Source of the DNA: a virus
Direction: 5' to 3' (one strand)
Virus record (IMG/VR): IMGVR_UViG_3300020411_003797
Location: 1 to 64,000 of that record
Length of the DNA: 64,000 bases
Shown: one piece after another, positions 1 through 64,000 of the stretch
How the letters are laid out: each line of letters opens with the position of its first letter
How positions within the stretch are numbered: the first letter of the stretch is position 1
Notes under the pieces: generated by a model
The model's database searches: none
What the model was told of the DNA's origin: nothing
What the model saw: the letters and a program-made list of their open reading frames with translations, nothing else
Program-made: the position numbers and the translations under genes

Positions 1-2
1 AT

Positions 3-1646
3 AGTGTAGCAGCATGCGAAATGGGAGTTGAAAGTACAAAGGTTTCTATAGATCGTTTTGGATTGGCAAACGACCAATTAGCAGAAATTGCTCGTCGGGC
101 TGCAGACGCTGAAAAAGAAAAGACTCCTACAATGATGTCTCATCGTGGAACACATACTGGAGATCCTTCATCTGCAGGCGGAAAAGATGCTTGCGAGGTT
201 GAGGCTGGTGGTGCCGATGTAGATATAAATCTTTTTGACCCAAGCAGAAGAACAAATCTCAATGTAGAAGTAGGCCCAAGTATAGAAGTTACAGCAACTT
301 TTGAAAATGCACTTCAAACAACTTTTGATGCTATGGGCATCAATCCAGCCGTAGTGACGGCGGATGAATTGTTAGATTATTTTGACAAATGTTTAGATTG
401 TGATTTGAAAATGGAGTTTAGCTGGCAACTTCAACCACTAAACTTAATGCTGGGTTTTGAAGATTTCTTAAGGGATATAGAAGAAATAATAGATGAAATA
501 TTAGCAATGTTAAATCCAAATGACATGCTACTGGATCTTTGCGATTTCTTTGATGGCTTTAGTTTTATTTGTATACCAGATTTAATTATGCTTCTTTTAG
601 CATTAGCAATGCTGATAAAGAAATATGTAATGCTTGCAATTAGTTTCAGTTTTGATTGGACAATGATAATTGGTCCAATCATAAAATGGATTGTAGATGC
701 TATTGCTGCATTAATACAGCAGATAATGCAAATTGTTATTGCACCAATTGATTGCGCAATTGGAATTTTCCAAAGTGTTCAAGAAGTAATTGACGCTGCA
801 GATGAGTTGCAAGATACTATGATGGCTGCAGGACAAGCACTTGCAGGACAAGCTACACTGGGCATGACAGATCTTGGCGGAATAGACGCATCTGCTCGCC
901 CAACCCCAGGTATAACTTCAACTACTGCTCCAAATATTGCTGGCAAAGAAAGCGGATTTTCTTTAGCAAGAGATGTTACTGGAAACATGGCTAGCGGCAT
1001 CTCAAAAGGAACGGGCGGTTGGCTTAAGATAGATAAAGATTCTGGAGGCACTGCGTCAGAAAAAGCTGCCGAACGCACCATCCCCACAGGTTTTACCGTT
1101 GGAGTAAATGATACTTTTCAAACATTTTTTGATAAAAGAAGGCAAGCCAAAGCAGACGGGACAAATAAGATACCTGCTATTGGAGATATTAAAACCTTCA
1201 AGAGAGCTATTTTAGCTCTTCAAGATTTTAAACAAATGATTGTCGATTTTTTCAGCCAAATACTTTTCGTTGTTAAAAGTCTAAATGCGCTGTTTGGTGG
1301 AAAATTAGCATTAAATGTCGAAGCGATGGGTATTATTATGCTGATAACCGATTTGATAAAATTGATACAAATTATTATAGCTTTGAAAAAAGGTGGACTT
1401 GAAAACTGTGACGAACTAAGAGATAATCCAGAAAAAGTAATGGATGCCATATCAATAGTTTGTCCAGATCGGGTATTGAAGCTAAACGGAGCAGGAGAAG
1501 GAGAAGGCGGCGAAGTTACAATTGGCATTAGTGATAGCTCGGGCTTATATCAAGGGGAACTAGTTCTGCCAGAGTGCTCATCAGATTTAACACAAGAAGA
1601 CAGAGACAGAATTAGAGCCAGAGTCGCTCATGTTACAAGTTTCTAA
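3..1646 (+). CDS. Hydrophobic putative virion protein, 5'-truncated by window edge
   Basis: The function is not recognised. The reading frame is open to the left edge of the window. The first ATG, at 21, has no Shine-Dalgarno sequence in front of it, so the gene probably starts upstream. From that ATG there are 541 residues. Counted from it, a CLDC cysteine pair sits near residues 124-127, followed by an acidic, Leu/Ile-rich part. Long hydrophobic segments lie near residues 187-213 and 215-250, with another near 430-459. They are separated by a Gly/Ala/Thr-rich stretch at about 270-350. The gene ends 18 bases before the portal gene. The composition suggests a membrane-interacting or amphipathic virion component, but that is inference. 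It is not a terminase: no Walker-type ATPase or nuclease motif was seen. Confidence 0.7.
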   Translation, partial: SVAACEMGVESTKVSIDRFGLANDQLAEIARRAADAEKEKTPTMMSHRGTHTGDPSSAGGKDACEVEAGGADVDINLFDPSRRTNLNVEVGPSIEVTATFENALQTTFDAMGINPAVVTADELLDYFDKCLDCDLKMEFSWQLQPLNLMLGFEDFLRDIEEIIDEILAMLNPNDMLLDLCDFFDGFSFICIPDLIMLLLALAMLIKKYVMLAISFSFDWTMIIGPIIKWIVDAIAALIQQIMQIVIAPIDCAIGIFQSVQEVIDAADELQDTMMAAGQALAGQATLGMTDLGGIDASARPTPGITSTTAPNIAGKESGFSLARDVTGNMASGISKGTGGWLKIDKDSGGTASEKAAERTIPTGFTVGVNDTFQTFFDKRRQAKADGTNKIPAIGDIKTFKRAILALQDFKQMIVDFFSQILFVVKSLNALFGGKLALNVEAMGIIMLITDLIKLIQIIIALKKGGLENCDELRDNPEKVMDAISIVCPDRVLKLNGAGEGEGGEVTIGISDSSGLYQGELVLPECSSDLTQEDRDRIRARVAHVTSF

Positions 1647-1664
1647 TATTGCAGGAATAATAGA

Positions 1665-3557
1665 ATGAAATCAGATTTGTTTAAAATAGCTTTAGACGTA
1701 GTTTACGATAAAGAAATGAATTTTGATGCTAAGTCAAGATCTCCATCTAAACCGGGATTAATTAAGGTCGCTAACAGAAGTTTAGCTTATGCAGAGCGTC
1801 ATCGAGGTAACTGGTTTAAGCCAGAGTACGATCTTGAAGAAATATCTGTTGCTCAAGATACTGATGGATATTTGTTCAGAGCTATAAAAAAGAAAGCAAA
1901 TAGATTTTTAGTTTCAGGTTTTGAAATTGTTGGACTTAATGAAACCTATGTAAGTTATATTAAACAAAGAATTGCAGAAATAGAATCTGCAACTAGTAAA
2001 CCGTTCGCAATTATGCTTGCGGAAACTGCTTACGATTTAATTCGTTTCTCAAACTGCATGTGGGTTAAATCAAGAAACTTCAAGGCATCTTCTGGAAAAA
2101 GAAGATTTCTTACAACAGGTAGAGAAGTTGATCCTGTAGCAGGATATTTTATCCTGCCATTTGAAACCCTTTATTTTAAAACCAAAAATAATGGTGAGAT
2201 TAAAAAGATACTTCAAGAAACTCCAACTGGAGAAAGTAAAGAGTTCTTTCCTCACGACGTAATACATTTTTATGACAACAAGAAGCCAGGCTTTGCTATG
2301 GGCACGCCAGAGCTTCTTCCCGTACTCGACGACATTGCTCTCCTTAGAAGACTAGAAGAGAATGTAGAAGAGTTAGTCGAGTCTAATCTCTTTCCGCTGT
2401 TTCATTACACAGTAGGTTCTGATGACTTTCCAGAAAGATATGGTCCAGATGGAAAAAAGGAGACTGAAGTTGTAAGAGATGCAATTGATTATATGCCTGC
2501 TGGCGGTGTCTATGTTTCTGATCATAGACACAAGATTCAAGCTGTTGGCTCTGAAGGTCGTGCACTAAGAATAGATGGATACCTTGAATACTTTAAGAAA
2601 AGAGTCTTTGCTGGCTTAGGTGTATCAAGCGTCGACATGGGTGAAGGTGACACAGCAAATAGAGCTACTGCAAACGTTCTTTCTAAAAGCGCAATTCAAG
2701 ATGTAGAAGCGCTACAAGAAATTATAAGAATCTTTGTCGAGCACTCAGTGTTTAATGAGCTTCTGCTTGAAGGTGGTTTCGAGTTTGATCCATTCGACCC
2801 AATGAAACGAGTTTCAATTAAGTTTGGTGCAGTTGATAAAGAAGTAAAAGTGAAATTGGAGAACCAAGCTATACAACTGTTCTCCAACAAACTCATTACG
2901 CTAACAGAAGCAAGAAAGAGAATCGGAGAACCTCCCATAGAGGAAGGTCAAATGGACGATACTTACTTCGAGCTTTTTGAGAAGCCACTAGCAGAACTTA
3001 AGTCTTCAATCTTTGGTGGCGGAGAGTCTGAAAACCAAGCAATGCCGGAAAATCAATTCGGTAAAAAAAGTGGTCCAAATTTTGATGAAAAACTTGAAAA
3101 ACACTATACCGAGAGTTTAAATTTGGTAGAATCGAAATTACTTGAGGGTCTTGGTGATACCAACTTGAGTACTGACGAGCTATTGTCATTGAAAAATAGA
3201 ATAAGCAACGACTTTAAGACAGAATACTTAAAAGTTCATAAACACTTAACAGACAGACTTGACTTACTAAAAGAAACAGATATAAAGAAAACTTCGGTTT
3301 TTAATAATATTAAGTGGAGATTTGACTCTTTATTGCATAGGTACAGTTGTAAAGCTTACAACTATGGTGTTATAGTTTCGGCAAAGGAAAGTGGATTAAA
3401 TTCAGATTTAGAGAATTTAATAGGCCTTGAAGAAGCAATAACTACAGGGCATGAAGCTTGTATGGAAATATTGGATAGTAGTATAAATATGTTTGATGTT
3501 AATTTAGATAGCATTCCTCCATTAGTCAACTCTCTGCCGAGAGGTAAAAATGAGTAA
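1665..3557 (+). CDS. Portal protein
   Basis: This 630-residue protein probably forms the dodecameric ring at the capsid vertex through which DNA is packaged and leaves. The N-terminal half has the usual portal pattern: a stretch around residues 65-90 (LFRAIKKKANRFLVSGFEIVG), then a stem/wing-like mixed region with a PHDVIHF motif near residue 200, which resembles the loop before the portal stem. A helical region near 345-370 (the part containing TANVLSKSAIQDVEALQ) fits the long portal helix. The last 150 residues are charged and helical. An AGGA sequence lies just upstream of the ATG. The stop overlaps the next start by 8 bases, which suggests translational coupling to the protease gene. Size, position before the protease, and sequence pattern support the call. 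No database comparison was possible. Confidence 0.85.
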   Translation: MKSDLFKIALDVVYDKEMNFDAKSRSPSKPGLIKVANRSLAYAERHRGNWFKPEYDLEEISVAQDTDGYLFRAIKKKANRFLVSGFEIVGLNETYVSYIKQRIAEIESATSKPFAIMLAETAYDLIRFSNCMWVKSRNFKASSGKRRFLTTGREVDPVAGYFILPFETLYFKTKNNGEIKKILQETPTGESKEFFPHDVIHFYDNKKPGFAMGTPELLPVLDDIALLRRLEENVEELVESNLFPLFHYTVGSDDFPERYGPDGKKETEVVRDAIDYMPAGGVYVSDHRHKIQAVGSEGRALRIDGYLEYFKKRVFAGLGVSSVDMGEGDTANRATANVLSKSAIQDVEALQEIIRIFVEHSVFNELLLEGGFEFDPFDPMKRVSIKFGAVDKEVKVKLENQAIQLFSNKLITLTEARKRIGEPPIEEGQMDDTYFELFEKPLAELKSSIFGGGESENQAMPENQFGKKSGPNFDEKLEKHYTESLNLVESKLLEGLGDTNLSTDELLSLKNRISNDFKTEYLKVHKHLTDRLDLLKETDIKKTSVFNNIKWRFDSLLHRYSCKAYNYGVIVSAKESGLNSDLENLIGLEEAITTGHEACMEILDSSINMFDVNLDSIPPLVNSLPRGKNE

Positions 3558-5514
3558 ACTTAAATTAGTAGACTATATAAAGATCAATCCTGATCCTTCT
3601 TTCTCCGATTTATCAAAAAGAGAGAAGATCGGGATTGTCGATTCTTTGTTAAACAGAAATGAAGAAAAAAGAGGTCTGTATGTAACTTACGACCTTAGTC
3701 ATTCTGGAAGAAGAATAAATAATAGAATTTATACTGTAGCTGGCCAACAAAGAGGAATTGATTCCTTACTCTCACCCTACCCGAAACCAATCATTAAGAA
3801 CCATGATGATCATGATGATCCCATTGGCAGATTTGTTGGTGGCGAATGGGATGACACTTCTTCAGAAGCTCTTGGGTTCTTCGACGATGTAAACGATTAC
3901 ATGGAAGTACAGGCAGCATTCGATGCTGACGATCCAAAGAGAATTTATGATGAAATGAAAAGATATGGTCTTCTTACAAGAAAGAAGTGGCCAGGTCTTG
4001 GCAGAATGAGAGTTACTGCAAAAATTTCGGATCAAGATTCAATTGAAAAGTTCTTGGACGGAAGATACATAACTTTTTCTGCAGGAAGTACAACAGACAG
4101 ACACGTTTGTAGCGTTTGCCAAGAAGACTGGGCACAGGGTGAAATTTGTGAACATCGTCACGGCAAGATATATGACGATGATATCTGTGTGTTTGTCACT
4201 GGAAAGTTTGAAGTTTTGGAAGGTTCAGTGGTAAATATGCCTGCAGATGATCTTTCCCAAGTGCTGTCTATGGAATTAGCAGATTCAGTACGTATTGAAG
4301 ATGTTACATCTATCAAGGTAGATAAGCATACAGTTTATTTAACTGATTCTAAATATAATATTTCGGAGAAGAATATGTCAGAACAACTTGATAATACTGC
4401 GCAAGATGAAGTCTCAGTTGAAGATTCTGAAGTTCTTTCTTCTGAAGAGAATAAAGTAGAAGAAACAGAAGCTATTGCTTCTGTTGATGCTTCTGAGGAA
4501 GTTATTGCTTCCGACGAGGTAGAAGCCGAGAAAGTCTCGGAGGATGCTGAAGCACCTATTGGTGGTTTTGATGCAGACTCAATCAAGGCTTTAGCGGATC
4601 TTGTTCTCGAAGTAGTAAGAAAAGAACTAAATCTAAATGAGGTTTCAAATGGCACAGTGGAAAACAAGGTCGATGCCAGCGACGAAAAAGAAGAAAAAGA
4701 AGAAACGCACAACATCGACCAAATCGAAAACGACAAAACGGAAGAAGGGACCGAAGCGGAACGGGTACTCGAAGAAGTGGTAAATTTTGATAAGCCACTA
4801 ACTACCGAGCAACGCAACAGATTGAAAGAATCAACCTTTTGCGGACCTGAAAGAAGCTATCCTGTACCCGACAAGTCGCATGCAGTTGCTGCACTCTCTA
4901 GAGCTAAGCAGCATGCTTCATCTGATCTCTACAAGAAGATAAAAGCTTGTGTTTGTAGAAAGTCAGACAAGAACGGCTGGGACCTACCATCCTGTACTAC
5001 AGATATGAACTGGGGACCAGAGTTAACTAAAGAAGCTCTTGAAAAAGAGTCGCTTATTATGGGTTGGGATACATCCGAAGGTAACGCAGATCAAGAATTG
5101 AAATTAGACTATGCTAATGCATTAAGTAGAATTGAGAAGCTTGAGAAGCAACTCGAAGATGCTCTCTCCAGCCTTAACGCAAATGTAGATAAAGAACTTT
5201 CTTTGGAAAAAGAAGTCTCAGATACTGAATCTGAGGTGACCGTGTCAGACAGTACTGGTGATACAGCTGAAGTAGAGCAATCCGCTTCAGTAGTAGTTGA
5301 GAACCCCTCAATAGCTAGTACCGATAATACTAATTCACCCAGAGAAAACTCTGGGTCTAAAAAGCTTGGTACCTTCGAAAAGAAGGTATGTAAAGAGTAT
5401 ATGCAATTGTTAGAGAAAGATGGACTAAATTTTGCTGAGAATTATCTCAGATCAAAGAGACGCTATTTACGGCGTGGTTTTCATCCCAAAAATTACATCC
5501 AATTAGGAGAATAA
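3550..5514 (+). CDS. Capsid maturation protease fused to scaffold
   Basis: This 654-residue protein looks like a prohead protease followed by a scaffold. The N-terminal part (about 1-250) has the expected serine-protease pieces: H85 within NHDDHDDPIGR and S177 within TFSAGS, candidate catalytic His and Ser. After the serine comes a CxxC...CxH cluster (C187, C190, C200, H202) that could bind zinc and has been seen in related phage proteases. The segment ending in VVNMPADD resembles the last strand of that fold. From about 276 the sequence is very acidic (Glu/Asp/Ser/Val-rich). It continues with a compact domain at about 428-475 carrying the SYPVPDKSHAVAALSRAKQH pattern common in phage scaffold-type proteins, then a coiled coil near 520-545. 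It overlaps the portal gene by 8 bases. An internal start probably yields scaffold alone. Confidence 0.82.
   Translation: MSKLKLVDYIKINPDPSFSDLSKREKIGIVDSLLNRNEEKRGLYVTYDLSHSGRRINNRIYTVAGQQRGIDSLLSPYPKPIIKNHDDHDDPIGRFVGGEWDDTSSEALGFFDDVNDYMEVQAAFDADDPKRIYDEMKRYGLLTRKKWPGLGRMRVTAKISDQDSIEKFLDGRYITFSAGSTTDRHVCSVCQEDWAQGEICEHRHGKIYDDDICVFVTGKFEVLEGSVVNMPADDLSQVLSMELADSVRIEDVTSIKVDKHTVYLTDSKYNISEKNMSEQLDNTAQDEVSVEDSEVLSSEENKVEETEAIASVDASEEVIASDEVEAEKVSEDAEAPIGGFDADSIKALADLVLEVVRKELNLNEVSNGTVENKVDASDEKEEKEETHNIDQIENDKTEEGTEAERVLEEVVNFDKPLTTEQRNRLKESTFCGPERSYPVPDKSHAVAALSRAKQHASSDLYKKIKACVCRKSDKNGWDLPSCTTDMNWGPELTKEALEKESLIMGWDTSEGNADQELKLDYANALSRIEKLEKQLEDALSSLNANVDKELSLEKEVSDTESEVTVSDSTGDTAEVEQSASVVVENPSIASTDNTNSPRENSGSKKLGTFEKKVCKEYMQLLEKDGLNFAENYLRSKRRYLRRGFHPKNYIQLGE
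4365..4368 (+). promoter_or_regulatory. Internal ribosome binding site for nested scaffold
   Basis: GGAG lies six bases before an in-frame ATG at 4375, inside the protease-scaffold gene. The position is exactly where the protease part ends and the acidic scaffold part begins. Confidence 0.55.
4375..5514 (+). CDS. Nested scaffold protein, in-frame internal start
   Basis: An ATG at codon 276 of the protease-scaffold gene is preceded by GGAG at ideal spacing and would yield a 379-residue scaffold without the protease. The product begins MSEQLDNTAQDEVS and contains the acidic region, the SYPVPDK domain, a predicted coiled coil and a basic C-terminus (RSKRRYLRRGFHPK), a likely capsid-binding tail. 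Lambda and related phages are known to make a scaffold from an internal start in the protease gene. The nested layout here is inferred from the ribosome binding site and the domain boundary, not measured. Confidence 0.55.
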   Translation: MSEQLDNTAQDEVSVEDSEVLSSEENKVEETEAIASVDASEEVIASDEVEAEKVSEDAEAPIGGFDADSIKALADLVLEVVRKELNLNEVSNGTVENKVDASDEKEEKEETHNIDQIENDKTEEGTEAERVLEEVVNFDKPLTTEQRNRLKESTFCGPERSYPVPDKSHAVAALSRAKQHASSDLYKKIKACVCRKSDKNGWDLPSCTTDMNWGPELTKEALEKESLIMGWDTSEGNADQELKLDYANALSRIEKLEKQLEDALSSLNANVDKELSLEKEVSDTESEVTVSDSTGDTAEVEQSASVVVENPSIASTDNTNSPRENSGSKKLGTFEKKVCKEYMQLLEKDGLNFAENYLRSKRRYLRRGFHPKNYIQLGE

Positions 5515-5515
5515 A

Positions 5516-6970
5516 ATGGCTGTTAAAAGATTTTCTGGAACTTTTAAGACTAGAAACGATGTTTTCGATAACATCACGCCGAATAACATAGTTGTAACTC
5601 CAAGTGGCGGTATTGCTGTTCCTGCAGGGGAATTTAAGCCCGCCAACTGGTTACCTGTTGCTTGGCAAGGGACTGCCTCCCAGGATTACTTTGTAATCTC
5701 ATCTGGGAAGGTAGTTAGTTTGACTTCACAGGGGGAAATTGTTCCTTCAGGTTATAAATTAAAAGCAGAGGGTTTGGGTCTTACTGATACACTGATCACT
5801 TACACTGCAAACGATGTAACTGCTAAAACTATTGATATTGTAACTGGTGAGGCAGTAACTGCTGCTGGTACTAGAAGTTTGCAAGCAGTTTCAGATGGCA
5901 TCATTGAGCGTGGACTTATTACTGCGGGTACCGCTAGATCACTCTCTGACACTGGTGATTATGTTCGTACAACGGTTGCAGATGTTAGAGCTGTAGTAGG
6001 TGCATACATTTCTGACCCTGTAGGTGTTGCTGGTTACGACGTGTATCACTGGGCTGGAGATGCATACGATGCAGAAGGTGGACTTAACTTTGTTAACTAC
6101 CAGAAACAGCATCTTGTGCAATTTTTCACTCAAGCTCAAATGCAAATGCCCGTTGGTGGTATTTCACAACGCACTAGCAAGGATTTGTCTGGCGCTACCG
6201 CTTACACTGCTTCAGCAGCACACGGTACTGCTTTCCCAGTAGCTGCGTCTGGAACAATCCTTTGGCTCACCTCTACTCAGCTTAACGCTTTAGAGCGTTA
6301 TGACGATTCTAGCAAGCCGACTTTTTATGTTGCTGCTGGTTCTGCAATTGTAGGCTTTGCTCTACAAGGCGATGGTGAAGGCGGTAGACTTGCTGCTCAT
6401 ACTTCAAGAACAAAGTTTGTTGATGGAAACAGTGTTCTTTCTGCTAGAAAAGATAGCGTTGCTGACCTTACTCAAAGTGGTGATTTCTTCTTTGATCACA
6501 ACGCCAACATGGTGCTTGTGTATTCTGGCTGGTCTGGCGGTAGTGCTGGTGCTTCTATTGCATCAATGAGTGCAACTGATGTCAGCTACTACTACTATGA
6601 TGGAGTAAGCGGTGCTTCTAGCTCTTGGCAACAAGTTGCTGCAATTGGACCTATTGAGCCTGGAGACTACGTTACGTTTGACGAGTATTCAAACTTCATT
6701 CCATGGGACGGAGGTTCTACTACCTTCCGTGCAAGTGATGCTCTTCCCACCGATGTGACCGAAACAACACGGACTATTGGTAGATGTATCGCAGTGAAAG
6801 AAGAGCCTCTTGGCCTTTTAGAAAGAGTTCGTACCGCGTTTGATGGTACTAGCTTTGGAGCAAGTATGCAGATGCCTGGTAGCGCCACAAGTGGTTACAC
6901 CGATCTGTTGACGCTTAGTAATGAAACAGTAAGCAACAAAGTTGCTATCATCAACGTTAGCTTTGTATAG
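5516..6970 (+). CDS. Putative head protein upstream of the major capsid protein
   Basis: The family of this 484-residue protein is not recognised. It is rich in Ala, Gly, Ser, Thr and Val with few charged runs, and looks mostly beta-structured, as expected for a secreted or virion surface protein. A TAGGAG sequence precedes its ATG, which sits one base after the scaffold stop. The major capsid gene follows nine bases later with the same kind of ribosome binding site, so the two are probably made together in large amounts. Its position between scaffold and major capsid protein is where decoration or minor capsid proteins are often encoded. That role is inference from context and composition. 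Confidence 0.6.
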   Translation: MAVKRFSGTFKTRNDVFDNITPNNIVVTPSGGIAVPAGEFKPANWLPVAWQGTASQDYFVISSGKVVSLTSQGEIVPSGYKLKAEGLGLTDTLITYTANDVTAKTIDIVTGEAVTAAGTRSLQAVSDGIIERGLITAGTARSLSDTGDYVRTTVADVRAVVGAYISDPVGVAGYDVYHWAGDAYDAEGGLNFVNYQKQHLVQFFTQAQMQMPVGGISQRTSKDLSGATAYTASAAHGTAFPVAASGTILWLTSTQLNALERYDDSSKPTFYVAAGSAIVGFALQGDGEGGRLAAHTSRTKFVDGNSVLSARKDSVADLTQSGDFFFDHNANMVLVYSGWSGGSAGASIASMSATDVSYYYYDGVSGASSSWQQVAAIGPIEPGDYVTFDEYSNFIPWDGGSTTFRASDALPTDVTETTRTIGRCIAVKEEPLGLLERVRTAFDGTSFGASMQMPGSATSGYTDLLTLSNETVSNKVAIINVSFV

Positions 6971-6979
6971 GAGATAAAA

Positions 6980-8302
6980 ATGAGTTTCAAATTATCAGAT
7001 GGTCGTGTCTTAGATCTTCCTTCTAATGAGGATGCAGCTGCTTGTTATATAGCGGACATCATTCGCAATAGAGGTCATCTACCCGACAGCGACGAAAGAA
7101 TAGAATGGTCTACTTTTGCGGAGACCATTTCACCCAAAAACCGAGACTTGGTAAGATCTTCCGAGATCACTCCTCTTCTCCAGAAGGCTACGGAAATCAT
7201 TATCCGTGAGCCTGTTGAGCCCAACATTGTCATTACTGGCCTCTACAATAGAGTTCAGTCTCAGGGCCTGAACACTCAGGTTCTTGCAGGTGCTATGGGT
7301 GCAGTCTATGCTCAAGACATTCAAGAGCATGGTCAGTATCCAGAAGTGAACTTCCAGATCGGTGGTGCTGTAAGCACTGCTTGGATCGGGAAGTGCGGTA
7401 TTGCCGCATCCTTCACCGATGAAGCACTGCGCTATTCTACCTGGGATATCATGGCAATGAACTTGCGTCTTATGGGACAAGCTCTTGTACGCCACAAGGA
7501 ACAGAAGGCAGCTTCTTTCCTCCAGGCACTTGGCACAACCTTATTCGACAACAGAGTTCCCGCTAACTCACTTTATGGTGTAACTAGTGGTATGGGTCTC
7601 GGTGCAACTGCCACATTGCAAGGAAATGGTACCATGACAATGGACGATCTCATGAGAGGCTTTGCCCACATGAGTCAAGAGGGTTTCACACCTAATATCC
7701 TCCTCTGTCACCCACTTCAGTTCTACACATGGTTGCAAGATCCTGTCATGAGAACTATGATGTTGGCACATGGTGGTGGTTCATTCTTCAACATGTATCA
7801 AGGCGATCCTGGTCCTCGTGCTCCTTGGGGTAACGGTGCGATGGGTGCGATGGGTCCAAGTGCTGGACGTACTCTTGTACCTAGCACTACTCCTTCCGGC
7901 AACACTGTTTCAGGAGAATCAGCTTACAGTCAAAACGCAACTTCTGTTCCGAATGTTCCTGGGTACTTCCCATTCAACTTCAGAGTAGTTGCTTCTCCAC
8001 TTGTTCCTTTTGACACCGTTAACGAAACCGGTGACGTTTACTTGCTTTCTGGCGGAAACGTTGGTTTCTACATGGTAGATGAGGATCCTCAGACTGTTGA
8101 GTGGAGACAAGAAGCAGTTGATGCTGTCAAAGTTAAGATTCGCGAACGGTACGGCTTTGCTGTAGCTCACGAGGGTCAAGGCGTTGGCGTATTCAAGGGC
8201 GTCAAGGCGAGCAGAAACTACTGGGATGGAAACCTCCATGCTGATGTTACTGGTCCTTCGGTCTTGCCGATTGCACCTGGTACTAAGCCTCCGCTTCTGT
8301 AA
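6980..8302 (+). CDS. Major capsid protein
   Basis: This 440-residue protein is probably the HK97-fold capsid subunit. It follows portal, protease and scaffold in the classic order, has a good TAGGAG ribosome binding site, and is closed by a strong intrinsic terminator. The N-terminal 80 or so residues are charged and helical and may be the part removed by the maturation protease. The middle contains an aromatic-rich helical stretch (ALRYSTWDIMAMNLRLMGQA, about residues 150-170) like the long spine helix. A Gly/Met/Pro-rich loop lies at about 255-320. The C-terminal part (PQTVEWRQEAVDAVKVKIRE) has the P-domain pattern of large-phage capsid proteins. The mature cleavage site cannot be assigned from sequence alone. 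Confidence 0.85.
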   Translation: MSFKLSDGRVLDLPSNEDAAACYIADIIRNRGHLPDSDERIEWSTFAETISPKNRDLVRSSEITPLLQKATEIIIREPVEPNIVITGLYNRVQSQGLNTQVLAGAMGAVYAQDIQEHGQYPEVNFQIGGAVSTAWIGKCGIAASFTDEALRYSTWDIMAMNLRLMGQALVRHKEQKAASFLQALGTTLFDNRVPANSLYGVTSGMGLGATATLQGNGTMTMDDLMRGFAHMSQEGFTPNILLCHPLQFYTWLQDPVMRTMMLAHGGGSFFNMYQGDPGPRAPWGNGAMGAMGPSAGRTLVPSTTPSGNTVSGESAYSQNATSVPNVPGYFPFNFRVVASPLVPFDTVNETGDVYLLSGGNVGFYMVDEDPQTVEWRQEAVDAVKVKIRERYGFAVAHEGQGVGVFKGVKASRNYWDGNLHADVTGPSVLPIAPGTKPPLL

Positions 8303-8333
8303 TATTAAGCTAAGCTTATTAGCCTCTAAACTT

Positions 8334-8368
8334 GAGGGGGGTGGGTTCTCCCACCCTCCTCTTTTTTT
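8334..8368 (+). terminator. Intrinsic terminator after the capsid gene
   Basis: A 12-base-pair GC-rich stem (8334-8345 with 8350-8361, one G-U pair) has a four-base loop and is followed by seven T. It starts about 30 bases after the capsid stop. It would limit read-through from the abundant capsid transcript into the connector and tail genes. Confidence 0.9.
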
Positions 8369-8388
8369 AACAATTAATGGATTTATAA

Positions 8389-8613
8389 ATGGGTTGGTTT
8401 CGAACAGAAACAGAAGAAACAAATATCATAGATATAAAAACAAGAAAAGCTATCAAAACGCCAGGCTCTGTTAGTAAAATAGAAGAGGAAGGCGAAATGG
8501 TCACGATAGCCTTAGATGAAAAATTAATGCCCCAAGTAACTTTTACAGACCAGCAGATTGGTAAGGAAGAGGAAGATGTCAGCACCGACGATATCAGCGA
8601 TATATCCGAATGA
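8389..8613 (+). CDS. Small acidic hypothetical protein
   Basis: This 74-residue protein begins MGWFRTETEETN and ends in an acidic tail (KEEEDVSTDDISDISE). Its function is not recognised. There is no clear Shine-Dalgarno sequence before the ATG, which lies 20 bases past the capsid terminator. Its last 38 bases overlap the start of the Ig-like gene in another frame, which argues for coupling between the two. It is kept as a gene because it fills the gap exactly. Small acidic proteins at this place may help capsid or connector assembly, but nothing in the sequence shows that. Confidence 0.6.
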   Translation: MGWFRTETEETNIIDIKTRKAIKTPGSVSKIEEEGEMVTIALDEKLMPQVTFTDQQIGKEEEDVSTDDISDISE

Positions 8614-9688
8614 TACAGCAACTGGAATACCGGTTGGTGCAAATATTCAGATTACTTTCAGTGAGAGCGTAGATCTTTCATCTGTTAAAGATTGCGTAGT
8701 TGTATATGGTCCAGATTTTGATCAAACTTCTGGCCCCGATTCGTCGCTATGGATTGATGATGACACTGGGAGCAACCCCTACTTTTTAAAGTCGCCCGGA
8801 TTTACTGGTACTGTAGCCACAACTATGGATTTGCAGTACGTAACTTCTGCAGGCGCAGCAATAAGCCCCCAGCCTAGCTATACTAGTTCTGCTGGTGTTG
8901 GTACAAATCTTCATAAACTTGTAGTAACTCCTAAGTCACTTTTAAAGCCAGATACAAAATACACTGTATATATAATTGGTGACAGTTCGGATGGAACTTC
9001 AAGAGGTGTTTCTCACAGAACTGTTTGGGACCCAGACGCTTCTGCTGTAACTTCTGCAACAGCATTTGCTCATAGTGCCGGTGCCTATACGGGCACCTCT
9101 TCAGATACTTTAAATGTAAAAGTTACAGTTGGTGGTGCAATCGGTACTGCACAATACAAGTACTGGTGGACTAGTGACGGTGAAGGAGAAGCAGTAGCTG
9201 GAAGAATAACTTCAAGAAGATTTAGGCGTGTTGACGAAGACAGTGGAGTTCAAATTAGATTCTCTGGCTCTAATTTTGTTGTAGATGACAAATGGACTAT
9301 TGGTGTAGAGGCGAAAGCACTTTTAGCTACTTCTTACAGCTTTAGCTTTACAGCTGGAAGTGGAGCAATAACAAGCGTTCCATCTACAGCATCAACCTCC
9401 GTTATTGGAAGTACTACTGCAATAACAAGTGATGAGACCGTAATGACGGTCGTAGATATGGATCCTGATGATGGCGCAACACATCAAAAATTTAACAACA
9501 AAACGATTACTCTTACATTTTCAGAAGAGTTGGATGACGCAACGGTAACCGATGCAAGAGTAACAGTACTTGCTTACCCAGTATCTGGCAAGTTTGACGA
9601 TGGGACTCTAGCCCCATCAACTGGAGAGCCAATTGAGCTTGGTAAAAAATTAACAGTATCTGGCAAAACAATAAAGATTGAATTGTAG
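8576..9688 (+). CDS. Protein with two SbsA/Big_5-type Ig-like domains
   Basis: The 370-residue protein opens with an Ig-like segment (PTISAIYPNDTATG, then ITFSESVDLSSV at about residues 3-40), the pattern of the SbsA-type bacterial Ig-like domain. A second copy near residues 295-345 reads DMDPDDGATHQKFNNK followed by ITLTFSEELDD. Between them is a beta-rich, Thr/Ser/Ala-rich region. The ATG at 8576 is preferred over a TTG at 8558 because AAGGA precedes it at good spacing and it starts directly at the Ig domain. Ig-like domains in phage virions usually decorate the capsid, tail or fibres and bind weakly to cell-surface sugars. The position after the capsid gene suggests a head decoration role, which is inference. 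Confidence 0.7.
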   Translation: MSAPTISAIYPNDTATGIPVGANIQITFSESVDLSSVKDCVVVYGPDFDQTSGPDSSLWIDDDTGSNPYFLKSPGFTGTVATTMDLQYVTSAGAAISPQPSYTSSAGVGTNLHKLVVTPKSLLKPDTKYTVYIIGDSSDGTSRGVSHRTVWDPDASAVTSATAFAHSAGAYTGTSSDTLNVKVTVGGAIGTAQYKYWWTSDGEGEAVAGRITSRRFRRVDEDSGVQIRFSGSNFVVDDKWTIGVEAKALLATSYSFSFTAGSGAITSVPSTASTSVIGSTTAITSDETVMTVVDMDPDDGATHQKFNNKTITLTFSEELDDATVTDARVTVLAYPVSGKFDDGTLAPSTGEPIELGKKLTVSGKTIKIEL

Positions 9689-9699
9689 TAGGTGTAGAA

Positions 9700-10740
9700 A
9701 TGGCTAATAGATCATGTGTAAATCCAGGGGACAGTATAACCCTTAGAATGACTTTAAAAGATGCATGTGGGACGGAAACTGCAGCAGATGCTGCACCCAA
9801 ATGTTATATATATCCGGCAGGAACATCGGCCGATACAATAGCTGCAGAAGTTGCCGCTGATAGTTTCTCTACTGCTACTTCAGATATAAGCTCAACTGTA
9901 GCTGCTGCAGGATCTACGGGCTTTTATGAAGCAACCTACACTGTACCATCGGGAACAGCCGATGGAGCTTACTTAGATGTGTGGGTGGCAACCGTTAACG
10001 GAAATACTGTTTACGCAATATTACAATATAATGTAAATGGCCCACCTGTTATTGAACAGCAAGACATAGGAAAGAATACTTTAATAGTAGTTATGCTTGA
10101 TGATGAGATTGCCGGAACAAGTGGCAACGATTTAGGCACAGATCAAACTCTTACATTTTCTACACAATACGAGCCATACTATGCTTCTCCAGATTTACTA
10201 AGATTAGAGTGTGGCAGTTGGCTGGAAACTATTCCAGATGACACTATAAGTCTCATGATTCATTGGTCTTCGCTTGAAGTTGATAGTATAGCTTATGGTC
10301 CTCGTGGAAGAACATATAGTTACGCAAGAACAAAGTTCGTAGTTTTTGATGCAGCACTTAGACTTCTTATGTTGCCAGCAAGTGTTGGTGGCAAGAAGAA
10401 GACTTTGGGAGACCTGATGATTTCTTATGATAGTAGTGCTACTTCAATCATAGATGAAATAAAAGAACAAAGAAAAGAATGGTGGAGAGTTGTTAACGCT
10501 GGTGGAAGTATTGTTCCAGGACAAGGCTTTGCACCTGAAGTTGCAAGCAAGGGTAAAAAAGATCCCGACAGAAGAAGAGTTGGAAGAGGGTGGCATAATC
10601 CTACCGACTTCTATTACCCGGTACCTGCTGGCAACAAGAAGCTTAGAAGAAACGATCAAAGAAAATTCAAAACAGGATTTGCTAGCAGATACCCGCTACT
10701 GGGAACTAAATACTCAGATGACGGCGACAACAGAGATTAG
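9700..10740 (+). CDS. Putative head-tail connector protein
   Basis: The 346-residue protein has two parts. The first 110 residues look like an Ig-like or beta-sandwich domain (SITLRMTLKDACGTE, then GFYEATYTVPSGTADGAYLD). The rest begins with a helix-rich segment (about 165-240) containing RTYSYARTKFVVFDAALRLL, similar in layout to adaptor proteins that sit under the portal. A basic C-terminus follows. The ribosome binding site is weak (AGGTG). The order portal, capsid, then this gene and two small proteins before the sheath fits a head-tail connector. No specific family was identified, so the call rests on position and secondary-structure pattern. Confidence 0.5.
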   Translation: MANRSCVNPGDSITLRMTLKDACGTETAADAAPKCYIYPAGTSADTIAAEVAADSFSTATSDISSTVAAAGSTGFYEATYTVPSGTADGAYLDVWVATVNGNTVYAILQYNVNGPPVIEQQDIGKNTLIVVMLDDEIAGTSGNDLGTDQTLTFSTQYEPYYASPDLLRLECGSWLETIPDDTISLMIHWSSLEVDSIAYGPRGRTYSYARTKFVVFDAALRLLMLPASVGGKKKTLGDLMISYDSSATSIIDEIKEQRKEWWRVVNAGGSIVPGQGFAPEVASKGKKDPDRRRVGRGWHNPTDFYYPVPAGNKKLRRNDQRKFKTGFASRYPLLGTKYSDDGDNRD

Positions 10741-10745
10741 GAGGT
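10739..10745 (+). promoter_or_regulatory. Consensus ribosome binding site
   Basis: AGGAGGT lies five bases before the ATG at 10751 and overlaps the stop codon of the preceding gene. It is one of the two best Shine-Dalgarno matches in the window. Confidence 0.8.
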
Positions 10746-10750
10746 AGAAG

Positions 10751-11347
10751 ATGGGCTTTAAAAGAGACTTGTATCCAAACTCTCACAGAAGTTCAAATAT
10801 CAGATCATCTAGCTCTTCGTCTGGTGGATCTGGTAGTGAAGTTGATCTAAGAGCAGAATTTGACGAGATCGTATTTGGTGGACCTACCTCCATTCCTCAC
10901 GGAAAGAAGGTTATGCTAAGAAAAGCAAGGGTTGATTCAGATTTCATACCAAAAAGCTGTGTATGCAAAGATACACTAACAAGTGAGCCAGATTTTGAGT
11001 GTCCATTTTGTTTAGGCGAAGGTTTTTACTGGGATGAAGAATTTGCTACTTGTTATTCTGTTTACATAGGTGCTGATGGGGGTCTCTCTGGAAGAATCAA
11101 ACAGCTGTTCCCTGGCCAATTAAGAGTAGATACAAAAGTTTTTTACTTTAGATACGATACTGAAATATCGTACAGGGACAAGATAGTTGAACTGCAGCTT
11201 GATACTGAGGGAGATATAGTAGTACCATACCACAGAGAAGCGATCTATAAACCCCAAACAATCAACAAGTACCGCTCTGATTATGGGCGAGTCGAGTATA
11301 TCGCAGTGTATTGTAGAGAAAATGATGCAATAAGGTTGGATAAATAA
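10751..11347 (+). CDS. Putative head-closure protein with a Cys cluster
   Basis: This 198-residue protein starts with a low-complexity Ser-rich stretch (about 15-28). A cysteine cluster (CVC near residue 75, then CPFC with LGEGFYWDEE directly after) could bind a metal. The remainder is beta-rich (KVFYFRYDTEI, KIVELQLD). Small proteins with a CxxCxGxG-like cluster followed by an aromatic stretch occur among head-closure proteins of large phages, and the position between connector and tail completion fits. The function is inferred. It ends in TAATG, with its stop sharing one base with the next start. Confidence 0.5.
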   Translation: MGFKRDLYPNSHRSSNIRSSSSSSGGSGSEVDLRAEFDEIVFGGPTSIPHGKKVMLRKARVDSDFIPKSCVCKDTLTSEPDFECPFCLGEGFYWDEEFATCYSVYIGADGGLSGRIKQLFPGQLRVDTKVFYFRYDTEISYRDKIVELQLDTEGDIVVPYHREAIYKPQTINKYRSDYGRVEYIAVYCRENDAIRLDK

Positions 11348-12120
11348 TGTCAGATACATCCATTTTAACCGAAACAATACCTGATGCACTTCTTGATGAA
11401 AAAGAAGTTTTTCAGGTGAAAGTCGTTGACGGAGACGCAATCACTCATAAGTACGAAGTTGCCACAAAAATAACCAACCCCTGGGAGTTTGATGCTGAAA
11501 GATTTTTGCCGAATACTACCCCAATGAGTCTACCAAGATTTTTTGAGATAGCGGCTAATATAATATCTGATGCTCAAGATAGGGACGGTGTAACTGCTGA
11601 CAAGAAAGTCAGTCTTATAGAAGAATATCCCCCTGACAGAATTAGTGATTTTGGCGATGAACTTATTTGCTACAGGCTGTTAAAAAGAGAGCCCGCAAAT
11701 ATGAATACAAAAGGAACTGGAAGACCACAAAGAAAAAGCACATGGGCTTACGATGCAAGAACCTCTACCCACCCGAACAAAACAGTAATAGTTGAATCAA
11801 GACCAATTGATCACGTTATTGAATTTTCTTGTTGGGCAAAATCAAATAAGCTTGCAAACTCAAGGGCACTTTGGTTAGAAAAGTTATTTGTAAATCATGC
11901 TTGGGCCTTTGAAGTTCAAGGTGTCGAAAGATTCTATTGGAAGAATCGTGGTCCCGACACATATATGACTTCAAGCGGTCAAAGACTATTGTATCGCCCA
12001 ATCAACTTTTTTGTTAGATTTAGGGAATTTGAATTAAAAGCAACACCATTATTAAGAACAATAGAGTTCGATATTGGTGCTAACAAAACAAACTCAGAAA
12101 TAAATAATAAATTTAAATAG
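11347..12120 (+). CDS. Putative tail completion/terminator protein
   Basis: The 257-residue protein lies directly before the tail sheath gene, the usual place of the neck or tail terminator protein that caps the tube and sheath. Residues 150-250 have the mixed alpha/beta pattern of such proteins: PIDHVIEFSCWAKSNKLANS, a helix with WLEKLFVNHAWAF, then RPINFFVRFREFELK. Translation is probably coupled to the head-closure gene through the TAATG overlap. The sequence contains no transmembrane segment or known enzymatic motif. The call is by synteny and pattern only. Confidence 0.5.
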   Translation: MSDTSILTETIPDALLDEKEVFQVKVVDGDAITHKYEVATKITNPWEFDAERFLPNTTPMSLPRFFEIAANIISDAQDRDGVTADKKVSLIEEYPPDRISDFGDELICYRLLKREPANMNTKGTGRPQRKSTWAYDARTSTHPNKTVIVESRPIDHVIEFSCWAKSNKLANSRALWLEKLFVNHAWAFEVQGVERFYWKNRGPDTYMTSSGQRLLYRPINFFVRFREFELKATPLLRTIEFDIGANKTNSEINNKFK

Positions 12121-12125
12121 GTTTT

Positions 12126-12133
12126 AAGGAGGT
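12126..12133 (+). promoter_or_regulatory. Consensus ribosome binding site of the sheath gene
   Basis: AAGGAGGT lies just upstream of the ATG at 12137, in keeping with very high translation of the sheath protein. Confidence 0.8.
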
Positions 12134-12136
12134 CTT

Positions 12137-14185
12137 ATGCCTTACGAAAGTATACCAGGAGTCGGAGCAACATATTTGGATGGCGCTTTTGCCAGACCAA
12201 CAGTTTCGACACAGCCAAAGATTATTATTCTTGGCACAGCTGAAAAAGGGTTAAGCTATAGACTCTACAATGTCAGGAGCGTTGCAGCTGCTGAAGAAGA
12301 GTTCGGCAAAACTGCAGAATTTATGAAGCCACTTCATGAAGCTCTTGCGCAAGGCGCAGACAATATTGCTGTAATGCGTATTGGTGGAACGAAAGGTGTC
12401 TTAAATATAGTAGAATCAAGTGGTGGAAAATTAAAGGTTACACCAGAATATCGTGATGATAAAATTCTTGAACGCTACTCAATGGTTGTCACTGCAAACG
12501 CCGATAGTGACGCAAGAGTTCTAATTTGGGACTTGCAAGATGAACAGTGGGTTTACGATTCTGATGAAATCCTTGTTATAGATCTTGGAATTGTTAAAGT
12601 AGAATTTACTACTGTTGGTTCTGACAAATGGCTTCACACCCATACAACTGGTGATATCAACTATCCAGATGATTCAACAAAAACGAAAACGTTGGCCGAG
12701 CTTAAAGCAGATGGTCTTTGGACTGGTGTTGGCTCTTTTACTACCGGCACCGCAACTGCAGGTACCGATGGTCACAAAACAATGGCTCAAGTTCAGCGCT
12801 ACGCCGCACTTGAACATGCCTACGGAATTCTAGATTATAGAGATGGTGATTATGTCATTCCTTGCGGAACACATATGGACGCATGGAATGTAACTGACAC
12901 AGATGACTATTCTCACTGGACAGGTGGCGGAAGCCCGATGAGAACTGGACCTAGCTTCTCTAGTGTTCCAACGGCAGGAGAAACTAGCGGCACCAACATT
13001 GATATGCTTGGTTTCCTCTGGCAATATCAGTACCGAGGTAAGGTTTACACTTGGTTCTTAAATACCCCAAACCCTGCTACAGCTACCGTACTTAGTCACG
13101 CCGACCTTACCGGCGATACTGTCCCAACTGCAGTAACTGATAAGTATGCTGCTGCAGTCGCAGCGGAAGTAAGAGAATGCAGCTTTGCTCACCAGCTTGC
13201 TAGCTTTTGCTACAGAGCCTCTACAGTATGGAAGTCGATGATTGGAATCATCTCTACTAGAGGGCCAGATGGATACGACAGGTCAAGTGTTGCCGAGTGG
13301 GCTGGACAACTTCCAGAACTTACTTATTTTGGAACTGATCTAGGTATTGATGCGGTTGCAGATAACGGCGATGGTCTTCTTGGTCACAAATTTGTTGGTG
13401 GTGCTACCAGCTACAGAGATGGAATATTGGATGCTTCCAGTGGAGCAACAACCACTGACGGTCTTGCTTACGGTGGCTACATCCTAACCAAGGGAGAATC
13501 TCTTCCAAATGGTACAAACTATGTCTACGGAATTAACGACAATGATGAAGCTGTTGATGCTAACAAAAAGCCGATAGATATAGGTAAGCACCTGTTGGTA
13601 ACTTATGATTACCCAGTGCTTAGCAACTCTTACAATGGTGGCAGCAACTATCGCGGTACTTTCTGCGGTACTTTAGCTGGCAAGCTTGCTGTTACCCCAG
13701 ACAATGAAGAGCCGATTGGAATCAACGGAAGAGTTCGACGAATTTCTTCTCCGCTTCGAATCAAGCCACCTCAAATGAACGAGTTGGCAAGAGGTAGACT
13801 TGTTGGCGTAAGAGCAGAAGAAGGCGTTGGATTCATTATTGTTTCCTGCAGAACCGCCGCTCACCCAACTTCCGATTATGCTAGATTATCTACAATTAGA
13901 TCGGTTAACAGAGAGATTGATGGAATTAGAGATATTGCCAAGAATTACATTGGTAAAGAATTCTCTAGTACTAGACTGATGTCTCTTCAAACCGCAATAG
14001 ACGGTTTCTTGAAATCTGAGAGAGCTCTTGGATTTAATCAAGGAGCTATAGCAAGCCTCAGTTATACAAGGGCAGACAAAATCATGGGTAGACTTACAAT
14101 TAAGTTGAAAATGATTCCTCCCTTCTCAATTGAAGCTATTACAATTGAAACGTCTCTCGCAGCCGAAGAGACTGAACTCACCTAG
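12137..14185 (+). CDS. Contractile tail sheath protein
   Basis: This 682-residue protein is the sheath subunit that contracts to drive the tube into the cell. The N-terminus (YESIPGVGATYLDGAFAR) has the typical sheath opening, and the C-terminal 110 residues carry the conserved sheath fold: a helix with RLSTIRSVNREIDGIRDIA, the YIGKEFSSTR turn, ALGFNQGAI, and the final strands around RLTIKLKMIPPFSIEAITIE. The central 450 residues are the variable outward-facing domains. The gene has one of the strongest ribosome binding sites in the window and is followed 13 bases later by the tail tube gene, as in most myoviruses. This gene is the main evidence that the tail is contractile. Confidence 0.93.
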   Translation: MPYESIPGVGATYLDGAFARPTVSTQPKIIILGTAEKGLSYRLYNVRSVAAAEEEFGKTAEFMKPLHEALAQGADNIAVMRIGGTKGVLNIVESSGGKLKVTPEYRDDKILERYSMVVTANADSDARVLIWDLQDEQWVYDSDEILVIDLGIVKVEFTTVGSDKWLHTHTTGDINYPDDSTKTKTLAELKADGLWTGVGSFTTGTATAGTDGHKTMAQVQRYAALEHAYGILDYRDGDYVIPCGTHMDAWNVTDTDDYSHWTGGGSPMRTGPSFSSVPTAGETSGTNIDMLGFLWQYQYRGKVYTWFLNTPNPATATVLSHADLTGDTVPTAVTDKYAAAVAAEVRECSFAHQLASFCYRASTVWKSMIGIISTRGPDGYDRSSVAEWAGQLPELTYFGTDLGIDAVADNGDGLLGHKFVGGATSYRDGILDASSGATTTDGLAYGGYILTKGESLPNGTNYVYGINDNDEAVDANKKPIDIGKHLLVTYDYPVLSNSYNGGSNYRGTFCGTLAGKLAVTPDNEEPIGINGRVRRISSPLRIKPPQMNELARGRLVGVRAEEGVGFIIVSCRTAAHPTSDYARLSTIRSVNREIDGIRDIAKNYIGKEFSSTRLMSLQTAIDGFLKSERALGFNQGAIASLSYTRADKIMGRLTIKLKMIPPFSIEAITIETSLAAEETELT

Positions 14186-14198
14186 GAGATAAAATATT

Positions 14199-14870
14199 AT
14201 GGCTACTTCATTAGAATTATCAAGAACTTATACTAGTTTTTCAGGCGTAGATATACGAGCTGTAGTAGATGGCGAACCTATCGGTCAGCTTCAGGCTATA
14301 TCTTATGCTGTACAAAGAGAGAAAGCCCCTATCTATGTTATGGGTAGGGTTGATCCTCTATCATTTTCTCGCGGTAAGCGCGGTATTGCTGGTACGCTAA
14401 TTTCACTTTTGCTAGATCAACATATTCTGTTTGGTAAGGCGTTTGGAGATATGAATTTCCTTGCAGACAAGGATGAAATTTACGCTGATCCAGCAGATCT
14501 TACTTCGGTTACGTCAATGGACGATCTCGGAGCAGTAGAAGACGTTCCTTTTAGTGCTTCTGATCTTGGCGACAACTTTACAGTTACAGGCGCTTGGTAT
14601 GTAGATCAGCTTCCCCCATTCGATGTAACAATAGTTGCAGCTAACGAATATGGCAAAGCAGCTACTATGCGTATTTATGGTGTGGAAATCCTAAACGAAG
14701 GCTCTGGTTTTTCAATTGATGACATTGTTATCGAAAACCAAATGACCTATGTTTGCAGAACCATTCTGCCTTGGCAAAGAATGGGCCACTGGGATCTGTC
14801 AGTGGATGGAAGCTCGATGAGCACGGTGAGCCCGAGTTCGGTCACATCAAGCACTTTAATTCCCATTTGA
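14199..14870 (+). CDS. Tail tube protein
   Basis: The 223-residue protein follows the sheath and has the expected size of a tube subunit. Its pattern is that of the tube fold: a first strand with SFSGVDIRAVVDGEPIGQLQ, a loop with RGKRGIAGTLISLLL near residue 65, and closing strands with PPFDVTIVAANEYGKAATM followed by IYGVEILNEGSGFSIDDIV. The gene has a TAGGAG ribosome binding site and ends just before a perfect hairpin. Two downstream genes share this outline and seem to be relatives. The tube call for this copy rests on size, position and hairpin-bounded expression. Confidence 0.82.
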   Translation: MATSLELSRTYTSFSGVDIRAVVDGEPIGQLQAISYAVQREKAPIYVMGRVDPLSFSRGKRGIAGTLISLLLDQHILFGKAFGDMNFLADKDEIYADPADLTSVTSMDDLGAVEDVPFSASDLGDNFTVTGAWYVDQLPPFDVTIVAANEYGKAATMRIYGVEILNEGSGFSIDDIVIENQMTYVCRTILPWQRMGHWDLSVDGSSMSTVSPSSVTSSTLIPI

Positions 14871-14879
14871 TTAAAATGT

Positions 14880-14909
14880 TTTACAGCGGGGGGAAACCCC
14901 CGCTGTAAA
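14880..14909 (+). other. Perfect GC-rich hairpin with GAAA loop after the tube gene
   Basis: A 13-base-pair stem (14880-14892 with 14897-14909) closes a GAAA tetraloop. No T-run follows on either strand, so it is not a normal intrinsic terminator. It lies between the tube stop and the Shine-Dalgarno sequence of the next gene. It could protect the sheath-tube message from 3' decay or mark a processing point. Confidence 0.8.
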
Positions 14910-14926
14910 TTCCTAAGGAGAATAAG

Positions 14927-16273
14927 TTGAGTTACTTCGAGAAATTATCATTTCAAGATAGAAATAGATATTCATTTTCAGGAACAGATTGTGCTGCTTT
15001 TGCTTTTTATGGCGCAGCACCAGATGTTGATGATCAAGCTCGAACTGACTTGAGAGAACTTTTAGAAGATATACGTGTAATGCGATCAAAGTTGGCAGAA
15101 GCTGAAACTTTAGAAGCGAAAGCGCTAAAAGCAAAAAGAGAAAAAAGGCAAAAGAGAATAAGGGACAAGGCACCTGGAACCCCCAAAGAACTTGCTCAAC
15201 AGCTTACGGAGATGGAAGACGAAGCACAGCGACTCGGGGCAAAAATTGAAGCATCAGCGCCAGTACATTTAGAAAGCCTTGCTACTATTTCTCTTTCGAT
15301 CCATGAGCCTAAAGCACCTGCGAGAGCGCTGGGGCACAGAGGAGCAAAAGGCTACTCAAGATCTGTAAGAACCATTGCTGGAACAATGGTTCTACTTGTA
15401 ATTGAAGATCATCCACTAAGAGCGTTGGCTTATCAAGCTCAGAGCGTCTTTGGGCCTGATGATTCTAGTTGGTCTATGGATGTAAATTCTAGAGGGCAGG
15501 GGTCGTATAGAAATCCTGGCAGCGAATACGGCAATTACGTTGGCAAAGCAACTAGAATATCTACGTTGCTAAAACCATTCAATCTGACGTTATCCTACAG
15601 GTCGGAAACCCTACCAGTTCAAAAAGCTAAATTCGAAGCAATTGATTTTGATGAGTGGACTGCAGATGTAGATGGCGACAATCCTTTGGGTGGCAAGGAT
15701 TTTCGCACAGCTAGAGATATCCGAGAATACCTCAGCGATAAACCCGATCCCACCCTCGGGCGCATATATGGAGATGATGATTTTGACGCTGCTGACGGCA
15801 GAATAAAAGGTGCGAAAAAAGCCCGTAACGATAATAGAGCAGCAAAAAAACGTGATAAAAGAAATCCGTATTCTGCAGTAAACAGTGTTAAGTTTACTGT
15901 TCCAAAAGTTGCTACCCTCATGATAGAGGGAATAGAAATAATTAGTGAAGGAATAACAACTTCAGTCAATGATATGGTTACTGAAGTAGTAATACAGTTT
16001 CAAGCACTTGATGTTAAACAATTGAGCTGCATACATGAAAGCAGTGTTATGTCTTTTCCACCAAAAGACCTTCCAGATGATATCTATGCAGAACTAAGAG
16101 GGCAAGCAAAAGAAGCAACTAAGAGTGAAAGAGAATTAATGCTTCAAGAATACAAGGATAGGGCAAAACAGCACAGGGGTGAATTAAGAGAACAAAGGCG
16201 AGCCCGACGAGACATGAGAAAATCAAACAGAAGAATAGAAATTGACGAAGGCGGTTATGATGTTGAGATGTAA
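14927..16273 (+). CDS. Tube-related tail protein with large insertions
   Basis: The 448-residue protein seems to share the outline of the tail tube: FSGTDCAAFAFYG near the N-terminus, RGAKGYSRSVRTIAGTMVLLV at about 140-160, KPFNLTLSYRSE near 220, and VATLMIEGIEIISEGITTSV near 330. Two insertions enlarge it: a charged coiled coil at about 40-110 (EAKALKAKREKRQKRIRD) and a charged loop at about 235-315. A basic tail of some 60 residues ends it. The start is TTG at 14927, chosen because AAGGAG lies six bases upstream. It may form a specialised ring at the tube end or baseplate; that is inference. Confidence 0.6.
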   Translation: MSYFEKLSFQDRNRYSFSGTDCAAFAFYGAAPDVDDQARTDLRELLEDIRVMRSKLAEAETLEAKALKAKREKRQKRIRDKAPGTPKELAQQLTEMEDEAQRLGAKIEASAPVHLESLATISLSIHEPKAPARALGHRGAKGYSRSVRTIAGTMVLLVIEDHPLRALAYQAQSVFGPDDSSWSMDVNSRGQGSYRNPGSEYGNYVGKATRISTLLKPFNLTLSYRSETLPVQKAKFEAIDFDEWTADVDGDNPLGGKDFRTARDIREYLSDKPDPTLGRIYGDDDFDAADGRIKGAKKARNDNRAAKKRDKRNPYSAVNSVKFTVPKVATLMIEGIEIISEGITTSVNDMVTEVVIQFQALDVKQLSCIHESSVMSFPPKDLPDDIYAELRGQAKEATKSERELMLQEYKDRAKQHRGELREQRRARRDMRKSNRRIEIDEGGYDVEM

Positions 16274-16284
16274 TAGGGTTTGCA

Positions 16285-16983
16285 ATGGCTGATAACTTTT
16301 ACGATTATGAATATTTTTGTGGAGCAAACATCTTTCTCCTTGCAGACGATCAACCGCTAATGGAGGCGGCTGGCATTTCTTATACAGAGATGGATTCTAT
16401 GCAGCCAGTATATGGCTACTGTTCAAGATTGTTTGACGCTGTAGCACCTGGTCAAAAAATTATACAAGGAAGTATTGTTATCAACTTGGTTGACCCAGAC
16501 TATCTATTCGAATCAATAACAAGAGGAAGAAGAGCAAGCAGCAGTCCGACACCACCATCTCCATTTGTTCCAAAACTGGATCAAAACGACAATGCCGCAA
16601 TGGCAGCTTTTAACGTTGGTGATGTCTGGCGCAATACAGTTGGTATTGATGGTGAGGGCTTGTCAAGAACCGGCTACGCATCGCCTGCGGTGGGTGGCGT
16701 ATCGGGTGGTACTTTTGCAGGAGTTACAACTGCTCTGGAATCACAGTACTGGGGTCAAGGAGACGAACTAGTAAGACCGCGTCCATCAAGAAGAAGTCCG
16801 AGAATGACAGATCCAAGTCTTTTAGGTCCAACTAATATTGAAATACAATTTGCTAACGAATTCTCAATAATGTTATATAGTTGTTTCTTCGTAAGTAAAA
16901 GTTCTGCAATACAGATTGACGAAAATGTTATATTAGAAGAGCATACATTTTTTGCTAGAGCTTCTTCTTCACATGATCTCTAA
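16285..16983 (+). CDS. Tube-related tail protein, third copy
   Basis: This 232-residue protein has the size of a tube subunit and a similar outline: YFCGANIFLLADDQPLMEAA, the YGYCSRLFDAVAPGQKIIQG loop followed by SIVINLVD, and closing strands near the C-terminus around IEIQFANEFSIML. A proline-rich and glycine-rich insertion sits at about 75-175. Third in a row after the tube and its larger relative, it may be a tube-initiator or distal tail ring. The relation is judged by eye and is weaker than for the other two. An AGGG sequence precedes the ATG. Confidence 0.55.
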   Translation: MADNFYDYEYFCGANIFLLADDQPLMEAAGISYTEMDSMQPVYGYCSRLFDAVAPGQKIIQGSIVINLVDPDYLFESITRGRRASSSPTPPSPFVPKLDQNDNAAMAAFNVGDVWRNTVGIDGEGLSRTGYASPAVGGVSGGTFAGVTTALESQYWGQGDELVRPRPSRRSPRMTDPSLLGPTNIEIQFANEFSIMLYSCFFVSKSSAIQIDENVILEEHTFFARASSSHDL

Positions 16984-16993
16984 AAGGTGGTAA

Positions 16994-17233
16994 ATGAAAT
17001 CGAAAGAATATATTCTTCCCAAAGGTACCAAAATATTTACAAGCGAAATTGGTCATCGAAACTTTTACTATCCGAATACAAACAATTTTATTTTGCTTGA
17101 AGAAGACTTAGAGGCAGAGCCTTTACCTTATGTATCTGGCAAACAGATCAGGGGTAACAAGAAGTTGACAGCATTCAAAGTTAAAGATATTATTGAAGAT
17201 AAGAATTACGCCGTAATATGGGCGTGGATATAA
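16994..17233 (+). CDS. Small hypothetical tail-region protein
   Basis: The 79-residue protein (MKSKEYILPKGTKIFTSE at the N-terminus, YAVIWAWI at the end) is not recognised. It is mixed charge and beta-leaning with an aromatic C-terminus. An AGGTGG sequence precedes the ATG. Its stop is nine bases before the first chaperone-like gene, whose ribosome binding site overlaps the gap. Its place in the dense tail operon and the good ribosome binding site support a real gene. Confidence 0.6.
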   Translation: MKSKEYILPKGTKIFTSEIGHRNFYYPNTNNFILLEEDLEAEPLPYVSGKQIRGNKKLTAFKVKDIIEDKNYAVIWAWI

Positions 17234-17242
17234 GGAGAATAA

Positions 17243-18013
17243 ATGCCAGTTTCTGCAAAAAAAGTTGGTAAAAGTACGGTCGCCATTGGAGGCGACTTGA
17301 ATGCGGAGCAAATCCAAGCACTTGACAGTATATCTGTTAGTGCAGAAGACGTATTGTCTAATTTGGAAAACCTAAATGATGAAATTGTAGAAAGTGGATA
17401 CTCGGTAGAAAGCGAAGAAATGAAGCTCCCAAAAGCAGAAGCTCCAAAAGCTTCTGGACGTGCAAAAAAAAAGACTAGGAAAAGGAAGAATACAAAGATG
17501 ACTCAACCAATACCTCCCGAAAGAGAGCCAACATTTGATTTGGACCAAGAGTTAGATGCAGCTTCTCAGGAGCTGGACAATCGAGATCAAGATGAGCTTA
17601 TTGGCGAAAACGGAGACATGATGAAAGATCAAATCATGGAGCTTCTAGCAAACACACCAGGTGCGCCCAATGCTCAAACTATTCAGAAGTGGAAACATCA
17701 ACTTGGACAGAACGCAGTTCATGTAATGGCTTTTGGCGAAGGTGATGTATATATATTTACTCACTTAAAACGAGGTCAATGGAAAAAGATCCAAGAACTT
17801 ATGGCAAAAGCTCAAGAGCAGGGATCTATGGACGTTGAAGATTCTTTAAAAGAGAAAGTCGTTACATACTGTACCCTCTGGCCAAAGCCACTACCAGTAG
17901 AGTTCTTCTACAACTCTAAAGCTGGAGTAATAGATAGTTTGTATCAAGTAATTCTTTTAAATTCGTATTTCTTGTCACCTCAACAAGCGATGATGTTGAC
18001 AACACAGCTTTAG
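17243..18013 (+). CDS. Putative tail assembly chaperone 1
   Basis: The 256-residue protein lies between the tube genes and the giant genes, where tail assembly chaperones are encoded. The N-terminal 90 residues are low complexity and end in a Lys/Arg-rich stretch (about 73-85). The C-terminal half is folded: HVMAFGEGDVYIFTHLKRGQW, then KEKVVTYCTLWPKPLPVEFF, a pattern seen in myovirus tail chaperones where a Cys/Leu-rich segment precedes a proline turn. A run of nine A at 17464-17472 contains the AAAAAAG heptamer in the frame used for -1 slippage, but the -1 frame meets TAG within two codons. An in-frame ATG at codon 86 could be a second start. Function is inferred. Confidence 0.55.
   Translation: MPVSAKKVGKSTVAIGGDLNAEQIQALDSISVSAEDVLSNLENLNDEIVESGYSVESEEMKLPKAEAPKASGRAKKKTRKRKNTKMTQPIPPEREPTFDLDQELDAASQELDNRDQDELIGENGDMMKDQIMELLANTPGAPNAQTIQKWKHQLGQNAVHVMAFGEGDVYIFTHLKRGQWKKIQELMAKAQEQGSMDVEDSLKEKVVTYCTLWPKPLPVEFFYNSKAGVIDSLYQVILLNSYFLSPQQAMMLTTQL
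17464..17472 (+). other. A9 run, possible slippage site
   Basis: Nine A followed by G give the heptamer A-AAA-AAG in the phase used by -1 frameshift sites. A shift would end at TAG (17476-17478), giving a product of about 78 residues. No extended frame is produced, so a programmed role is uncertain. Confidence 0.3.
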
Positions 18014-18025
18014 TAAGAGAGTTAA

Positions 18026-18697
18026 ATGGATATAGATGCCATTATAGAATCTAATGGCAACTTATATCAGACTTGGTTTCCTGATGAAGATATTAAGCTG
18101 TCTTATAGGTTGTTATCAATCCAAGAGTACAAGGTCTTTCGGGGCCTTCGTGCGTCTGGGGTTCTAACTGATTGGCAACTATTCGATGTAATATTTGAAC
18201 GTTGCTACTTAGGTACTGCGTACTTAATATCTGAAAATATACCAGCTGGTCTCACCATTTCGGTGGGCCAGCTTATTTTGTATCTGTCTGGAGATTGTGA
18301 CCAAGATACACTTAGGGAAGATATCATGTCTATTAGAATGCAGCATCCACCAGATACTGTATTTGAGTACATGAGGTCTGTTATTATGACTGTATTTCCA
18401 TACAAAATTGAAGAAATGGAAAGTTGGCCTAGACCTAAGTTCTTGAGAAATTTTACTATTGCAGAAAATGTTTTATGTAAGCAAAATCCAGAGTATGAAA
18501 AGCTTGATCTTAAGCAGATAAAAACAGCAGAAGAAGTAGCACAAGCAAACAGCAGGAAAGATCAATCTGGAATTGATTTTAGAGCAGAAAATCGTGCAAT
18601 CAGAAAAGCAATGGGACCACACAACATAGAAGAAGCGCAAAGCGAAAAACTGTCAAAAGAACAATTAAGGAAGCTAAGTCAACGTAGAGGGAAGTAG
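18026..18697 (+). CDS. Putative tail assembly chaperone 2
   Basis: The 223-residue protein has a helical core (SYRLLSIQEYKVFRGLRASG at about 28-48, then WQLFDVIFERCYLGTAYLIS) that resembles the folded half of tail chaperones or small baseplate chaperones. A basic, unstructured tail from about 165 ends in QRRGK. It starts 12 bases after the first chaperone-like gene in another frame with no obvious frameshift link. The following giant gene starts two bases after its stop. An internal hairpin lies in its first half. Whether it chaperones the giant proteins or is a minor tail protein cannot be decided from sequence. Confidence 0.5.
   Translation: MDIDAIIESNGNLYQTWFPDEDIKLSYRLLSIQEYKVFRGLRASGVLTDWQLFDVIFERCYLGTAYLISENIPAGLTISVGQLILYLSGDCDQDTLREDIMSIRMQHPPDTVFEYMRSVIMTVFPYKIEEMESWPRPKFLRNFTIAENVLCKQNPEYEKLDLKQIKTAEEVAQANSRKDQSGIDFRAENRAIRKAMGPHNIEEAQSEKLSKEQLRKLSQRRGK
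18244..18279 (+). other. Terminator-like hairpin inside chaperone 2
   Basis: A stem of 12 pairs (18244-18256 with 18262-18273, one bulged T and one G-U pair) has a five-base loop and is followed by TATTTT. It sits within a coding region, so it may be chance or an attenuator ahead of the 20-kb giant genes. Confidence 0.4.
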
Positions 18698-18699
18698 TA

Positions 18700-21600
18700 G
18701 TGGCATATCAACCTTACGGCAGTCAGTCGCCAATCTGGAGTGCAGAACAGTACACTCCTTGGAGCCCACCAGGTAATGATTTTAGAAACCTGGCCATAGG
18801 TGCAGGTTTGCTTGGTGCGGGCTTACTTGGTGCTTCTAGAACTGAAGTGGGTGGCGGTAAACTTGCAATTGATATTGTACAGTCGCACGTAAGAGCATTT
18901 ACTGAAAGAACTCCTTTCTCTTTATTAAACACTTTCCGTGTTTCAGAATTTCTTTCCCCATTTGTTTCAGGGGCTGCAAAGAATCTCGATGTAGGTACTT
19001 CTGTTTTAGATGCAAGCAGGGATGTTCGCTTCTACGAATATGGTGCAGAGCTTACTTCAAGTAAGCAAACAAAAGAATATTTAAAGACTATTCTTAGTAA
19101 AGAAGCCTATGAATCTCTAGGGGTTGGCCTAGATGGAGCGGGCATTGAGCTCAGGTACGAACAAGACGTAGCTGGCAAGAGTACTGGAAAACTACTAGGA
19201 AGAAGAGTAGAACCTAAGCTTGGAGATGCCGCCCCTGGTGGTGAGTGGAAAACCTTATCCAACAAGGTAGCGCTTTTTGAAACAGCTCCATACGAAGCCC
19301 AAATAATAAAAGACTCAACAGCACAAGCAAGACTGTCAAAACACAAGAGTGTCAATACCGCTTTTTATTCTGTAATGCAATCGCTTGGATTGACTGAACA
19401 GTGGGGTGTTGCTGCAAGAACAAAAGCTGATGGAGTTTTTGCAGTATTTGATAAGCAAGGTGGAGAGTTTAAACATAGAGCCGGATTTGCCCCGATCCCA
19501 TTAGAAGCAACTAGCACGATGAGTGCTAAAAGGCTTGCAGTCGCTTATGCTGGCGTACCTGCTGCTTTTGGAATGGAGCGATTTAACAGGCTCATAGAAG
19601 AAATACCATTCCTAGATAATCTTTCTAAAACTCTTGCAGATAAAACGGGTTTCCGGATGCAAGTGCAATCCGGCAAACCCCTAGATATGTTCTTTAGGTA
19701 TGGAGGTAAAGCGGCACAAATCGGTGCATTGTACATGGGCGTTCAGCAAGCAGACTGGGCTCGTAGAAACTTCGGGTTGCCTGGAGACATGCTTGTAGCT
19801 GGTGGAGTATCAGCTGGAGCAGCCTACCTTTTTAATAAAGTTAAGAAATCTGGTTCACCAAGAAGTGCATTTGCCGTTGGTGTTGCTTCTTTTTTTGGTC
19901 AGATGGTTCTGCCCGGCTTTGATGAAGGGATCATTCCAGGAGTAGCCACAACTGCCACAAAAGCCCACGTAGCGATGGCTGGTATAGGTGCTGTAACTGG
20001 AATGAACTACTACAGGCAAACCCTAGAGGGTTTGCTTCCAGGAATTAGCGATTGGAAAACAGGTGCCCTTGCAGGTGTAGCTCTAAGTATTGCCACTATG
20101 CCAGACTTCATTACTCGTGGCGGACTGCCTGGTATGGTTTTCAGAAGGATGACAAAAGAAGGAAGGCAATCAATCGGTCTTGGGCAATCAATGATAAACG
20201 CTCAATTCAACCAGCTGCCAAAATCTTTAAGCACCACTCAAGGCGAAGTTCTGTTCGATTTAATGTTTAGTGGAAAGGTTGAAGATGAAGGTCCCCTCAA
20301 GACCTTCCTAACTGATAAGGACGGAAAGCCTCGTTTTGACAGGGGGTTTGTAAAAGATACTCTTGGGATTAGTGAGCCTGCAGACCTTAGAACCAGAATG
20401 AAAAGAACTAGGTTGTATGGCCATTTGTACAATGAGGCTCTTAAACAAGGTGGAATGCCATACGCAGACGATATGCTGAGAGAGTTGCATTTTGCTTTTG
20501 AAGCATCCGTCAAGAAACAAGGAGAGCGTTGGCAAAACGACAATATAGTAAACAAAGCCTTAGCAGAAAAACTAGATGAAATTGGACGCTCTTATGCTGA
20601 AAAACCAGCTACTTTTGCGAACAGGGTAGCTAAAGGCGTTTCAGGCTTTAGAGCTAAATTTACGCATGCTTTATTTGGGGCAAGTTTAACTGGGGAGGCA
20701 CTGCTTGGAGAAACAGGAGCTTTTCAAAGACATGGATTTAAAAATAGACTTGGAAGGGTAGGTACTATATTTGCTGGCGCCTTCGGGTTGCACCAGCTGC
20801 TTACTGGAGCATTATTTGGCAGCATGGAAGGTCCAGCAGAGCTGTCTGCTATCTACAGTGGTAAAAAATCAGTCGAAGTAAAAAGAGGTAGATGGTGGGA
20901 AGGTGGGGGTACGCCTTTTGAAGGTGCTGACATCAAGTATCACAGGCCCCACGCTTACGTCGCCATGATGACAAGATCCAGACAAAAAGCAGCATGGGGA
21001 CCGAATGAAGATGAAATATCTCCTATTAGAAAATTCTTTCTTAAGAACTTTACTTACTATTTAGAAGAGTCAAACTATTACAGTCGACCCTACCCTATAA
21101 CGGGTGCCGCATTCGAAGATGTTCCAGTGGTAGGCAGGTTATTAGCAGCTACTATAGGTAGGGTAGTTAAGCCGCCAAAGCTTATGCATACAAGCGAGTA
21201 TATGCGACCTGGACCTGATGGAACAATAGAGTTTTTGCATAAACCAGAAGTTAACGGTCCAGAGATTGGTCTCGGAGGAAGAACTCCAGGAGTTCCGTAT
21301 TCACCTTTTAGTGCCGGCTATGTAGCTGGAGAAATGCAATATCAATTTAGAGAGCTTGAAGGTCTGACTGGTTGGGCAAAGAATATGGTCCAGAAATCTC
21401 TAACTGGTTTAGAAAATTTTGGAACTCAAAGACCAGTTATGGCTAGCGCTGGATCTATTACTGATCCAGGAGAAGCGTTTTGGGATATGAATTTAGGTGG
21501 TGGATTTTTCATGACAGAGGCAGTTAGACGCTTTCTTCCAAGAAAGCGTACTGAAATAGAAGAGTACAACCCTCTAACGAACAGAATGCCTCATTGGTTG

Positions 21601-22980
21601 CCAGACAGATTTAAATATGGAGATCCTTACAGAAACATAGAAGCCGGCCACCTACGTTTACCTGGAGCAGGCTATGAAGCGATAAATCCAGTATTGAAAG
21701 GGATGTCAATGGAAGAATATCCAGACATCTATAAGTACGCTATCTTAGCAGATGTAGCCGCACAATCTAAAGAATTCAGAAGATTGCGCCAGACCATGTA
21801 CAGAAGAAGAATGGAAGGCATAACTACTGAATCAGAAAACGCCTTAATGGATGCAACAGATAGACTTTACAATGAAAGAATGACTCCAGATTATGACAGA
21901 GTTCATCCAAATGCATTAGAGCTTCCTTTTATTTCAAACGTCACCCAGGACGCTCAACAAAGAGCTCAAAGGTTTGTTAGAAAAGCAGTTGCACCTGTAG
22001 AGTATATGATTCCTGGCGGATTCAGACCAGTACAGAAGCTCATGTCTGATAGAGACCCTATAGAAGATTATGAATATAAACGACTTTATGGTAGTCAGTT
22101 TGCCTTCTGGGATAAGCCAGTAAGAGATTGGTTTAGACCTGCTTTCTCTAGTGCTGCAAATTTCTTAGGTTACGAAGGTAAACCCGGTTGGAGAGTAGAG
22201 GCTGATGCGCAACAAGAATATTTTGATAAATTAGAATTTCAAAAACAAATGATGTTAGCAACACAAGCACAAGCCAGAGGTGATAATAAAGCTAAAAGAA
22301 TGCATTTGGCAAGAGCTAATAGAACTAGATACGGCGTAAATCCTCAATCTAGCGCAATGTCTATATATATGACGTTACCCGAATCAGAGAAAAAGTTTTT
22401 CGATGCTTTTAGTATGGCTTCCGAAGGTGAGCGTGAACGGATTTTACAAATGATCCCTTCTGATCAAGCGCACTTATACCAAACGATTTGGAGTAGATTA
22501 GATCAAGGCGATCCAACACTTTATACCGGCTCTATAGCCTCGGTTTCAGAACAGCATTTAAATAGACAATTCCATAACTTACAAGAGTATAACTATAACA
22601 ATCCAATGCCAAGTGAAGATTGGATTGGGTGGCGTGAAGATGTTAACATAGATGATGTTGAGTTAAGGTATATTGATTCTCTTGGAAAAGATCTTCACGA
22701 GTATGGCTATTGGCATTCTCAAAGAAGACAGCTTGCAAGAAAGAATTATCTGCAAGACTCAGAACAATTTTTGCACGATGTTCCAGGTCCTGATCCATTC
22801 AGTGTTGCTGGCCAATTGTACAGTGCGGGAAGAAATGCTTTTCAAGTAAGAAGTCCAAATCAATCAAGTGCTCACAGTTATAATAGTTTTTACTCTAGAG
22901 GTCATGGAAGTTTTTATATGAATGATGATAGAAATGAAGAGATAACGAGTGGAATACTTAGTGTTTTAAGAGGAGACTAG
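18700..22980 (+). CDS. Giant virion protein 1 (tape measure or ejected protein candidate)
   Basis: The 1426-residue protein follows the chaperone-like genes, the usual tape measure position. It starts with GTG at 18700, supported by AGAGGGA upstream. Hydrophobic Gly/Ala-rich segments occur near residues 28-45, 345-400 and 690-710, as in tape measure or ejected internal proteins. Long coiled coils are not obvious, which is unusual for a tape measure. Residues 957-995 hold a dense Pro/aromatic motif: NPLTNRMPHWLP, then YGDPYRNI, then LRLPGAGYEAI. Residues 1180-1426 are charged and helical. The next giant gene begins one base after its stop, so the two may act together. Candidate roles are tape measure or a protein ejected with the DNA; neither is proven. 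Confidence 0.6.
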   Translation: MAYQPYGSQSPIWSAEQYTPWSPPGNDFRNLAIGAGLLGAGLLGASRTEVGGGKLAIDIVQSHVRAFTERTPFSLLNTFRVSEFLSPFVSGAAKNLDVGTSVLDASRDVRFYEYGAELTSSKQTKEYLKTILSKEAYESLGVGLDGAGIELRYEQDVAGKSTGKLLGRRVEPKLGDAAPGGEWKTLSNKVALFETAPYEAQIIKDSTAQARLSKHKSVNTAFYSVMQSLGLTEQWGVAARTKADGVFAVFDKQGGEFKHRAGFAPIPLEATSTMSAKRLAVAYAGVPAAFGMERFNRLIEEIPFLDNLSKTLADKTGFRMQVQSGKPLDMFFRYGGKAAQIGALYMGVQQADWARRNFGLPGDMLVAGGVSAGAAYLFNKVKKSGSPRSAFAVGVASFFGQMVLPGFDEGIIPGVATTATKAHVAMAGIGAVTGMNYYRQTLEGLLPGISDWKTGALAGVALSIATMPDFITRGGLPGMVFRRMTKEGRQSIGLGQSMINAQFNQLPKSLSTTQGEVLFDLMFSGKVEDEGPLKTFLTDKDGKPRFDRGFVKDTLGISEPADLRTRMKRTRLYGHLYNEALKQGGMPYADDMLRELHFAFEASVKKQGERWQNDNIVNKALAEKLDEIGRSYAEKPATFANRVAKGVSGFRAKFTHALFGASLTGEALLGETGAFQRHGFKNRLGRVGTIFAGAFGLHQLLTGALFGSMEGPAELSAIYSGKKSVEVKRGRWWEGGGTPFEGADIKYHRPHAYVAMMTRSRQKAAWGPNEDEISPIRKFFLKNFTYYLEESNYYSRPYPITGAAFEDVPVVGRLLAATIGRVVKPPKLMHTSEYMRPGPDGTIEFLHKPEVNGPEIGLGGRTPGVPYSPFSAGYVAGEMQYQFRELEGLTGWAKNMVQKSLTGLENFGTQRPVMASAGSITDPGEAFWDMNLGGGFFMTEAVRRFLPRKRTEIEEYNPLTNRMPHWLPDRFKYGDPYRNIEAGHLRLPGAGYEAINPVLKGMSMEEYPDIYKYAILADVAAQSKEFRRLRQTMYRRRMEGITTESENALMDATDRLYNERMTPDYDRVHPNALELPFISNVTQDAQQRAQRFVRKAVAPVEYMIPGGFRPVQKLMSDRDPIEDYEYKRLYGSQFAFWDKPVRDWFRPAFSSAANFLGYEGKPGWRVEADAQQEYFDKLEFQKQMMLATQAQARGDNKAKRMHLARANRTRYGVNPQSSAMSIYMTLPESEKKFFDAFSMASEGERERILQMIPSDQAHLYQTIWSRLDQGDPTLYTGSIASVSEQHLNRQFHNLQEYNYNNPMPSEDWIGWREDVNIDDVELRYIDSLGKDLHEYGYWHSQRRQLARKNYLQDSEQFLHDVPGPDPFSVAGQLYSAGRNAFQVRSPNQSSAHSYNSFYSRGHGSFYMNDDRNEEITSGILSVLRGD

Positions 22981-22981
22981 T

Positions 22982-25900
22982 ATGCCTTTTTACGATGACC
23001 CTAACGATCTAAAAAATAAGGTAACCAAAGATGCTGGAATAGCAACTTCTTTGGTTGGTAAAGCTATAGGAATTGCACCCATGATTGTTGGTGCTGGTAT
23101 AGGTATTAATCGCATAATGTCTAACCAGTCGCTATCTATGTCTAATTTAAATACTGGAATACGTGGAGCCAACGTACAGGTTGGCAACAACTTAAGAAGA
23201 TTACAAGAAACTCAACTTCGCGCAACACAGAAAAGAGCTGAGCAGCTTCGTGAAAGTTTAATTAGTGGTGGTGAAATTAGAAGAATGCTTCAAGAAAGTG
23301 CTGAAACAAGAAAGCAAGTGATAGGGGCAACTCTCGAATTGCTAGATTCTTCAGACGCTACAGAAGCATCGTTGAAAGGTACTGTCAAAGAACAATTGCT
23401 TGAATTGATGGATAAAGAAATAGCTGGAGCTATTGAAGAAGAAGAAAAACTTGTAAGCAACATAATGAATACTATTCTGGAAACAGGAAGCGATGATACC
23501 AAGAGGCAAGCAAGTAGACTTTTTCAACAATTAGATACTTACTCAAACGTATTGTCGGGTCCACCAAATATAAATTTAAAAGGGTTGAGTCCGAACTACA
23601 ACCCCATATCTTACAACGATTTAAATGATGCAACAAAATCAGGGCTAAACCGACTGAGAGCAGCAATAGGTGAGGGTGCAGATAGTAGGATTCGACTATA
23701 CAGTCTTCAGGAAGCTACGGGACAGGGTATTTATGCTAGAGTTTTCAGAAACGCTCAACAAGCGAACAGGGGTTTGGCTGGTACTGGCTTTATAAGCGTG
23801 CCGCTACAAATGGCTGATGCTGTCCAGGGAGGAACTAAAGGGTTGGGTAAGATTGGAGTTTTCAGAGGTGGTCAAGGAACGACCACCTACGTAACCCCAC
23901 AAATTTTTGCTGATGCTGCAGGTGTTGCTGAAAAAACAATAAGATTAAATAAGCCGCTCACTCAAGCTATGATAGCAGAAGAGATGAGAAAGGGCAGCAA
24001 GGGTGTTTTCTTTGATGCTGTTGAAGCTGGATTAAGAACTTTTGAGACTTTATCAGCAAAACATGGAGCTGCCAATATAAAGCCGAAACACTTCCATAGT
24101 GCGCTAACAGATTTAAGTACACAAATGTCTAGAGCAGAAAGAGTTGGTGGCGTTATGGGCGCACATATGCAATCAAATCTAGCACTAAATAATGCGCAGA
24201 TAATGTTTACTAATGCGCAAAACTTAACTATGAATGAGCAAAGAACAATGAGAGCTGCTTTAGCAGCTGGCTCTAAGGGTCTCCTTGATGCTTCAGGAGA
24301 TCCAATGGTGAATCTTCTTGCAAATGATAGTGCATATTTTTCTTTAAGCTTGGGGCAGGGTGGCTCTCTATCTGCAGTTAGGCCAATAGGTGGTGTAATG
24401 GACAGGACACTTTTGCCAGTAGTTGCTCGTGAAAAACAAATATTGGGAAGGAAGGGTATGTTTGTAAACAATCCCCTAAATCCAGTTGGCTCAACTTTTG
24501 GCGTTGGAAATGTTGTTCAACAGTTTGGACAAAATCTGGAATTTGCAGATGGCGTTGTTAGTGGCGGTATGCAGAAAGCTGTTGTTCTTGACGTAGGGGA
24601 TGTGGCCAGATTTGGACTTGGGGAAGGCGAAGCCTACATGGGCTCAAGAGGAGCTGGACCCTTAGTTGCTAATGAGTTCACAAAGACTGTCGTGGATCCA
24701 ACTGTTTTTGGACATAAGAAAATGTCTACTCAATTGTTGAATGAGTTAGTAGAACGCAGACAAAGAGGCATGAGGTTACAAATTGGAGGCGGTCAATCAA
24801 CTACTATTTTAACTGGAATCAACAAGGGTAAGACAATTGGCTCTGTAGATGAATTTTTTGCTGCATTTGGTGGAAAGAAAGGTGGCGTTGGGCTGCTTGG
24901 CTTTGGCGAGAATATGGCTGAAATAGGTGTGCAAAGATGGGCAGGAATGAAGTCTTTGGATATTGGATTATCAGAAGTAACTGATGCGGCAGGAAAACAA
25001 TTATTGCATTTTTCTGGCTCATACACTGTCGAGTCTCCACATGCAAAAGTTTTTGGAATGCTCTTTAAAGGTACTGTGAAAGGAATAAACGAAAATGTTA
25101 TGAATCGTTTTGGAAATATGCGTATAGGCAATCGCTCTGCTACGCAACTTCTTGCACAAGCAAATATCGGTCAATCTAATTTGATGCTTACAGAGGGTTC
25201 AATGTTAAAGAAAGCACCAGCATTTTTAGCTAACCAGATGATAGGGGGTGCAAGCTTAATTGCAGGAGCTGACCCGAGAAAGCTAAGAGATACAATAAAT
25301 TTGAATATTGAAAAAGGTCTAAAAAGTACGAACTTTTTTGAAGCTGATGCTATGACAAGGCAAAGACTCTTTATAGAAGAGTCAACTCGTGGCACTGCTA
25401 GAGCTCTTGCAAAATCTGGTAAAGCAATTCCAGACGAACTTATAGGTATGGTATTTGCTGGTGCTTGGAAAAGCATGAGTGGTCTCGGCAAAGAAGGTGA
25501 AGATGCATTCGCTGGCATACTTGAAGGAGAATTCGGTAAGGGACAAGCTAGCCGAATAATGGCAGCATCAAGACAAGGTCTTGCATTGGGTTTGACCACT
25601 CTGACTCCAGGGCCTCAATCTGCAGAGTATAGAAGAAACTTGGCTTCCATGGAGCCAAGAACTTATCAATTCTTACAACACAGACTCCAAAACATGATGG
25701 GTCTTCCAACCGACACTGTCTCAGATTTTATGACAAGTGTAATTGCTAGAAAAGCTGGAACTGACAGAGAGCTAAAAGTCATGGAAGGTTTAACTCGCAT
25801 GACTAGTTCTATAGCTGGAAACACCAAGTTGCTTGAGCAATCAAGATATGAAAAACTAGAAAAAGTAGCTTATGACGAATTTATAAAGCATGGCGATACT

Positions 25901-28372
25901 GAAGAATCTATGAAAGCCTTTTTAAGGCAAGACAGGTTTAAGGGTGGTGGTGGTTTCATGTTGGATTTTGGCCCTTCCGGATCATCAACTAGAATAGCAG
26001 CGCAAAATGCGTTTGGGCACGGTGGGGGATTCTTTGTTGCTGGCGGAGACGTGATAGATTTAATGAAAGGCACAGAGATACCCGGCAGAGAAGGCAACAT
26101 AAAAATAGAAGCAGAATATATTAGGCGGGTAACTAGGTTTGCAAATGACATTGCATTGGTCAGTCAAACTGGTGCAATGTCTGCGGAGGCAGGTGCTAAA
26201 GCACAGCAAGCTGTAGGTAGTTTTAAAAACGATATGGCCGAAATATGGGCTACAGGTTTTAAGAATTTATTAAGAGGAAAGCTCAGAGGTTCTGCTATGG
26301 CAGTTGGTCAATCAATTTCTCTGGGAGGAATGACAACTGGCATGTTGTCAGGAGTAGAAGTAAGCGAAGAAGGTAAGGCTTTACTTCAAGATTACAGATC
26401 TGGTGTCAACAAAACTATAGGAAGTCAAGCTGTTGCGTCTTGGGAATATAATGCAGAACAATTGGCAAGAGCCAGGGGCGCTGTTTCTCACGTAAAAGGA
26501 AGAGCTGCTTTCGCAGAAACTGAAACTTTTCTTTCGGCTATGAATGAATTTATCTCTGGGGAAAAAGCATCTATACAAGCAATCTCCCCAGATGCTCCAA
26601 GCCCAAGAGCTGCTGCAGCAAAAGATGCTGGAGAAATATTTAGAAGATTCTTTATAGGAATGGAAGGGGGAACTGCAGGTTTCTTAGGCTCAGATGCTCT
26701 TGCAATGAGACACCCGCAACTTGGTCCTGGGCATATTGCTCCAGCAGCAATATTCAGGCATGCAGCCGAAGTTGGTTACGGTTCAGATGATGCGACTTTT
26801 AAAGCTTTTGCTCGCACTGCAGAAGGTGTTCAAGCTTTAGAAGATTTGCAAAAACATACTAAAAGAAAAATATCAAGCTTTGCGGACATTGCAAACTTAG
26901 ATCAAAAAGGAAACAGAAGAAGCATAAGTAGATTCTTCACAAGTATGGCAGAAAATATAACTAGTTATTCTTCTGGAGAAGGTGGTGGGCGCCTACTCTT
27001 CCCATCTATGGAGGTTGGTGTTCATTATGGACAACTGGGAGCTGCAAGAAGATTAGATTTAAGTATGGCTGCGGGTATGATTGGTGACTTCGATGGTGAT
27101 TTGTATCAGCTTATGTTCCCTGGAAGAAAAATGAGAAAATCTTTCCACCAAATGTCTGAGCAAGTAATAGAGCAAGATTTAATTCACAGAACTCAAACCA
27201 GAATTATGGTAGAAGAGTCAAAGCAAGGTATCAAGAATTTAGGAAAAATGCTTTCGACAGGCGAAGGACTTTCTGCTGCAAGATTCGTATACGAAGATGC
27301 AATCAAAGAACGCATTGCAAAAGATGTAGGTCGATTCGACGTTGCATTGGATCAACTTCGAATTGGCATAGTTAATACTACTGCCGGTGCCGAAAAGATT
27401 GCTATGCACCAGCAAGCATTAGCATTGCTAACAGCAGTTGAAGAAGTTGGTATCAAAGCTAAGAAGCTTCCCAGAGGAATTGAAATAACTCGTGCTGGTG
27501 AAGAAGCGTTAAAAACATTTATTTCTTCTGCTGGTCAAAAAGCAGAACCATTAGAGACTTTTATCAAAAGTTATGTTTTTGGTGGAACTGAATTGGCAAA
27601 AGGTGCAACAACAATCCACGGAGTAGATGTTAGCGGAATTGCTGATGCAGCCACTAGAAGAAAGATAGGCGCATCGCTAAGTGGAATGAGGCTTGATTTG
27701 CAAGGATCGTTTGACGTGATGAGAACGGCAGCTGTTACTGCAAAAGACATAGGAATAGAGGGAACTAAAACTGTAAGAAGATTGAGCTCTTTGGCGCAAA
27801 TGGATACGGGGCAAAAATTACGACTATGGAACTCTGCAGTTTATGAAGCTGGAGCAGTGCAAGGTGCATTCTTGCAAGGTGAACAAACTTCTTTGAGCAA
27901 GTTAAGTAGCCACCTTCACAAAGGTAGCCAAATGATTCAAAAAGCAAGTAATGCGTTCAGTTCAACAAAAATGGTTGGCCCGCTAGCTTTAGGCGCTGCT
28001 GCTAGTTTGGGCCTTGGTGCATTGTTGGGTGATAGCGGTTATTCTCCAACACCATTGATTCAGCCCGGAGAATTTTCCGATGCTAGAGTACAAGCTTCAA
28101 TAATGTCTGGGACTGCAACAGACAGACACATCCCGCCAGACAGTTTGCCAGTAGGCAGAGAATCGGAAATGATGAATAGACCTATAAATATTGGTACAGC
28201 TAGAGTTTCTAAAGATAATGCGTATATGATGAGAGGCGAAATTGTAAACAGAAACTCGATGTATGATATAATGGGTGTTCTTAGCAGAACTGGCAGCAAT
28301 GGAAGTATCATAATAAATGATACAAGAAGACCTATTACTAAACAGTATATTGATAGAGTTTCGGGAGAATAA
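22982..28372 (+). CDS. Giant virion protein 2: candidate two-barrel RNA polymerase-like protein
   Basis: The 1796-residue protein starts at ATG with AGAGGAG upstream. A hydrophobic segment lies at about 20-45 and coiled coil at about 70-190. DFDGD occurs at residues 1369-1373, with AAGMIG before it and LYQLMFP after it. In bacterial beta' the same core is AFNA-DFDGD-QMAVHVP, with proline at the same distance. RHPQLGPGHI (1243-1252) resembles the RxPxL motif upstream of that core. K689 and K696 in KVFGMLFKG resemble the lysine motif of the beta barrel. A strand-rich stretch (FMLDFG... FFVAGGD... IPGREGN) lies at about 997-1042. This order fits single-chain polymerases such as YonO and crAss-like gp66. 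Only motifs support it; a tape measure role is the alternative. The C-terminus has a hydrophobic segment near 1660-1685. Confidence 0.55.
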   Translation: MPFYDDPNDLKNKVTKDAGIATSLVGKAIGIAPMIVGAGIGINRIMSNQSLSMSNLNTGIRGANVQVGNNLRRLQETQLRATQKRAEQLRESLISGGEIRRMLQESAETRKQVIGATLELLDSSDATEASLKGTVKEQLLELMDKEIAGAIEEEEKLVSNIMNTILETGSDDTKRQASRLFQQLDTYSNVLSGPPNINLKGLSPNYNPISYNDLNDATKSGLNRLRAAIGEGADSRIRLYSLQEATGQGIYARVFRNAQQANRGLAGTGFISVPLQMADAVQGGTKGLGKIGVFRGGQGTTTYVTPQIFADAAGVAEKTIRLNKPLTQAMIAEEMRKGSKGVFFDAVEAGLRTFETLSAKHGAANIKPKHFHSALTDLSTQMSRAERVGGVMGAHMQSNLALNNAQIMFTNAQNLTMNEQRTMRAALAAGSKGLLDASGDPMVNLLANDSAYFSLSLGQGGSLSAVRPIGGVMDRTLLPVVAREKQILGRKGMFVNNPLNPVGSTFGVGNVVQQFGQNLEFADGVVSGGMQKAVVLDVGDVARFGLGEGEAYMGSRGAGPLVANEFTKTVVDPTVFGHKKMSTQLLNELVERRQRGMRLQIGGGQSTTILTGINKGKTIGSVDEFFAAFGGKKGGVGLLGFGENMAEIGVQRWAGMKSLDIGLSEVTDAAGKQLLHFSGSYTVESPHAKVFGMLFKGTVKGINENVMNRFGNMRIGNRSATQLLAQANIGQSNLMLTEGSMLKKAPAFLANQMIGGASLIAGADPRKLRDTINLNIEKGLKSTNFFEADAMTRQRLFIEESTRGTARALAKSGKAIPDELIGMVFAGAWKSMSGLGKEGEDAFAGILEGEFGKGQASRIMAASRQGLALGLTTLTPGPQSAEYRRNLASMEPRTYQFLQHRLQNMMGLPTDTVSDFMTSVIARKAGTDRELKVMEGLTRMTSSIAGNTKLLEQSRYEKLEKVAYDEFIKHGDTEESMKAFLRQDRFKGGGGFMLDFGPSGSSTRIAAQNAFGHGGGFFVAGGDVIDLMKGTEIPGREGNIKIEAEYIRRVTRFANDIALVSQTGAMSAEAGAKAQQAVGSFKNDMAEIWATGFKNLLRGKLRGSAMAVGQSISLGGMTTGMLSGVEVSEEGKALLQDYRSGVNKTIGSQAVASWEYNAEQLARARGAVSHVKGRAAFAETETFLSAMNEFISGEKASIQAISPDAPSPRAAAAKDAGEIFRRFFIGMEGGTAGFLGSDALAMRHPQLGPGHIAPAAIFRHAAEVGYGSDDATFKAFARTAEGVQALEDLQKHTKRKISSFADIANLDQKGNRRSISRFFTSMAENITSYSSGEGGGRLLFPSMEVGVHYGQLGAARRLDLSMAAGMIGDFDGDLYQLMFPGRKMRKSFHQMSEQVIEQDLIHRTQTRIMVEESKQGIKNLGKMLSTGEGLSAARFVYEDAIKERIAKDVGRFDVALDQLRIGIVNTTAGAEKIAMHQQALALLTAVEEVGIKAKKLPRGIEITRAGEEALKTFISSAGQKAEPLETFIKSYVFGGTELAKGATTIHGVDVSGIADAATRRKIGASLSGMRLDLQGSFDVMRTAAVTAKDIGIEGTKTVRRLSSLAQMDTGQKLRLWNSAVYEAGAVQGAFLQGEQTSLSKLSSHLHKGSQMIQKASNAFSSTKMVGPLALGAAASLGLGALLGDSGYSPTPLIQPGEFSDARVQASIMSGTATDRHIPPDSLPVGRESEMMNRPINIGTARVSKDNAYMMRGEIVNRNSMYDIMGVLSRTGSNGSIIINDTRRPITKQYIDRVSGE

Positions 28373-28375
28373 ACA

Positions 28376-31300
28376 ATGAGATCCGCAGGTGGTGTTGTAG
28401 ATAAAGGATTGCTTACTGCAGAAGAAGATCCTTCGAAAATAATTTTTCAAATCAACGATATAGATCTTATCATTCCTCCAACAAACATATCTGTTCGAAA
28501 AGAAGATATGATGTGGCAGTGGAAAACTTTGCGTACCAAAGTTTCTACAAAAGTTCCTAGTGGGCACGGCATTGTTCAAGTCTCGGTTAGACTGGTCTTT
28601 ACACCAGATTTATTCCTTCATATGCATAGGCTTATTTGTCAACTGAGGCATTCACCTTTTTGCTATGTAGAAAGTAGATATTTAAGAGATTCAATATGTC
28701 CAGATTGGCCTTTGTATCAGAACATGGCATTTACAATGACCAACCTTACCGTTCAGAACTTCAAAGGTAGTCCAGGAACATTCATGATAGATCTGGATCT
28801 CAGGTGGTTTAACTATAAACCTTATGCTTTAAACTGGATGTATCGAGATGAGTGGCAAACAATTCCCTTTTATAGTTCAGATGGGAATAGTTATGTAAGG
28901 CGAACCATTGATACTTTTGGAAAAGAGTTATTAAGACAACCTACTATAACTTCGTTTGGAGATAGCGAACGTCGACCAGGCTCTGGACCTTTAGATAATG
29001 CTGGCAATACAGATTATGGCGCAATTGATAGCTTTGATTCTTACAGCAAGCCACAAGATATAACTGGAGGAAGAAGTATAAATAGTATGCTTTTTACTCA
29101 TGCGGGTGAAGTTTTTGACTTATTGCCAAGAGACCCGTGGGTGATGAGAAAAGCTACCCCAGTCTTGCCTCAGTACTCAAATATTTACAAAAGGTATTGC
29201 AACTACTTGCAACAAAAGAATCTCTACGAATGTTTTGGTGTAGATATAGCAGATATGATGGATCCAGGTGATTGGGCCAGATACACCACAGGTTATTACC
29301 CCTCGCCTACAGAGCCAAGTGAGGCGGAAATGGAAGGGCACGGTATTGATCGTTTTACTCAAGGGGCTCCAGTTAGTGAAACTTCAACAAGTATAGCTCC
29401 AAGAGCAGGCGCTCATTTCATAGTAGATGCACTTCACGGACCAACAACATCAAGAGCTTTAGTAGCTCAAATAGCAGATGCATGCTATGCCCAAACAAAG
29501 AAAATAACTTTCTATTGGCATGAGTTTACAGCTCTCGATGTAAGATTTGACATTGTTCAAGCTATGCAGAAGCAGCAACAAGAAGCTGTAAGAGAACGCA
29601 TGGAAGCTCTTAGAGTTCGGTCTCGAGGGCTAGAAGATATAGTTGGTGCAAGACAAGCTGGTAGTGGCTCAGAGTATGAGCCGGAACATGGCCATGACAG
29701 TAGTTGGACTTACGTTAGCGAATTTAGCGAATACTCTAGACGCAACACTTCCCCACGAGATGCCGACTGGGGTAGACTTCCCACAACTTCAGAACTCGAA
29801 GGAGAGTATTTAGGAGTTACTGATTATTTCTTTTATGCACCAATACCAGGATATGAAATAAATTCCGGTTTTGGAATGAGAACTTATAATGGTAAAACTA
29901 GACCTCACAATGGGATTGATGTTGCTGCTCCAAAAAATACACCAATCTATGCTGCAGAAGATGGAATTCTGTGGGTTAGCCAAACTTCTACTGCAAACAG
30001 GATGTCAGCAAGACAGCCTGATTATATGGTCAATACAACAACTGGTGAAAAATTTAGTGATTTTTCTGAAGTGCCTTTTGGCCGTGGTAACGGCTATGGT
30101 TTGCAGCTTACTCTCGAGGTTACTGGTTTAGCTGTGCTAGATGAATATGGTGAAATTCAACCAGGAGCTTCTTGGGAAATCACATACTCTCATTTAAATA
30201 AAGTAGAAGAAGTTGTAAATGGCAATCGATTGGCTACATACAACGGGACTCATGGAACTCGAGGTTGTACAGTTCAGTATCATGCAACTGGGATGGCTGA
30301 TGCTATTCAAGTACGTAGAGGTGATTTGATTGGTTATGTAGGAAATACTGGCTATTCTGGCGGCAACCATCTGCATTGTGAAACAACCCGTGCTGGTACA
30401 AAAATAGATCCATTAATATCTTTTACCGCTACAAGAAGTGAAGCAGCAACAATTTCTGATGCTTCAGGGGATGCTCGAACTCTTGAGGAAATAGACATAG
30501 AAATCCAAGACATTTTACAGGGTATAAATACATCAGATAATGATGGTGATTGGTTTGGGATCAACGATTATAAAGAAAGTCCTATAGATGAGGATTCTAC
30601 TGGTTCAAGTACGATTCCTGACGAAGGTGATGAAGGATGGGCCTCAGATTTAGAAATTCCTCCCGAAGAGCAAGAAAAAATTAGAAGAGAATACGAATCA
30701 TTCATACAGGCAGGCTGGGTAGAATATGAGGATAACCAAGATGTAAGCAACGTTCTTAAAAGAACAGTTGCATACACTTTTATAAGTGAAAACTCAAACT
30801 TCTGGCCAACTATGCAACCAGATTTTTCAATGCCGATAACTCAAGCAATGTATGAGGGTAGGGCAGATTCAAGCTATGATTCAAGAAGCAGCATACTGAA
30901 TATAAAATCCCCAGACAATTTAGTTGTAAGCAATATTGTAGGTTCAATAAATCATATTGTAGCTAGCATACCTCTAATTGGGCAAGAGTTCCCAACGCAT
31001 CAGCATCTCGGTTCAATGGAGCCTAGCTATGTATTAGAGTTTGTTACCAGTGCGGATAGCGAAAACAATGACAACTTATCAGAAGAAGGTGCATTGCTTG
31101 AGTATATGAGATCAAACCTCCAGAAAAATGCCAGAGTTTATCGACCAATTCCAGATGGACATTGTGTTGCAACAGACCATTTCATAACAAGACTTTTAGG
31201 CAGCTACAAAGATCCGGATTTCTTTTTACCAGAGGACAATGATCAAGAATTCTTAAAGAAAAGAACAGTAATCCATCGTACTCAGCAAAACACTGTTGAA

Positions 31301-34300
31301 GGTACTGCTGGCATGTCTTCTTTCGTAATGGAACTTTCAGAAACTAATCCCTATGATACAGAAGTACTAACTGTTATTTCAGAACAGCCAAGCGATAGGG
31401 ATGAATTAAGATCAAGAGTTTTGAATAAGATTTGGTCGTTAGACCTATCTGAAGATGGTCTTGCCTCATTGCTAATGGCAGAACTGACTAGAACTATTTC
31501 TGATCCAAAAGAAATAGCAAACTACCTTGCAGAACAAAATTTAACAGCAGCACATTTTGCCAATGTTTCCGATATTAAGGAAATAGAAAATCTCACTATC
31601 ATGGATCATGACGCCCTAAGGCGTCAAGAGTTTTTAACTACAGAATGGCCAATAGAACATTATGTTACAGGCTCTGGAAGAGCCCAACAATCAGACTTTC
31701 AATATATCAGAACAGAGCAAGGTTACGGTTACTTTTGGGAAGCTATGGAAGCTTCTGGAAAGATATCCAGTGGATCTGGAGGAAGTCAGACAGAGCTATC
31801 CCCTACATCAGAAATTGCTTACCAAAATAGTCAGATTGGAGCCGAAAAGAAAACAGCAAATTATATTCTAGATGATACTTCGGGAATGGCATTCAATTTA
31901 CATCTACCGTCACCAGGTGGTGGCTCTACAATTCCCGTCCAAACCGACTATGGTATGTACGAAGCAGTTAAGATGAATGAAGACAGAACCGGATCTAGCG
32001 ACTGGTGGCTAATTGGTAACAACTCTGTAACTGATGCTTTGCGAGAATCAGGAGATTTTGGTCTTCTTTTTGGAGAAATACATGATCGTAGAGAAGGTGG
32101 TGCTGGCGGTGGTTTGCCTTCGATTCCTGAACTTACTCAAAATGACATTGAATATTTTCAAAAAAATGCTTCCAGCTTTCCTGGAGGAATTCCAAGCGAG
32201 GGAGCAATACCTACAGCAGATGAAATTGAGACATGGTACAACCAAAATAATAGATCTGTAACTTCTGGCAACGTTGCTACTTTAACAGATAAGTATGTCA
32301 TCAATTCTACAGACTATTATGATGTGCATCAAACAGATCTTGGTTCAGTAACTGCAAAAGAAGGTAGTGGAGAAGAACAGGTAAGTGCTTTAAAAGAACT
32401 CTGGATGACTCTTAATAATATTTTGAGAACCGGAAGATTAATACTTGCAGAAAGTGAACTCCAGAATGGTTTAGAAAATGGAGATATTGCAAAAGAGCTT
32501 TACGATCTACCAGAAGAAGCAACTAAGGGTTGCATGTGGTCGGGCTATATTAGTTGGCTGATGTATTATTTTAGAGAACTAGCTGCAACTGGAGAAGGTT
32601 ATGACAGCTATGAAGAGCTTGCAGCTGCCACTGAAGGATTGACTCCTGCAGATATTGACGGGATATACGGAACAGTCAACTGGGGCTTCAACATAGAGTC
32701 AAAACTTAAAAATCAAGATTTGCAATGGATTGAAGGAAACGCCATGATGACGCTTAGCGAAGAAAGGCAAAACTTTCTAGAACCATTTGCAGATGTTTGG
32801 GAAGCCTGGGGCACAAACATGCCTACCGATATTGCTGCAGGCAATTTTACTGGAGAAATGTTCAACAGCACAGATAGTGAAGTTCGAGAAGCTCAGCAAA
32901 GATTTGATAATGCTGTACAGGGCTTAGGTAGGATTTACGCACAAAGCGTAATACCTTTCAACAAGGGACTAAAGATGGAAGTTATAGGGGATCTAGTACC
33001 CTCCATAGCTGAAGCTCTTACTCATAGTTTCGTTGATGAAGTCTTGGGTGGTAATCGATACTTTGGTGTTCGAGATCAAGTCAATATTTTTAACGATTGG
33101 TTTTTTAGTCCAGAGTACTTAATGAACTCACCTACCATGTCTGGGTGGCTTTACTCTTTTAGGCAAGGAGCAATGACGGCTGGTGCTACTGGTTGGATTC
33201 TTGTTGGCTTGCTATGGGCGGGAACGGCTGCTGCTGCTGCGATACCTTTTGATGGACCAGCAGGGGAGGCAGCACTTGGTGCAGCTGCATTAGCAAGAAC
33301 ACGATCAATGTTGATGGCGGGTACAACTAAAGGGATGAGCGCACAACAACTCGCAGCATATACTCAGCAAGGTGTTGGTCGACAACTAGTTACTCAATTT
33401 GGCAGAGGTCAAAATATGGGGCTTTTAGCAGGAGGAACTCAGGTTGCTGTTGACCCCTTCTTGCAATTAAAGACAGCAACTGATAAAGCCCGCGGCAGAG
33501 TATTTGAACCTACAGCTCCAGGTACTACACCAGGGATAATCGGAGAAAGTCCCTGGGCGTTCATGCAGCACAATGTTGTGGGAGGCACTCCCGAAAAGGG
33601 AGAGTTTGCTTGGCAAATGACTATGAATCAGTCTCCAGATCCAGGTCTTGACAATTTGACAAACCTAGATCAAGAAAGACAAAAACTTGCTCAGTTAAAA
33701 AGAATTTTAACTGAATTTGCAGACCGTATAATTGGTAGTCCTGCACTGATGGCCGCAATTGGCTTTGCAGACACAGAGTTGCCCGAACAAGGATTAGTAA
33801 ATGAATATGTTGGTGCAGAATGTTATCCAGATCTAGATCTTCCTAAACATCCGTATTACGACAGTCGTTTTGCATATTCTGTAACTCCAGACTTTTATAT
33901 GTGGAACGCTTATGAAGATGCTGGTCTTGGCGTAAGAGGGGCAATAGAAGAAGAAGTTTATAATCAAAGCAGAATTGCTGTTGAAGCTGCATACCGTTTT
34001 CACAAACGTACACAGAAAAATGGTCTTGAGCCAAAATCTGATGCAGGACTTAGTGTCTATTCTGCTTCAGCAGATCTTACTCCCAGGCTTTCAAGAATAG
34101 TTTCTCACCCAGAGGGTAGTGATCAAGTTGACTTGATGAAAGCAGATGTTCATTATGAATGGGCAGTACCCGGTGCCGCTCCTGGACCTGAAGGTAACCC
34201 TTACGATAATCCTGGTACAGCAAGGGTTTACGGAAAGCCTGTTGGTTCAGACAATACTTCTGCATGGGTAGATACCGGTCCCACTGGCAACCCCTTCCAT

Positions 34301-37300
34301 GGTTCTTTATTTGGACTTAACTCTAGCGGACTTCCCAGAACAGACGAACTAAGCTCTTACAGGTCAAAAAGACAAGAATCATTACAAACTTTAATAGACA
34401 ATGCAGATGAAAGACATACGGGAATATACAACTCTACCGAAGTTGGACTTCTTTCAGCTGTGGAGCGTCCAGACGAAGATGTAAACACCTACGCTACAGA
34501 TGAAGAAATAGTTGCTGCAAAGACCTCAGTTATTCCTATCAGCAGCACTGATGGTAATCCCCAATACATAAGTCAAACTTCTGTCGACAAGCACACTTAT
34601 GGAGAACTAGCTCAAAAGATGAGAGGTTTCGAAGCGATGATGGGGTCAAGAGAAGCTTATCTTGGTAACGTTATAAACAAAGATACTGCGAGCAAAATAA
34701 GTAGAGACTTAGCAGAAAGTAGAATAAATACTATTGCTGAATATGAGCAGTTTTACGATCCTGCTAATTTGCAAAATTTAGCAAGAAATTCTTCTTCAGA
34801 TATTATTTCAAACAAGATGTCGATGAAAAGGGCTTATCCAACTTTCAAACTATTCTTCGTAGAAGAAGATGAGCATGAGTCAAGATTTCTTAATATGGAT
34901 GATTTTTACAGCTATAACGCTGTAAAAGAATTTACTTTCTATGCAACGAGAAAAGATCCTGGAGATACTGCTACTATAGTTCTGCAAAATGTAAATGGAA
35001 CGCTCGATGGAACTAGAAGAAACTCAATCGTAGATCTTGATTATTTTAATGAAAAAGAAGCTGAGCGTATCGCAGAGGATAATCCGAACATAGCAACTAG
35101 AGCAGATAATAGCGAAGTGGCTGCAAATGACCAGCCGTTTACAGCTCTTGTATTAAGACCAGGTATGAATGTTCAACTTAGGGTTGGTTACAGCAATGAT
35201 CCGAATATGCTGAGTGTACTTCTAAACGGAAGAGCGACAGATATTGCATGGAATAAAAATGGTGATTTAGTTGAGATAACAGTACAATCATTTGGTACCG
35301 AACTTACACAAAAAATCAAGGGTGTTGGCGGAACAGACAGAAGTGTAGATTGGGATAATCAAACTTACTACAGTACTCACCAACTTTTAGGTGCAATGAT
35401 GACGCAACCAGAATTGCATCATTTTGGAAGATGGGAGTATGGCAGACTTAGGCAGATAGGTGAAGATAAAAGTGCAGACTTAGATTTCTATCCATATTCA
35501 AGGGAGGGTTTTGTAGGAAACAATCCAATTTCAAACTCTCTAACAAGTTGGATATCAAACCACCCAGTATTATCTATAGCATTAGCTACTGGTACACTGA
35601 TTGCTGGAATGTTGGCAGTTAGAGCAGGTGGTGCCAGATTGGTTGCTCGAGGATCAGGTGGTCGAGTTGCAGGTGGGGGCCAACCTTTAATTGGCCCAAT
35701 GCAAGCAACTGAGACCTTTCCAGGCGCAATGGTTCAAACTGCTCGTCCAACCGTCACTTATGTGCAACAAGCTAGTCAGCGAAGCAGAGTTTTTAGTTGG
35801 TTGAGCTATAACAATCCTTTATCTCCAGGAGAAAACATAGTAGGTTATGCTCTTATGACCCCTTTCAGAATCTTAGGCAGCATAATTAAAAATGTGCGCT
35901 CTGGAGGGCCTGGTTGGGGTAGTGCGGTAAGAAGTGGCGGGCCTGCAATGAGGCTTGGAACTCGTTGGGGTTCATCAATTGATGATCTTGTCGCCAGTGC
36001 TGATGAATTAGCAGAAGTGTTAAAACCAGGTTTCAATGGTACTGCTGGTCGTGCAGCGACAGCAGCTAAACAACTTATAGACAGAATCAGCGGCATTAGA
36101 GGATCGGAAGCTGCAGCGGCTGCTGCAGCTAGAATAACTCAAGCTGCAAGAACAGCAGCGAATAGCACGGGAAACGCTCGACTACTTGCAAGACAAAATA
36201 TAGCAAGAGAAGTGTACGAACTTCAAACAAGGGCAGCGGTGCAAAGGTTTGCTTGGTGGCCAATGGGTGCTGCAGCACAATCGCTAAAAGGTTGGGCAGG
36301 AAGATCATCTGTAGCACCTTTAGCATGGATGGTTGGTAAAGCTACATTTGGTAATCTCTTTATTAAAGGTCCAGCCAACTTGGTTAGAGCTGCGGTGCCG
36401 TTGTGGATTGCTGCAAAGGGTGCAGATCTTTTATTAACGAATATTACTAGGTGGGCTCAAGATAACTATATAAACAAATACAGACAGTCTGTAGCAAAAG
36501 TTAAAGCAACACTAAAAATGACTCCCGCAGATGACAATCTTTTTCCTCCAAATCCTGCAAGCTATATGACTTTAGGTTGGTATGATAAGAAAAGTTTTTG
36601 GGAAAGAAATGTTGAAATGCCAGTAAGAGCAATGTTCGACAGCATACTAAACAATTATGTTGGAATAACTTACACTAAAATGTCTGAGTGGTTTGATGCG
36701 TGGTCTGATATACCTGACGCACACATTCTTGAGAAAAGAGTAAGACCTGGAGCTTGCAGATATAAATTGAGAGCACAAACGATTTGGCAAACCTTCCAGG
36801 AAATGTCACATAGACACCCAGGATGGATCTATGGGGTTAGACCGTATGGAACAAAATTTAGAAACACTATGTTCTTCGGAGTTCCTTCCCAAAGGTACTG
36901 GGCAAGACCAGGAGATACTAATTTTGTACAAAGAATGAATAAGATCCACAGATATCTAAATGACCCTGGAAATAACTACAATACTTTACGCAAACAAGCA
37001 GAAGAGCTTTATCCTCGCGATATTATTCAAGAATGGTATGACACTGCTCTCTTGGCCGCACAAGCACTAAACCCAACTCTTCCCAGCCCTTCCGCCGAAG
37101 CATACGAACGTTGGGAACACCTGGCCGGCGACACAGAGACAAAAGCCCAAACTATGTGGACGGATCATTTTCAAAACAGAATGATGCAAGAATTTGTTAC
37201 TGGTATGGAAAACAGATTTGTTCCATTCAGAAGGTGGCACATGATTACTTCTGATCAAGACATAGTTCAAAACGGAATCATGACAAGTGAATCTAGCGTA

Positions 37301-38542
37301 GTCAATGCAGTCAATGTTCAATATATCGATTGGAATGAGAAAGACGGAAGACCTCGTGAAACTTCAGCTGGTGTGTCGCCAATAAAAACTCAGTTTATGA
37401 AAGCTAGTTCTCAAATACCAGACAATATGCTCAACACTGCAGTAGTTAATTATCCAAATTGCAAAGGCCAATCAATGGCACTAAGATATGGACAATCTGC
37501 GCTTATGTACGGTTTGAGAGAAATGTATAAGGGTGAAATAATGATCTTAGGCAACCCAAGGATAAGACCTTGGGATGTCTGTATACTTATGGATGACTAC
37601 AACGATATGTATGGACCAGTAGAAGTTGAATCTGTCGTACATATGTTTAGTCATGAAACTGGTTTCTTAACTGAGATAAAACCAAATGCAGTAGTAATGG
37701 CAAACGAAATTTCAACTTGGCCAATACTTGAGGGAATAAAATTATTTGCAATGGCCGTCAAGTCAGTTGAAGAAAATGGAAAAGGAGCAGATTTCTTTGG
37801 AAATACAGACATGTTCTTTTCTCCAGAAGCAGACTCGCGCATGGTTGACTTTTTTATGAAAAAATATTCTACAAGATTTGGACAAGAAAATCCTCTTGAA
37901 GATTTTATAGAAGTTTTGGAAGACAACGGTTTGGTCGAAGATGGAAGAGATATTGTAAGGTCTGCAAACAGTAATCGTCTTAGTGCAACTTACGGTATAT
38001 TAAGCGGAATTTTTGGTACAGCAGCTTTGGCTGCTGGTAGCGGAAGATTGTTGATGAACGTTCCAAGACTTCTTGGCGCTGCGCGTCACCCAATTAGAAA
38101 CTTCAATCTGTCTCACTATAGCCCGCTAATACAAAGTGTAGTAGCAATAGTTGCAGGTCAAGCAGGAATCAGTGGAATGACACAGAGATCTGGTGCAATA
38201 GGATCTTCTGCTGCTTGGCTTATTGGAATGCCAATACTTTTTGCGAAATGTATGGAAGAAGAGACAGTGAATGTAGTACCATTGATAAAAGGAAATCGAC
38301 CTATTGTTAGCGGCTTAACGCTTAAGAGCCCAGCAGAACTATTCAACAGTATACTTGGCAACGTTACAAACGCTGCAGAAGATACTATGAATGGTATGAC
38401 TAGGCTTGTTGATGAATGGCAAGTATATAAAGCTCATAGTTGGGCAGCATATGATAAAATACATGGTAACAGAAGTGGTTTTGTTGATCGCTACATACAC
38501 CATGGAGTAACTATGTTCGATTGGTCAAAGGAAAATCTATAA
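28376..38542 (+). CDS. Giant baseplate hub with M23 peptidase domain
   Basis: The 3388-residue protein begins with a beta-rich N-terminal domain (about 20-160) like tail-tube-adapting hub domains. A complete M23 metallopeptidase follows at about 490-685: H511 and D515 (HxxxD), H606, and H665/H667 (HLH), which would bind zinc and cut peptidoglycan cross-links. Hub-like strands occur at about 2150-2320 (FKLFFVEEDE, LRPGMNVQLRVGYSND, then a GRATDIAW strand) and again at about 3050-3110 (ILGNPRIRPWDVCIL, VESVVHM, TGFLTEIKP). Hydrophobic segments lie near 1603-1640, 2395-2420 and 3205-3225. GGGAG precedes the ATG. It probably caps the tube and digests the wall during entry. Hub proteins are normally a few hundred residues, so the size is exceptional. 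Confidence 0.8.
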   Translation: MRSAGGVVDKGLLTAEEDPSKIIFQINDIDLIIPPTNISVRKEDMMWQWKTLRTKVSTKVPSGHGIVQVSVRLVFTPDLFLHMHRLICQLRHSPFCYVESRYLRDSICPDWPLYQNMAFTMTNLTVQNFKGSPGTFMIDLDLRWFNYKPYALNWMYRDEWQTIPFYSSDGNSYVRRTIDTFGKELLRQPTITSFGDSERRPGSGPLDNAGNTDYGAIDSFDSYSKPQDITGGRSINSMLFTHAGEVFDLLPRDPWVMRKATPVLPQYSNIYKRYCNYLQQKNLYECFGVDIADMMDPGDWARYTTGYYPSPTEPSEAEMEGHGIDRFTQGAPVSETSTSIAPRAGAHFIVDALHGPTTSRALVAQIADACYAQTKKITFYWHEFTALDVRFDIVQAMQKQQQEAVRERMEALRVRSRGLEDIVGARQAGSGSEYEPEHGHDSSWTYVSEFSEYSRRNTSPRDADWGRLPTTSELEGEYLGVTDYFFYAPIPGYEINSGFGMRTYNGKTRPHNGIDVAAPKNTPIYAAEDGILWVSQTSTANRMSARQPDYMVNTTTGEKFSDFSEVPFGRGNGYGLQLTLEVTGLAVLDEYGEIQPGASWEITYSHLNKVEEVVNGNRLATYNGTHGTRGCTVQYHATGMADAIQVRRGDLIGYVGNTGYSGGNHLHCETTRAGTKIDPLISFTATRSEAATISDASGDARTLEEIDIEIQDILQGINTSDNDGDWFGINDYKESPIDEDSTGSSTIPDEGDEGWASDLEIPPEEQEKIRREYESFIQAGWVEYEDNQDVSNVLKRTVAYTFISENSNFWPTMQPDFSMPITQAMYEGRADSSYDSRSSILNIKSPDNLVVSNIVGSINHIVASIPLIGQEFPTHQHLGSMEPSYVLEFVTSADSENNDNLSEEGALLEYMRSNLQKNARVYRPIPDGHCVATDHFITRLLGSYKDPDFFLPEDNDQEFLKKRTVIHRTQQNTVEGTAGMSSFVMELSETNPYDTEVLTVISEQPSDRDELRSRVLNKIWSLDLSEDGLASLLMAELTRTISDPKEIANYLAEQNLTAAHFANVSDIKEIENLTIMDHDALRRQEFLTTEWPIEHYVTGSGRAQQSDFQYIRTEQGYGYFWEAMEASGKISSGSGGSQTELSPTSEIAYQNSQIGAEKKTANYILDDTSGMAFNLHLPSPGGGSTIPVQTDYGMYEAVKMNEDRTGSSDWWLIGNNSVTDALRESGDFGLLFGEIHDRREGGAGGGLPSIPELTQNDIEYFQKNASSFPGGIPSEGAIPTADEIETWYNQNNRSVTSGNVATLTDKYVINSTDYYDVHQTDLGSVTAKEGSGEEQVSALKELWMTLNNILRTGRLILAESELQNGLENGDIAKELYDLPEEATKGCMWSGYISWLMYYFRELAATGEGYDSYEELAAATEGLTPADIDGIYGTVNWGFNIESKLKNQDLQWIEGNAMMTLSEERQNFLEPFADVWEAWGTNMPTDIAAGNFTGEMFNSTDSEVREAQQRFDNAVQGLGRIYAQSVIPFNKGLKMEVIGDLVPSIAEALTHSFVDEVLGGNRYFGVRDQVNIFNDWFFSPEYLMNSPTMSGWLYSFRQGAMTAGATGWILVGLLWAGTAAAAAIPFDGPAGEAALGAAALARTRSMLMAGTTKGMSAQQLAAYTQQGVGRQLVTQFGRGQNMGLLAGGTQVAVDPFLQLKTATDKARGRVFEPTAPGTTPGIIGESPWAFMQHNVVGGTPEKGEFAWQMTMNQSPDPGLDNLTNLDQERQKLAQLKRILTEFADRIIGSPALMAAIGFADTELPEQGLVNEYVGAECYPDLDLPKHPYYDSRFAYSVTPDFYMWNAYEDAGLGVRGAIEEEVYNQSRIAVEAAYRFHKRTQKNGLEPKSDAGLSVYSASADLTPRLSRIVSHPEGSDQVDLMKADVHYEWAVPGAAPGPEGNPYDNPGTARVYGKPVGSDNTSAWVDTGPTGNPFHGSLFGLNSSGLPRTDELSSYRSKRQESLQTLIDNADERHTGIYNSTEVGLLSAVERPDEDVNTYATDEEIVAAKTSVIPISSTDGNPQYISQTSVDKHTYGELAQKMRGFEAMMGSREAYLGNVINKDTASKISRDLAESRINTIAEYEQFYDPANLQNLARNSSSDIISNKMSMKRAYPTFKLFFVEEDEHESRFLNMDDFYSYNAVKEFTFYATRKDPGDTATIVLQNVNGTLDGTRRNSIVDLDYFNEKEAERIAEDNPNIATRADNSEVAANDQPFTALVLRPGMNVQLRVGYSNDPNMLSVLLNGRATDIAWNKNGDLVEITVQSFGTELTQKIKGVGGTDRSVDWDNQTYYSTHQLLGAMMTQPELHHFGRWEYGRLRQIGEDKSADLDFYPYSREGFVGNNPISNSLTSWISNHPVLSIALATGTLIAGMLAVRAGGARLVARGSGGRVAGGGQPLIGPMQATETFPGAMVQTARPTVTYVQQASQRSRVFSWLSYNNPLSPGENIVGYALMTPFRILGSIIKNVRSGGPGWGSAVRSGGPAMRLGTRWGSSIDDLVASADELAEVLKPGFNGTAGRAATAAKQLIDRISGIRGSEAAAAAAARITQAARTAANSTGNARLLARQNIAREVYELQTRAAVQRFAWWPMGAAAQSLKGWAGRSSVAPLAWMVGKATFGNLFIKGPANLVRAAVPLWIAAKGADLLLTNITRWAQDNYINKYRQSVAKVKATLKMTPADDNLFPPNPASYMTLGWYDKKSFWERNVEMPVRAMFDSILNNYVGITYTKMSEWFDAWSDIPDAHILEKRVRPGACRYKLRAQTIWQTFQEMSHRHPGWIYGVRPYGTKFRNTMFFGVPSQRYWARPGDTNFVQRMNKIHRYLNDPGNNYNTLRKQAEELYPRDIIQEWYDTALLAAQALNPTLPSPSAEAYERWEHLAGDTETKAQTMWTDHFQNRMMQEFVTGMENRFVPFRRWHMITSDQDIVQNGIMTSESSVVNAVNVQYIDWNEKDGRPRETSAGVSPIKTQFMKASSQIPDNMLNTAVVNYPNCKGQSMALRYGQSALMYGLREMYKGEIMILGNPRIRPWDVCILMDDYNDMYGPVEVESVVHMFSHETGFLTEIKPNAVVMANEISTWPILEGIKLFAMAVKSVEENGKGADFFGNTDMFFSPEADSRMVDFFMKKYSTRFGQENPLEDFIEVLEDNGLVEDGRDIVRSANSNRLSATYGILSGIFGTAALAAGSGRLLMNVPRLLGAARHPIRNFNLSHYSPLIQSVVAIVAGQAGISGMTQRSGAIGSSAAWLIGMPILFAKCMEEETVNVVPLIKGNRPIVSGLTLKSPAELFNSILGNVTNAAEDTMNGMTRLVDEWQVYKAHSWAAYDKIHGNRSGFVDRYIHHGVTMFDWSKENL

Positions 38543-39105
38543 TGTCTACTTCAAAAACTAGAACCAACCAAGTCAGTTCAGTAAGAACTGATCAGTCACA
38601 TTCCGAAATCAAAAGGTCTACTTACAGTGAACAAACATATACAAAGTGTTTTGGACCTTACTTGTGCACTGGAATAGATGGGATTAAAGGGTTTGGTCAA
38701 GGTGAAGCAAAACCATTTGGAGACGATTGTGATACTCGCCCACTTTTCTATATAAGGGCGAAAATTCCAGGCACTGAAACAGAGATACGTGTTCCAGCAG
38801 ACTCTAGAGTTTACAAAAGCGAGGAGGATGTCTGGAAAGTAGGCAGTACTCCCGATGCTTTTGAAGATAAACTTTTTCAAGTTTTTGCAGAAGGTCCGGA
38901 ACCGCATCAACTAAACGCTGGTAGAGGAGAATTTATTGGTTCGCGTGGTACAGAGTATTGCAACGGGTTAACTACCGAACCAATAGTAAGCGAAGTAGAT
39001 ACGAATCTTCCTACCAGTATTGCTGGAGTTTGTGGGCCAATGGGTCCAGAGCACCCAGGCTGCGGACCTATAATGAATTGGATAGCGACTTTAAAAAACG
39101 CATAA
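38542..39105 (+). CDS. Hypothetical protein between hub and gp25-like gene
   Basis: The 187-residue protein starts at the ATG at 38542, which shares a base with the hub stop (TAATG). A longer TTG start at 38521 lies inside the hub gene and is less likely. The N-terminus is polar (TSKTRTNQVSS). The rest is beta-leaning with seven cysteines (CFGPYLC, DDC, YCNG, GVCG, GCG) and a GPMGPEHPGCGP turn near the end. The family is not recognised. Spike or spike-associated proteins are often encoded between hub and gp25, so a central spike component is possible but not shown. Confidence 0.55.
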   Translation: MSTSKTRTNQVSSVRTDQSHSEIKRSTYSEQTYTKCFGPYLCTGIDGIKGFGQGEAKPFGDDCDTRPLFYIRAKIPGTETEIRVPADSRVYKSEEDVWKVGSTPDAFEDKLFQVFAEGPEPHQLNAGRGEFIGSRGTEYCNGLTTEPIVSEVDTNLPTSIAGVCGPMGPEHPGCGPIMNWIATLKNA

Positions 39106-39123
39106 AGCTACAAGGAGATTAGC

Positions 39124-39495
39124 ATGAGTACAAAAAATACAACCCTTGGGCCAAGAAGGGCCAGAATCATTCTCAATGAACAAGGAAGTGCCTGTATAAA
39201 CACAGGAGAGCCAGGAGGTCTTGGCGGGCACTTAACAATCTGCGGCGATAAAGAAAGTGGGAACACTTCAGCTTCTCTTGGCGGTGGTAAGATTTGCTTG
39301 GAGCAAGACGTAATAAATCATCCTGGGCAAATAACATGTCCATGGCCAATGTCTATGTTGCCTTCGATAGCAAGCTTTCCCCAAAGAATTTTCTTACCAC
39401 CATTTATGGATTTGTTGCCAATGCTTGGGCCAGTTGTTGCTGCTTCAGCAGCAGTTGTTGCCTTGGGTGCAATAGCTAAATCCTCTAGAGGCTAG
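39124..39495 (+). CDS. Small Gly-rich protein, spike-region candidate
   Basis: The 123-residue protein has an N-terminal half rich in Gly (GEPGGLGGHLTICGD, SLGGGKICLEQD) and a C-terminal half with a hydrophobic stretch at about 95-118 (LGPVVAASAAVVALGAIA). A good AAGGAG ribosome binding site precedes the ATG. It lies in the spike position directly upstream of the gp25-like gene. The pattern is not a recognisable PAAR repeat. It may be a spike-tip or membrane-interacting component; this is inferred from place only. Confidence 0.5.
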   Translation: MSTKNTTLGPRRARIILNEQGSACINTGEPGGLGGHLTICGDKESGNTSASLGGGKICLEQDVINHPGQITCPWPMSMLPSIASFPQRIFLPPFMDLLPMLGPVVAASAAVVALGAIAKSSRG

Positions 39496-39497
39496 TT

Positions 39498-39926
39498 GTG
39501 ATTATTACCAGAAACAGTGTTGATTTTCACTGGTCACAAGATGGAGATTTCTCCCTTGGTCCCAATGGAGATATTAAAAGAGCCAACCATGAAGGGGGGC
39601 GTGTTGCTAGACAAACAATAATGAAGCGTCTGCAAAGCTCACTTGGTGACTGGGTACTACATCCTGACATTGGTGCAAGTTTGAGCCATTTCGCTGGATT
39701 GCCAAACAATAGACAAACAGGTGCATTAATCAAAGCAAAGGTAGTCTCCACACTAATGGACGAGGGTGCAATTTCTGGAAGCAGTTTGAAAGTTGAAGTA
39801 GTTCCAATTGCAAAGAACAAAGTTCTTGTATTAGTTTACGCAACTATAGCTATGTCTGGAGAACCAGTATTTATAAATATGCAGTATGATTTAAGAGAAA
39901 ACAAAATGATACCAAGGCTTGTTTAG
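39498..39926 (+). CDS. Baseplate wedge protein, gp25-like
   Basis: The 142-residue protein has the size and pattern of the T4 gp25/Mu-type wedge protein: an early strand with DFSLGPNGDIKRA, a helix with GGRVARQTIMKRLQSSLGDW, the HPDIGASLSHFAGLP segment, and a final strand region after VLVLVYATI. gp25 joins the hub to the wedge and begins sheath assembly in contractile systems. The start is GTG at 39498, two bases after the previous stop. The gpJ-like gene follows nine bases after its stop, the usual neighbour. Confidence 0.85.
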   Translation: MIITRNSVDFHWSQDGDFSLGPNGDIKRANHEGGRVARQTIMKRLQSSLGDWVLHPDIGASLSHFAGLPNNRQTGALIKAKVVSTLMDEGAISGSSLKVEVVPIAKNKVLVLVYATIAMSGEPVFINMQYDLRENKMIPRLV

Positions 39927-39935
39927 GAGATTCAA

Positions 39936-41207
39936 ATGGCTATAAAACCAACAATGAAAACTGTTCGAAGTCTTTCGAAGGAAGTCAAAGATCAGCTTCA
40001 GCAAAGATCAGGAATTACTCACTGGGCAAAAGATGGCGCAGCCAAAAGTATGGTTGACGCAATTGCTACAGAACAGTCATTAATGTCGCAAAGAGCAACT
40101 AGAGCTATTGACAGTTTACAAATATCTAGTGCCACTGGCAAAGCTTTAGAATCACTTGGTGAAAACAGAGGGGTAAGAAGGTTGTCACCAACCTATGCAG
40201 ACAGCAAGAAAAATGAGATGAATTTCTTTTTTTATTGTTCAACGACTTTTGGAGATATAAATGGTGGAGCAGATATTGTTATACCTGCGGGAACTGTAAT
40301 TTCTCCAGGCAGCGCACTAACTCCAGGAAGAGTTAGCCAGTCAGCAACAGACATCAAATACGTAACTGTTCAAACCTACACTCTGCCAGCATCAGCATCT
40401 TCATACTATTGTGGAATAAAAGCAACCACTCCGGGCACAGCGCAAAATGTTGCAGAGAATGTTTTAGTTGCCCACAACTTTACAGGGTATACAGACTTTG
40501 TAGCTGGCGCACCACTAAAATGCAAAAATGATTACTCTATTATAAACGGCCAGAACATAGAAAGCGATGATAATCTGCGTTTCAGAATATCCAGCCACTA
40601 TGGCGCTCTTGCTGGAGCAACAGAAGACTCCTTGCTTCTTAGAGCTCTTACAGTGCCAGGAGTTCTCGATATGAGACTAGAGCCTAATTTCTTTGGAATA
40701 GGTACATGTGCAGTTTTTGTTTTTGGTCAAGATAACGAATCATCTCAAGCGCTTGTTAGAAAAGTTCAAGAAAAAATAAATGCAATACAGACTGCTGGTG
40801 TAAAAATACTTGCATCTCCAGGAGTTAAGGTAAGGTTTGATTTTGACTTGGTACTTTACACTCAGACGACACTGTCAGCTACGGAACAAAATTCTATAAA
40901 AAGAGCTGTAAAACGAGTAATGGATAGATACTTTTCAAGAAGAACTCGTGCACCAATAAAATCCATATCTTTAGAAGCTATTAGAAAAATGATAGCAAGA
41001 AATAAAGAAATTAGTTCAAAAGTTGTCGACAGGGGATCAAGCGATGAGCTTTTTAACAACGTCTACATAAGAAAAGATTACAGTGGAGTTAGGGTTGCTT
41101 CTGAAAGAACAACACTTGATAGTCTTAACTACCGCCTAGAAAGATATGAATTTGGAGCATTAGGTAGCTTAACGGTAAGATTCCAAAAAATAGATGCATT
41201 GATATAG
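39936..41207 (+). CDS. Baseplate wedge protein, gpJ/gp6-like
   Basis: The 423-residue protein has the organisation of baseplate J-like proteins: an N-terminal helical part with AIATEQSLMSQRATRAI followed by ALESLGENRGVRR, a mid beta domain (about 90-175) with IPAGTVISPGS, then DNLRFRISSHYGALAGATED (about 210-230), which matches the J-family region after the beta domain. The C-terminal part is an alpha/beta domain with KVRFDFDLVLYTQTTLS. gp6/J dimers build the ring of wedges around the hub. TAGGAG precedes the ATG, and the gene follows gp25 as expected. Confidence 0.85.
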   Translation: MAIKPTMKTVRSLSKEVKDQLQQRSGITHWAKDGAAKSMVDAIATEQSLMSQRATRAIDSLQISSATGKALESLGENRGVRRLSPTYADSKKNEMNFFFYCSTTFGDINGGADIVIPAGTVISPGSALTPGRVSQSATDIKYVTVQTYTLPASASSYYCGIKATTPGTAQNVAENVLVAHNFTGYTDFVAGAPLKCKNDYSIINGQNIESDDNLRFRISSHYGALAGATEDSLLLRALTVPGVLDMRLEPNFFGIGTCAVFVFGQDNESSQALVRKVQEKINAIQTAGVKILASPGVKVRFDFDLVLYTQTTLSATEQNSIKRAVKRVMDRYFSRRTRAPIKSISLEAIRKMIARNKEISSKVVDRGSSDELFNNVYIRKDYSGVRVASERTTLDSLNYRLERYEFGALGSLTVRFQKIDALI

Positions 41208-41216
41208 GGTTTTGCA

Positions 41217-42848
41217 ATGGGGTTCTTTGAGCAAAGATTGTTAAATACTTTTCCCTTGTGGGCAAAGATGAGAAAAGATCCTTCTTCTTATGGCAATAGA
41301 TTCATGAGTGCGCTTGGCGGCTTTAGTGAAATTGCAACAAAAGAAATAGTAAAAACTTCTGAAATGTTAAAAGTTTTAGCAGAAGATATAAGTTTTTTAA
41401 CTCTGCAAGAAATCTTTTTACAAGAATCAGACTACATGACAAGAACCAACGAAGACGGCTGGGTAAGCACTATTGTTTATCCAACAGTTTCTGGAAACAT
41501 ATCTGGAACTACCTACACAGTCGCAAGAGCTGCAAGTATAGCTGATTTCTTTTTCTCCGTACCTGATAGAGTTACCAATAAGCAGAAAGTTGTGGTTGAT
41601 AATTGGACGATCTGGGAAAGCTCAAGCCCAACTGTTTACAACAGCATAGATACTGATAAAGCAGGTACTCCAGAAAGACTTCTTGTGCAAGTGTACGATA
41701 GTACTATTTATCAGAAAGAAGGAACTGACAGGGATGTCGACAATCCATTCTATGGAATTCATTATATTTATCTGACTGGTTTAGACGAAGATAACAATCA
41801 GGTAAAAGAATATATAAATATAAACGATGATGGGTATTACACCCCCATGAATCTGTTTAGAAAGTTGACTGATGTTCAGTGGTGTGGCTTTGATGGTAAA
41901 ATCAAAATCACTCTTACAACAAAAGAGCATGGTGCGGTAGATACTGGTCGAATCATACATAAGTTCGATACAGGGGTAATATCAGATTTAAGTGGACCAT
42001 TAGCTCTTTATTTAGAAAACAATAGCGATATAGCTCATTTAAAATCAAAAATAATTAGATATCGTTCAGGAGCATCTTACAGAAGAGAAGAAGTTTTAGA
42101 TTTGGAGGATACCGTAGAAGAAGAGATGGCTAATCAACGACTACTAGACTCTACTGGAGCAACGTTCAAAGCTATCGGGATGTCTGTAAGCCCTGTAGAT
42201 ACAAGAGGCTATGTATTAGATACTAATGGAAAAATACACGTATATGAAATGGGGTTGAGCCCATTTGTTAATAGAGGAACTCCACCAAGCGAAGACACAT
42301 ATATTGATATTTTATCAATAAAAGATAGAGTTGTTTTAGATGAGAAAATACCTTTGTGGACCTGGTTTAGAGCTTTAGTACTTCCTGTTCAAAAAGTAGC
42401 GATTAAGCGAGTTAAGCCAGATGGTGTAGAAGAATACTTGCAGCCTACAACGATGACCTGGGCTGCGGCATATGCTTCTTTTCCAGGTACTATGTTGCCC
42501 GGTAAACCTCCAGAAGAATCTTGGGAAGATTTTAGATTCTACAATACTTTTGATCAGCTTGGTCAATGGGACTTTTATTGCGAAGCTACATTCCTTGGTT
42601 TAGATAAAGTAGCAATGGTAAGTAAGACTGGAGTCATGTGTGAAAGTCTCAAGGCAGTAAAAGATTTTGATTCTGGCCTGGATACTGCGGACGGTATTTT
42701 CTTTGATAAAGAAAATTACTTGTGCATTAGTGTAGGTAAATCCTATTATAGGTATTCTTTAAATAAAGATATTTATTTAGCTGATTTTAATCAGCAAAAG
42801 CTTCTCTTTAGAGAGCTCTATGATGACGTAGAGATTAATTATGCCTAA
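41217..42848 (+). CDS. Putative baseplate protein
   Basis: This 543-residue protein follows the J-like gene in the usual place of further wedge or adaptor proteins. It begins with a helical segment (FFEQRLLNTFPLWAKMRKD), then is mostly beta-structured, with YVLDTNGKIHVYEMGLSPF near residue 335. No family is recognised; it does not look like gpI of Mu-type phages. An AGGG sequence precedes the ATG, and the stop overlaps the next start by 8 bases, suggesting coupled translation. A wedge or fibre-attachment role is inferred from position. Confidence 0.5.
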   Translation: MGFFEQRLLNTFPLWAKMRKDPSSYGNRFMSALGGFSEIATKEIVKTSEMLKVLAEDISFLTLQEIFLQESDYMTRTNEDGWVSTIVYPTVSGNISGTTYTVARAASIADFFFSVPDRVTNKQKVVVDNWTIWESSSPTVYNSIDTDKAGTPERLLVQVYDSTIYQKEGTDRDVDNPFYGIHYIYLTGLDEDNNQVKEYININDDGYYTPMNLFRKLTDVQWCGFDGKIKITLTTKEHGAVDTGRIIHKFDTGVISDLSGPLALYLENNSDIAHLKSKIIRYRSGASYRREEVLDLEDTVEEEMANQRLLDSTGATFKAIGMSVSPVDTRGYVLDTNGKIHVYEMGLSPFVNRGTPPSEDTYIDILSIKDRVVLDEKIPLWTWFRALVLPVQKVAIKRVKPDGVEEYLQPTTMTWAAAYASFPGTMLPGKPPEESWEDFRFYNTFDQLGQWDFYCEATFLGLDKVAMVSKTGVMCESLKAVKDFDSGLDTADGIFFDKENYLCISVGKSYYRYSLNKDIYLADFNQQKLLFRELYDDVEINYA

Positions 42849-43725
42849 GTACACACAGGAGGGCTATAGCTTTCCAAGTTCTATTGATGAAGTTGGTATA
42901 GATATAGGGCTAACTCGACTTCCGGGAGAGGGTGCAGAAGACTACAGAAGAAGACTGTTGCTTCACATTAGAAACCCTCCCAATCCAAAAAAAGATTCAA
43001 TCATTACTACACCGCAAAGAAAAGTTGGTGTTTTTGATAAAGAAGTAATGATAGCAGAACTTGTTGTAGATGCAGATGGCAGACCTGTTGCAAAAGATCC
43101 AAGAATAGAAATTGATGCATCTTTCTTAAAAGTTTGGGATGACTGGAACTATGGTGCAAACGAACCAGTACTTACTTGTAATCTCTCTTTAAGAGATAAG
43201 CAGTATTTTTTAAGAGATGTTTATTCTCAGCTTTCGACTTTAACTTTCTTGACGGTAACGAAGTCTAAGCTTTTCGACGATTATTTAAAATCGTTTAATT
43301 TAAAGATAAGTAACACTGACAGAGTTCTACCTCTTCAGCCACTTACATCTTCTAGATTAAATAAGTTAGATCTAGAAAATTTAAGAAAAGTTATGTTATC
43401 TAATTCAATAGTTTATAGAAACGAGGTGGCTAGTTTAGATTTAATGTTGCAAGATGGAGATTACTATATAGACTATGACTTTGGCTACATTTACTCCCAC
43501 AATACTGGTGGGGGTTCAATTCATGCCGAATATAGCAGATTCCCCTTTATTTTTTATTGGCAACCGGTTAAGGTATTTGAGGTCAACGACAGTTCGACTG
43601 ACCAATTTACTAAAGACCTGTTGCTGAACGATAATGGGGTCTGGGAGAGATTGCTTCTGAATCCTTATGGTGCTAAGATAGCTAATATTATCCTGGAAGA
43701 AAATCCATTGCAATGGGGTAAATAA
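42841..43725 (+). CDS. Putative baseplate or fibre-attachment protein
   Basis: The 294-residue protein overlaps the preceding gene by 8 bases. Its N-terminus holds LTRLPGEGAEDYRRRLLLHIRN (about 20-40), an LxGEsxeeYrxRL pattern found in several tail proteins, followed by mixed alpha/beta sequence. Nothing enzymatic was seen. The next gene, a long repeat fibre, starts 15 bases after its stop. It may attach the fibre to the baseplate, which is inference. Confidence 0.5.
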   Translation: MPKYTQEGYSFPSSIDEVGIDIGLTRLPGEGAEDYRRRLLLHIRNPPNPKKDSIITTPQRKVGVFDKEVMIAELVVDADGRPVAKDPRIEIDASFLKVWDDWNYGANEPVLTCNLSLRDKQYFLRDVYSQLSTLTFLTVTKSKLFDDYLKSFNLKISNTDRVLPLQPLTSSRLNKLDLENLRKVMLSNSIVYRNEVASLDLMLQDGDYYIDYDFGYIYSHNTGGGSIHAEYSRFPFIFYWQPVKVFEVNDSSTDQFTKDLLLNDNGVWERLLLNPYGAKIANIILEENPLQWGK

Positions 43726-43739
43726 AGTGCGGAGAAAAC

Positions 43740-46700
43740 ATGTCAACACTCGACTATAGTAATGTAGTTACCTACAGTTACGTAGTAAATAACGTCCAAG
43801 GAGTAGCACAAACTGGCTTGTCAGGCATCTGGAAGCTATTTCAAGGGGTAGATAGTGAGGTCGCAATACCTCATAGTTATGGAGCCATAACTGAAATTGG
43901 GTTAGGTCTTTACAAATCTAGCATTGACTGGAACTCAATAAAAACTAATGTCTCTGGGATGCATTCGGGCGAAGATATAGTAGGTTTGATTGACTGGGGA
44001 AATAGAGCTACTGCTACCCTTACGGTCAACACTACCACTTCTGCCAATCTGAACAATGAAACAATAGCCATTGTTGCACCAAACGATACAGATGGTAATG
44101 CTACCACAACTAAGACTTACCAGTTCTCAGACACAATAGCGATGACTGCACAAAAAGCAGTAAGCGATTTAACTCTAAAGGTTGTTACATTAAATCTTTT
44201 GGAAGCTGGAACAGTTACATTGGTTGACGCAGCCAACACTTCAAAAACTTATGTCTTTAAAGAATCTTTCGCGCCAGTAGCAGAAGGATCTGGTGGCAAT
44301 ATTGCTTTTCCGGTTTCATCAGCAAATGATATTGCTGCGTTCAATGACGGCTATGTAACTCTTACTGATACCGCTGGTACCGCGAAGAACTACAAGTTCT
44401 CTAATGCAACTGCAGCTACAGCTTCAGCATCCACAGCAAACATAAGAGTATTAGCTAACAATTTTAATGCAGGAGAAACTTTTACTTTAACTAGCACTGA
44501 CAATACAGCGAAAACTTACGAAATGGTTTATGGCAGTAGTTACAGTGCTGGAGACTTGAAAGGAAGTAATTACGTAGTTCCCTACAGTGGTTTAACCAAT
44601 AAACAGATAGCGGCTAATATGAAGGCTGCAATTACCGCAGGCCATGGTGACAAAATTACCTCAGCCACGACCACAAGAGCTCTTGCTAGCTTCAATTTAT
44701 CTGGAATTCCCGATGCAGACTCTGAGCTTACATTAGTTAACAGTAGCAATGTAAGCAAAACCTACCAAGTACTATCTGAAACAGCTTCCGCAATGGTAGT
44801 TGCAGACCCCAGCAATTATTTTTCTCAAACTCACCAAGGCTTTTTAGGATTTTCGGGAGCAAAAACAGAATTCCAAATTACAGACTTACCTGTAGTTGGA
44901 GACACTGTACAGCTTACAGATACTGCTGGAACTACAAAGACTTACGAAATTGGTGGAAATGCTTCGGCAGAATTTACTTTTAGTGGAAGTGCTTTAGAAG
45001 GATCTGTAATCAGCCTTATCAGCACCGAGGGTGATTATGGTGAGACTTACGGCGGTGCCACTTTGACCTTTACAGGAAGTGCAACAGTAGGTGAAAAAAT
45101 TACACTTATTTCTTCTGACGGAACAAAGAAAACATACACTGCAGCAAGTGGTGCAACAATAGCTAACGGTGAGTTTTCAGCTGCCGTTAGTGCTGCGCTA
45201 ACGGCTACTAGTCTAAAGAACGCAATAGACCACGCCAATGGACACACTGCATCAAGAATTACGGTTTCAGACAATGGGTCTGGCGTGCTAAGCTTGACTC
45301 AAGCAGCTACAGGAGCTGTTGCAAATTATGGCAACACACCAATAACTCATAACATTGCGAATATGACTGCACCAGTTGCTTTTGTAAATGGCTTCAGTCC
45401 ACGCACAGATTATATAGCAACTTCCAGCTTAGCTCCAAATGGTTCAGGAGGAGCGTTCACAAAGTTTAAGCTAGATTCTGCTTTTACTCACAATGCAGAG
45501 ATTGTGATTGAATCGCTGGCTGGTGAGAAAGAGACATTTATAGCCAAAACTAACGGAACAAATGGCAACGATATCAAATCAGAAGCAACTATTACTTTTA
45601 CTGGCAACCCCAACATTAACGAAACAATAACAATAATATCAACTGACGGTACTTCAAAAACTTATTCTGCAAAAACATCAGAGAATTCATCTGCCGGCAC
45701 GTTTGATGCAAACAATGGGCCTACCGTATCTGGCAATACATTAAAGGCTGCAATAGAGCACACAAATAACCACGGCGGCAAAATAACTGTTGCTCACGAT
45801 GGTAATGGTGGACTGACTTTAACACAGGTTGTATCTGGCATGGCCGGTAACACAACTATCACGTCAGGCCTTGCAAATACTACTGTAAATAATTTTACTG
45901 GTGGTGGCGTAGAGTTCAACAAGGGTAGCAGCGCATTACTAGCTTCTCAAAACTTGCAAGCAACCATTAATGGCGCCGACAAGGTTTCTACAACTGTATA
46001 CAACAATAACGAAACTTTACCTACATTAACTTTTGTTCAAGATTTCAATGGTCCAAGAGGTAATACAGTAGTTACTATAAATAATACTTTTTCAAGTGCA
46101 GTAAATGGTGGATCTGTAGCAAATTTTGCTAACGGTGAGTATCACAAGTTTAGAATACAACCAGCTGCTGCTTCTCAAGCTTTATCTTTAGTAGAAGCAG
46201 TAAATGCGCTAGATACTAATAGCTCAACAATTACTGCTTCCAACCCTTCAGGTGGACAAGTAGTTCTTACTCAAGATTTTGGTTCTGCAGGCAATACTAC
46301 AATCACAACGTCCGGAAATTTTGAGAATTCTACAAGTGTCAATCCACCTGCAACTTTTACTGGTGGAGCAGCAAATGGTGCTGCTTTGCCAAATGGAAAC
46401 ATAGCTATACATAAAGCAAATACAGTTGGCATGATGGGCGACATGATGGAAGTTGGTATTCTAGGTTCAGCTGGGCATAACGGAACAATTCGTTTTGAAA
46501 CTGATGCATCTAATAATGTATTGATGTTTCAGAGTCAGCCAGGCGCTGCAGGAAGCACAAGTATTACAAAAACTGGAAATTGGGGCTGGGCAACACTTGG
46601 AACTGCGTTTTCTGAATCTGTCGAAAATAGAGTTTACATAGCTAGGCGTTCAACAACTGGCGATCAAATAACTACTTTAAAAAATGCAATCAACTCTACA

Positions 46701-48155
46701 GTTGGGCATGGAAGTACTTTTGTTGTTACGCAACAAAATGCCAACGCATTTGTAATTAGGCAAAGCGAATACAATGATGCCGGCAAGACCACTATAAGCT
46801 CTACAGGCACATTTACTTCAGCTGCCCCATCTGCATTTACCGAGTCCGACAATGAAAATTGGCAAGTAAAATTAACCCAAGCTACAACTGGTGCGGATGG
46901 AGACACAAGTATCACCCATACAAACGGAATGGATGACGGGCTAAAAACTGAACTTGACGAAAGTTTTTCAGGTGGAAAATATGCCACTGGAAAAGTTTTA
47001 AATACTTATGTACTTGTAGGTATTCACGGGATTACTACAGCATCTGATTTAAGAGCGCAGTTCAAGGCTGCGCTTGTAGGTTCAACTGGGCATAACGCAA
47101 CAATTGCTGCAGTCGATGCTGGAACCTCTCCTTTGAGACTAGATCTTACACAAGCTGTAGGTGGTACTGCGGGAGATAAAAGTATTGCTATTAGTGGTGT
47201 TAATCACTTGCACCTTACAAAAGCTAATTTTAGCGGTGGTGTCGATCCGACAGGAACATTGGATAATGGAAATATTGTTATTGGTACCAAAGGCCTTACT
47301 ACAAAAGATACAATTGCAGAAGAAATAAGAAAAGCAATTGTGCACGCAAATGGTCACAATGGAACTATTGCTGCCACATTGGACACAAGCGGAAGCAACC
47401 CGATTGTAAAACTTGTGCAAGGTACGGCCGGTACTGCAGGCAATAAAACCAACTCAACTACTCTTATAAACAGCAGACTAACTGTAGACAATTTCACAAC
47501 TGGAAAAGATGTAAACGGTTCACTTGTCGGCAGTAATGTCGGCGTAGCTTTATATGATGCCAGCAATGCTGCCCTTGACGCTGTAACAGAAATTCGAGAT
47601 GCTCTTCAAGGAGCAATCGAAAACACTACAAACGGACATGGAAGTTTAATCATATGTACGCCAAACTCTTCAACCGGAGCTCTTGCTTTAAGTATGTATA
47701 ATCATGGCACTGCAGGAAATACCAGTATTACTACAAATGTTGCTGGCGGAGATATAACTATACCCGCAGCTTTCACTGGTGGTGCCACCTTAAATAACAA
47801 CGAAAGATATACTCATCTGCATATCAGCAATAACGATAGATCGCAGCACTCTAATGCTGCGAAGATAGGGGAGATTCACGGCTGGACTCAGTCGATAAAC
47901 TCTGCCGCAGGAACTGATACTGCAAAACTTGTTGCCATCCAATCATCTCTAGACAGTCTTACCACGACGACCACTTCTATCAAAGATACAGTAGATTTAC
48001 TAAAAGAAGTTGAAACCGGAAAGTGGGAGATTTCTAATAAGAAGCTCACTCTTTACAAGAGTGATAAAGTCACAAAAATAGCAGAGTTCGATTTGTTTGA
48101 TAAGGCAGGAAAGCGCACAGATACTGCACCATTTTCTAGAGTCCCTAGTTCATAA
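43740..48155 (+). CDS. Long repetitive tail fibre
   Basis: This 1471-residue protein is probably a trimeric fibre. After about 100 N-terminal residues that likely attach it to the tail, it is built of beta-rich repeats. One unit contains a (S/T)xGTxKTYxx strand, as in TLTDTAGTAKNYKF and LISSDGTKKTYTA. Another contains NGHxxxIxV...LTLTQxxxGxAGNTTIT. The repeats run to about residue 1360. The C-terminus has a short coiled coil (VAIQSSLDSLTTTTTS) and a closing beta segment (GKWEISNKKLTLYKSDKV) like those ending many phage tail proteins. CGGAG precedes the ATG. It may reach out to surface receptors. No catalytic motif was seen. Confidence 0.7.
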   Translation: MSTLDYSNVVTYSYVVNNVQGVAQTGLSGIWKLFQGVDSEVAIPHSYGAITEIGLGLYKSSIDWNSIKTNVSGMHSGEDIVGLIDWGNRATATLTVNTTTSANLNNETIAIVAPNDTDGNATTTKTYQFSDTIAMTAQKAVSDLTLKVVTLNLLEAGTVTLVDAANTSKTYVFKESFAPVAEGSGGNIAFPVSSANDIAAFNDGYVTLTDTAGTAKNYKFSNATAATASASTANIRVLANNFNAGETFTLTSTDNTAKTYEMVYGSSYSAGDLKGSNYVVPYSGLTNKQIAANMKAAITAGHGDKITSATTTRALASFNLSGIPDADSELTLVNSSNVSKTYQVLSETASAMVVADPSNYFSQTHQGFLGFSGAKTEFQITDLPVVGDTVQLTDTAGTTKTYEIGGNASAEFTFSGSALEGSVISLISTEGDYGETYGGATLTFTGSATVGEKITLISSDGTKKTYTAASGATIANGEFSAAVSAALTATSLKNAIDHANGHTASRITVSDNGSGVLSLTQAATGAVANYGNTPITHNIANMTAPVAFVNGFSPRTDYIATSSLAPNGSGGAFTKFKLDSAFTHNAEIVIESLAGEKETFIAKTNGTNGNDIKSEATITFTGNPNINETITIISTDGTSKTYSAKTSENSSAGTFDANNGPTVSGNTLKAAIEHTNNHGGKITVAHDGNGGLTLTQVVSGMAGNTTITSGLANTTVNNFTGGGVEFNKGSSALLASQNLQATINGADKVSTTVYNNNETLPTLTFVQDFNGPRGNTVVTINNTFSSAVNGGSVANFANGEYHKFRIQPAAASQALSLVEAVNALDTNSSTITASNPSGGQVVLTQDFGSAGNTTITTSGNFENSTSVNPPATFTGGAANGAALPNGNIAIHKANTVGMMGDMMEVGILGSAGHNGTIRFETDASNNVLMFQSQPGAAGSTSITKTGNWGWATLGTAFSESVENRVYIARRSTTGDQITTLKNAINSTVGHGSTFVVTQQNANAFVIRQSEYNDAGKTTISSTGTFTSAAPSAFTESDNENWQVKLTQATTGADGDTSITHTNGMDDGLKTELDESFSGGKYATGKVLNTYVLVGIHGITTASDLRAQFKAALVGSTGHNATIAAVDAGTSPLRLDLTQAVGGTAGDKSIAISGVNHLHLTKANFSGGVDPTGTLDNGNIVIGTKGLTTKDTIAEEIRKAIVHANGHNGTIAATLDTSGSNPIVKLVQGTAGTAGNKTNSTTLINSRLTVDNFTTGKDVNGSLVGSNVGVALYDASNAALDAVTEIRDALQGAIENTTNGHGSLIICTPNSSTGALALSMYNHGTAGNTSITTNVAGGDITIPAAFTGGATLNNNERYTHLHISNNDRSQHSNAAKIGEIHGWTQSINSAAGTDTAKLVAIQSSLDSLTTTTTSIKDTVDLLKEVETGKWEISNKKLTLYKSDKVTKIAEFDLFDKAGKRTDTAPFSRVPSS
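44212..47800 (+). repeat. Degenerate tandem repeats encoding fibre shaft
   Basis: The coding sequence contains many diverged copies of two unit types. (S/T)xGTxKTYxx units lie near 44212, 44355, 44480, 44725, 44905, 45097 and 45628. LTQ...AGNTTIT units lie near 45290, 45800, 46260, 46740, 46870, 47140, 47410 and 47690. Copies are similar in protein, less in DNA, so the array is old rather than freshly duplicated. Confidence 0.65.
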
Positions 48156-48197
48156 GTAGTGCTCTGTGTAGAGTTTTAGTTGTTAAAGAGGTAATAC

Positions 48198-50849
48198 ATG
48201 ATTATCACAGGTGGTTTAGGTTCTGGCTTCTTAGTCACTGGTGGTCTTTCTAGCAGTCCATCAGAATTTATATCGAAAAAAGAAACCGTAGACGTACTAA
48301 CTGTAGAGAATGTAGTATCGAACATTTACGAAATAGTTCCGTTAACAGGTGTTTACAGTCCAGACTATGCTATGGGCGGATTCTTCTGGGACAGAAGAGT
48401 ACTGGAAAATAGACAAAGAACTGAAACTTTGTACGACACATATTTGGGTGGTCACAAGCATGGTCTAAAAGAAGGCGTAATCCAAAAGTGGTGGCAGTCC
48501 GGTTATGTCAATGGTCTAGACTATTCTCACTTAGTTAAGATTAGAAGAGGCAATCATTTAACTTGGACCCCTGTGGTCAAGACAGGGAATTATGCCATTT
48601 TCTGGGATCAAGTTAGATTGTATTCAGACTTTTCTTTTGCAACAAAAATCGACCCATTGCTCAACGAAGGTGGATGTCATAAACTTTCATTAAGAAAAGA
48701 CTGCGTAGAAGATACAGTTAGTGTCGTTTTGTTCGAGAGAGACAGTGAGCTTGTTAAGAGACCAAAGTATAATTTTGAGTTTGTGCAAAACTTTACTGGC
48801 AAAATAGACGAAGCTACTAACACTAGGTTGTCAACTGTTGGAGAAGATGGAAAAATTATATGGGATAATATAGCGGAAAGAAAGCAAGAGTTTCTTATAG
48901 AAGAAGTAGAAGATGATCTAAATATTTTAAGAATTAATGGAGATTATCAAATAAAAGTTGGAGATCACAACGGGATCTCAATAACAGAAGATGTTGTTAA
49001 GGGAACATACGAAGATTGTGGGCCAGGTAACAGTTCTGGAAGAAGTTGCTTTACTAAGTATTTTCCAATCGTTAGCGATTCACTAGAAGTTATAGCAGTT
49101 GATGTTCACAACAACTATCAAGTTTTAACAAGAGTTGAGAATCTTGATTTCTCAGGACCAGACGATCCGCACTATACCGTTGATACTGATCTTGGAATTA
49201 TAAATATTGGTGGTTATCAATCCCCAGACCTTGTTTTGAAATCTGATATTTCTGCAAGCGATACAGAAATTCCATTCTTGCCTGACTTCTATACTTCCAG
49301 TAGCTATCCAGAGCAGGGTATCATAACTATTGGTAGTGAAAAAATCCTTTACTATTACAGGGGAATGAATTCATTTTATGATTGCGTAAGGGGTTATGGT
49401 GGAACTATACCCGAATCACATTCAGCTTATTCAACTATCAAAGACAATAAGCATGGCAAATCTTATCCTGACTCAATTAATTTTTATCTAAAATATACTG
49501 CGGTACCAAGAGTACAATATGAAACCACAGATCACGAGTACAGAACTGCAAACAAATCCAAATGGCTAGATGTTAAGCCAGTCAGGAATGCTACTTCAAA
49601 CAAAATTATACAGATATCACCAGTAGAAACACATGTAGACCATATCATCCTGGAGACTTCTGCAGATTTGCTTGGTGGAAATCTGCATGGTCCCGTGTAT
49701 TACGGCACAGATTTCGCACAGTTGTGCGCAACTGTTTATGACTCTTATGGAAATCCAGTAGAAGACATAGAAACAACTATAGTCTTAGATCCTGGAGACG
49801 TTGGTGCGCTGAATGGAACTATGTCTAGCTATACTGAGCTAACTAACAGTGCAGGACAAATATGTGCAATTTATAACTCTCCATATGACTGGGAATCTGT
49901 ATCAACAAGAATAAAGAGTGTCAGCCACTCTGGAGCTGACACTGTTATGACTTTTGAAGAAAGACCGCCAGGCGTCTATCCAGAAGATGTAACTGTCTTT
50001 CAGGTGCTTAAGCACGACCCAATCGTTGGAAGTTCAGGAAACAAGGTTAAGTGTATTCCTGGAAGTGGACAGATGATAACTAGTTTTGACGACGGAACTT
50101 TTCTTGGATTTTCTTCTTTTGATATTGAAGGGTTCCTTGATAGACCAGTTGATAGTTACGAAGGAGGATACGTAGATATTTTAGTAACTTCCGGTGGTTC
50201 GACTATAAAATACAGAAGAGAGATAGCAGAAGTTATTCCACGCTATTACTCAGACGGTTACAATGATGGCGCAAAAATAGTTTTAACAAAGAGCATACCA
50301 GGTATCGAGGGTGCTACTGCATTATCTCATGCCTGGATTTATGAGCGAGAAGCTAAAGAGTGGAACGGAACATTTCTTGATGGAGTTAGGGTAGTACTCT
50401 ATGAATGGAGAGAAGACGTTCCAAACCCGAACGATTTATCTATGGGCGCCTACTTTCCGTTAAGACCAGACAATGTACAAAATACTTCAATGACTTTTAA
50501 TGGAAGGCATTTGCCAATTCCCGGACCATATGATCAGGATAGTAATTTAGGTGGCTATATTGCAGTTATACCAGACATGGTTAGATTTCATGCCTATGCA
50601 AGAGATCCTGTCTCTGGTAGAATAATTACTTCAAACACAATAAGAATAAGATTGGATTTACCCGCTTACCTCAACGGAGTTGATAAAAGCAATCCTGCAT
50701 TGCCAATTCCGTACGGTTTTACTTTCATTACAGAAGATTTCAATTATGCAACCGGTATTGAAGGAGCAAATTTTATAACTATAAATCCAAAAGCAAGCGG
50801 AGTGAACTCTTACAATCTCTTCGTTACGCCAACTAGTAGAGGATATTAA
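48198..50849 (+). CDS. Large tail protein with Ig-like domain
   Basis: This 883-residue protein begins MIITGGLGSGFLVTGGLSSS, a Gly-rich start, and is followed by mostly beta-structured sequence. Residues about 487-575 contain a Big_1/invasin-type Ig-like pattern (LCATVYDSYGNPVEDIET, then NSAGQICAIYNSP). Small cysteine-containing stretches occur near 271-288. AGAGG precedes the ATG, and a 42-base gap separates it from the fibre gene. Such proteins in this position are usually fibre or baseplate-associated adhesion proteins; the precise role is unknown. Confidence 0.55.
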   Translation: MIITGGLGSGFLVTGGLSSSPSEFISKKETVDVLTVENVVSNIYEIVPLTGVYSPDYAMGGFFWDRRVLENRQRTETLYDTYLGGHKHGLKEGVIQKWWQSGYVNGLDYSHLVKIRRGNHLTWTPVVKTGNYAIFWDQVRLYSDFSFATKIDPLLNEGGCHKLSLRKDCVEDTVSVVLFERDSELVKRPKYNFEFVQNFTGKIDEATNTRLSTVGEDGKIIWDNIAERKQEFLIEEVEDDLNILRINGDYQIKVGDHNGISITEDVVKGTYEDCGPGNSSGRSCFTKYFPIVSDSLEVIAVDVHNNYQVLTRVENLDFSGPDDPHYTVDTDLGIINIGGYQSPDLVLKSDISASDTEIPFLPDFYTSSSYPEQGIITIGSEKILYYYRGMNSFYDCVRGYGGTIPESHSAYSTIKDNKHGKSYPDSINFYLKYTAVPRVQYETTDHEYRTANKSKWLDVKPVRNATSNKIIQISPVETHVDHIILETSADLLGGNLHGPVYYGTDFAQLCATVYDSYGNPVEDIETTIVLDPGDVGALNGTMSSYTELTNSAGQICAIYNSPYDWESVSTRIKSVSHSGADTVMTFEERPPGVYPEDVTVFQVLKHDPIVGSSGNKVKCIPGSGQMITSFDDGTFLGFSSFDIEGFLDRPVDSYEGGYVDILVTSGGSTIKYRREIAEVIPRYYSDGYNDGAKIVLTKSIPGIEGATALSHAWIYEREAKEWNGTFLDGVRVVLYEWREDVPNPNDLSMGAYFPLRPDNVQNTSMTFNGRHLPIPGPYDQDSNLGGYIAVIPDMVRFHAYARDPVSGRIITSNTIRIRLDLPAYLNGVDKSNPALPIPYGFTFITEDFNYATGIEGANFITINPKASGVNSYNLFVTPTSRGY

Positions 50850-50851
50850 AA

Positions 50852-53800
50852 ATGGCAGATAAGAAAAAAGCTGGAGTCAGCGTTGTACCCGAGTTTGTTG
50901 CTGGAGAACAGCCAACAGCTGACAAGTTTAATGCAATAGGGGTACAACTTGAAAGAGCAGCATCAGAGTTAGAAAAGGCGGTAGGTGATATCTGGGGCGA
51001 ATCTTGGCCCTACAGTGATGCAGATCCTACCAAGTTAACTCTTCCAATGGGAAGAGATCTTACAGATGCAGGAGCTTTAAATGGTGCTGATTCTGGCGAT
51101 GCTGCTAACGGAGCTTTTCTTGACATACCAAATGTTGCCAGATTGATTGGTCCAGCAAGCAATCTGAATCCAGATATATTATCAAACTTTGGTCCAGAAC
51201 CTGCCGCTGTTCCCGGAAGTAGCGTCTATGTCGCAACAATTGCTGGCGAACAATTAGATACTGCATTGTTTCCTAAAAGAGAATTTCATACCAAATATCG
51301 ACCAGATAACATCATATGGCCATATGTAAATTTCACTGGTTCTGGGGCGATCTATTTTCTCAATCAAGAACTCAATCATGAGAATGTTAAAAGTCATGGT
51401 GACTGGTGCATAGATACTGAAGGTCGTCTTACTGTTTGGACTCCCGTTCCTGCTGGTGCTACCGTTTATATCAACTACACGACAAAACCCGTTAGTTGGG
51501 GAACAGGTTCGGGAGTACAAGGCTCAACCTTCAATGTAATACCAGATCCAAATCAAATTTTTAATGGCGGTGCAGGATGTACTGCAACTTTGTTTGGCGA
51601 TTCCTATATAGTGACGCTACCAACTGCTACTTACGGAAAATCAAGCGAAGGTGTTTTCGATGAAGAATCAGTTACAGTGGCGCTAGATGCTAAAGATGTA
51701 AACTACAACAAGCAACTGTATCTGCCAAAAGTGCTTCAGGACAATTTCACTACTGGAGAAACCATACCTGAAGGCTTCCTTTACATAAGGGATAATTCTA
51801 CTGGAAAGATTCATAATGACGCAGTTTATATTTACAATACTCCAAATACAATTCAAGTAAAGAATGTAACTCTTGATACCGCAAGCTCTTTTTCAATTAT
51901 TACAATCGGAGCAACAATTACTGGAGCGATCAGAGACTTAAGATGGAAAGCGAACCACCACAGGCATGACGGCAGATACGGTGAGCCACAAATCCACATA
52001 AAAGATATTATTGGAATATATGAGCAAGGTGGTGGTGGTATTATCGGATCTCCAACCACTGATGACAAAGGTCCTTACGTTAAATCGCTACACCCGGGAA
52101 ACTGGATGCCTCAATACCTCCACAGAGATGGCTACGTTGATGATGAAAGCGACCAGAATGACAAAAACGCCATGAGAGGAACTCTTGTTTTAGGTAGAAC
52201 TAACTTAAGTACTGGAGTGGGCACCCCAGGCACCATTTTGCAGACTACACCAGATAATACAGCTAGAGATTATAGCTATGGAATTGTCTTCGGTGGGAAA
52301 CCAGGCACAATGGGGACCGATTTTCACCAAGCTGCTCCAGCTATATGGCAAGATAATGGTTCTCTTAAAATTAAGAGTAAAAGAGGATTCCAGACTGGCG
52401 CAGTTGATTCGGCTGGATGTGTAAATATTCATGGTTCAGGAAATGTAACTATAGATGCTGGAGGTAAAAGATTCGCTGGCCCGAGCAGCGTGTACCCGAC
52501 CATCGCCGTCGACGGTGCGCTTACTTCAGATGGGCAAGTTCCCACCTTGTGTTTGGGTAGTGAAAAAGATATTAAAATGGGAACTACAAGTGGTCAAATA
52601 AATATTGATGCATCAGCTCGATTCCTAGCACGTTCCCGAACCAACAACGCTTGGCTAATATCTGATACGGGTAACGCTTATATGCAGGCGACTGCAGAAC
52701 ACGCTCACGTAAAAGCTGCAAAGACTTGCTACACTGAAGCAGGACATAATGTAAATATCGAAGCAGGCATGGATGTAGAGATTATTGCAACTGACCACGT
52801 TCACATTAAAGGTAATGCGTCTGGAATTACGCTGCAGCAAAGGGAAGAAGGCCCGGCTGCAGATATCCGAGGATTACTAAGAGGCTTTGAAGGAACTGAA
52901 GCTGGCAACAACTTTATAATCAAGAGCGAAGCCTGGTGGACCGGCACATCCAAAAATAATAGTGGCCTTCGAGTGGGAACTGAAGCGGAAGCGAACTTTT
53001 ACGTAGATACTGTTTTTAGCGCTACTGCACCAAAGTCAGCTGGCTACGTTGCACACATAAATAATGCAATAAAAGATGAGTACAGTTCGAATACTGGCGG
53101 GGTGCTTATATTGCACTATGAGTACAGAGGGGCAAATTCATTAGGTTACGACCAAGCTACTTTTTTGCAATTCCAGTGTGACGAAGGTAAAACGGAAAAC
53201 ATCGACACCGATGATGATATTCCTGGTGGACTGCTGACTGAAGGGGGGTCTCATGGCGGAGGTCTTGGAAGTTTTACTTGCTTCCCTAGAACAGACGAAG
53301 TTGGTGGGTGGTGGACTGAAGCTGGATTTGCTTCAGCTGGTGGTTATTTTTATAATCCTTCAGGTAACCTCCAAGAACGACCTTTCAATGGTGCTGTTGT
53401 TTTTGTTACTGGTGGTAGTGACTTTGGCGAATTTATGCTTGCTGGAGATCCCGAAGAATGGGCGGATTGTTCCGACAATCCACTTTGGGATGTAGATGAA
53501 GAGAAGTTTAAAGAAAATATAAATATACAGTCTAGTAAGCGAAAACCAATTGGTTTGCCAGAAGGAACTTTAGTGTGGGTAAGAAGCGATGAGGAAAACG
53601 ATTATAATGGTGCTCGTTTTTGGAAATATGGTCCCGGAAGAGCGATGCTTGTTACAAGAAGTATGGCGGTTGCTGGTAATGCATTGGATAACATCGCTTT
53701 GAGACCCTACGAATGCGTATCGTTTATTGGTCAAATTCAAACAGCTATTAAGGGACCAGCAAAAATGGGAGATTTGATAATTCCCGCTGAGCATACATGG

Positions 53801-53941
53801 GTTACGGCTGTAGATCCAGCAGAAATATCTTTTGATGATTACAAAAGTGCAATTGGCACAATTCTGAGTAAGCCTCGCAAGGCAGTAATGGATGATGGCT
53901 CAGAGTGGCATCAAGCTCTAGTCGCCGTTGGCGTTAAATAG
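50852..53941 (+). CDS. Putative tail fibre or baseplate structural protein
   Basis: The 1029-residue protein opens with a short basic lead and a helix (QPTADKFNAIGVQLERAASE) followed by GDIWGESWPYS. A fibre-type HHRHDGRYGEPQIHIKDI motif lies at about 367-385, where fibres often change domain. The middle part is Gly/Asn-rich beta structure (for example VNIHGSGNVTIDAGG and AGHNVNIEAGMDVEI), consistent with a triple-stranded shaft. The C-terminal 280 residues look globular. AGAGGA precedes the ATG two bases after the previous stop. The exact role is not established. Confidence 0.55.
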   Translation: MADKKKAGVSVVPEFVAGEQPTADKFNAIGVQLERAASELEKAVGDIWGESWPYSDADPTKLTLPMGRDLTDAGALNGADSGDAANGAFLDIPNVARLIGPASNLNPDILSNFGPEPAAVPGSSVYVATIAGEQLDTALFPKREFHTKYRPDNIIWPYVNFTGSGAIYFLNQELNHENVKSHGDWCIDTEGRLTVWTPVPAGATVYINYTTKPVSWGTGSGVQGSTFNVIPDPNQIFNGGAGCTATLFGDSYIVTLPTATYGKSSEGVFDEESVTVALDAKDVNYNKQLYLPKVLQDNFTTGETIPEGFLYIRDNSTGKIHNDAVYIYNTPNTIQVKNVTLDTASSFSIITIGATITGAIRDLRWKANHHRHDGRYGEPQIHIKDIIGIYEQGGGGIIGSPTTDDKGPYVKSLHPGNWMPQYLHRDGYVDDESDQNDKNAMRGTLVLGRTNLSTGVGTPGTILQTTPDNTARDYSYGIVFGGKPGTMGTDFHQAAPAIWQDNGSLKIKSKRGFQTGAVDSAGCVNIHGSGNVTIDAGGKRFAGPSSVYPTIAVDGALTSDGQVPTLCLGSEKDIKMGTTSGQINIDASARFLARSRTNNAWLISDTGNAYMQATAEHAHVKAAKTCYTEAGHNVNIEAGMDVEIIATDHVHIKGNASGITLQQREEGPAADIRGLLRGFEGTEAGNNFIIKSEAWWTGTSKNNSGLRVGTEAEANFYVDTVFSATAPKSAGYVAHINNAIKDEYSSNTGGVLILHYEYRGANSLGYDQATFLQFQCDEGKTENIDTDDDIPGGLLTEGGSHGGGLGSFTCFPRTDEVGGWWTEAGFASAGGYFYNPSGNLQERPFNGAVVFVTGGSDFGEFMLAGDPEEWADCSDNPLWDVDEEKFKENINIQSSKRKPIGLPEGTLVWVRSDEENDYNGARFWKYGPGRAMLVTRSMAVAGNALDNIALRPYECVSFIGQIQTAIKGPAKMGDLIIPAEHTWVTAVDPAEISFDDYKSAIGTILSKPRKAVMDDGSEWHQALVAVGVK

Positions 53942-53949
53942 GAGTAGTT

Positions 53950-56094
53950 GTGCCCTCAGTAACCTTAGAGTTAATTTCTCACGGACCAAAGCAAACGCAG
54001 ATATTGCCTATATCTGCGCATGTGCAAAAGTATATAGAGAAGTTTATTTATACTGAGGTTATTGCTGACAGTAGTATTCCAATTGCCTACTACGAATCAG
54101 AGCCAATAGACTCTTGGAAAAATATTCAGATAGTAGATAAGACTTACACAATTCCTGATAATGATTTTGAATTTAATGCAGATGATGTATCATGGACTGA
54201 AGTTGTTGCAGCTTCTTATAGTAGTAAGTACAAGAAGATTGCACTTACTAGAGAAACAATAGTTGATCCTTCGGGTAAAATAAAGCCTTTGTTTTTTAAA
54301 CATAAGTTGCCAGAGCGTACAATTGAAGCTCATATCGAAGTATCTAGTGGTGGAAATAAAACAGATGTTGAGACTGGTTACAAAATAGATATTGACGGAG
54401 ATGTAATATATACCAATTTCCAGAATTATTTTAATCCAGACACCGGGGCTTTTAGGCTACATTTCGTGGTTTCCTCCAATGAAGATGGTGAGACTAGTCA
54501 CGTATTGCTAAATCCTACTCCAGCAGCAAAAGAAGCTGATTGGGAAGATATTATTTTAACTGGACCAGATGCTGGTACTCTTACTACAGAGTATCCCATC
54601 TACACGAGAGAAAAAAATTCAAGTGGTTATACTTTTTATTTTAACGAGGCTGGCACATGGTATGTAAAGCCGCTTGCAATGTCAATGATAACTACCCTAC
54701 ACCCTCCTGCAAGAGATCCTGATACTGCTTGGAATATTGGTTTTACAGACGGTGATATAACCGCAATAGTGAACGGAGAGTTACGTAGATATTATTTACC
54801 TGAATATGATTTGCAACCGTTTGCTCCAGCAAAGCCATATGTTTATGCTCCATACAGAAGGATGCTGTATGTAAATAGAAATACCCTTGTAACTACTAGA
54901 CCAAACACTGCTATCGATTCACCATCTGGTAAACACATAACTATATACGTCTATGATGAGAATGGTATATTGAAAACGGCATATACAACTGATGGATCTT
55001 TAGACGGAAAAAGAGCATTCAAAGTGGAAGAGTTGCCATCTTCGATAGAAAATGTTGTTGTAAACGCAGATAACGTTTTTTACGAAGCTGATAAAATAAC
55101 TTCATGGGATAATCAAAACGGATTTGTTTTGCTAAATGTTGAGCTTGATCCACAAGACACTTACTATGCTAGCTACTTTTACGAAAGCCATGATTTGCAA
55201 TACAATTCAATAGATTTCAATCCAATTCAAAGAAAAGATGTGCTAGATCATATGTATGTATTTTATATGCATCCAGATGCAAATAGCAACGATAAGGCAG
55301 TACATTACATAAAGGTTGATAGAGCTGGAATTATAGTTGAGACTTCTCAAAATCTTGGAAGAGATCATCCAAATCTTCAACCCTTAAATGATGACGGAAG
55401 TCCAAATCCATTTTCAATTATTGGAAAGAAATACAATTCTGCTGTAGAAACTGGAACGTTTCTACACGATTATTGTGTACCATACTATAACGATTACCAT
55501 TATTACATACTTGCAGAAGTGGTAGTTCTTGATGTTGCTGAAGAAGAAGATTCTCTTATCATTGATGTGAGAAGACCAGGTGCAGTAGTTAGTGAAGATT
55601 ATTTTGAAGATGCAATAAGGGCAAATCCAAAAGTTCTCCAGTCGCATTTAGGTTATGGTAAGCAAGGCCAAGAAGTTCCTGAAAATTCAGTAATTGTTAT
55701 AAACGCGCCAGTAACTCTTCTTGAAGATTATGGTGGTGTATTAACAAAAGGTAAAGCTGAAAGAATGTTGAAGGCTTACACTAATCAAGGTGTTCATTCT
55801 GTGATTGACTGGGTTTATGAAAAAGCTCAGCTAACTGGCCAGTCTGATGCTGAAAATACAGTAACACTTAGCATGACATGGGAAGGCCCAAACTTAACTT
55901 ACAACTTGTATAGAAGAGAAAACCAGGTGGACGAGTGGACATTCATCGATAAGATTGAAAATCCACCAGAAGCAACTGTAAAATATACTGACGCAGGACT
56001 TACATCAAATAAAATTTACTACTATTCATTAAGAATAGTGAAGGATGGCGTCCTCCTACCACATGGCAACATGTTAGCAATCATGGTGAGATAA
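53950..56094 (+). CDS. Tail protein with C-terminal fibronectin III-like domain
   Basis: This 714-residue protein starts with GTG at 53950 behind TAGGAG. The bulk is beta-rich and unassigned. The last 90 residues have the fibronectin type III pattern: LSMTWEGPNLTYNLYRREN, then DAGLTSNKIYYYSLRIV. These domains in phage tails are thought to bind weakly to cell-surface sugars. The stop shares bases with the next start (ATAATG). The protein sits in a run of adhesion-like genes and is likely displayed on the tail or baseplate. Confidence 0.55.
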   Translation: MPSVTLELISHGPKQTQILPISAHVQKYIEKFIYTEVIADSSIPIAYYESEPIDSWKNIQIVDKTYTIPDNDFEFNADDVSWTEVVAASYSSKYKKIALTRETIVDPSGKIKPLFFKHKLPERTIEAHIEVSSGGNKTDVETGYKIDIDGDVIYTNFQNYFNPDTGAFRLHFVVSSNEDGETSHVLLNPTPAAKEADWEDIILTGPDAGTLTTEYPIYTREKNSSGYTFYFNEAGTWYVKPLAMSMITTLHPPARDPDTAWNIGFTDGDITAIVNGELRRYYLPEYDLQPFAPAKPYVYAPYRRMLYVNRNTLVTTRPNTAIDSPSGKHITIYVYDENGILKTAYTTDGSLDGKRAFKVEELPSSIENVVVNADNVFYEADKITSWDNQNGFVLLNVELDPQDTYYASYFYESHDLQYNSIDFNPIQRKDVLDHMYVFYMHPDANSNDKAVHYIKVDRAGIIVETSQNLGRDHPNLQPLNDDGSPNPFSIIGKKYNSAVETGTFLHDYCVPYYNDYHYYILAEVVVLDVAEEEDSLIIDVRRPGAVVSEDYFEDAIRANPKVLQSHLGYGKQGQEVPENSVIVINAPVTLLEDYGGVLTKGKAERMLKAYTNQGVHSVIDWVYEKAQLTGQSDAENTVTLSMTWEGPNLTYNLYRRENQVDEWTFIDKIENPPEATVKYTDAGLTSNKIYYYSLRIVKDGVLLPHGNMLAIMVR

Positions 56095-56549
56095 TGGCTC
56101 TTGACGATATTAAAATTAGCACCTCAACTATACCTGACGTATACAAGGCTGTTGAGGTTGTTGCTACCACTATTGTAGATGGTGAAGTAAAAATAGTTGT
56201 AACCAATTACGGGGAAAGCGATATCAGCAATTTAGGTGCTTGGATATCTATAGCTGCACACCAAGGTGATGTAGATAATCCTGCAGATTATTCACCACAC
56301 ATAGATTATCAAGACTTGTTAACTTGGGGTAGTCAAAGCCACAGATCAAGTGTAGATGGTGGGCTTTGGATTTATCCTCCGGGTGCTGCTACAGGAACAA
56401 GAGTCAGGCGAGGTGTTGGTGCCACAAAACGTAGTAAGATTCCACTAGGTGGTCTTACCGCAGGAGCAAATCTTACTTTTACTGCAAAAATGCAAGTCCC
56501 CAGCACAGAAGTTGCTAGAAGAATGTTCGTTAACATATCAGTAGAATAG
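56094..56549 (+). CDS. Small beta-rich tail protein
   Basis: The 151-residue protein is probably a single beta-sandwich domain: VDGEVKIVVTNYGESDISNLG, then a Gly-rich loop and a final strand with ANLTFTAKMQVPSTEVARRM. It overlaps the preceding stop (TAATG) and ends one base before the next ATG, so it is coupled to both neighbours. No family is recognised. The fold resembles accessory domains that decorate tails or link larger structural proteins. Confidence 0.5.
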   Translation: MALDDIKISTSTIPDVYKAVEVVATTIVDGEVKIVVTNYGESDISNLGAWISIAAHQGDVDNPADYSPHIDYQDLLTWGSQSHRSSVDGGLWIYPPGAATGTRVRRGVGATKRSKIPLGGLTAGANLTFTAKMQVPSTEVARRMFVNISVE

Positions 56550-56550
56550 A

Positions 56551-59500
56551 ATGATACCTAAATTTAAAGACATAATATCATATCATGGATTGTTTCTTAA
56601 GGCTGCGAAACGCAGAGTGCGCGACGAGCCACACGTTGTCTTAAGCGACGAAGAAGTACAACAGAGAGCGCTCAACCTTCTTAAAAGAACAGATGATTTA
56701 AGACCTAGAATACACCAGTCAGGAAAACCAATTTCTTCAAATATAGAAATTGCTTTTCTAAAAGAATTTAAGTTTTTTGTCTCCATGATGAACTTGCAAG
56801 CTGGTAGACTTACGCAAGTTATCAGGGCAGATGTTAAGGATGCTTTTGCAACTTTGCACGAGATGCAAAGGGAGCTGGTTACACTTGATGCAGAAGTTGA
56901 AGAGAAAGAAATTGAGCTATTGGGAAACTATTCTAAAGTTCACCTAAATACATTTAGCAAGCCTACTGATTCGCAAGTCAGCTATACTGACAAAAGCTGG
57001 TTGGCCGATTTTAAAACCGGCTTTGCATTTCAAGAAAGATATATGATGGATGTGATTCCTTCCGCAGGAGCCATCAACCCTATAAAAGAATATGTGAAAG
57101 CACCAATAGTTGATGCAGTTGTTATAGATGAAGGCTCTGATGCTGGCGATAGTATAGAGCCTTTTGTTACTAGTAATCCAAGAAACGTTTTCAGAAAAAA
57201 TAAAGTCTTTAAATATGCAGTTGTTAGACAAGAGTTTGATAGCTCTAGCAGAAAGTATAGGCCCAAAACATCTTTTGATACTTATCCATGGAGCTGCACC
57301 TCTACGTTAACTATGCAGGTTGAGCTTGCAAACGTAATGCATGTAAACACATTGAAAATCCACCCGCTTGGTGACTCTACTATAACAATAAAAGAAATCA
57401 GATATTTAAATGAAGCAGGTGAAGAAGTAGCTCTGAATGCTTTACCGATAGATAATCAAACAGAAATAGTAGTTTTGTTTGAACCAGTTTTCACAAAATA
57501 CATCATTATTCAATTTGAACAATTTGCACATGTTGCAAAAACTGAAGTTAATATTGGAGATAAAAGAGCAAGCTCTATAAATCGCATTTTAGACTCTAAA
57601 GGTTTTGTTACAAAGCTTCCAGATAACAACAGGGTTGTTAAAGGAAGAACTTACGATTTCTCATTAAGAGAAATACAAGTTGGTTTATCAGCTTACGAAA
57701 ACAAAGGCTTCTTTAGAGGTCAGAGTACAATTGTTTCCTCTCCAGTAGGAATGGAAGTAAGTAAAAATAACGAATCCATTGTCCCTACTGTAAATTTTGG
57801 AACCTATAGCGAAGATATGGTTCTTCCAGAAGGAAATGTCTTGCAGGAAGCGTATGTTGGTGTTCGTCTTTTTGATAAGAACGGAAACAGAAGGATGGAT
57901 GATATTGTTCCAGTTTTGGATACGGGCTTAATTCAACTAGAATATCTTTCGCCAGTATCGAAAATCTGTAGATATAAATTGTTTCCAGATCTAACTTGGG
58001 GGCACCAACAGCTCTGTATAAGCAATTTTGACGTAGTACAAATTTGTGACGAATGGGTTTCGCTTCTTGTCGGCCTTGACCATATAAAAGCCGCAGGAAG
58101 CTATGATAAGGTTGCTGCCGGCAGTGCACTTGCTATAACGAAAGCTAAAAATTCTAGCGAAACAGTAAATTTTCAAAATCAATTTGGAACAACTGGAGAC
58201 GTAAGTGTAGATGTTGTAACTTCCGTCAGTACAGACATAAATAGAAGCAACGAATCTTCGGTCGACAATGCAACAGCTGTGTTAGATCAAGAAGCGTTAG
58301 AAAGTAGAGCTGAATGGGTTGCAAGATATAACAACGAGTATAGTGCGAATACGCCTCAAGCTGCATACAAAGCAGCTCAATCAGATTTAACTATTGGTGT
58401 AGATATTACTGCCGGCACTATTTCTGGAAGAAGTATAGACCTTGAATTATTGAAATCATTTAACTCGGTTAGTTCAATTGTTCAAACTGGTAAAATTGAT
58501 GTCCAGATGAAATATACCGTAAGTGATGCGACAATAGAAGAGTTTTTTGGAAAACGAATATACAGCACGATGACTGCTGCAAATATAGCTGCAATAAAAA
58601 GAGACCCAATTCTTTACATGGGAATTGGTGGAACTGTTTTTGGTGGGGGCAATAGAACTACTGCATATGCAGAAGCAAGAAAACTTTATTCTTCTGAATA
58701 CGGAAACGATAGAAGAACAAACCGCAATTGGGTTGCAATCAATAGAATTAACACTTCGAAAAAACCGACAAAAGTTGCTACAGAAATTTTTGAATTTGAA
58801 ATTACAATAATGGATATGAATCCAAGAGTTTCTCGTAGAATACGAATGCCTAAGAAAGCGGAAGGCCAATTAACCCTAAGCAACAGTATAAATTCTATCA
58901 AAAGAAAAATACTATTAGCGGCTGATGCTGATATAACTAAATCTTCAATGGATATAATAGATCTCTTATCGCTTTTTAATGAAATGAGAAATTTGTATAT
59001 AAAAGCTAACTATGGTTACAAATGGAACGAAAAGAATAGAAGTGCAGAGTTAGTTTACGATCCAAATAGAAGAGCTTGGCCAACAATAAAGCTTGCACGC
59101 AGAAATAAAAACAAAACAAATACAGGTGACTATAAAGTCAATCTTATACCGGCATTAACAACTGGGAAAATAATAAATGAGTTAGGAACAGCTACCAAGG
59201 AGGGTGAGTCGTTTCCAATAGACAACTATATAAAAACTGGCTACGAAACTGGTCATTCAAAAGGTAAAGCCCCTGCAGCAGGGGCACCAAAAGATCCACC
59301 ACCAAAAGATCCAGAGCCTGTTGAAGAAGAGCATTGCGCAGTTTGGAATACCTATATTAAAATAGGTACAGATGAGCCCCACGGACTCACGGCTGGCGAT
59401 ATAATTACTTTAGATATGCCAGGAAGGGAAGATCTAGATGGTGTTGCCTTTGTAGTTTCTGCAGTTGAAACTGATTATATTTTTTATATTTTGTTTGATG

Positions 59501-60045
59501 GAAGTGAGACTTCGAAAGACCTTGTAATGGTAAAGCCAACAGAACTTTGCTTTTGGGTTGGAAGAGAAGATTTATTAGAAGTTTATAAAAATAATGCCTT
59601 ACTAACTATAGGTGAAGATTACGAAATTTCAATGGATGATGGATCAACTTGGCATTCTGATTGGCCACACCCCGGCGAGCTTACTTCTGATTTTTATCGA
59701 AAGGCTGGAGCAGGGCGTTTCTATATAAGATTAATTGACTATGATCGTTCCAAAGTTTATTGGACAAAATATTTCGTCAAAAGAAATCAGTACCTAAGTC
59801 CTTGCAAACAAGTTTATTTAAGAAACGGAAGAGTTGTGTTTGACGAAAAACTTAAACACACTACCGGAACTTTACAACCAATACTTATCAATAGGATGAA
59901 CTCTGCTCATCCGTATACAACTTCCGTTACTACAGAATTTTCTTTAGCTGTGCAAAACAGAGATATAGTAAATAATGCAAGCGCTAAAATAACAGAAGAT
60001 TCTCTTAGCACCTATTTCTCTGGAGAATCCTTAAATGTCAATTAA
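56551..60045 (+). CDS. Large tail protein with discoidin-like segment
   Basis: The 1164-residue protein has an N-terminal helical region (about 20-130) with coiled-coil character (TLHEMQRELVTLDAEVEEKE). A beta segment at about 243-340 (SCTSTLTMQVELANVMHVNT, then KYIIIQFEQFAHV) resembles the F5/8 type C (discoidin) fold that binds sugars or lipids. A Pro/Lys-rich linker (APKDPPPKDPEPVEEE) lies near 912-928, followed by a C-terminal globular part. The ATG follows the previous stop by one base and has little Shine-Dalgarno support, so translation is probably coupled. It overlaps the next gene by 11 bases. It is likely a baseplate or adhesion component; the function is inferred. Confidence 0.5.
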   Translation: MIPKFKDIISYHGLFLKAAKRRVRDEPHVVLSDEEVQQRALNLLKRTDDLRPRIHQSGKPISSNIEIAFLKEFKFFVSMMNLQAGRLTQVIRADVKDAFATLHEMQRELVTLDAEVEEKEIELLGNYSKVHLNTFSKPTDSQVSYTDKSWLADFKTGFAFQERYMMDVIPSAGAINPIKEYVKAPIVDAVVIDEGSDAGDSIEPFVTSNPRNVFRKNKVFKYAVVRQEFDSSSRKYRPKTSFDTYPWSCTSTLTMQVELANVMHVNTLKIHPLGDSTITIKEIRYLNEAGEEVALNALPIDNQTEIVVLFEPVFTKYIIIQFEQFAHVAKTEVNIGDKRASSINRILDSKGFVTKLPDNNRVVKGRTYDFSLREIQVGLSAYENKGFFRGQSTIVSSPVGMEVSKNNESIVPTVNFGTYSEDMVLPEGNVLQEAYVGVRLFDKNGNRRMDDIVPVLDTGLIQLEYLSPVSKICRYKLFPDLTWGHQQLCISNFDVVQICDEWVSLLVGLDHIKAAGSYDKVAAGSALAITKAKNSSETVNFQNQFGTTGDVSVDVVTSVSTDINRSNESSVDNATAVLDQEALESRAEWVARYNNEYSANTPQAAYKAAQSDLTIGVDITAGTISGRSIDLELLKSFNSVSSIVQTGKIDVQMKYTVSDATIEEFFGKRIYSTMTAANIAAIKRDPILYMGIGGTVFGGGNRTTAYAEARKLYSSEYGNDRRTNRNWVAINRINTSKKPTKVATEIFEFEITIMDMNPRVSRRIRMPKKAEGQLTLSNSINSIKRKILLAADADITKSSMDIIDLLSLFNEMRNLYIKANYGYKWNEKNRSAELVYDPNRRAWPTIKLARRNKNKTNTGDYKVNLIPALTTGKIINELGTATKEGESFPIDNYIKTGYETGHSKGKAPAAGAPKDPPPKDPEPVEEEHCAVWNTYIKIGTDEPHGLTAGDIITLDMPGREDLDGVAFVVSAVETDYIFYILFDGSETSKDLVMVKPTELCFWVGREDLLEVYKNNALLTIGEDYEISMDDGSTWHSDWPHPGELTSDFYRKAGAGRFYIRLIDYDRSKVYWTKYFVKRNQYLSPCKQVYLRNGRVVFDEKLKHTTGTLQPILINRMNSAHPYTTSVTTEFSLAVQNRDIVNNASAKITEDSLSTYFSGESLNVN

Positions 60046-63000
60046 TACGATAGCAGACAGAAAGCATGAAGCTGAAATAAGTGCTCTTCTAACTATACTT
60101 AATAAATTTATTTCCAGATGGAAAGCCGCAAATACTATTGAAGACAAGATTATTATTGAATCTCAAGCAGTAAAGTATTTTGAAAAGCTTTTGAATAATG
60201 AACTGGGCCTGCCTGAAGTATCAGCATTATCTCACCCGAATAGCGATCAGTTCGGGGAAGCAAGAACTTCTGCTAAATACAAAACTGACATGTGTGTAAC
60301 TAGGCTTACAAAGCTTTCAGAAATGTACATAAGAAACTTTAATACAAAAGTTAAGATATTGATGGAGCTTACTGGAAGCCTCAAAAGAGTTAGGCAAAAG
60401 AAAGCCGCTCTAGATTTGTGGGATAGAGAAAAAGCAAAGTGGGTTATTGCTGAAAAGTTTTTAAATCTTGATAATATTAACTCAACATACAGTGGGGCTA
60501 CTATACTGAATGCAGATGTTTCTCAAGGTATATTGACCCTACCGGTAGAAACTACAACTCAGGTTAGGCCGAGAAATATAAGAATTACTTCTGGAAATGG
60601 TTATATCGGCAATTCTGATACAGATGTTACTACAAATAATATAAAGCCAGAATATATGTTTGATGGCAATCCAGAAACTTGGTTTGAATACGAAAGGTTA
60701 GATTCTGGTCCAGCAGAAATGTCTCTTACTTTAGATTTTTCTTCAGCAGAAATTGTCAATATGTTAACAATCAGGGCAGTTAATTTGGGTGCCGGTCTAA
60801 ACTACCAAATAGATGATATTATTTTTGCAACGTCTGGAAGTAAAACAGTTTCAATAAAAGAGCTAGTAGGCAACACTATTAAGCCAGATGATTTTGTTAT
60901 AAAAACAATAGGTAATGATATTTTTTGGCAAATGTCGTTTTTACCAGTCACTTGCACGAATGTAACTATTAAGTTCAAGCAGGAAAATTACTATAGGGCA
61001 GAGATGCAATCTGTTGATAGCAGACCAATTACAAGAAAAAGATATCCAATTGGAGTAAAGTCGATAATTATTTCTAGGCAAAAGTTTAAGGGTAACGGCG
61101 GAATAAGTAGTTCTTATTACAGTTTACCTGCAGGCTTGTACGCTGCAGAATCTTCATCAAGTATTTTTCCTAGAAAAAATAAACTGTATGATGCATTCTT
61201 AGATTTTTCTGCTGACAATGGAGAATCTTGGAATTTAGACGTATTTGGTTTTGAAGACACAACAACTCCAAATACTATTAGCTTGGATGGAGTTCCGGGA
61301 ACTGGTTTATGGAGACTTTATGTGGAAAGAAATGATAGTGCATTTAAAAATACTTCTTCTTACACAGACGAAGATGTTTCGACTCTTATAAAGGTTTTTT
61401 CAAGAACAGTATCTCCAGCAATTTCCCCTGCCTTAATTACGTTAAGGGACAAGCCTTACAACAAAGCTGTAGGTGTTTTTCAGCCAAGGGTTTGTAGGCG
61501 CACAGATGATCCAAGAGAAGCAGTACGTATAGGGCGGGCTCCTTCTGGTCAAGTTCCTGGCGAAGGTTTTGTTTTACCACTTCCAATAGAACTTGATTCG
61601 GAAGGGTATGAGCTAGATCCGAATGATATGACTGTTTATGAAAATAGAGTTGAGATTCCATATGGTGAAATATCAGGTGCAACAATTTCTTTTGAAGAAC
61701 TTAAAATAGGTAGTGGTACTGAGGACCGTGCATGGATGATTAATGACAACTGGACTCAAATAGCACTACAGGTACATAAACAGCATGGAGAAATTTCGTG
61801 GAAATTTCCTTCGCAGCAACTTGAGTTTGAACAAAGAAGTGATGGCTTTTATGCTGCTTTCTCTGACAGTTTTGATCCAGATAAAAAAAGAATTAGGTTG
61901 ACTGGTTTATCTTCAAGTGAAAAACAAACCAGTGAAATTCTCAATTCGTCTTCGACAATATTCAATTTAAAAAGAAAAAATATAATTGGGAATAGTGAAC
62001 AATTCATAGTAACAAGAGAAGAAGGTTCAGGCTATCCCGTATTTAAACGAACTTATTTAAAACAAGTTCGCCTTGGTGGTTCTCCATCGGGTGAAGTATG
62101 GTATTACATTGACTATGTTAACGGGAAGCTTTACATTGATAAGCCACTGTCGACGGCTGACTCTGTTCCATCAATACCATTAGTAAAAATTCAATATAAG
62201 TCTTACGATACTACTGTGCACAAAGACGAAGACTATAAAATTTGGGCAGAAGATTTAGATTTAAAAGGTATAATAATTGATCCTGACAAAATAGTAGCAG
62301 AAGATATTGAATTTGAAGTTAAAAAACCTGGCGATTACACACCGAAGTTAATCTTAGATTTAAAATCTGGCGAAACAACATTTAAAACACCAATCTTTCA
62401 TTTGAAGGATTTCGCACTAGATCTGCCATATGATTATATTGTTAAGGGAAGTGTTAGAGTTGGACCCGATTTTCTTGGCAACGAGCCAGAAGCTCCAGCA
62501 CCATACGAAACACAATATATTGATGGCAAGACCGAGTTCCTCGGTTTAATACATATGGAGAATGAAGCTACTGTTGAAATGACTTCTACAGGTGATACTG
62601 GTTTGGTTAGATTTAAGCTAGCTGCTGGTTCAGCTTGGTATAAAGGTCTTGGAGTATCTTTTGCCGATGAAGAAGTTTTTGCAAATTTGATTGGAGATGA
62701 TGATGGCGCAATGACGTTTTCTTTTGGTATTGGAGACTATACTATTGGTCCAGACGGCTTAGTGTGCGTCCGAGTTGCAGACCCCTTATCTGTAGGAACT
62801 CTTAAGGGTGGAATAAGTTACACTTACAGTTATGCAGATCCAAGTTTTGATTCTGAGAATCTGATATCTATAGATTACAAAAGAGGCATAATATTTGCTT
62901 CACGACAAATAGTGAAGGGAGAGTGGTCTCTCGATGGAGACAAAACGAGCCCCGCACTTCCCGCTCCAATCGTCAAGTTTAAGGTAGCAAGATATAAAGC

Positions 63001-63205
63001 AGAATATGATATAATAAAGGCTGTAGATTCATTCAAATACAGTGCGGGGAGCAACTCCGTTAGTATAAATACAGAAAATATCAGGAATAGGATAAATAAA
63101 CGAGTAAAAGTTTACTATGCAGTGCCAGACGATTTTGTTCCATTAAAAGACATGGAAGAATACTTCTCTCCAATTATTTACAACGTTTCCTTTAGGTTTC
63201 AATAA
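60035..63205 (+). CDS. Large tail protein with discoidin-like segment, second copy
   Basis: This 1056-residue protein has the same order of parts as its upstream neighbour: a helical N-terminus (about 1-145), then a discoidin-like segment at about 180-315 containing EYMFDGNPETWFEYERLD and MSLTLDFSS, then long beta-rich regions. It overlaps the preceding gene by 11 bases and the next start by one base (TAATG). The pair, and probably the following partial gene, may have arisen by duplication. F5/8C domains commonly bind glycans. The exact virion location is unknown. Confidence 0.5.
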   Translation: MSINTIADRKHEAEISALLTILNKFISRWKAANTIEDKIIIESQAVKYFEKLLNNELGLPEVSALSHPNSDQFGEARTSAKYKTDMCVTRLTKLSEMYIRNFNTKVKILMELTGSLKRVRQKKAALDLWDREKAKWVIAEKFLNLDNINSTYSGATILNADVSQGILTLPVETTTQVRPRNIRITSGNGYIGNSDTDVTTNNIKPEYMFDGNPETWFEYERLDSGPAEMSLTLDFSSAEIVNMLTIRAVNLGAGLNYQIDDIIFATSGSKTVSIKELVGNTIKPDDFVIKTIGNDIFWQMSFLPVTCTNVTIKFKQENYYRAEMQSVDSRPITRKRYPIGVKSIIISRQKFKGNGGISSSYYSLPAGLYAAESSSSIFPRKNKLYDAFLDFSADNGESWNLDVFGFEDTTTPNTISLDGVPGTGLWRLYVERNDSAFKNTSSYTDEDVSTLIKVFSRTVSPAISPALITLRDKPYNKAVGVFQPRVCRRTDDPREAVRIGRAPSGQVPGEGFVLPLPIELDSEGYELDPNDMTVYENRVEIPYGEISGATISFEELKIGSGTEDRAWMINDNWTQIALQVHKQHGEISWKFPSQQLEFEQRSDGFYAAFSDSFDPDKKRIRLTGLSSSEKQTSEILNSSSTIFNLKRKNIIGNSEQFIVTREEGSGYPVFKRTYLKQVRLGGSPSGEVWYYIDYVNGKLYIDKPLSTADSVPSIPLVKIQYKSYDTTVHKDEDYKIWAEDLDLKGIIIDPDKIVAEDIEFEVKKPGDYTPKLILDLKSGETTFKTPIFHLKDFALDLPYDYIVKGSVRVGPDFLGNEPEAPAPYETQYIDGKTEFLGLIHMENEATVEMTSTGDTGLVRFKLAAGSAWYKGLGVSFADEEVFANLIGDDDGAMTFSFGIGDYTIGPDGLVCVRVADPLSVGTLKGGISYTYSYADPSFDSENLISIDYKRGIIFASRQIVKGEWSLDGDKTSPALPAPIVKFKVARYKAEYDIIKAVDSFKYSAGSNSVSINTENIRNRINKRVKVYYAVPDDFVPLKDMEEYFSPIIYNVSFRFQ

Positions 63206-64000
63206 TGCCTCACCATAACAAAGAACCATACGAAGCAGCTCTGAAAAGAAGAGTTATCGAAGATTATATAAAGCAGCATAAAAGATCTCCGTCTAGAGCC
63301 GCTATCTTTGAGCTGGAAAGAGAATATAGAAAGAAGTATAAAAATTTAGATGAAGTTGGATTTTCTGCTGTAGATTTAAAAACACCAGGGTTTATTCAAA
63401 ATTCTTCAGCAAGCATAGAGAATACAAACAGAAGAGCTATAAAAGATGACTTAAGTGTTGTAGAGGAGCGAATAGTTGACTTAATTGAGTTGATGGATGA
63501 TTCTTTTAGAGGCTACTCTGCAACTGCAAACAGGTGCAATAGATTAGTAAAAGGCATAGAGAGTAGATTAAACAATTTGATTTTGTTAAATAGCGGTGCG
63601 GATATTTTTCTTTATGGAATTGAAGAAACTTTTGATACTCACAATTTTGTTGACCAGGAAAACACAACAGCTTCGGTTGAGCCAGGATATGTAACTTTAG
63701 GCCGCGATAACATGAACGTACCAGCAATAGATGCAACCAATCTAGAATTCTACGCAAGTGCAGACAGGGGCTTTATCAGCGCAAGACCAAACTCAAGTAT
63801 CGAGTCTATAAAGAAAGCAGATGGAACTATTTGGGAATATTACGTATACACCAGCTATAAGAGTGGAAGAGTATCTCTTGTTATTGAAGCTGATTTTGAC
63901 GAAGATGAAGGAAGGTATATAGGTGAAGTAAGATTGACTGGAAATGCTATCGACAATAACGGTCGTAGCTCTTGGACGGTTCTGTATTCTATAGATGGTC
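63205..64000 (+). CDS. Tail-region protein, truncated by the right window edge
   Basis: An open frame of at least 265 residues starts at the ATG of a TAATG overlap and stays open to the end of the window. It begins MPHHNKEPYEAALKRRVIED with a highly charged helical region to about residue 120 (EERIVDLIELMDDSF), then turns beta-rich (TASVEPGYVTLGRD and later VSLVIEADFDEDEGR). The layout, a helical head then beta-structured body, matches the two genes before it. The reading frame was traced by hand; the 3' end is missing, so the product is unassigned. Confidence 0.7.
   Translation, partial: MPHHNKEPYEAALKRRVIEDYIKQHKRSPSRAAIFELEREYRKKYKNLDEVGFSAVDLKTPGFIQNSSASIENTNRRAIKDDLSVVEERIVDLIELMDDSFRGYSATANRCNRLVKGIESRLNNLILLNSGADIFLYGIEETFDTHNFVDQENTTASVEPGYVTLGRDNMNVPAIDATNLEFYASADRGFISARPNSSIESIKKADGTIWEYYVYTSYKSGRVSLVIEADFDEDEGRYIGEVRLTGNAIDNNGRSSWTVLYSIDG

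Follow-up and report, generated by a model that had tools for sequence, protein, structure and literature searches.

Tail genes of contractile-tailed phages include one for a putative single-chain two-barrel RNA polymerase

The window analysed here covers positions 1 to 64,000 of a virus record of 98,559 bp (IMG/VR IMGVR_UViG_3300020411_003797). A gene in tape-measure position (22982..28372, plus strand, as are all features below) encodes a protein of 1796 residues which, judging from sequence comparison and structure prediction, is very likely a highly diverged single-chain two-barrel DNA-directed RNA polymerase, encoded in the tail module and most likely packaged in the virion. From these data we infer its catalytic activity, its packaging and its tape-measure function. 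The initial annotation, made from the letters alone, had read the gene as a single-chain RNA polymerase-like protein, a reading now supported by conserved catalytic residues and by profile and fold matches to RNA polymerases (RNAPs). At the level of sequence and model, such a putative polymerase is a lineage-wide trait of these contractile-tailed phages.

Lineage and gene neighbourhood

On sequence grounds, the window phage is a contractile-tailed myovirus of the Bacillus phage 0305phi8-36/Acinetobacter phage ME3 lineage, with homologous portal and tail genes standing in the same order. The portal protein (1665..3557) has its nearest named relatives in Bacillus phage KLEB27-3, Moorella phage MTATph1 and Acinetobacter phage ME3. 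A tail sheath follows (12137..14185; PHROG 16991, E 2e-38), and then a putative tail tube (14199..14870), whose PHROG match (9206, E 2e-47) is labelled 'major head protein' and which we read as the tube because of its position after the sheath. Two ORFs (17243-18013 and 18026-18697), for which no family match was found, occupy the tail-chaperone position.

The gene immediately upstream of the putative polymerase (18700..22980, 1426 aa) is homologous to the virion structural protein ME3_35 (E 3e-61). Downstream lies a hub-like protein of 3388 aa with an M23 peptidase domain (28376..38542), recognised by synteny with ME3_37. Of the flanks first proposed, chaperone-like genes and a baseplate hub, the hub is thus borne out by synteny and the chaperones rest on position. 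The order ME3_35-like gene, 1796-aa gene, hub-like gene is that of ME3 and of 0305phi8-36, by homology to which ME3 is annotated.

The same protein occurs, identical, in a second record (IMGVR_UViG_3300030333_008051, 107,994 bp), and the two records are probably the same virus assembled twice.

Catalytic motifs and their conservation

All the motifs originally pointed out were found in the ORF. DFDGD occupies residues 1369-1373 (27086..27100) and would be the metal-binding DxDxD triad; the pair AA stands six residues before it (1363-1364) and a proline seven past the last Asp (P1380). Upstream, the RHPxL motif starts at residue 1243 as RHPQL (RHPQLGPGH, 1243-1251; 26708..26734) and would be the RxP motif of the first double-psi beta barrel, DPBB-A. 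KVFGMLFKG spans residues 689-697. A chance origin of DFDGD was considered and rejected, the motif arising in 7 of 20,000 shuffles of the protein.

Searches with the core motif brought in four full-length but divergent homologues, at 53, 33, 28 and 21% identity; one of them has an extra stretch of about 1000 residues separating RxP from DFDGD. K689, K696, R1243, P1245 and the three Asp are already invariant among these and the window protein. Alignment of 15 closer homologues left a fully invariant set that includes K689, K696, K744, E891, R893, G1099, G1103, R1243, P1245, D1369, D1371, D1373, E1443, G1450, E1488 and K1494. When the alignment is widened to 28 sequences, with identities as low as 13%, the invariant residues shrink to P1245 and the three Asp; R1243 and G1450 are kept in more than 90%. 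The proposal that K689 and K696 (25046..25069) are the barrel lysines holds in so far as both are invariant (15/15); K744 (25211..25213) is equally so, and the catalytic pair may be any two of the three. The segment GKLRGS (1099-1104; 26276..26293), by eye the counterpart of the beta' 'GKRVDYSGR' strand of DPBB-A, has both glycines invariant (G1099 and G1103, 15/15) and K or R at residue 1100.

We then collected the lineage with a profile of the ME3_35-like upstream neighbour (78 loci), and restricted the counts to the 54 non-redundant loci whose middle gene is large, taking a DxDxD that lies 300-560 residues from the C-terminus and an RxP that lies 25-140 residues upstream of it. Such a DxDxD is present in 41 of the 54 syntenic genes (2.4 expected when each protein is shuffled), and the DxDxD together with the upstream RxP in 34 (0.46 expected). 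In the adjoining hub gene, used as a control, only 3 of 37 have such a DxDxD. The residues between the Asp vary (DFDGD, DHDAD, DKDAD, DADGD, DVDKD and others), with the three Asp constant. These alignments show strong purifying selection, across the lineage, on the putative catalytic signature (DxDxD, upstream RxP and invariant lysines).

The distance between RxP and DFDGD, 126 residues in the window protein versus 36-60 in many compact family members, was expected in the initial annotation to reflect an insertion. The corresponding spacing in beta' is about 35. By this comparison, the longer gap is indeed an insertion, a clade-specific loop.

The C-terminal tail is also conserved (about 1733-1796, with R1733, G1752, N1779, D1780, R1782 and P1784; 28178..28369) and, by eye, members without DxDxD show a similar one. 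These members include a subclade (most of L155-L174, about ten loci) in which the middle gene has no DxDxD but keeps a similar tail and a GPPLLPGGSAYE motif. The subclade has probably lost the polymerase signature, and the DxDxD is thus not essential to every member. In MTATph1 (L095:29512-36868), the positional gene is followed by transposase and ATPase genes and then by an ORF that ends in a similar tail and in which no DxDxD was seen; it looks as if an insertion element had split the gene.

One might see the protein as mainly a tape measure or pilot protein, whose RNAP-derived domain is no longer a polymerase and now serves as a scaffold or DNA-binding element. The tape-measure position, the extreme divergence and the retention of the tail in the subclade without DxDxD would all suit such a protein. 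A scaffold, however, needs neither the Asp triad nor the RxP nor the lysines, and these are the most conserved residues wherever they are present, so that we regard this explanation as highly unlikely.

Sequence-profile relations to known polymerases

Direct searches with the 1796-aa protein gave no match in Pfam, PHROG or PDB (the last by phmmer), and a four-sequence profile of its family gave none either. Nothing useful came from tblastn against named phages with the window protein and two homologues as queries, and a scan of the genome contigs returned no match. For the window family taken alone, neither pairwise nor profile searches gave a significant match to any known RNAP.

The compact members are more informative. 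With a profile of 17 of them, the three best PDB matches are two AR9 beta' chains (E 0.0027 and 0.003) and the non-virion RNAP of phiKZ (E 0.31); the alignments run through the G-K..GS, RxP and DxDxD blocks. The AR9 entries are 7s00/7s01, which we take to be chains of that phage and which the output labels 'DNA-directed RNA polymerase beta' subunit'. A related profile (A8) aligns with AR9 beta' at the GKLRGS region. By hhalign, the compact group is homologous to the window family (98.6%, E 5e-16, 689 columns).

We then searched a combined profile of the DPBB-A (DxDxD) half, with 28 sequences and the window protein as first row, against 177,635 PDB sequences. It gave 30 matches at E<=10. Largest subunits of RNA polymerases account for 29 of them and come from archaea, eukaryotes and phages, a cyanobacterial-type gamma subunit included. 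The E-values are all weak (best 0.13) and the matches local, mainly about 45 residues around DxDxD; such specificity for RNAPs among 177,635 sequences would nevertheless be hard to explain otherwise.

Loops of the DxDxD type also occur in calcium-binding repeats, and the motif could in principle be a calcium- or other metal-binding structural element of an unrelated virion protein. Here, however, it is present in a single copy at a fixed place, lacks the following Gly typical of calcium loops and is co-conserved with the RxP and the lysines, while 29 of the 30 profile matches, as well as the fold matches described below, are to RNAPs. A calcium-binding loop was rejected on these points, and we hold this origin of the motif to be extremely improbable.

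For the crAss-like virion polymerase gp66, to whose motif order that of the window protein was initially likened, no significant similarity was found (0.1% by hhalign between the window family and crAss RNAP profiles), and the profiles lean towards beta'/A' subunits of phages and cells. Likewise, hhalign gave a probability of at most 3.7% between the window family and P23-45 gp96, and showed no signal beyond the motif against gp96, gp64 or crAss profiles. PF05183 (YonO/RdRP) has no match in the window protein or in the window genome.

During these searches we also came across giant phage proteins of up to about 3,500 aa with a GDFDGDxY motif (L021, L030, L063, L031, L052, L055, L040, L034, L057, L061, L050, L045 and L022). 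Many of them are joined by hhalign (99.9% between the L021 and L031 groups, 98.3% between the L034 group and L022), and they may form another unrecognised set of polymerases.

Predicted structure

We modelled residues 455-1570 (1116 residues) with AlphaFold from 16 sequences (pLDDT 75.8, pTM 0.44); an earlier model from 5 sequences (pLDDT 46, pTM 0.28) was discarded. The model has beta-rich zones where the two barrels are expected. Against the PDB, the top seven Foldseek matches are all RNAP second-largest subunits, including E. coli beta, vaccinia, Pol IV, Pol II and Pol III (probability 0.77-0.99, best E 6.3e-3). TM-scores to RNAPs are low (0.13-0.15 over 1116 residues) and the packing of the domains is uncertain, and the model thus supports the family and not a detailed geometry. 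Within these bounds, the Foldseek search proposed at the outset points towards the polymerase family. An all-helical tape measure was rejected, since the model has beta-rich zones and finds its closest structural counterparts among RNA polymerases.

The second barrel, DPBB-B, may be placed at about residues 530-745 (24569..25216, approximate boundaries), a strand-rich zone of the model; the placement also draws on the Foldseek matches to second-largest subunits, which concern the whole model, aligned residues not being displayed. DPBB-A was not recovered as a separate Foldseek match from this model. The DxDxD half thus points by sequence to largest subunits, and the model points by fold to second-largest subunits. 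Residues 1440-1497 (27299..27472), where E1443, G1450, E1488 and K1494 are invariant, are a putative bridge-helix region, an assignment suggested by long model helices past the DxDxD together with these residues.

In BFVD, an uncharacterised ME3 protein, a Microcystis phage LMM01 protein, and vaccinia and giant-virus RNAPs rank high. The LMM01 protein (A0A7J4), which bears the name 'PLD phosphodiesterase domain-containing', comes third among the structural matches and, going by the model, may be a misnamed relative.

Position in the tail module

The gene that precedes the hub in 0305phi8-36, orf146, has been assigned as the tape measure, chiefly through a correlation with tail length; its relatives are hardly recognisable by BLAST, its neighbours are virion proteins and only orfs 143/144 nearby are non-structural (PMC2147016). 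In KLEB27-3, the positional gene, gp034, carries the annotation 'structural protein'. The signature is shared by the positional genes of KLEB27-3 (RYPTI...DYDGD) and ME3 (REPAQ...DHDQD). As hmmsearch with the window family gave no significant match to ME3_36, KLEB_034 or MTAT_27, the link to the ME3 and KLEB27-3 genes is made by synteny and shared motifs. The window protein has hydrophobic segments near both ends by hydropathy: residues 24-46, a possible membrane helix found at the same place in most group-1 homologues (23051..23119), and residues 1664-1682 (27971..28027), a segment found about 130-140 residues before the C-terminus in most homologues.

These features bear on whether the protein is packaged. 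A genuine two-barrel RNA polymerase could be made late and act inside the cell, its location among tail genes being incidental; position alone is no proof of packaging, which is deduced here from genes only. Against this stand the retention of the gene, throughout about 40 divergent phages, at a place flanked by virion structural and hub genes, the tape-measure assignment of the 0305phi8-36 positional homologue in a neighbourhood where only orfs 143/144 are non-structural, the structural annotation of KLEB27-3 gp034, the hydrophobic segments near both ends, and the presence in a relative (G005) of a second, RdRP/YonO-like polymerase that is encoded apart from the tail genes. We thus consider an unpackaged enzyme unlikely.

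Comparison with other phage polymerases

The closest precedent we know, by analogy and with no detectable sequence similarity, is gp96 of the Thermus siphophage P23-45, a virion two-barrel RNA polymerase fused to the tape measure (PMC10770324). Like the window protein, gp96 is a giant single chain, encoded where a tailed phage has its tape measure gene, with DFDGD and RxP motifs (RNPVMGHGG in gp96, RHPQLGPGH here). In both families the polymerase domain is present in some relatives and missing in others, and the L155-L174 subclade recalls those P23-45 relatives whose tape measure has no polymerase. The two also differ. P23-45 has a long non-contractile tail, whereas the window phage has a sheath. 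The 5,002 residues of gp96 comprise an N-terminal polymerase followed by tape-measure, peptidase and membrane parts, whereas the M23 peptidase of the window phage is in the next protein. As to the fusion itself, gp96 shares one chain with the tape measure; the window gene stands in the tape-measure position, and a tape-measure role of its product would follow from the published assignment made for a relative. The statement in the initial annotation that no such enzyme is known in this tail context stands for contractile tails, for which we found no earlier report of a two-barrel polymerase in the open-access literature searched, and must be qualified for siphophages by gp96.

Other systems share some traits. 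The very large single-chain gp66 of crAss-like phage phi14:2 (6VR4) is a two-barrel virion RNAP, but phi14:2 is a podovirus and gp66 has no detectable sequence relation to the window protein. The multisubunit RNAPs of AR9/PBS2 and phiKZ, the best profile matches of the compact group, are split over several subunits, whereas the window phage has both putative barrels in one 1796-aa ORF. At the same gene position, the annotations of orf146, ME3_36 and KLEB27-3 gp034 go no further than tape measure, hypothetical or structural protein, and no polymerase annotation was found for any of them; ME3_36 and gp034 carry the RxP and DxDxD, and orf146 corresponds by position.

The lineage also has two-barrel enzymes encoded outside the tail module. 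Excerpts of two sources (PMC2147016; PMC7824862) attribute to 0305phi8-36 a YonO-like polymerase, orf99; those of the second, a jumbo-phage review, describe this enzyme and no tail-module polymerase. In G005, L175 (952 aa, C1 near 3070; RYPLVLPQALR...GDDDGD) is a candidate second polymerase, RdRP/YonO-like, matched weakly by PF05183 (E 0.0024, below the curated cut-off), unlike the window protein. Because G005 has L175 and 0305phi8-36 has orf99, the published scheme, in which a phage has a virion and a non-virion polymerase, may hold for this lineage; no second, non-virion polymerase was found in the 98.5-kb window record, which is possibly incomplete.

Proposed mechanism and implications

In the proposed enzyme, DPBB-A (about 1097-1385) would hold the catalytic Mg2+ through D1369, D1371 and D1373, and DPBB-B would supply basic residues, with K689, K696 and K744 as candidates. 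The two barrels together would form the active site, and the helices past DxDxD would form the bridge helix. The protein would be built into the tail and be ejected with or ahead of the DNA; like P23-45 gp96 in the scheme put forward for that enzyme, it would then work from the membrane channel and transcribe those genes that enter first. We suggest tail location, ejection and work at the membrane because of the tape-measure position, the hydrophobic ends and the published virion and tape-measure assignments in relatives.

A further step would be that the tape measure of the 0305phi8-36-like lineage is itself the injected RNA polymerase, a protein that sets tail length, uses its terminal hydrophobic segments to form or line the membrane channel, and transcribes the incoming DNA, the polymerase function having been lost in one subclade in which the gene was retained. 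We put the chances of this somewhat below even. The 3388-aa hub-like protein bears three hydrophobic segments and may be the one to act as tape measure or channel instead.

If the tape measure is indeed the polymerase, unions of the two functions would exist in both siphoviruses and myoviruses. A packaged polymerase by itself would give a widespread contractile-tailed group, cultured jumbo phages included, a previously unrecognised virion transcription enzyme. This would explain a gene long annotated only as tape measure or hypothetical, and would add one of the most sequence-divergent branches of two-barrel polymerases. It also makes it testable whether tail-borne coupling of transcription to ejection is general or peculiar to one group of Thermus phages.
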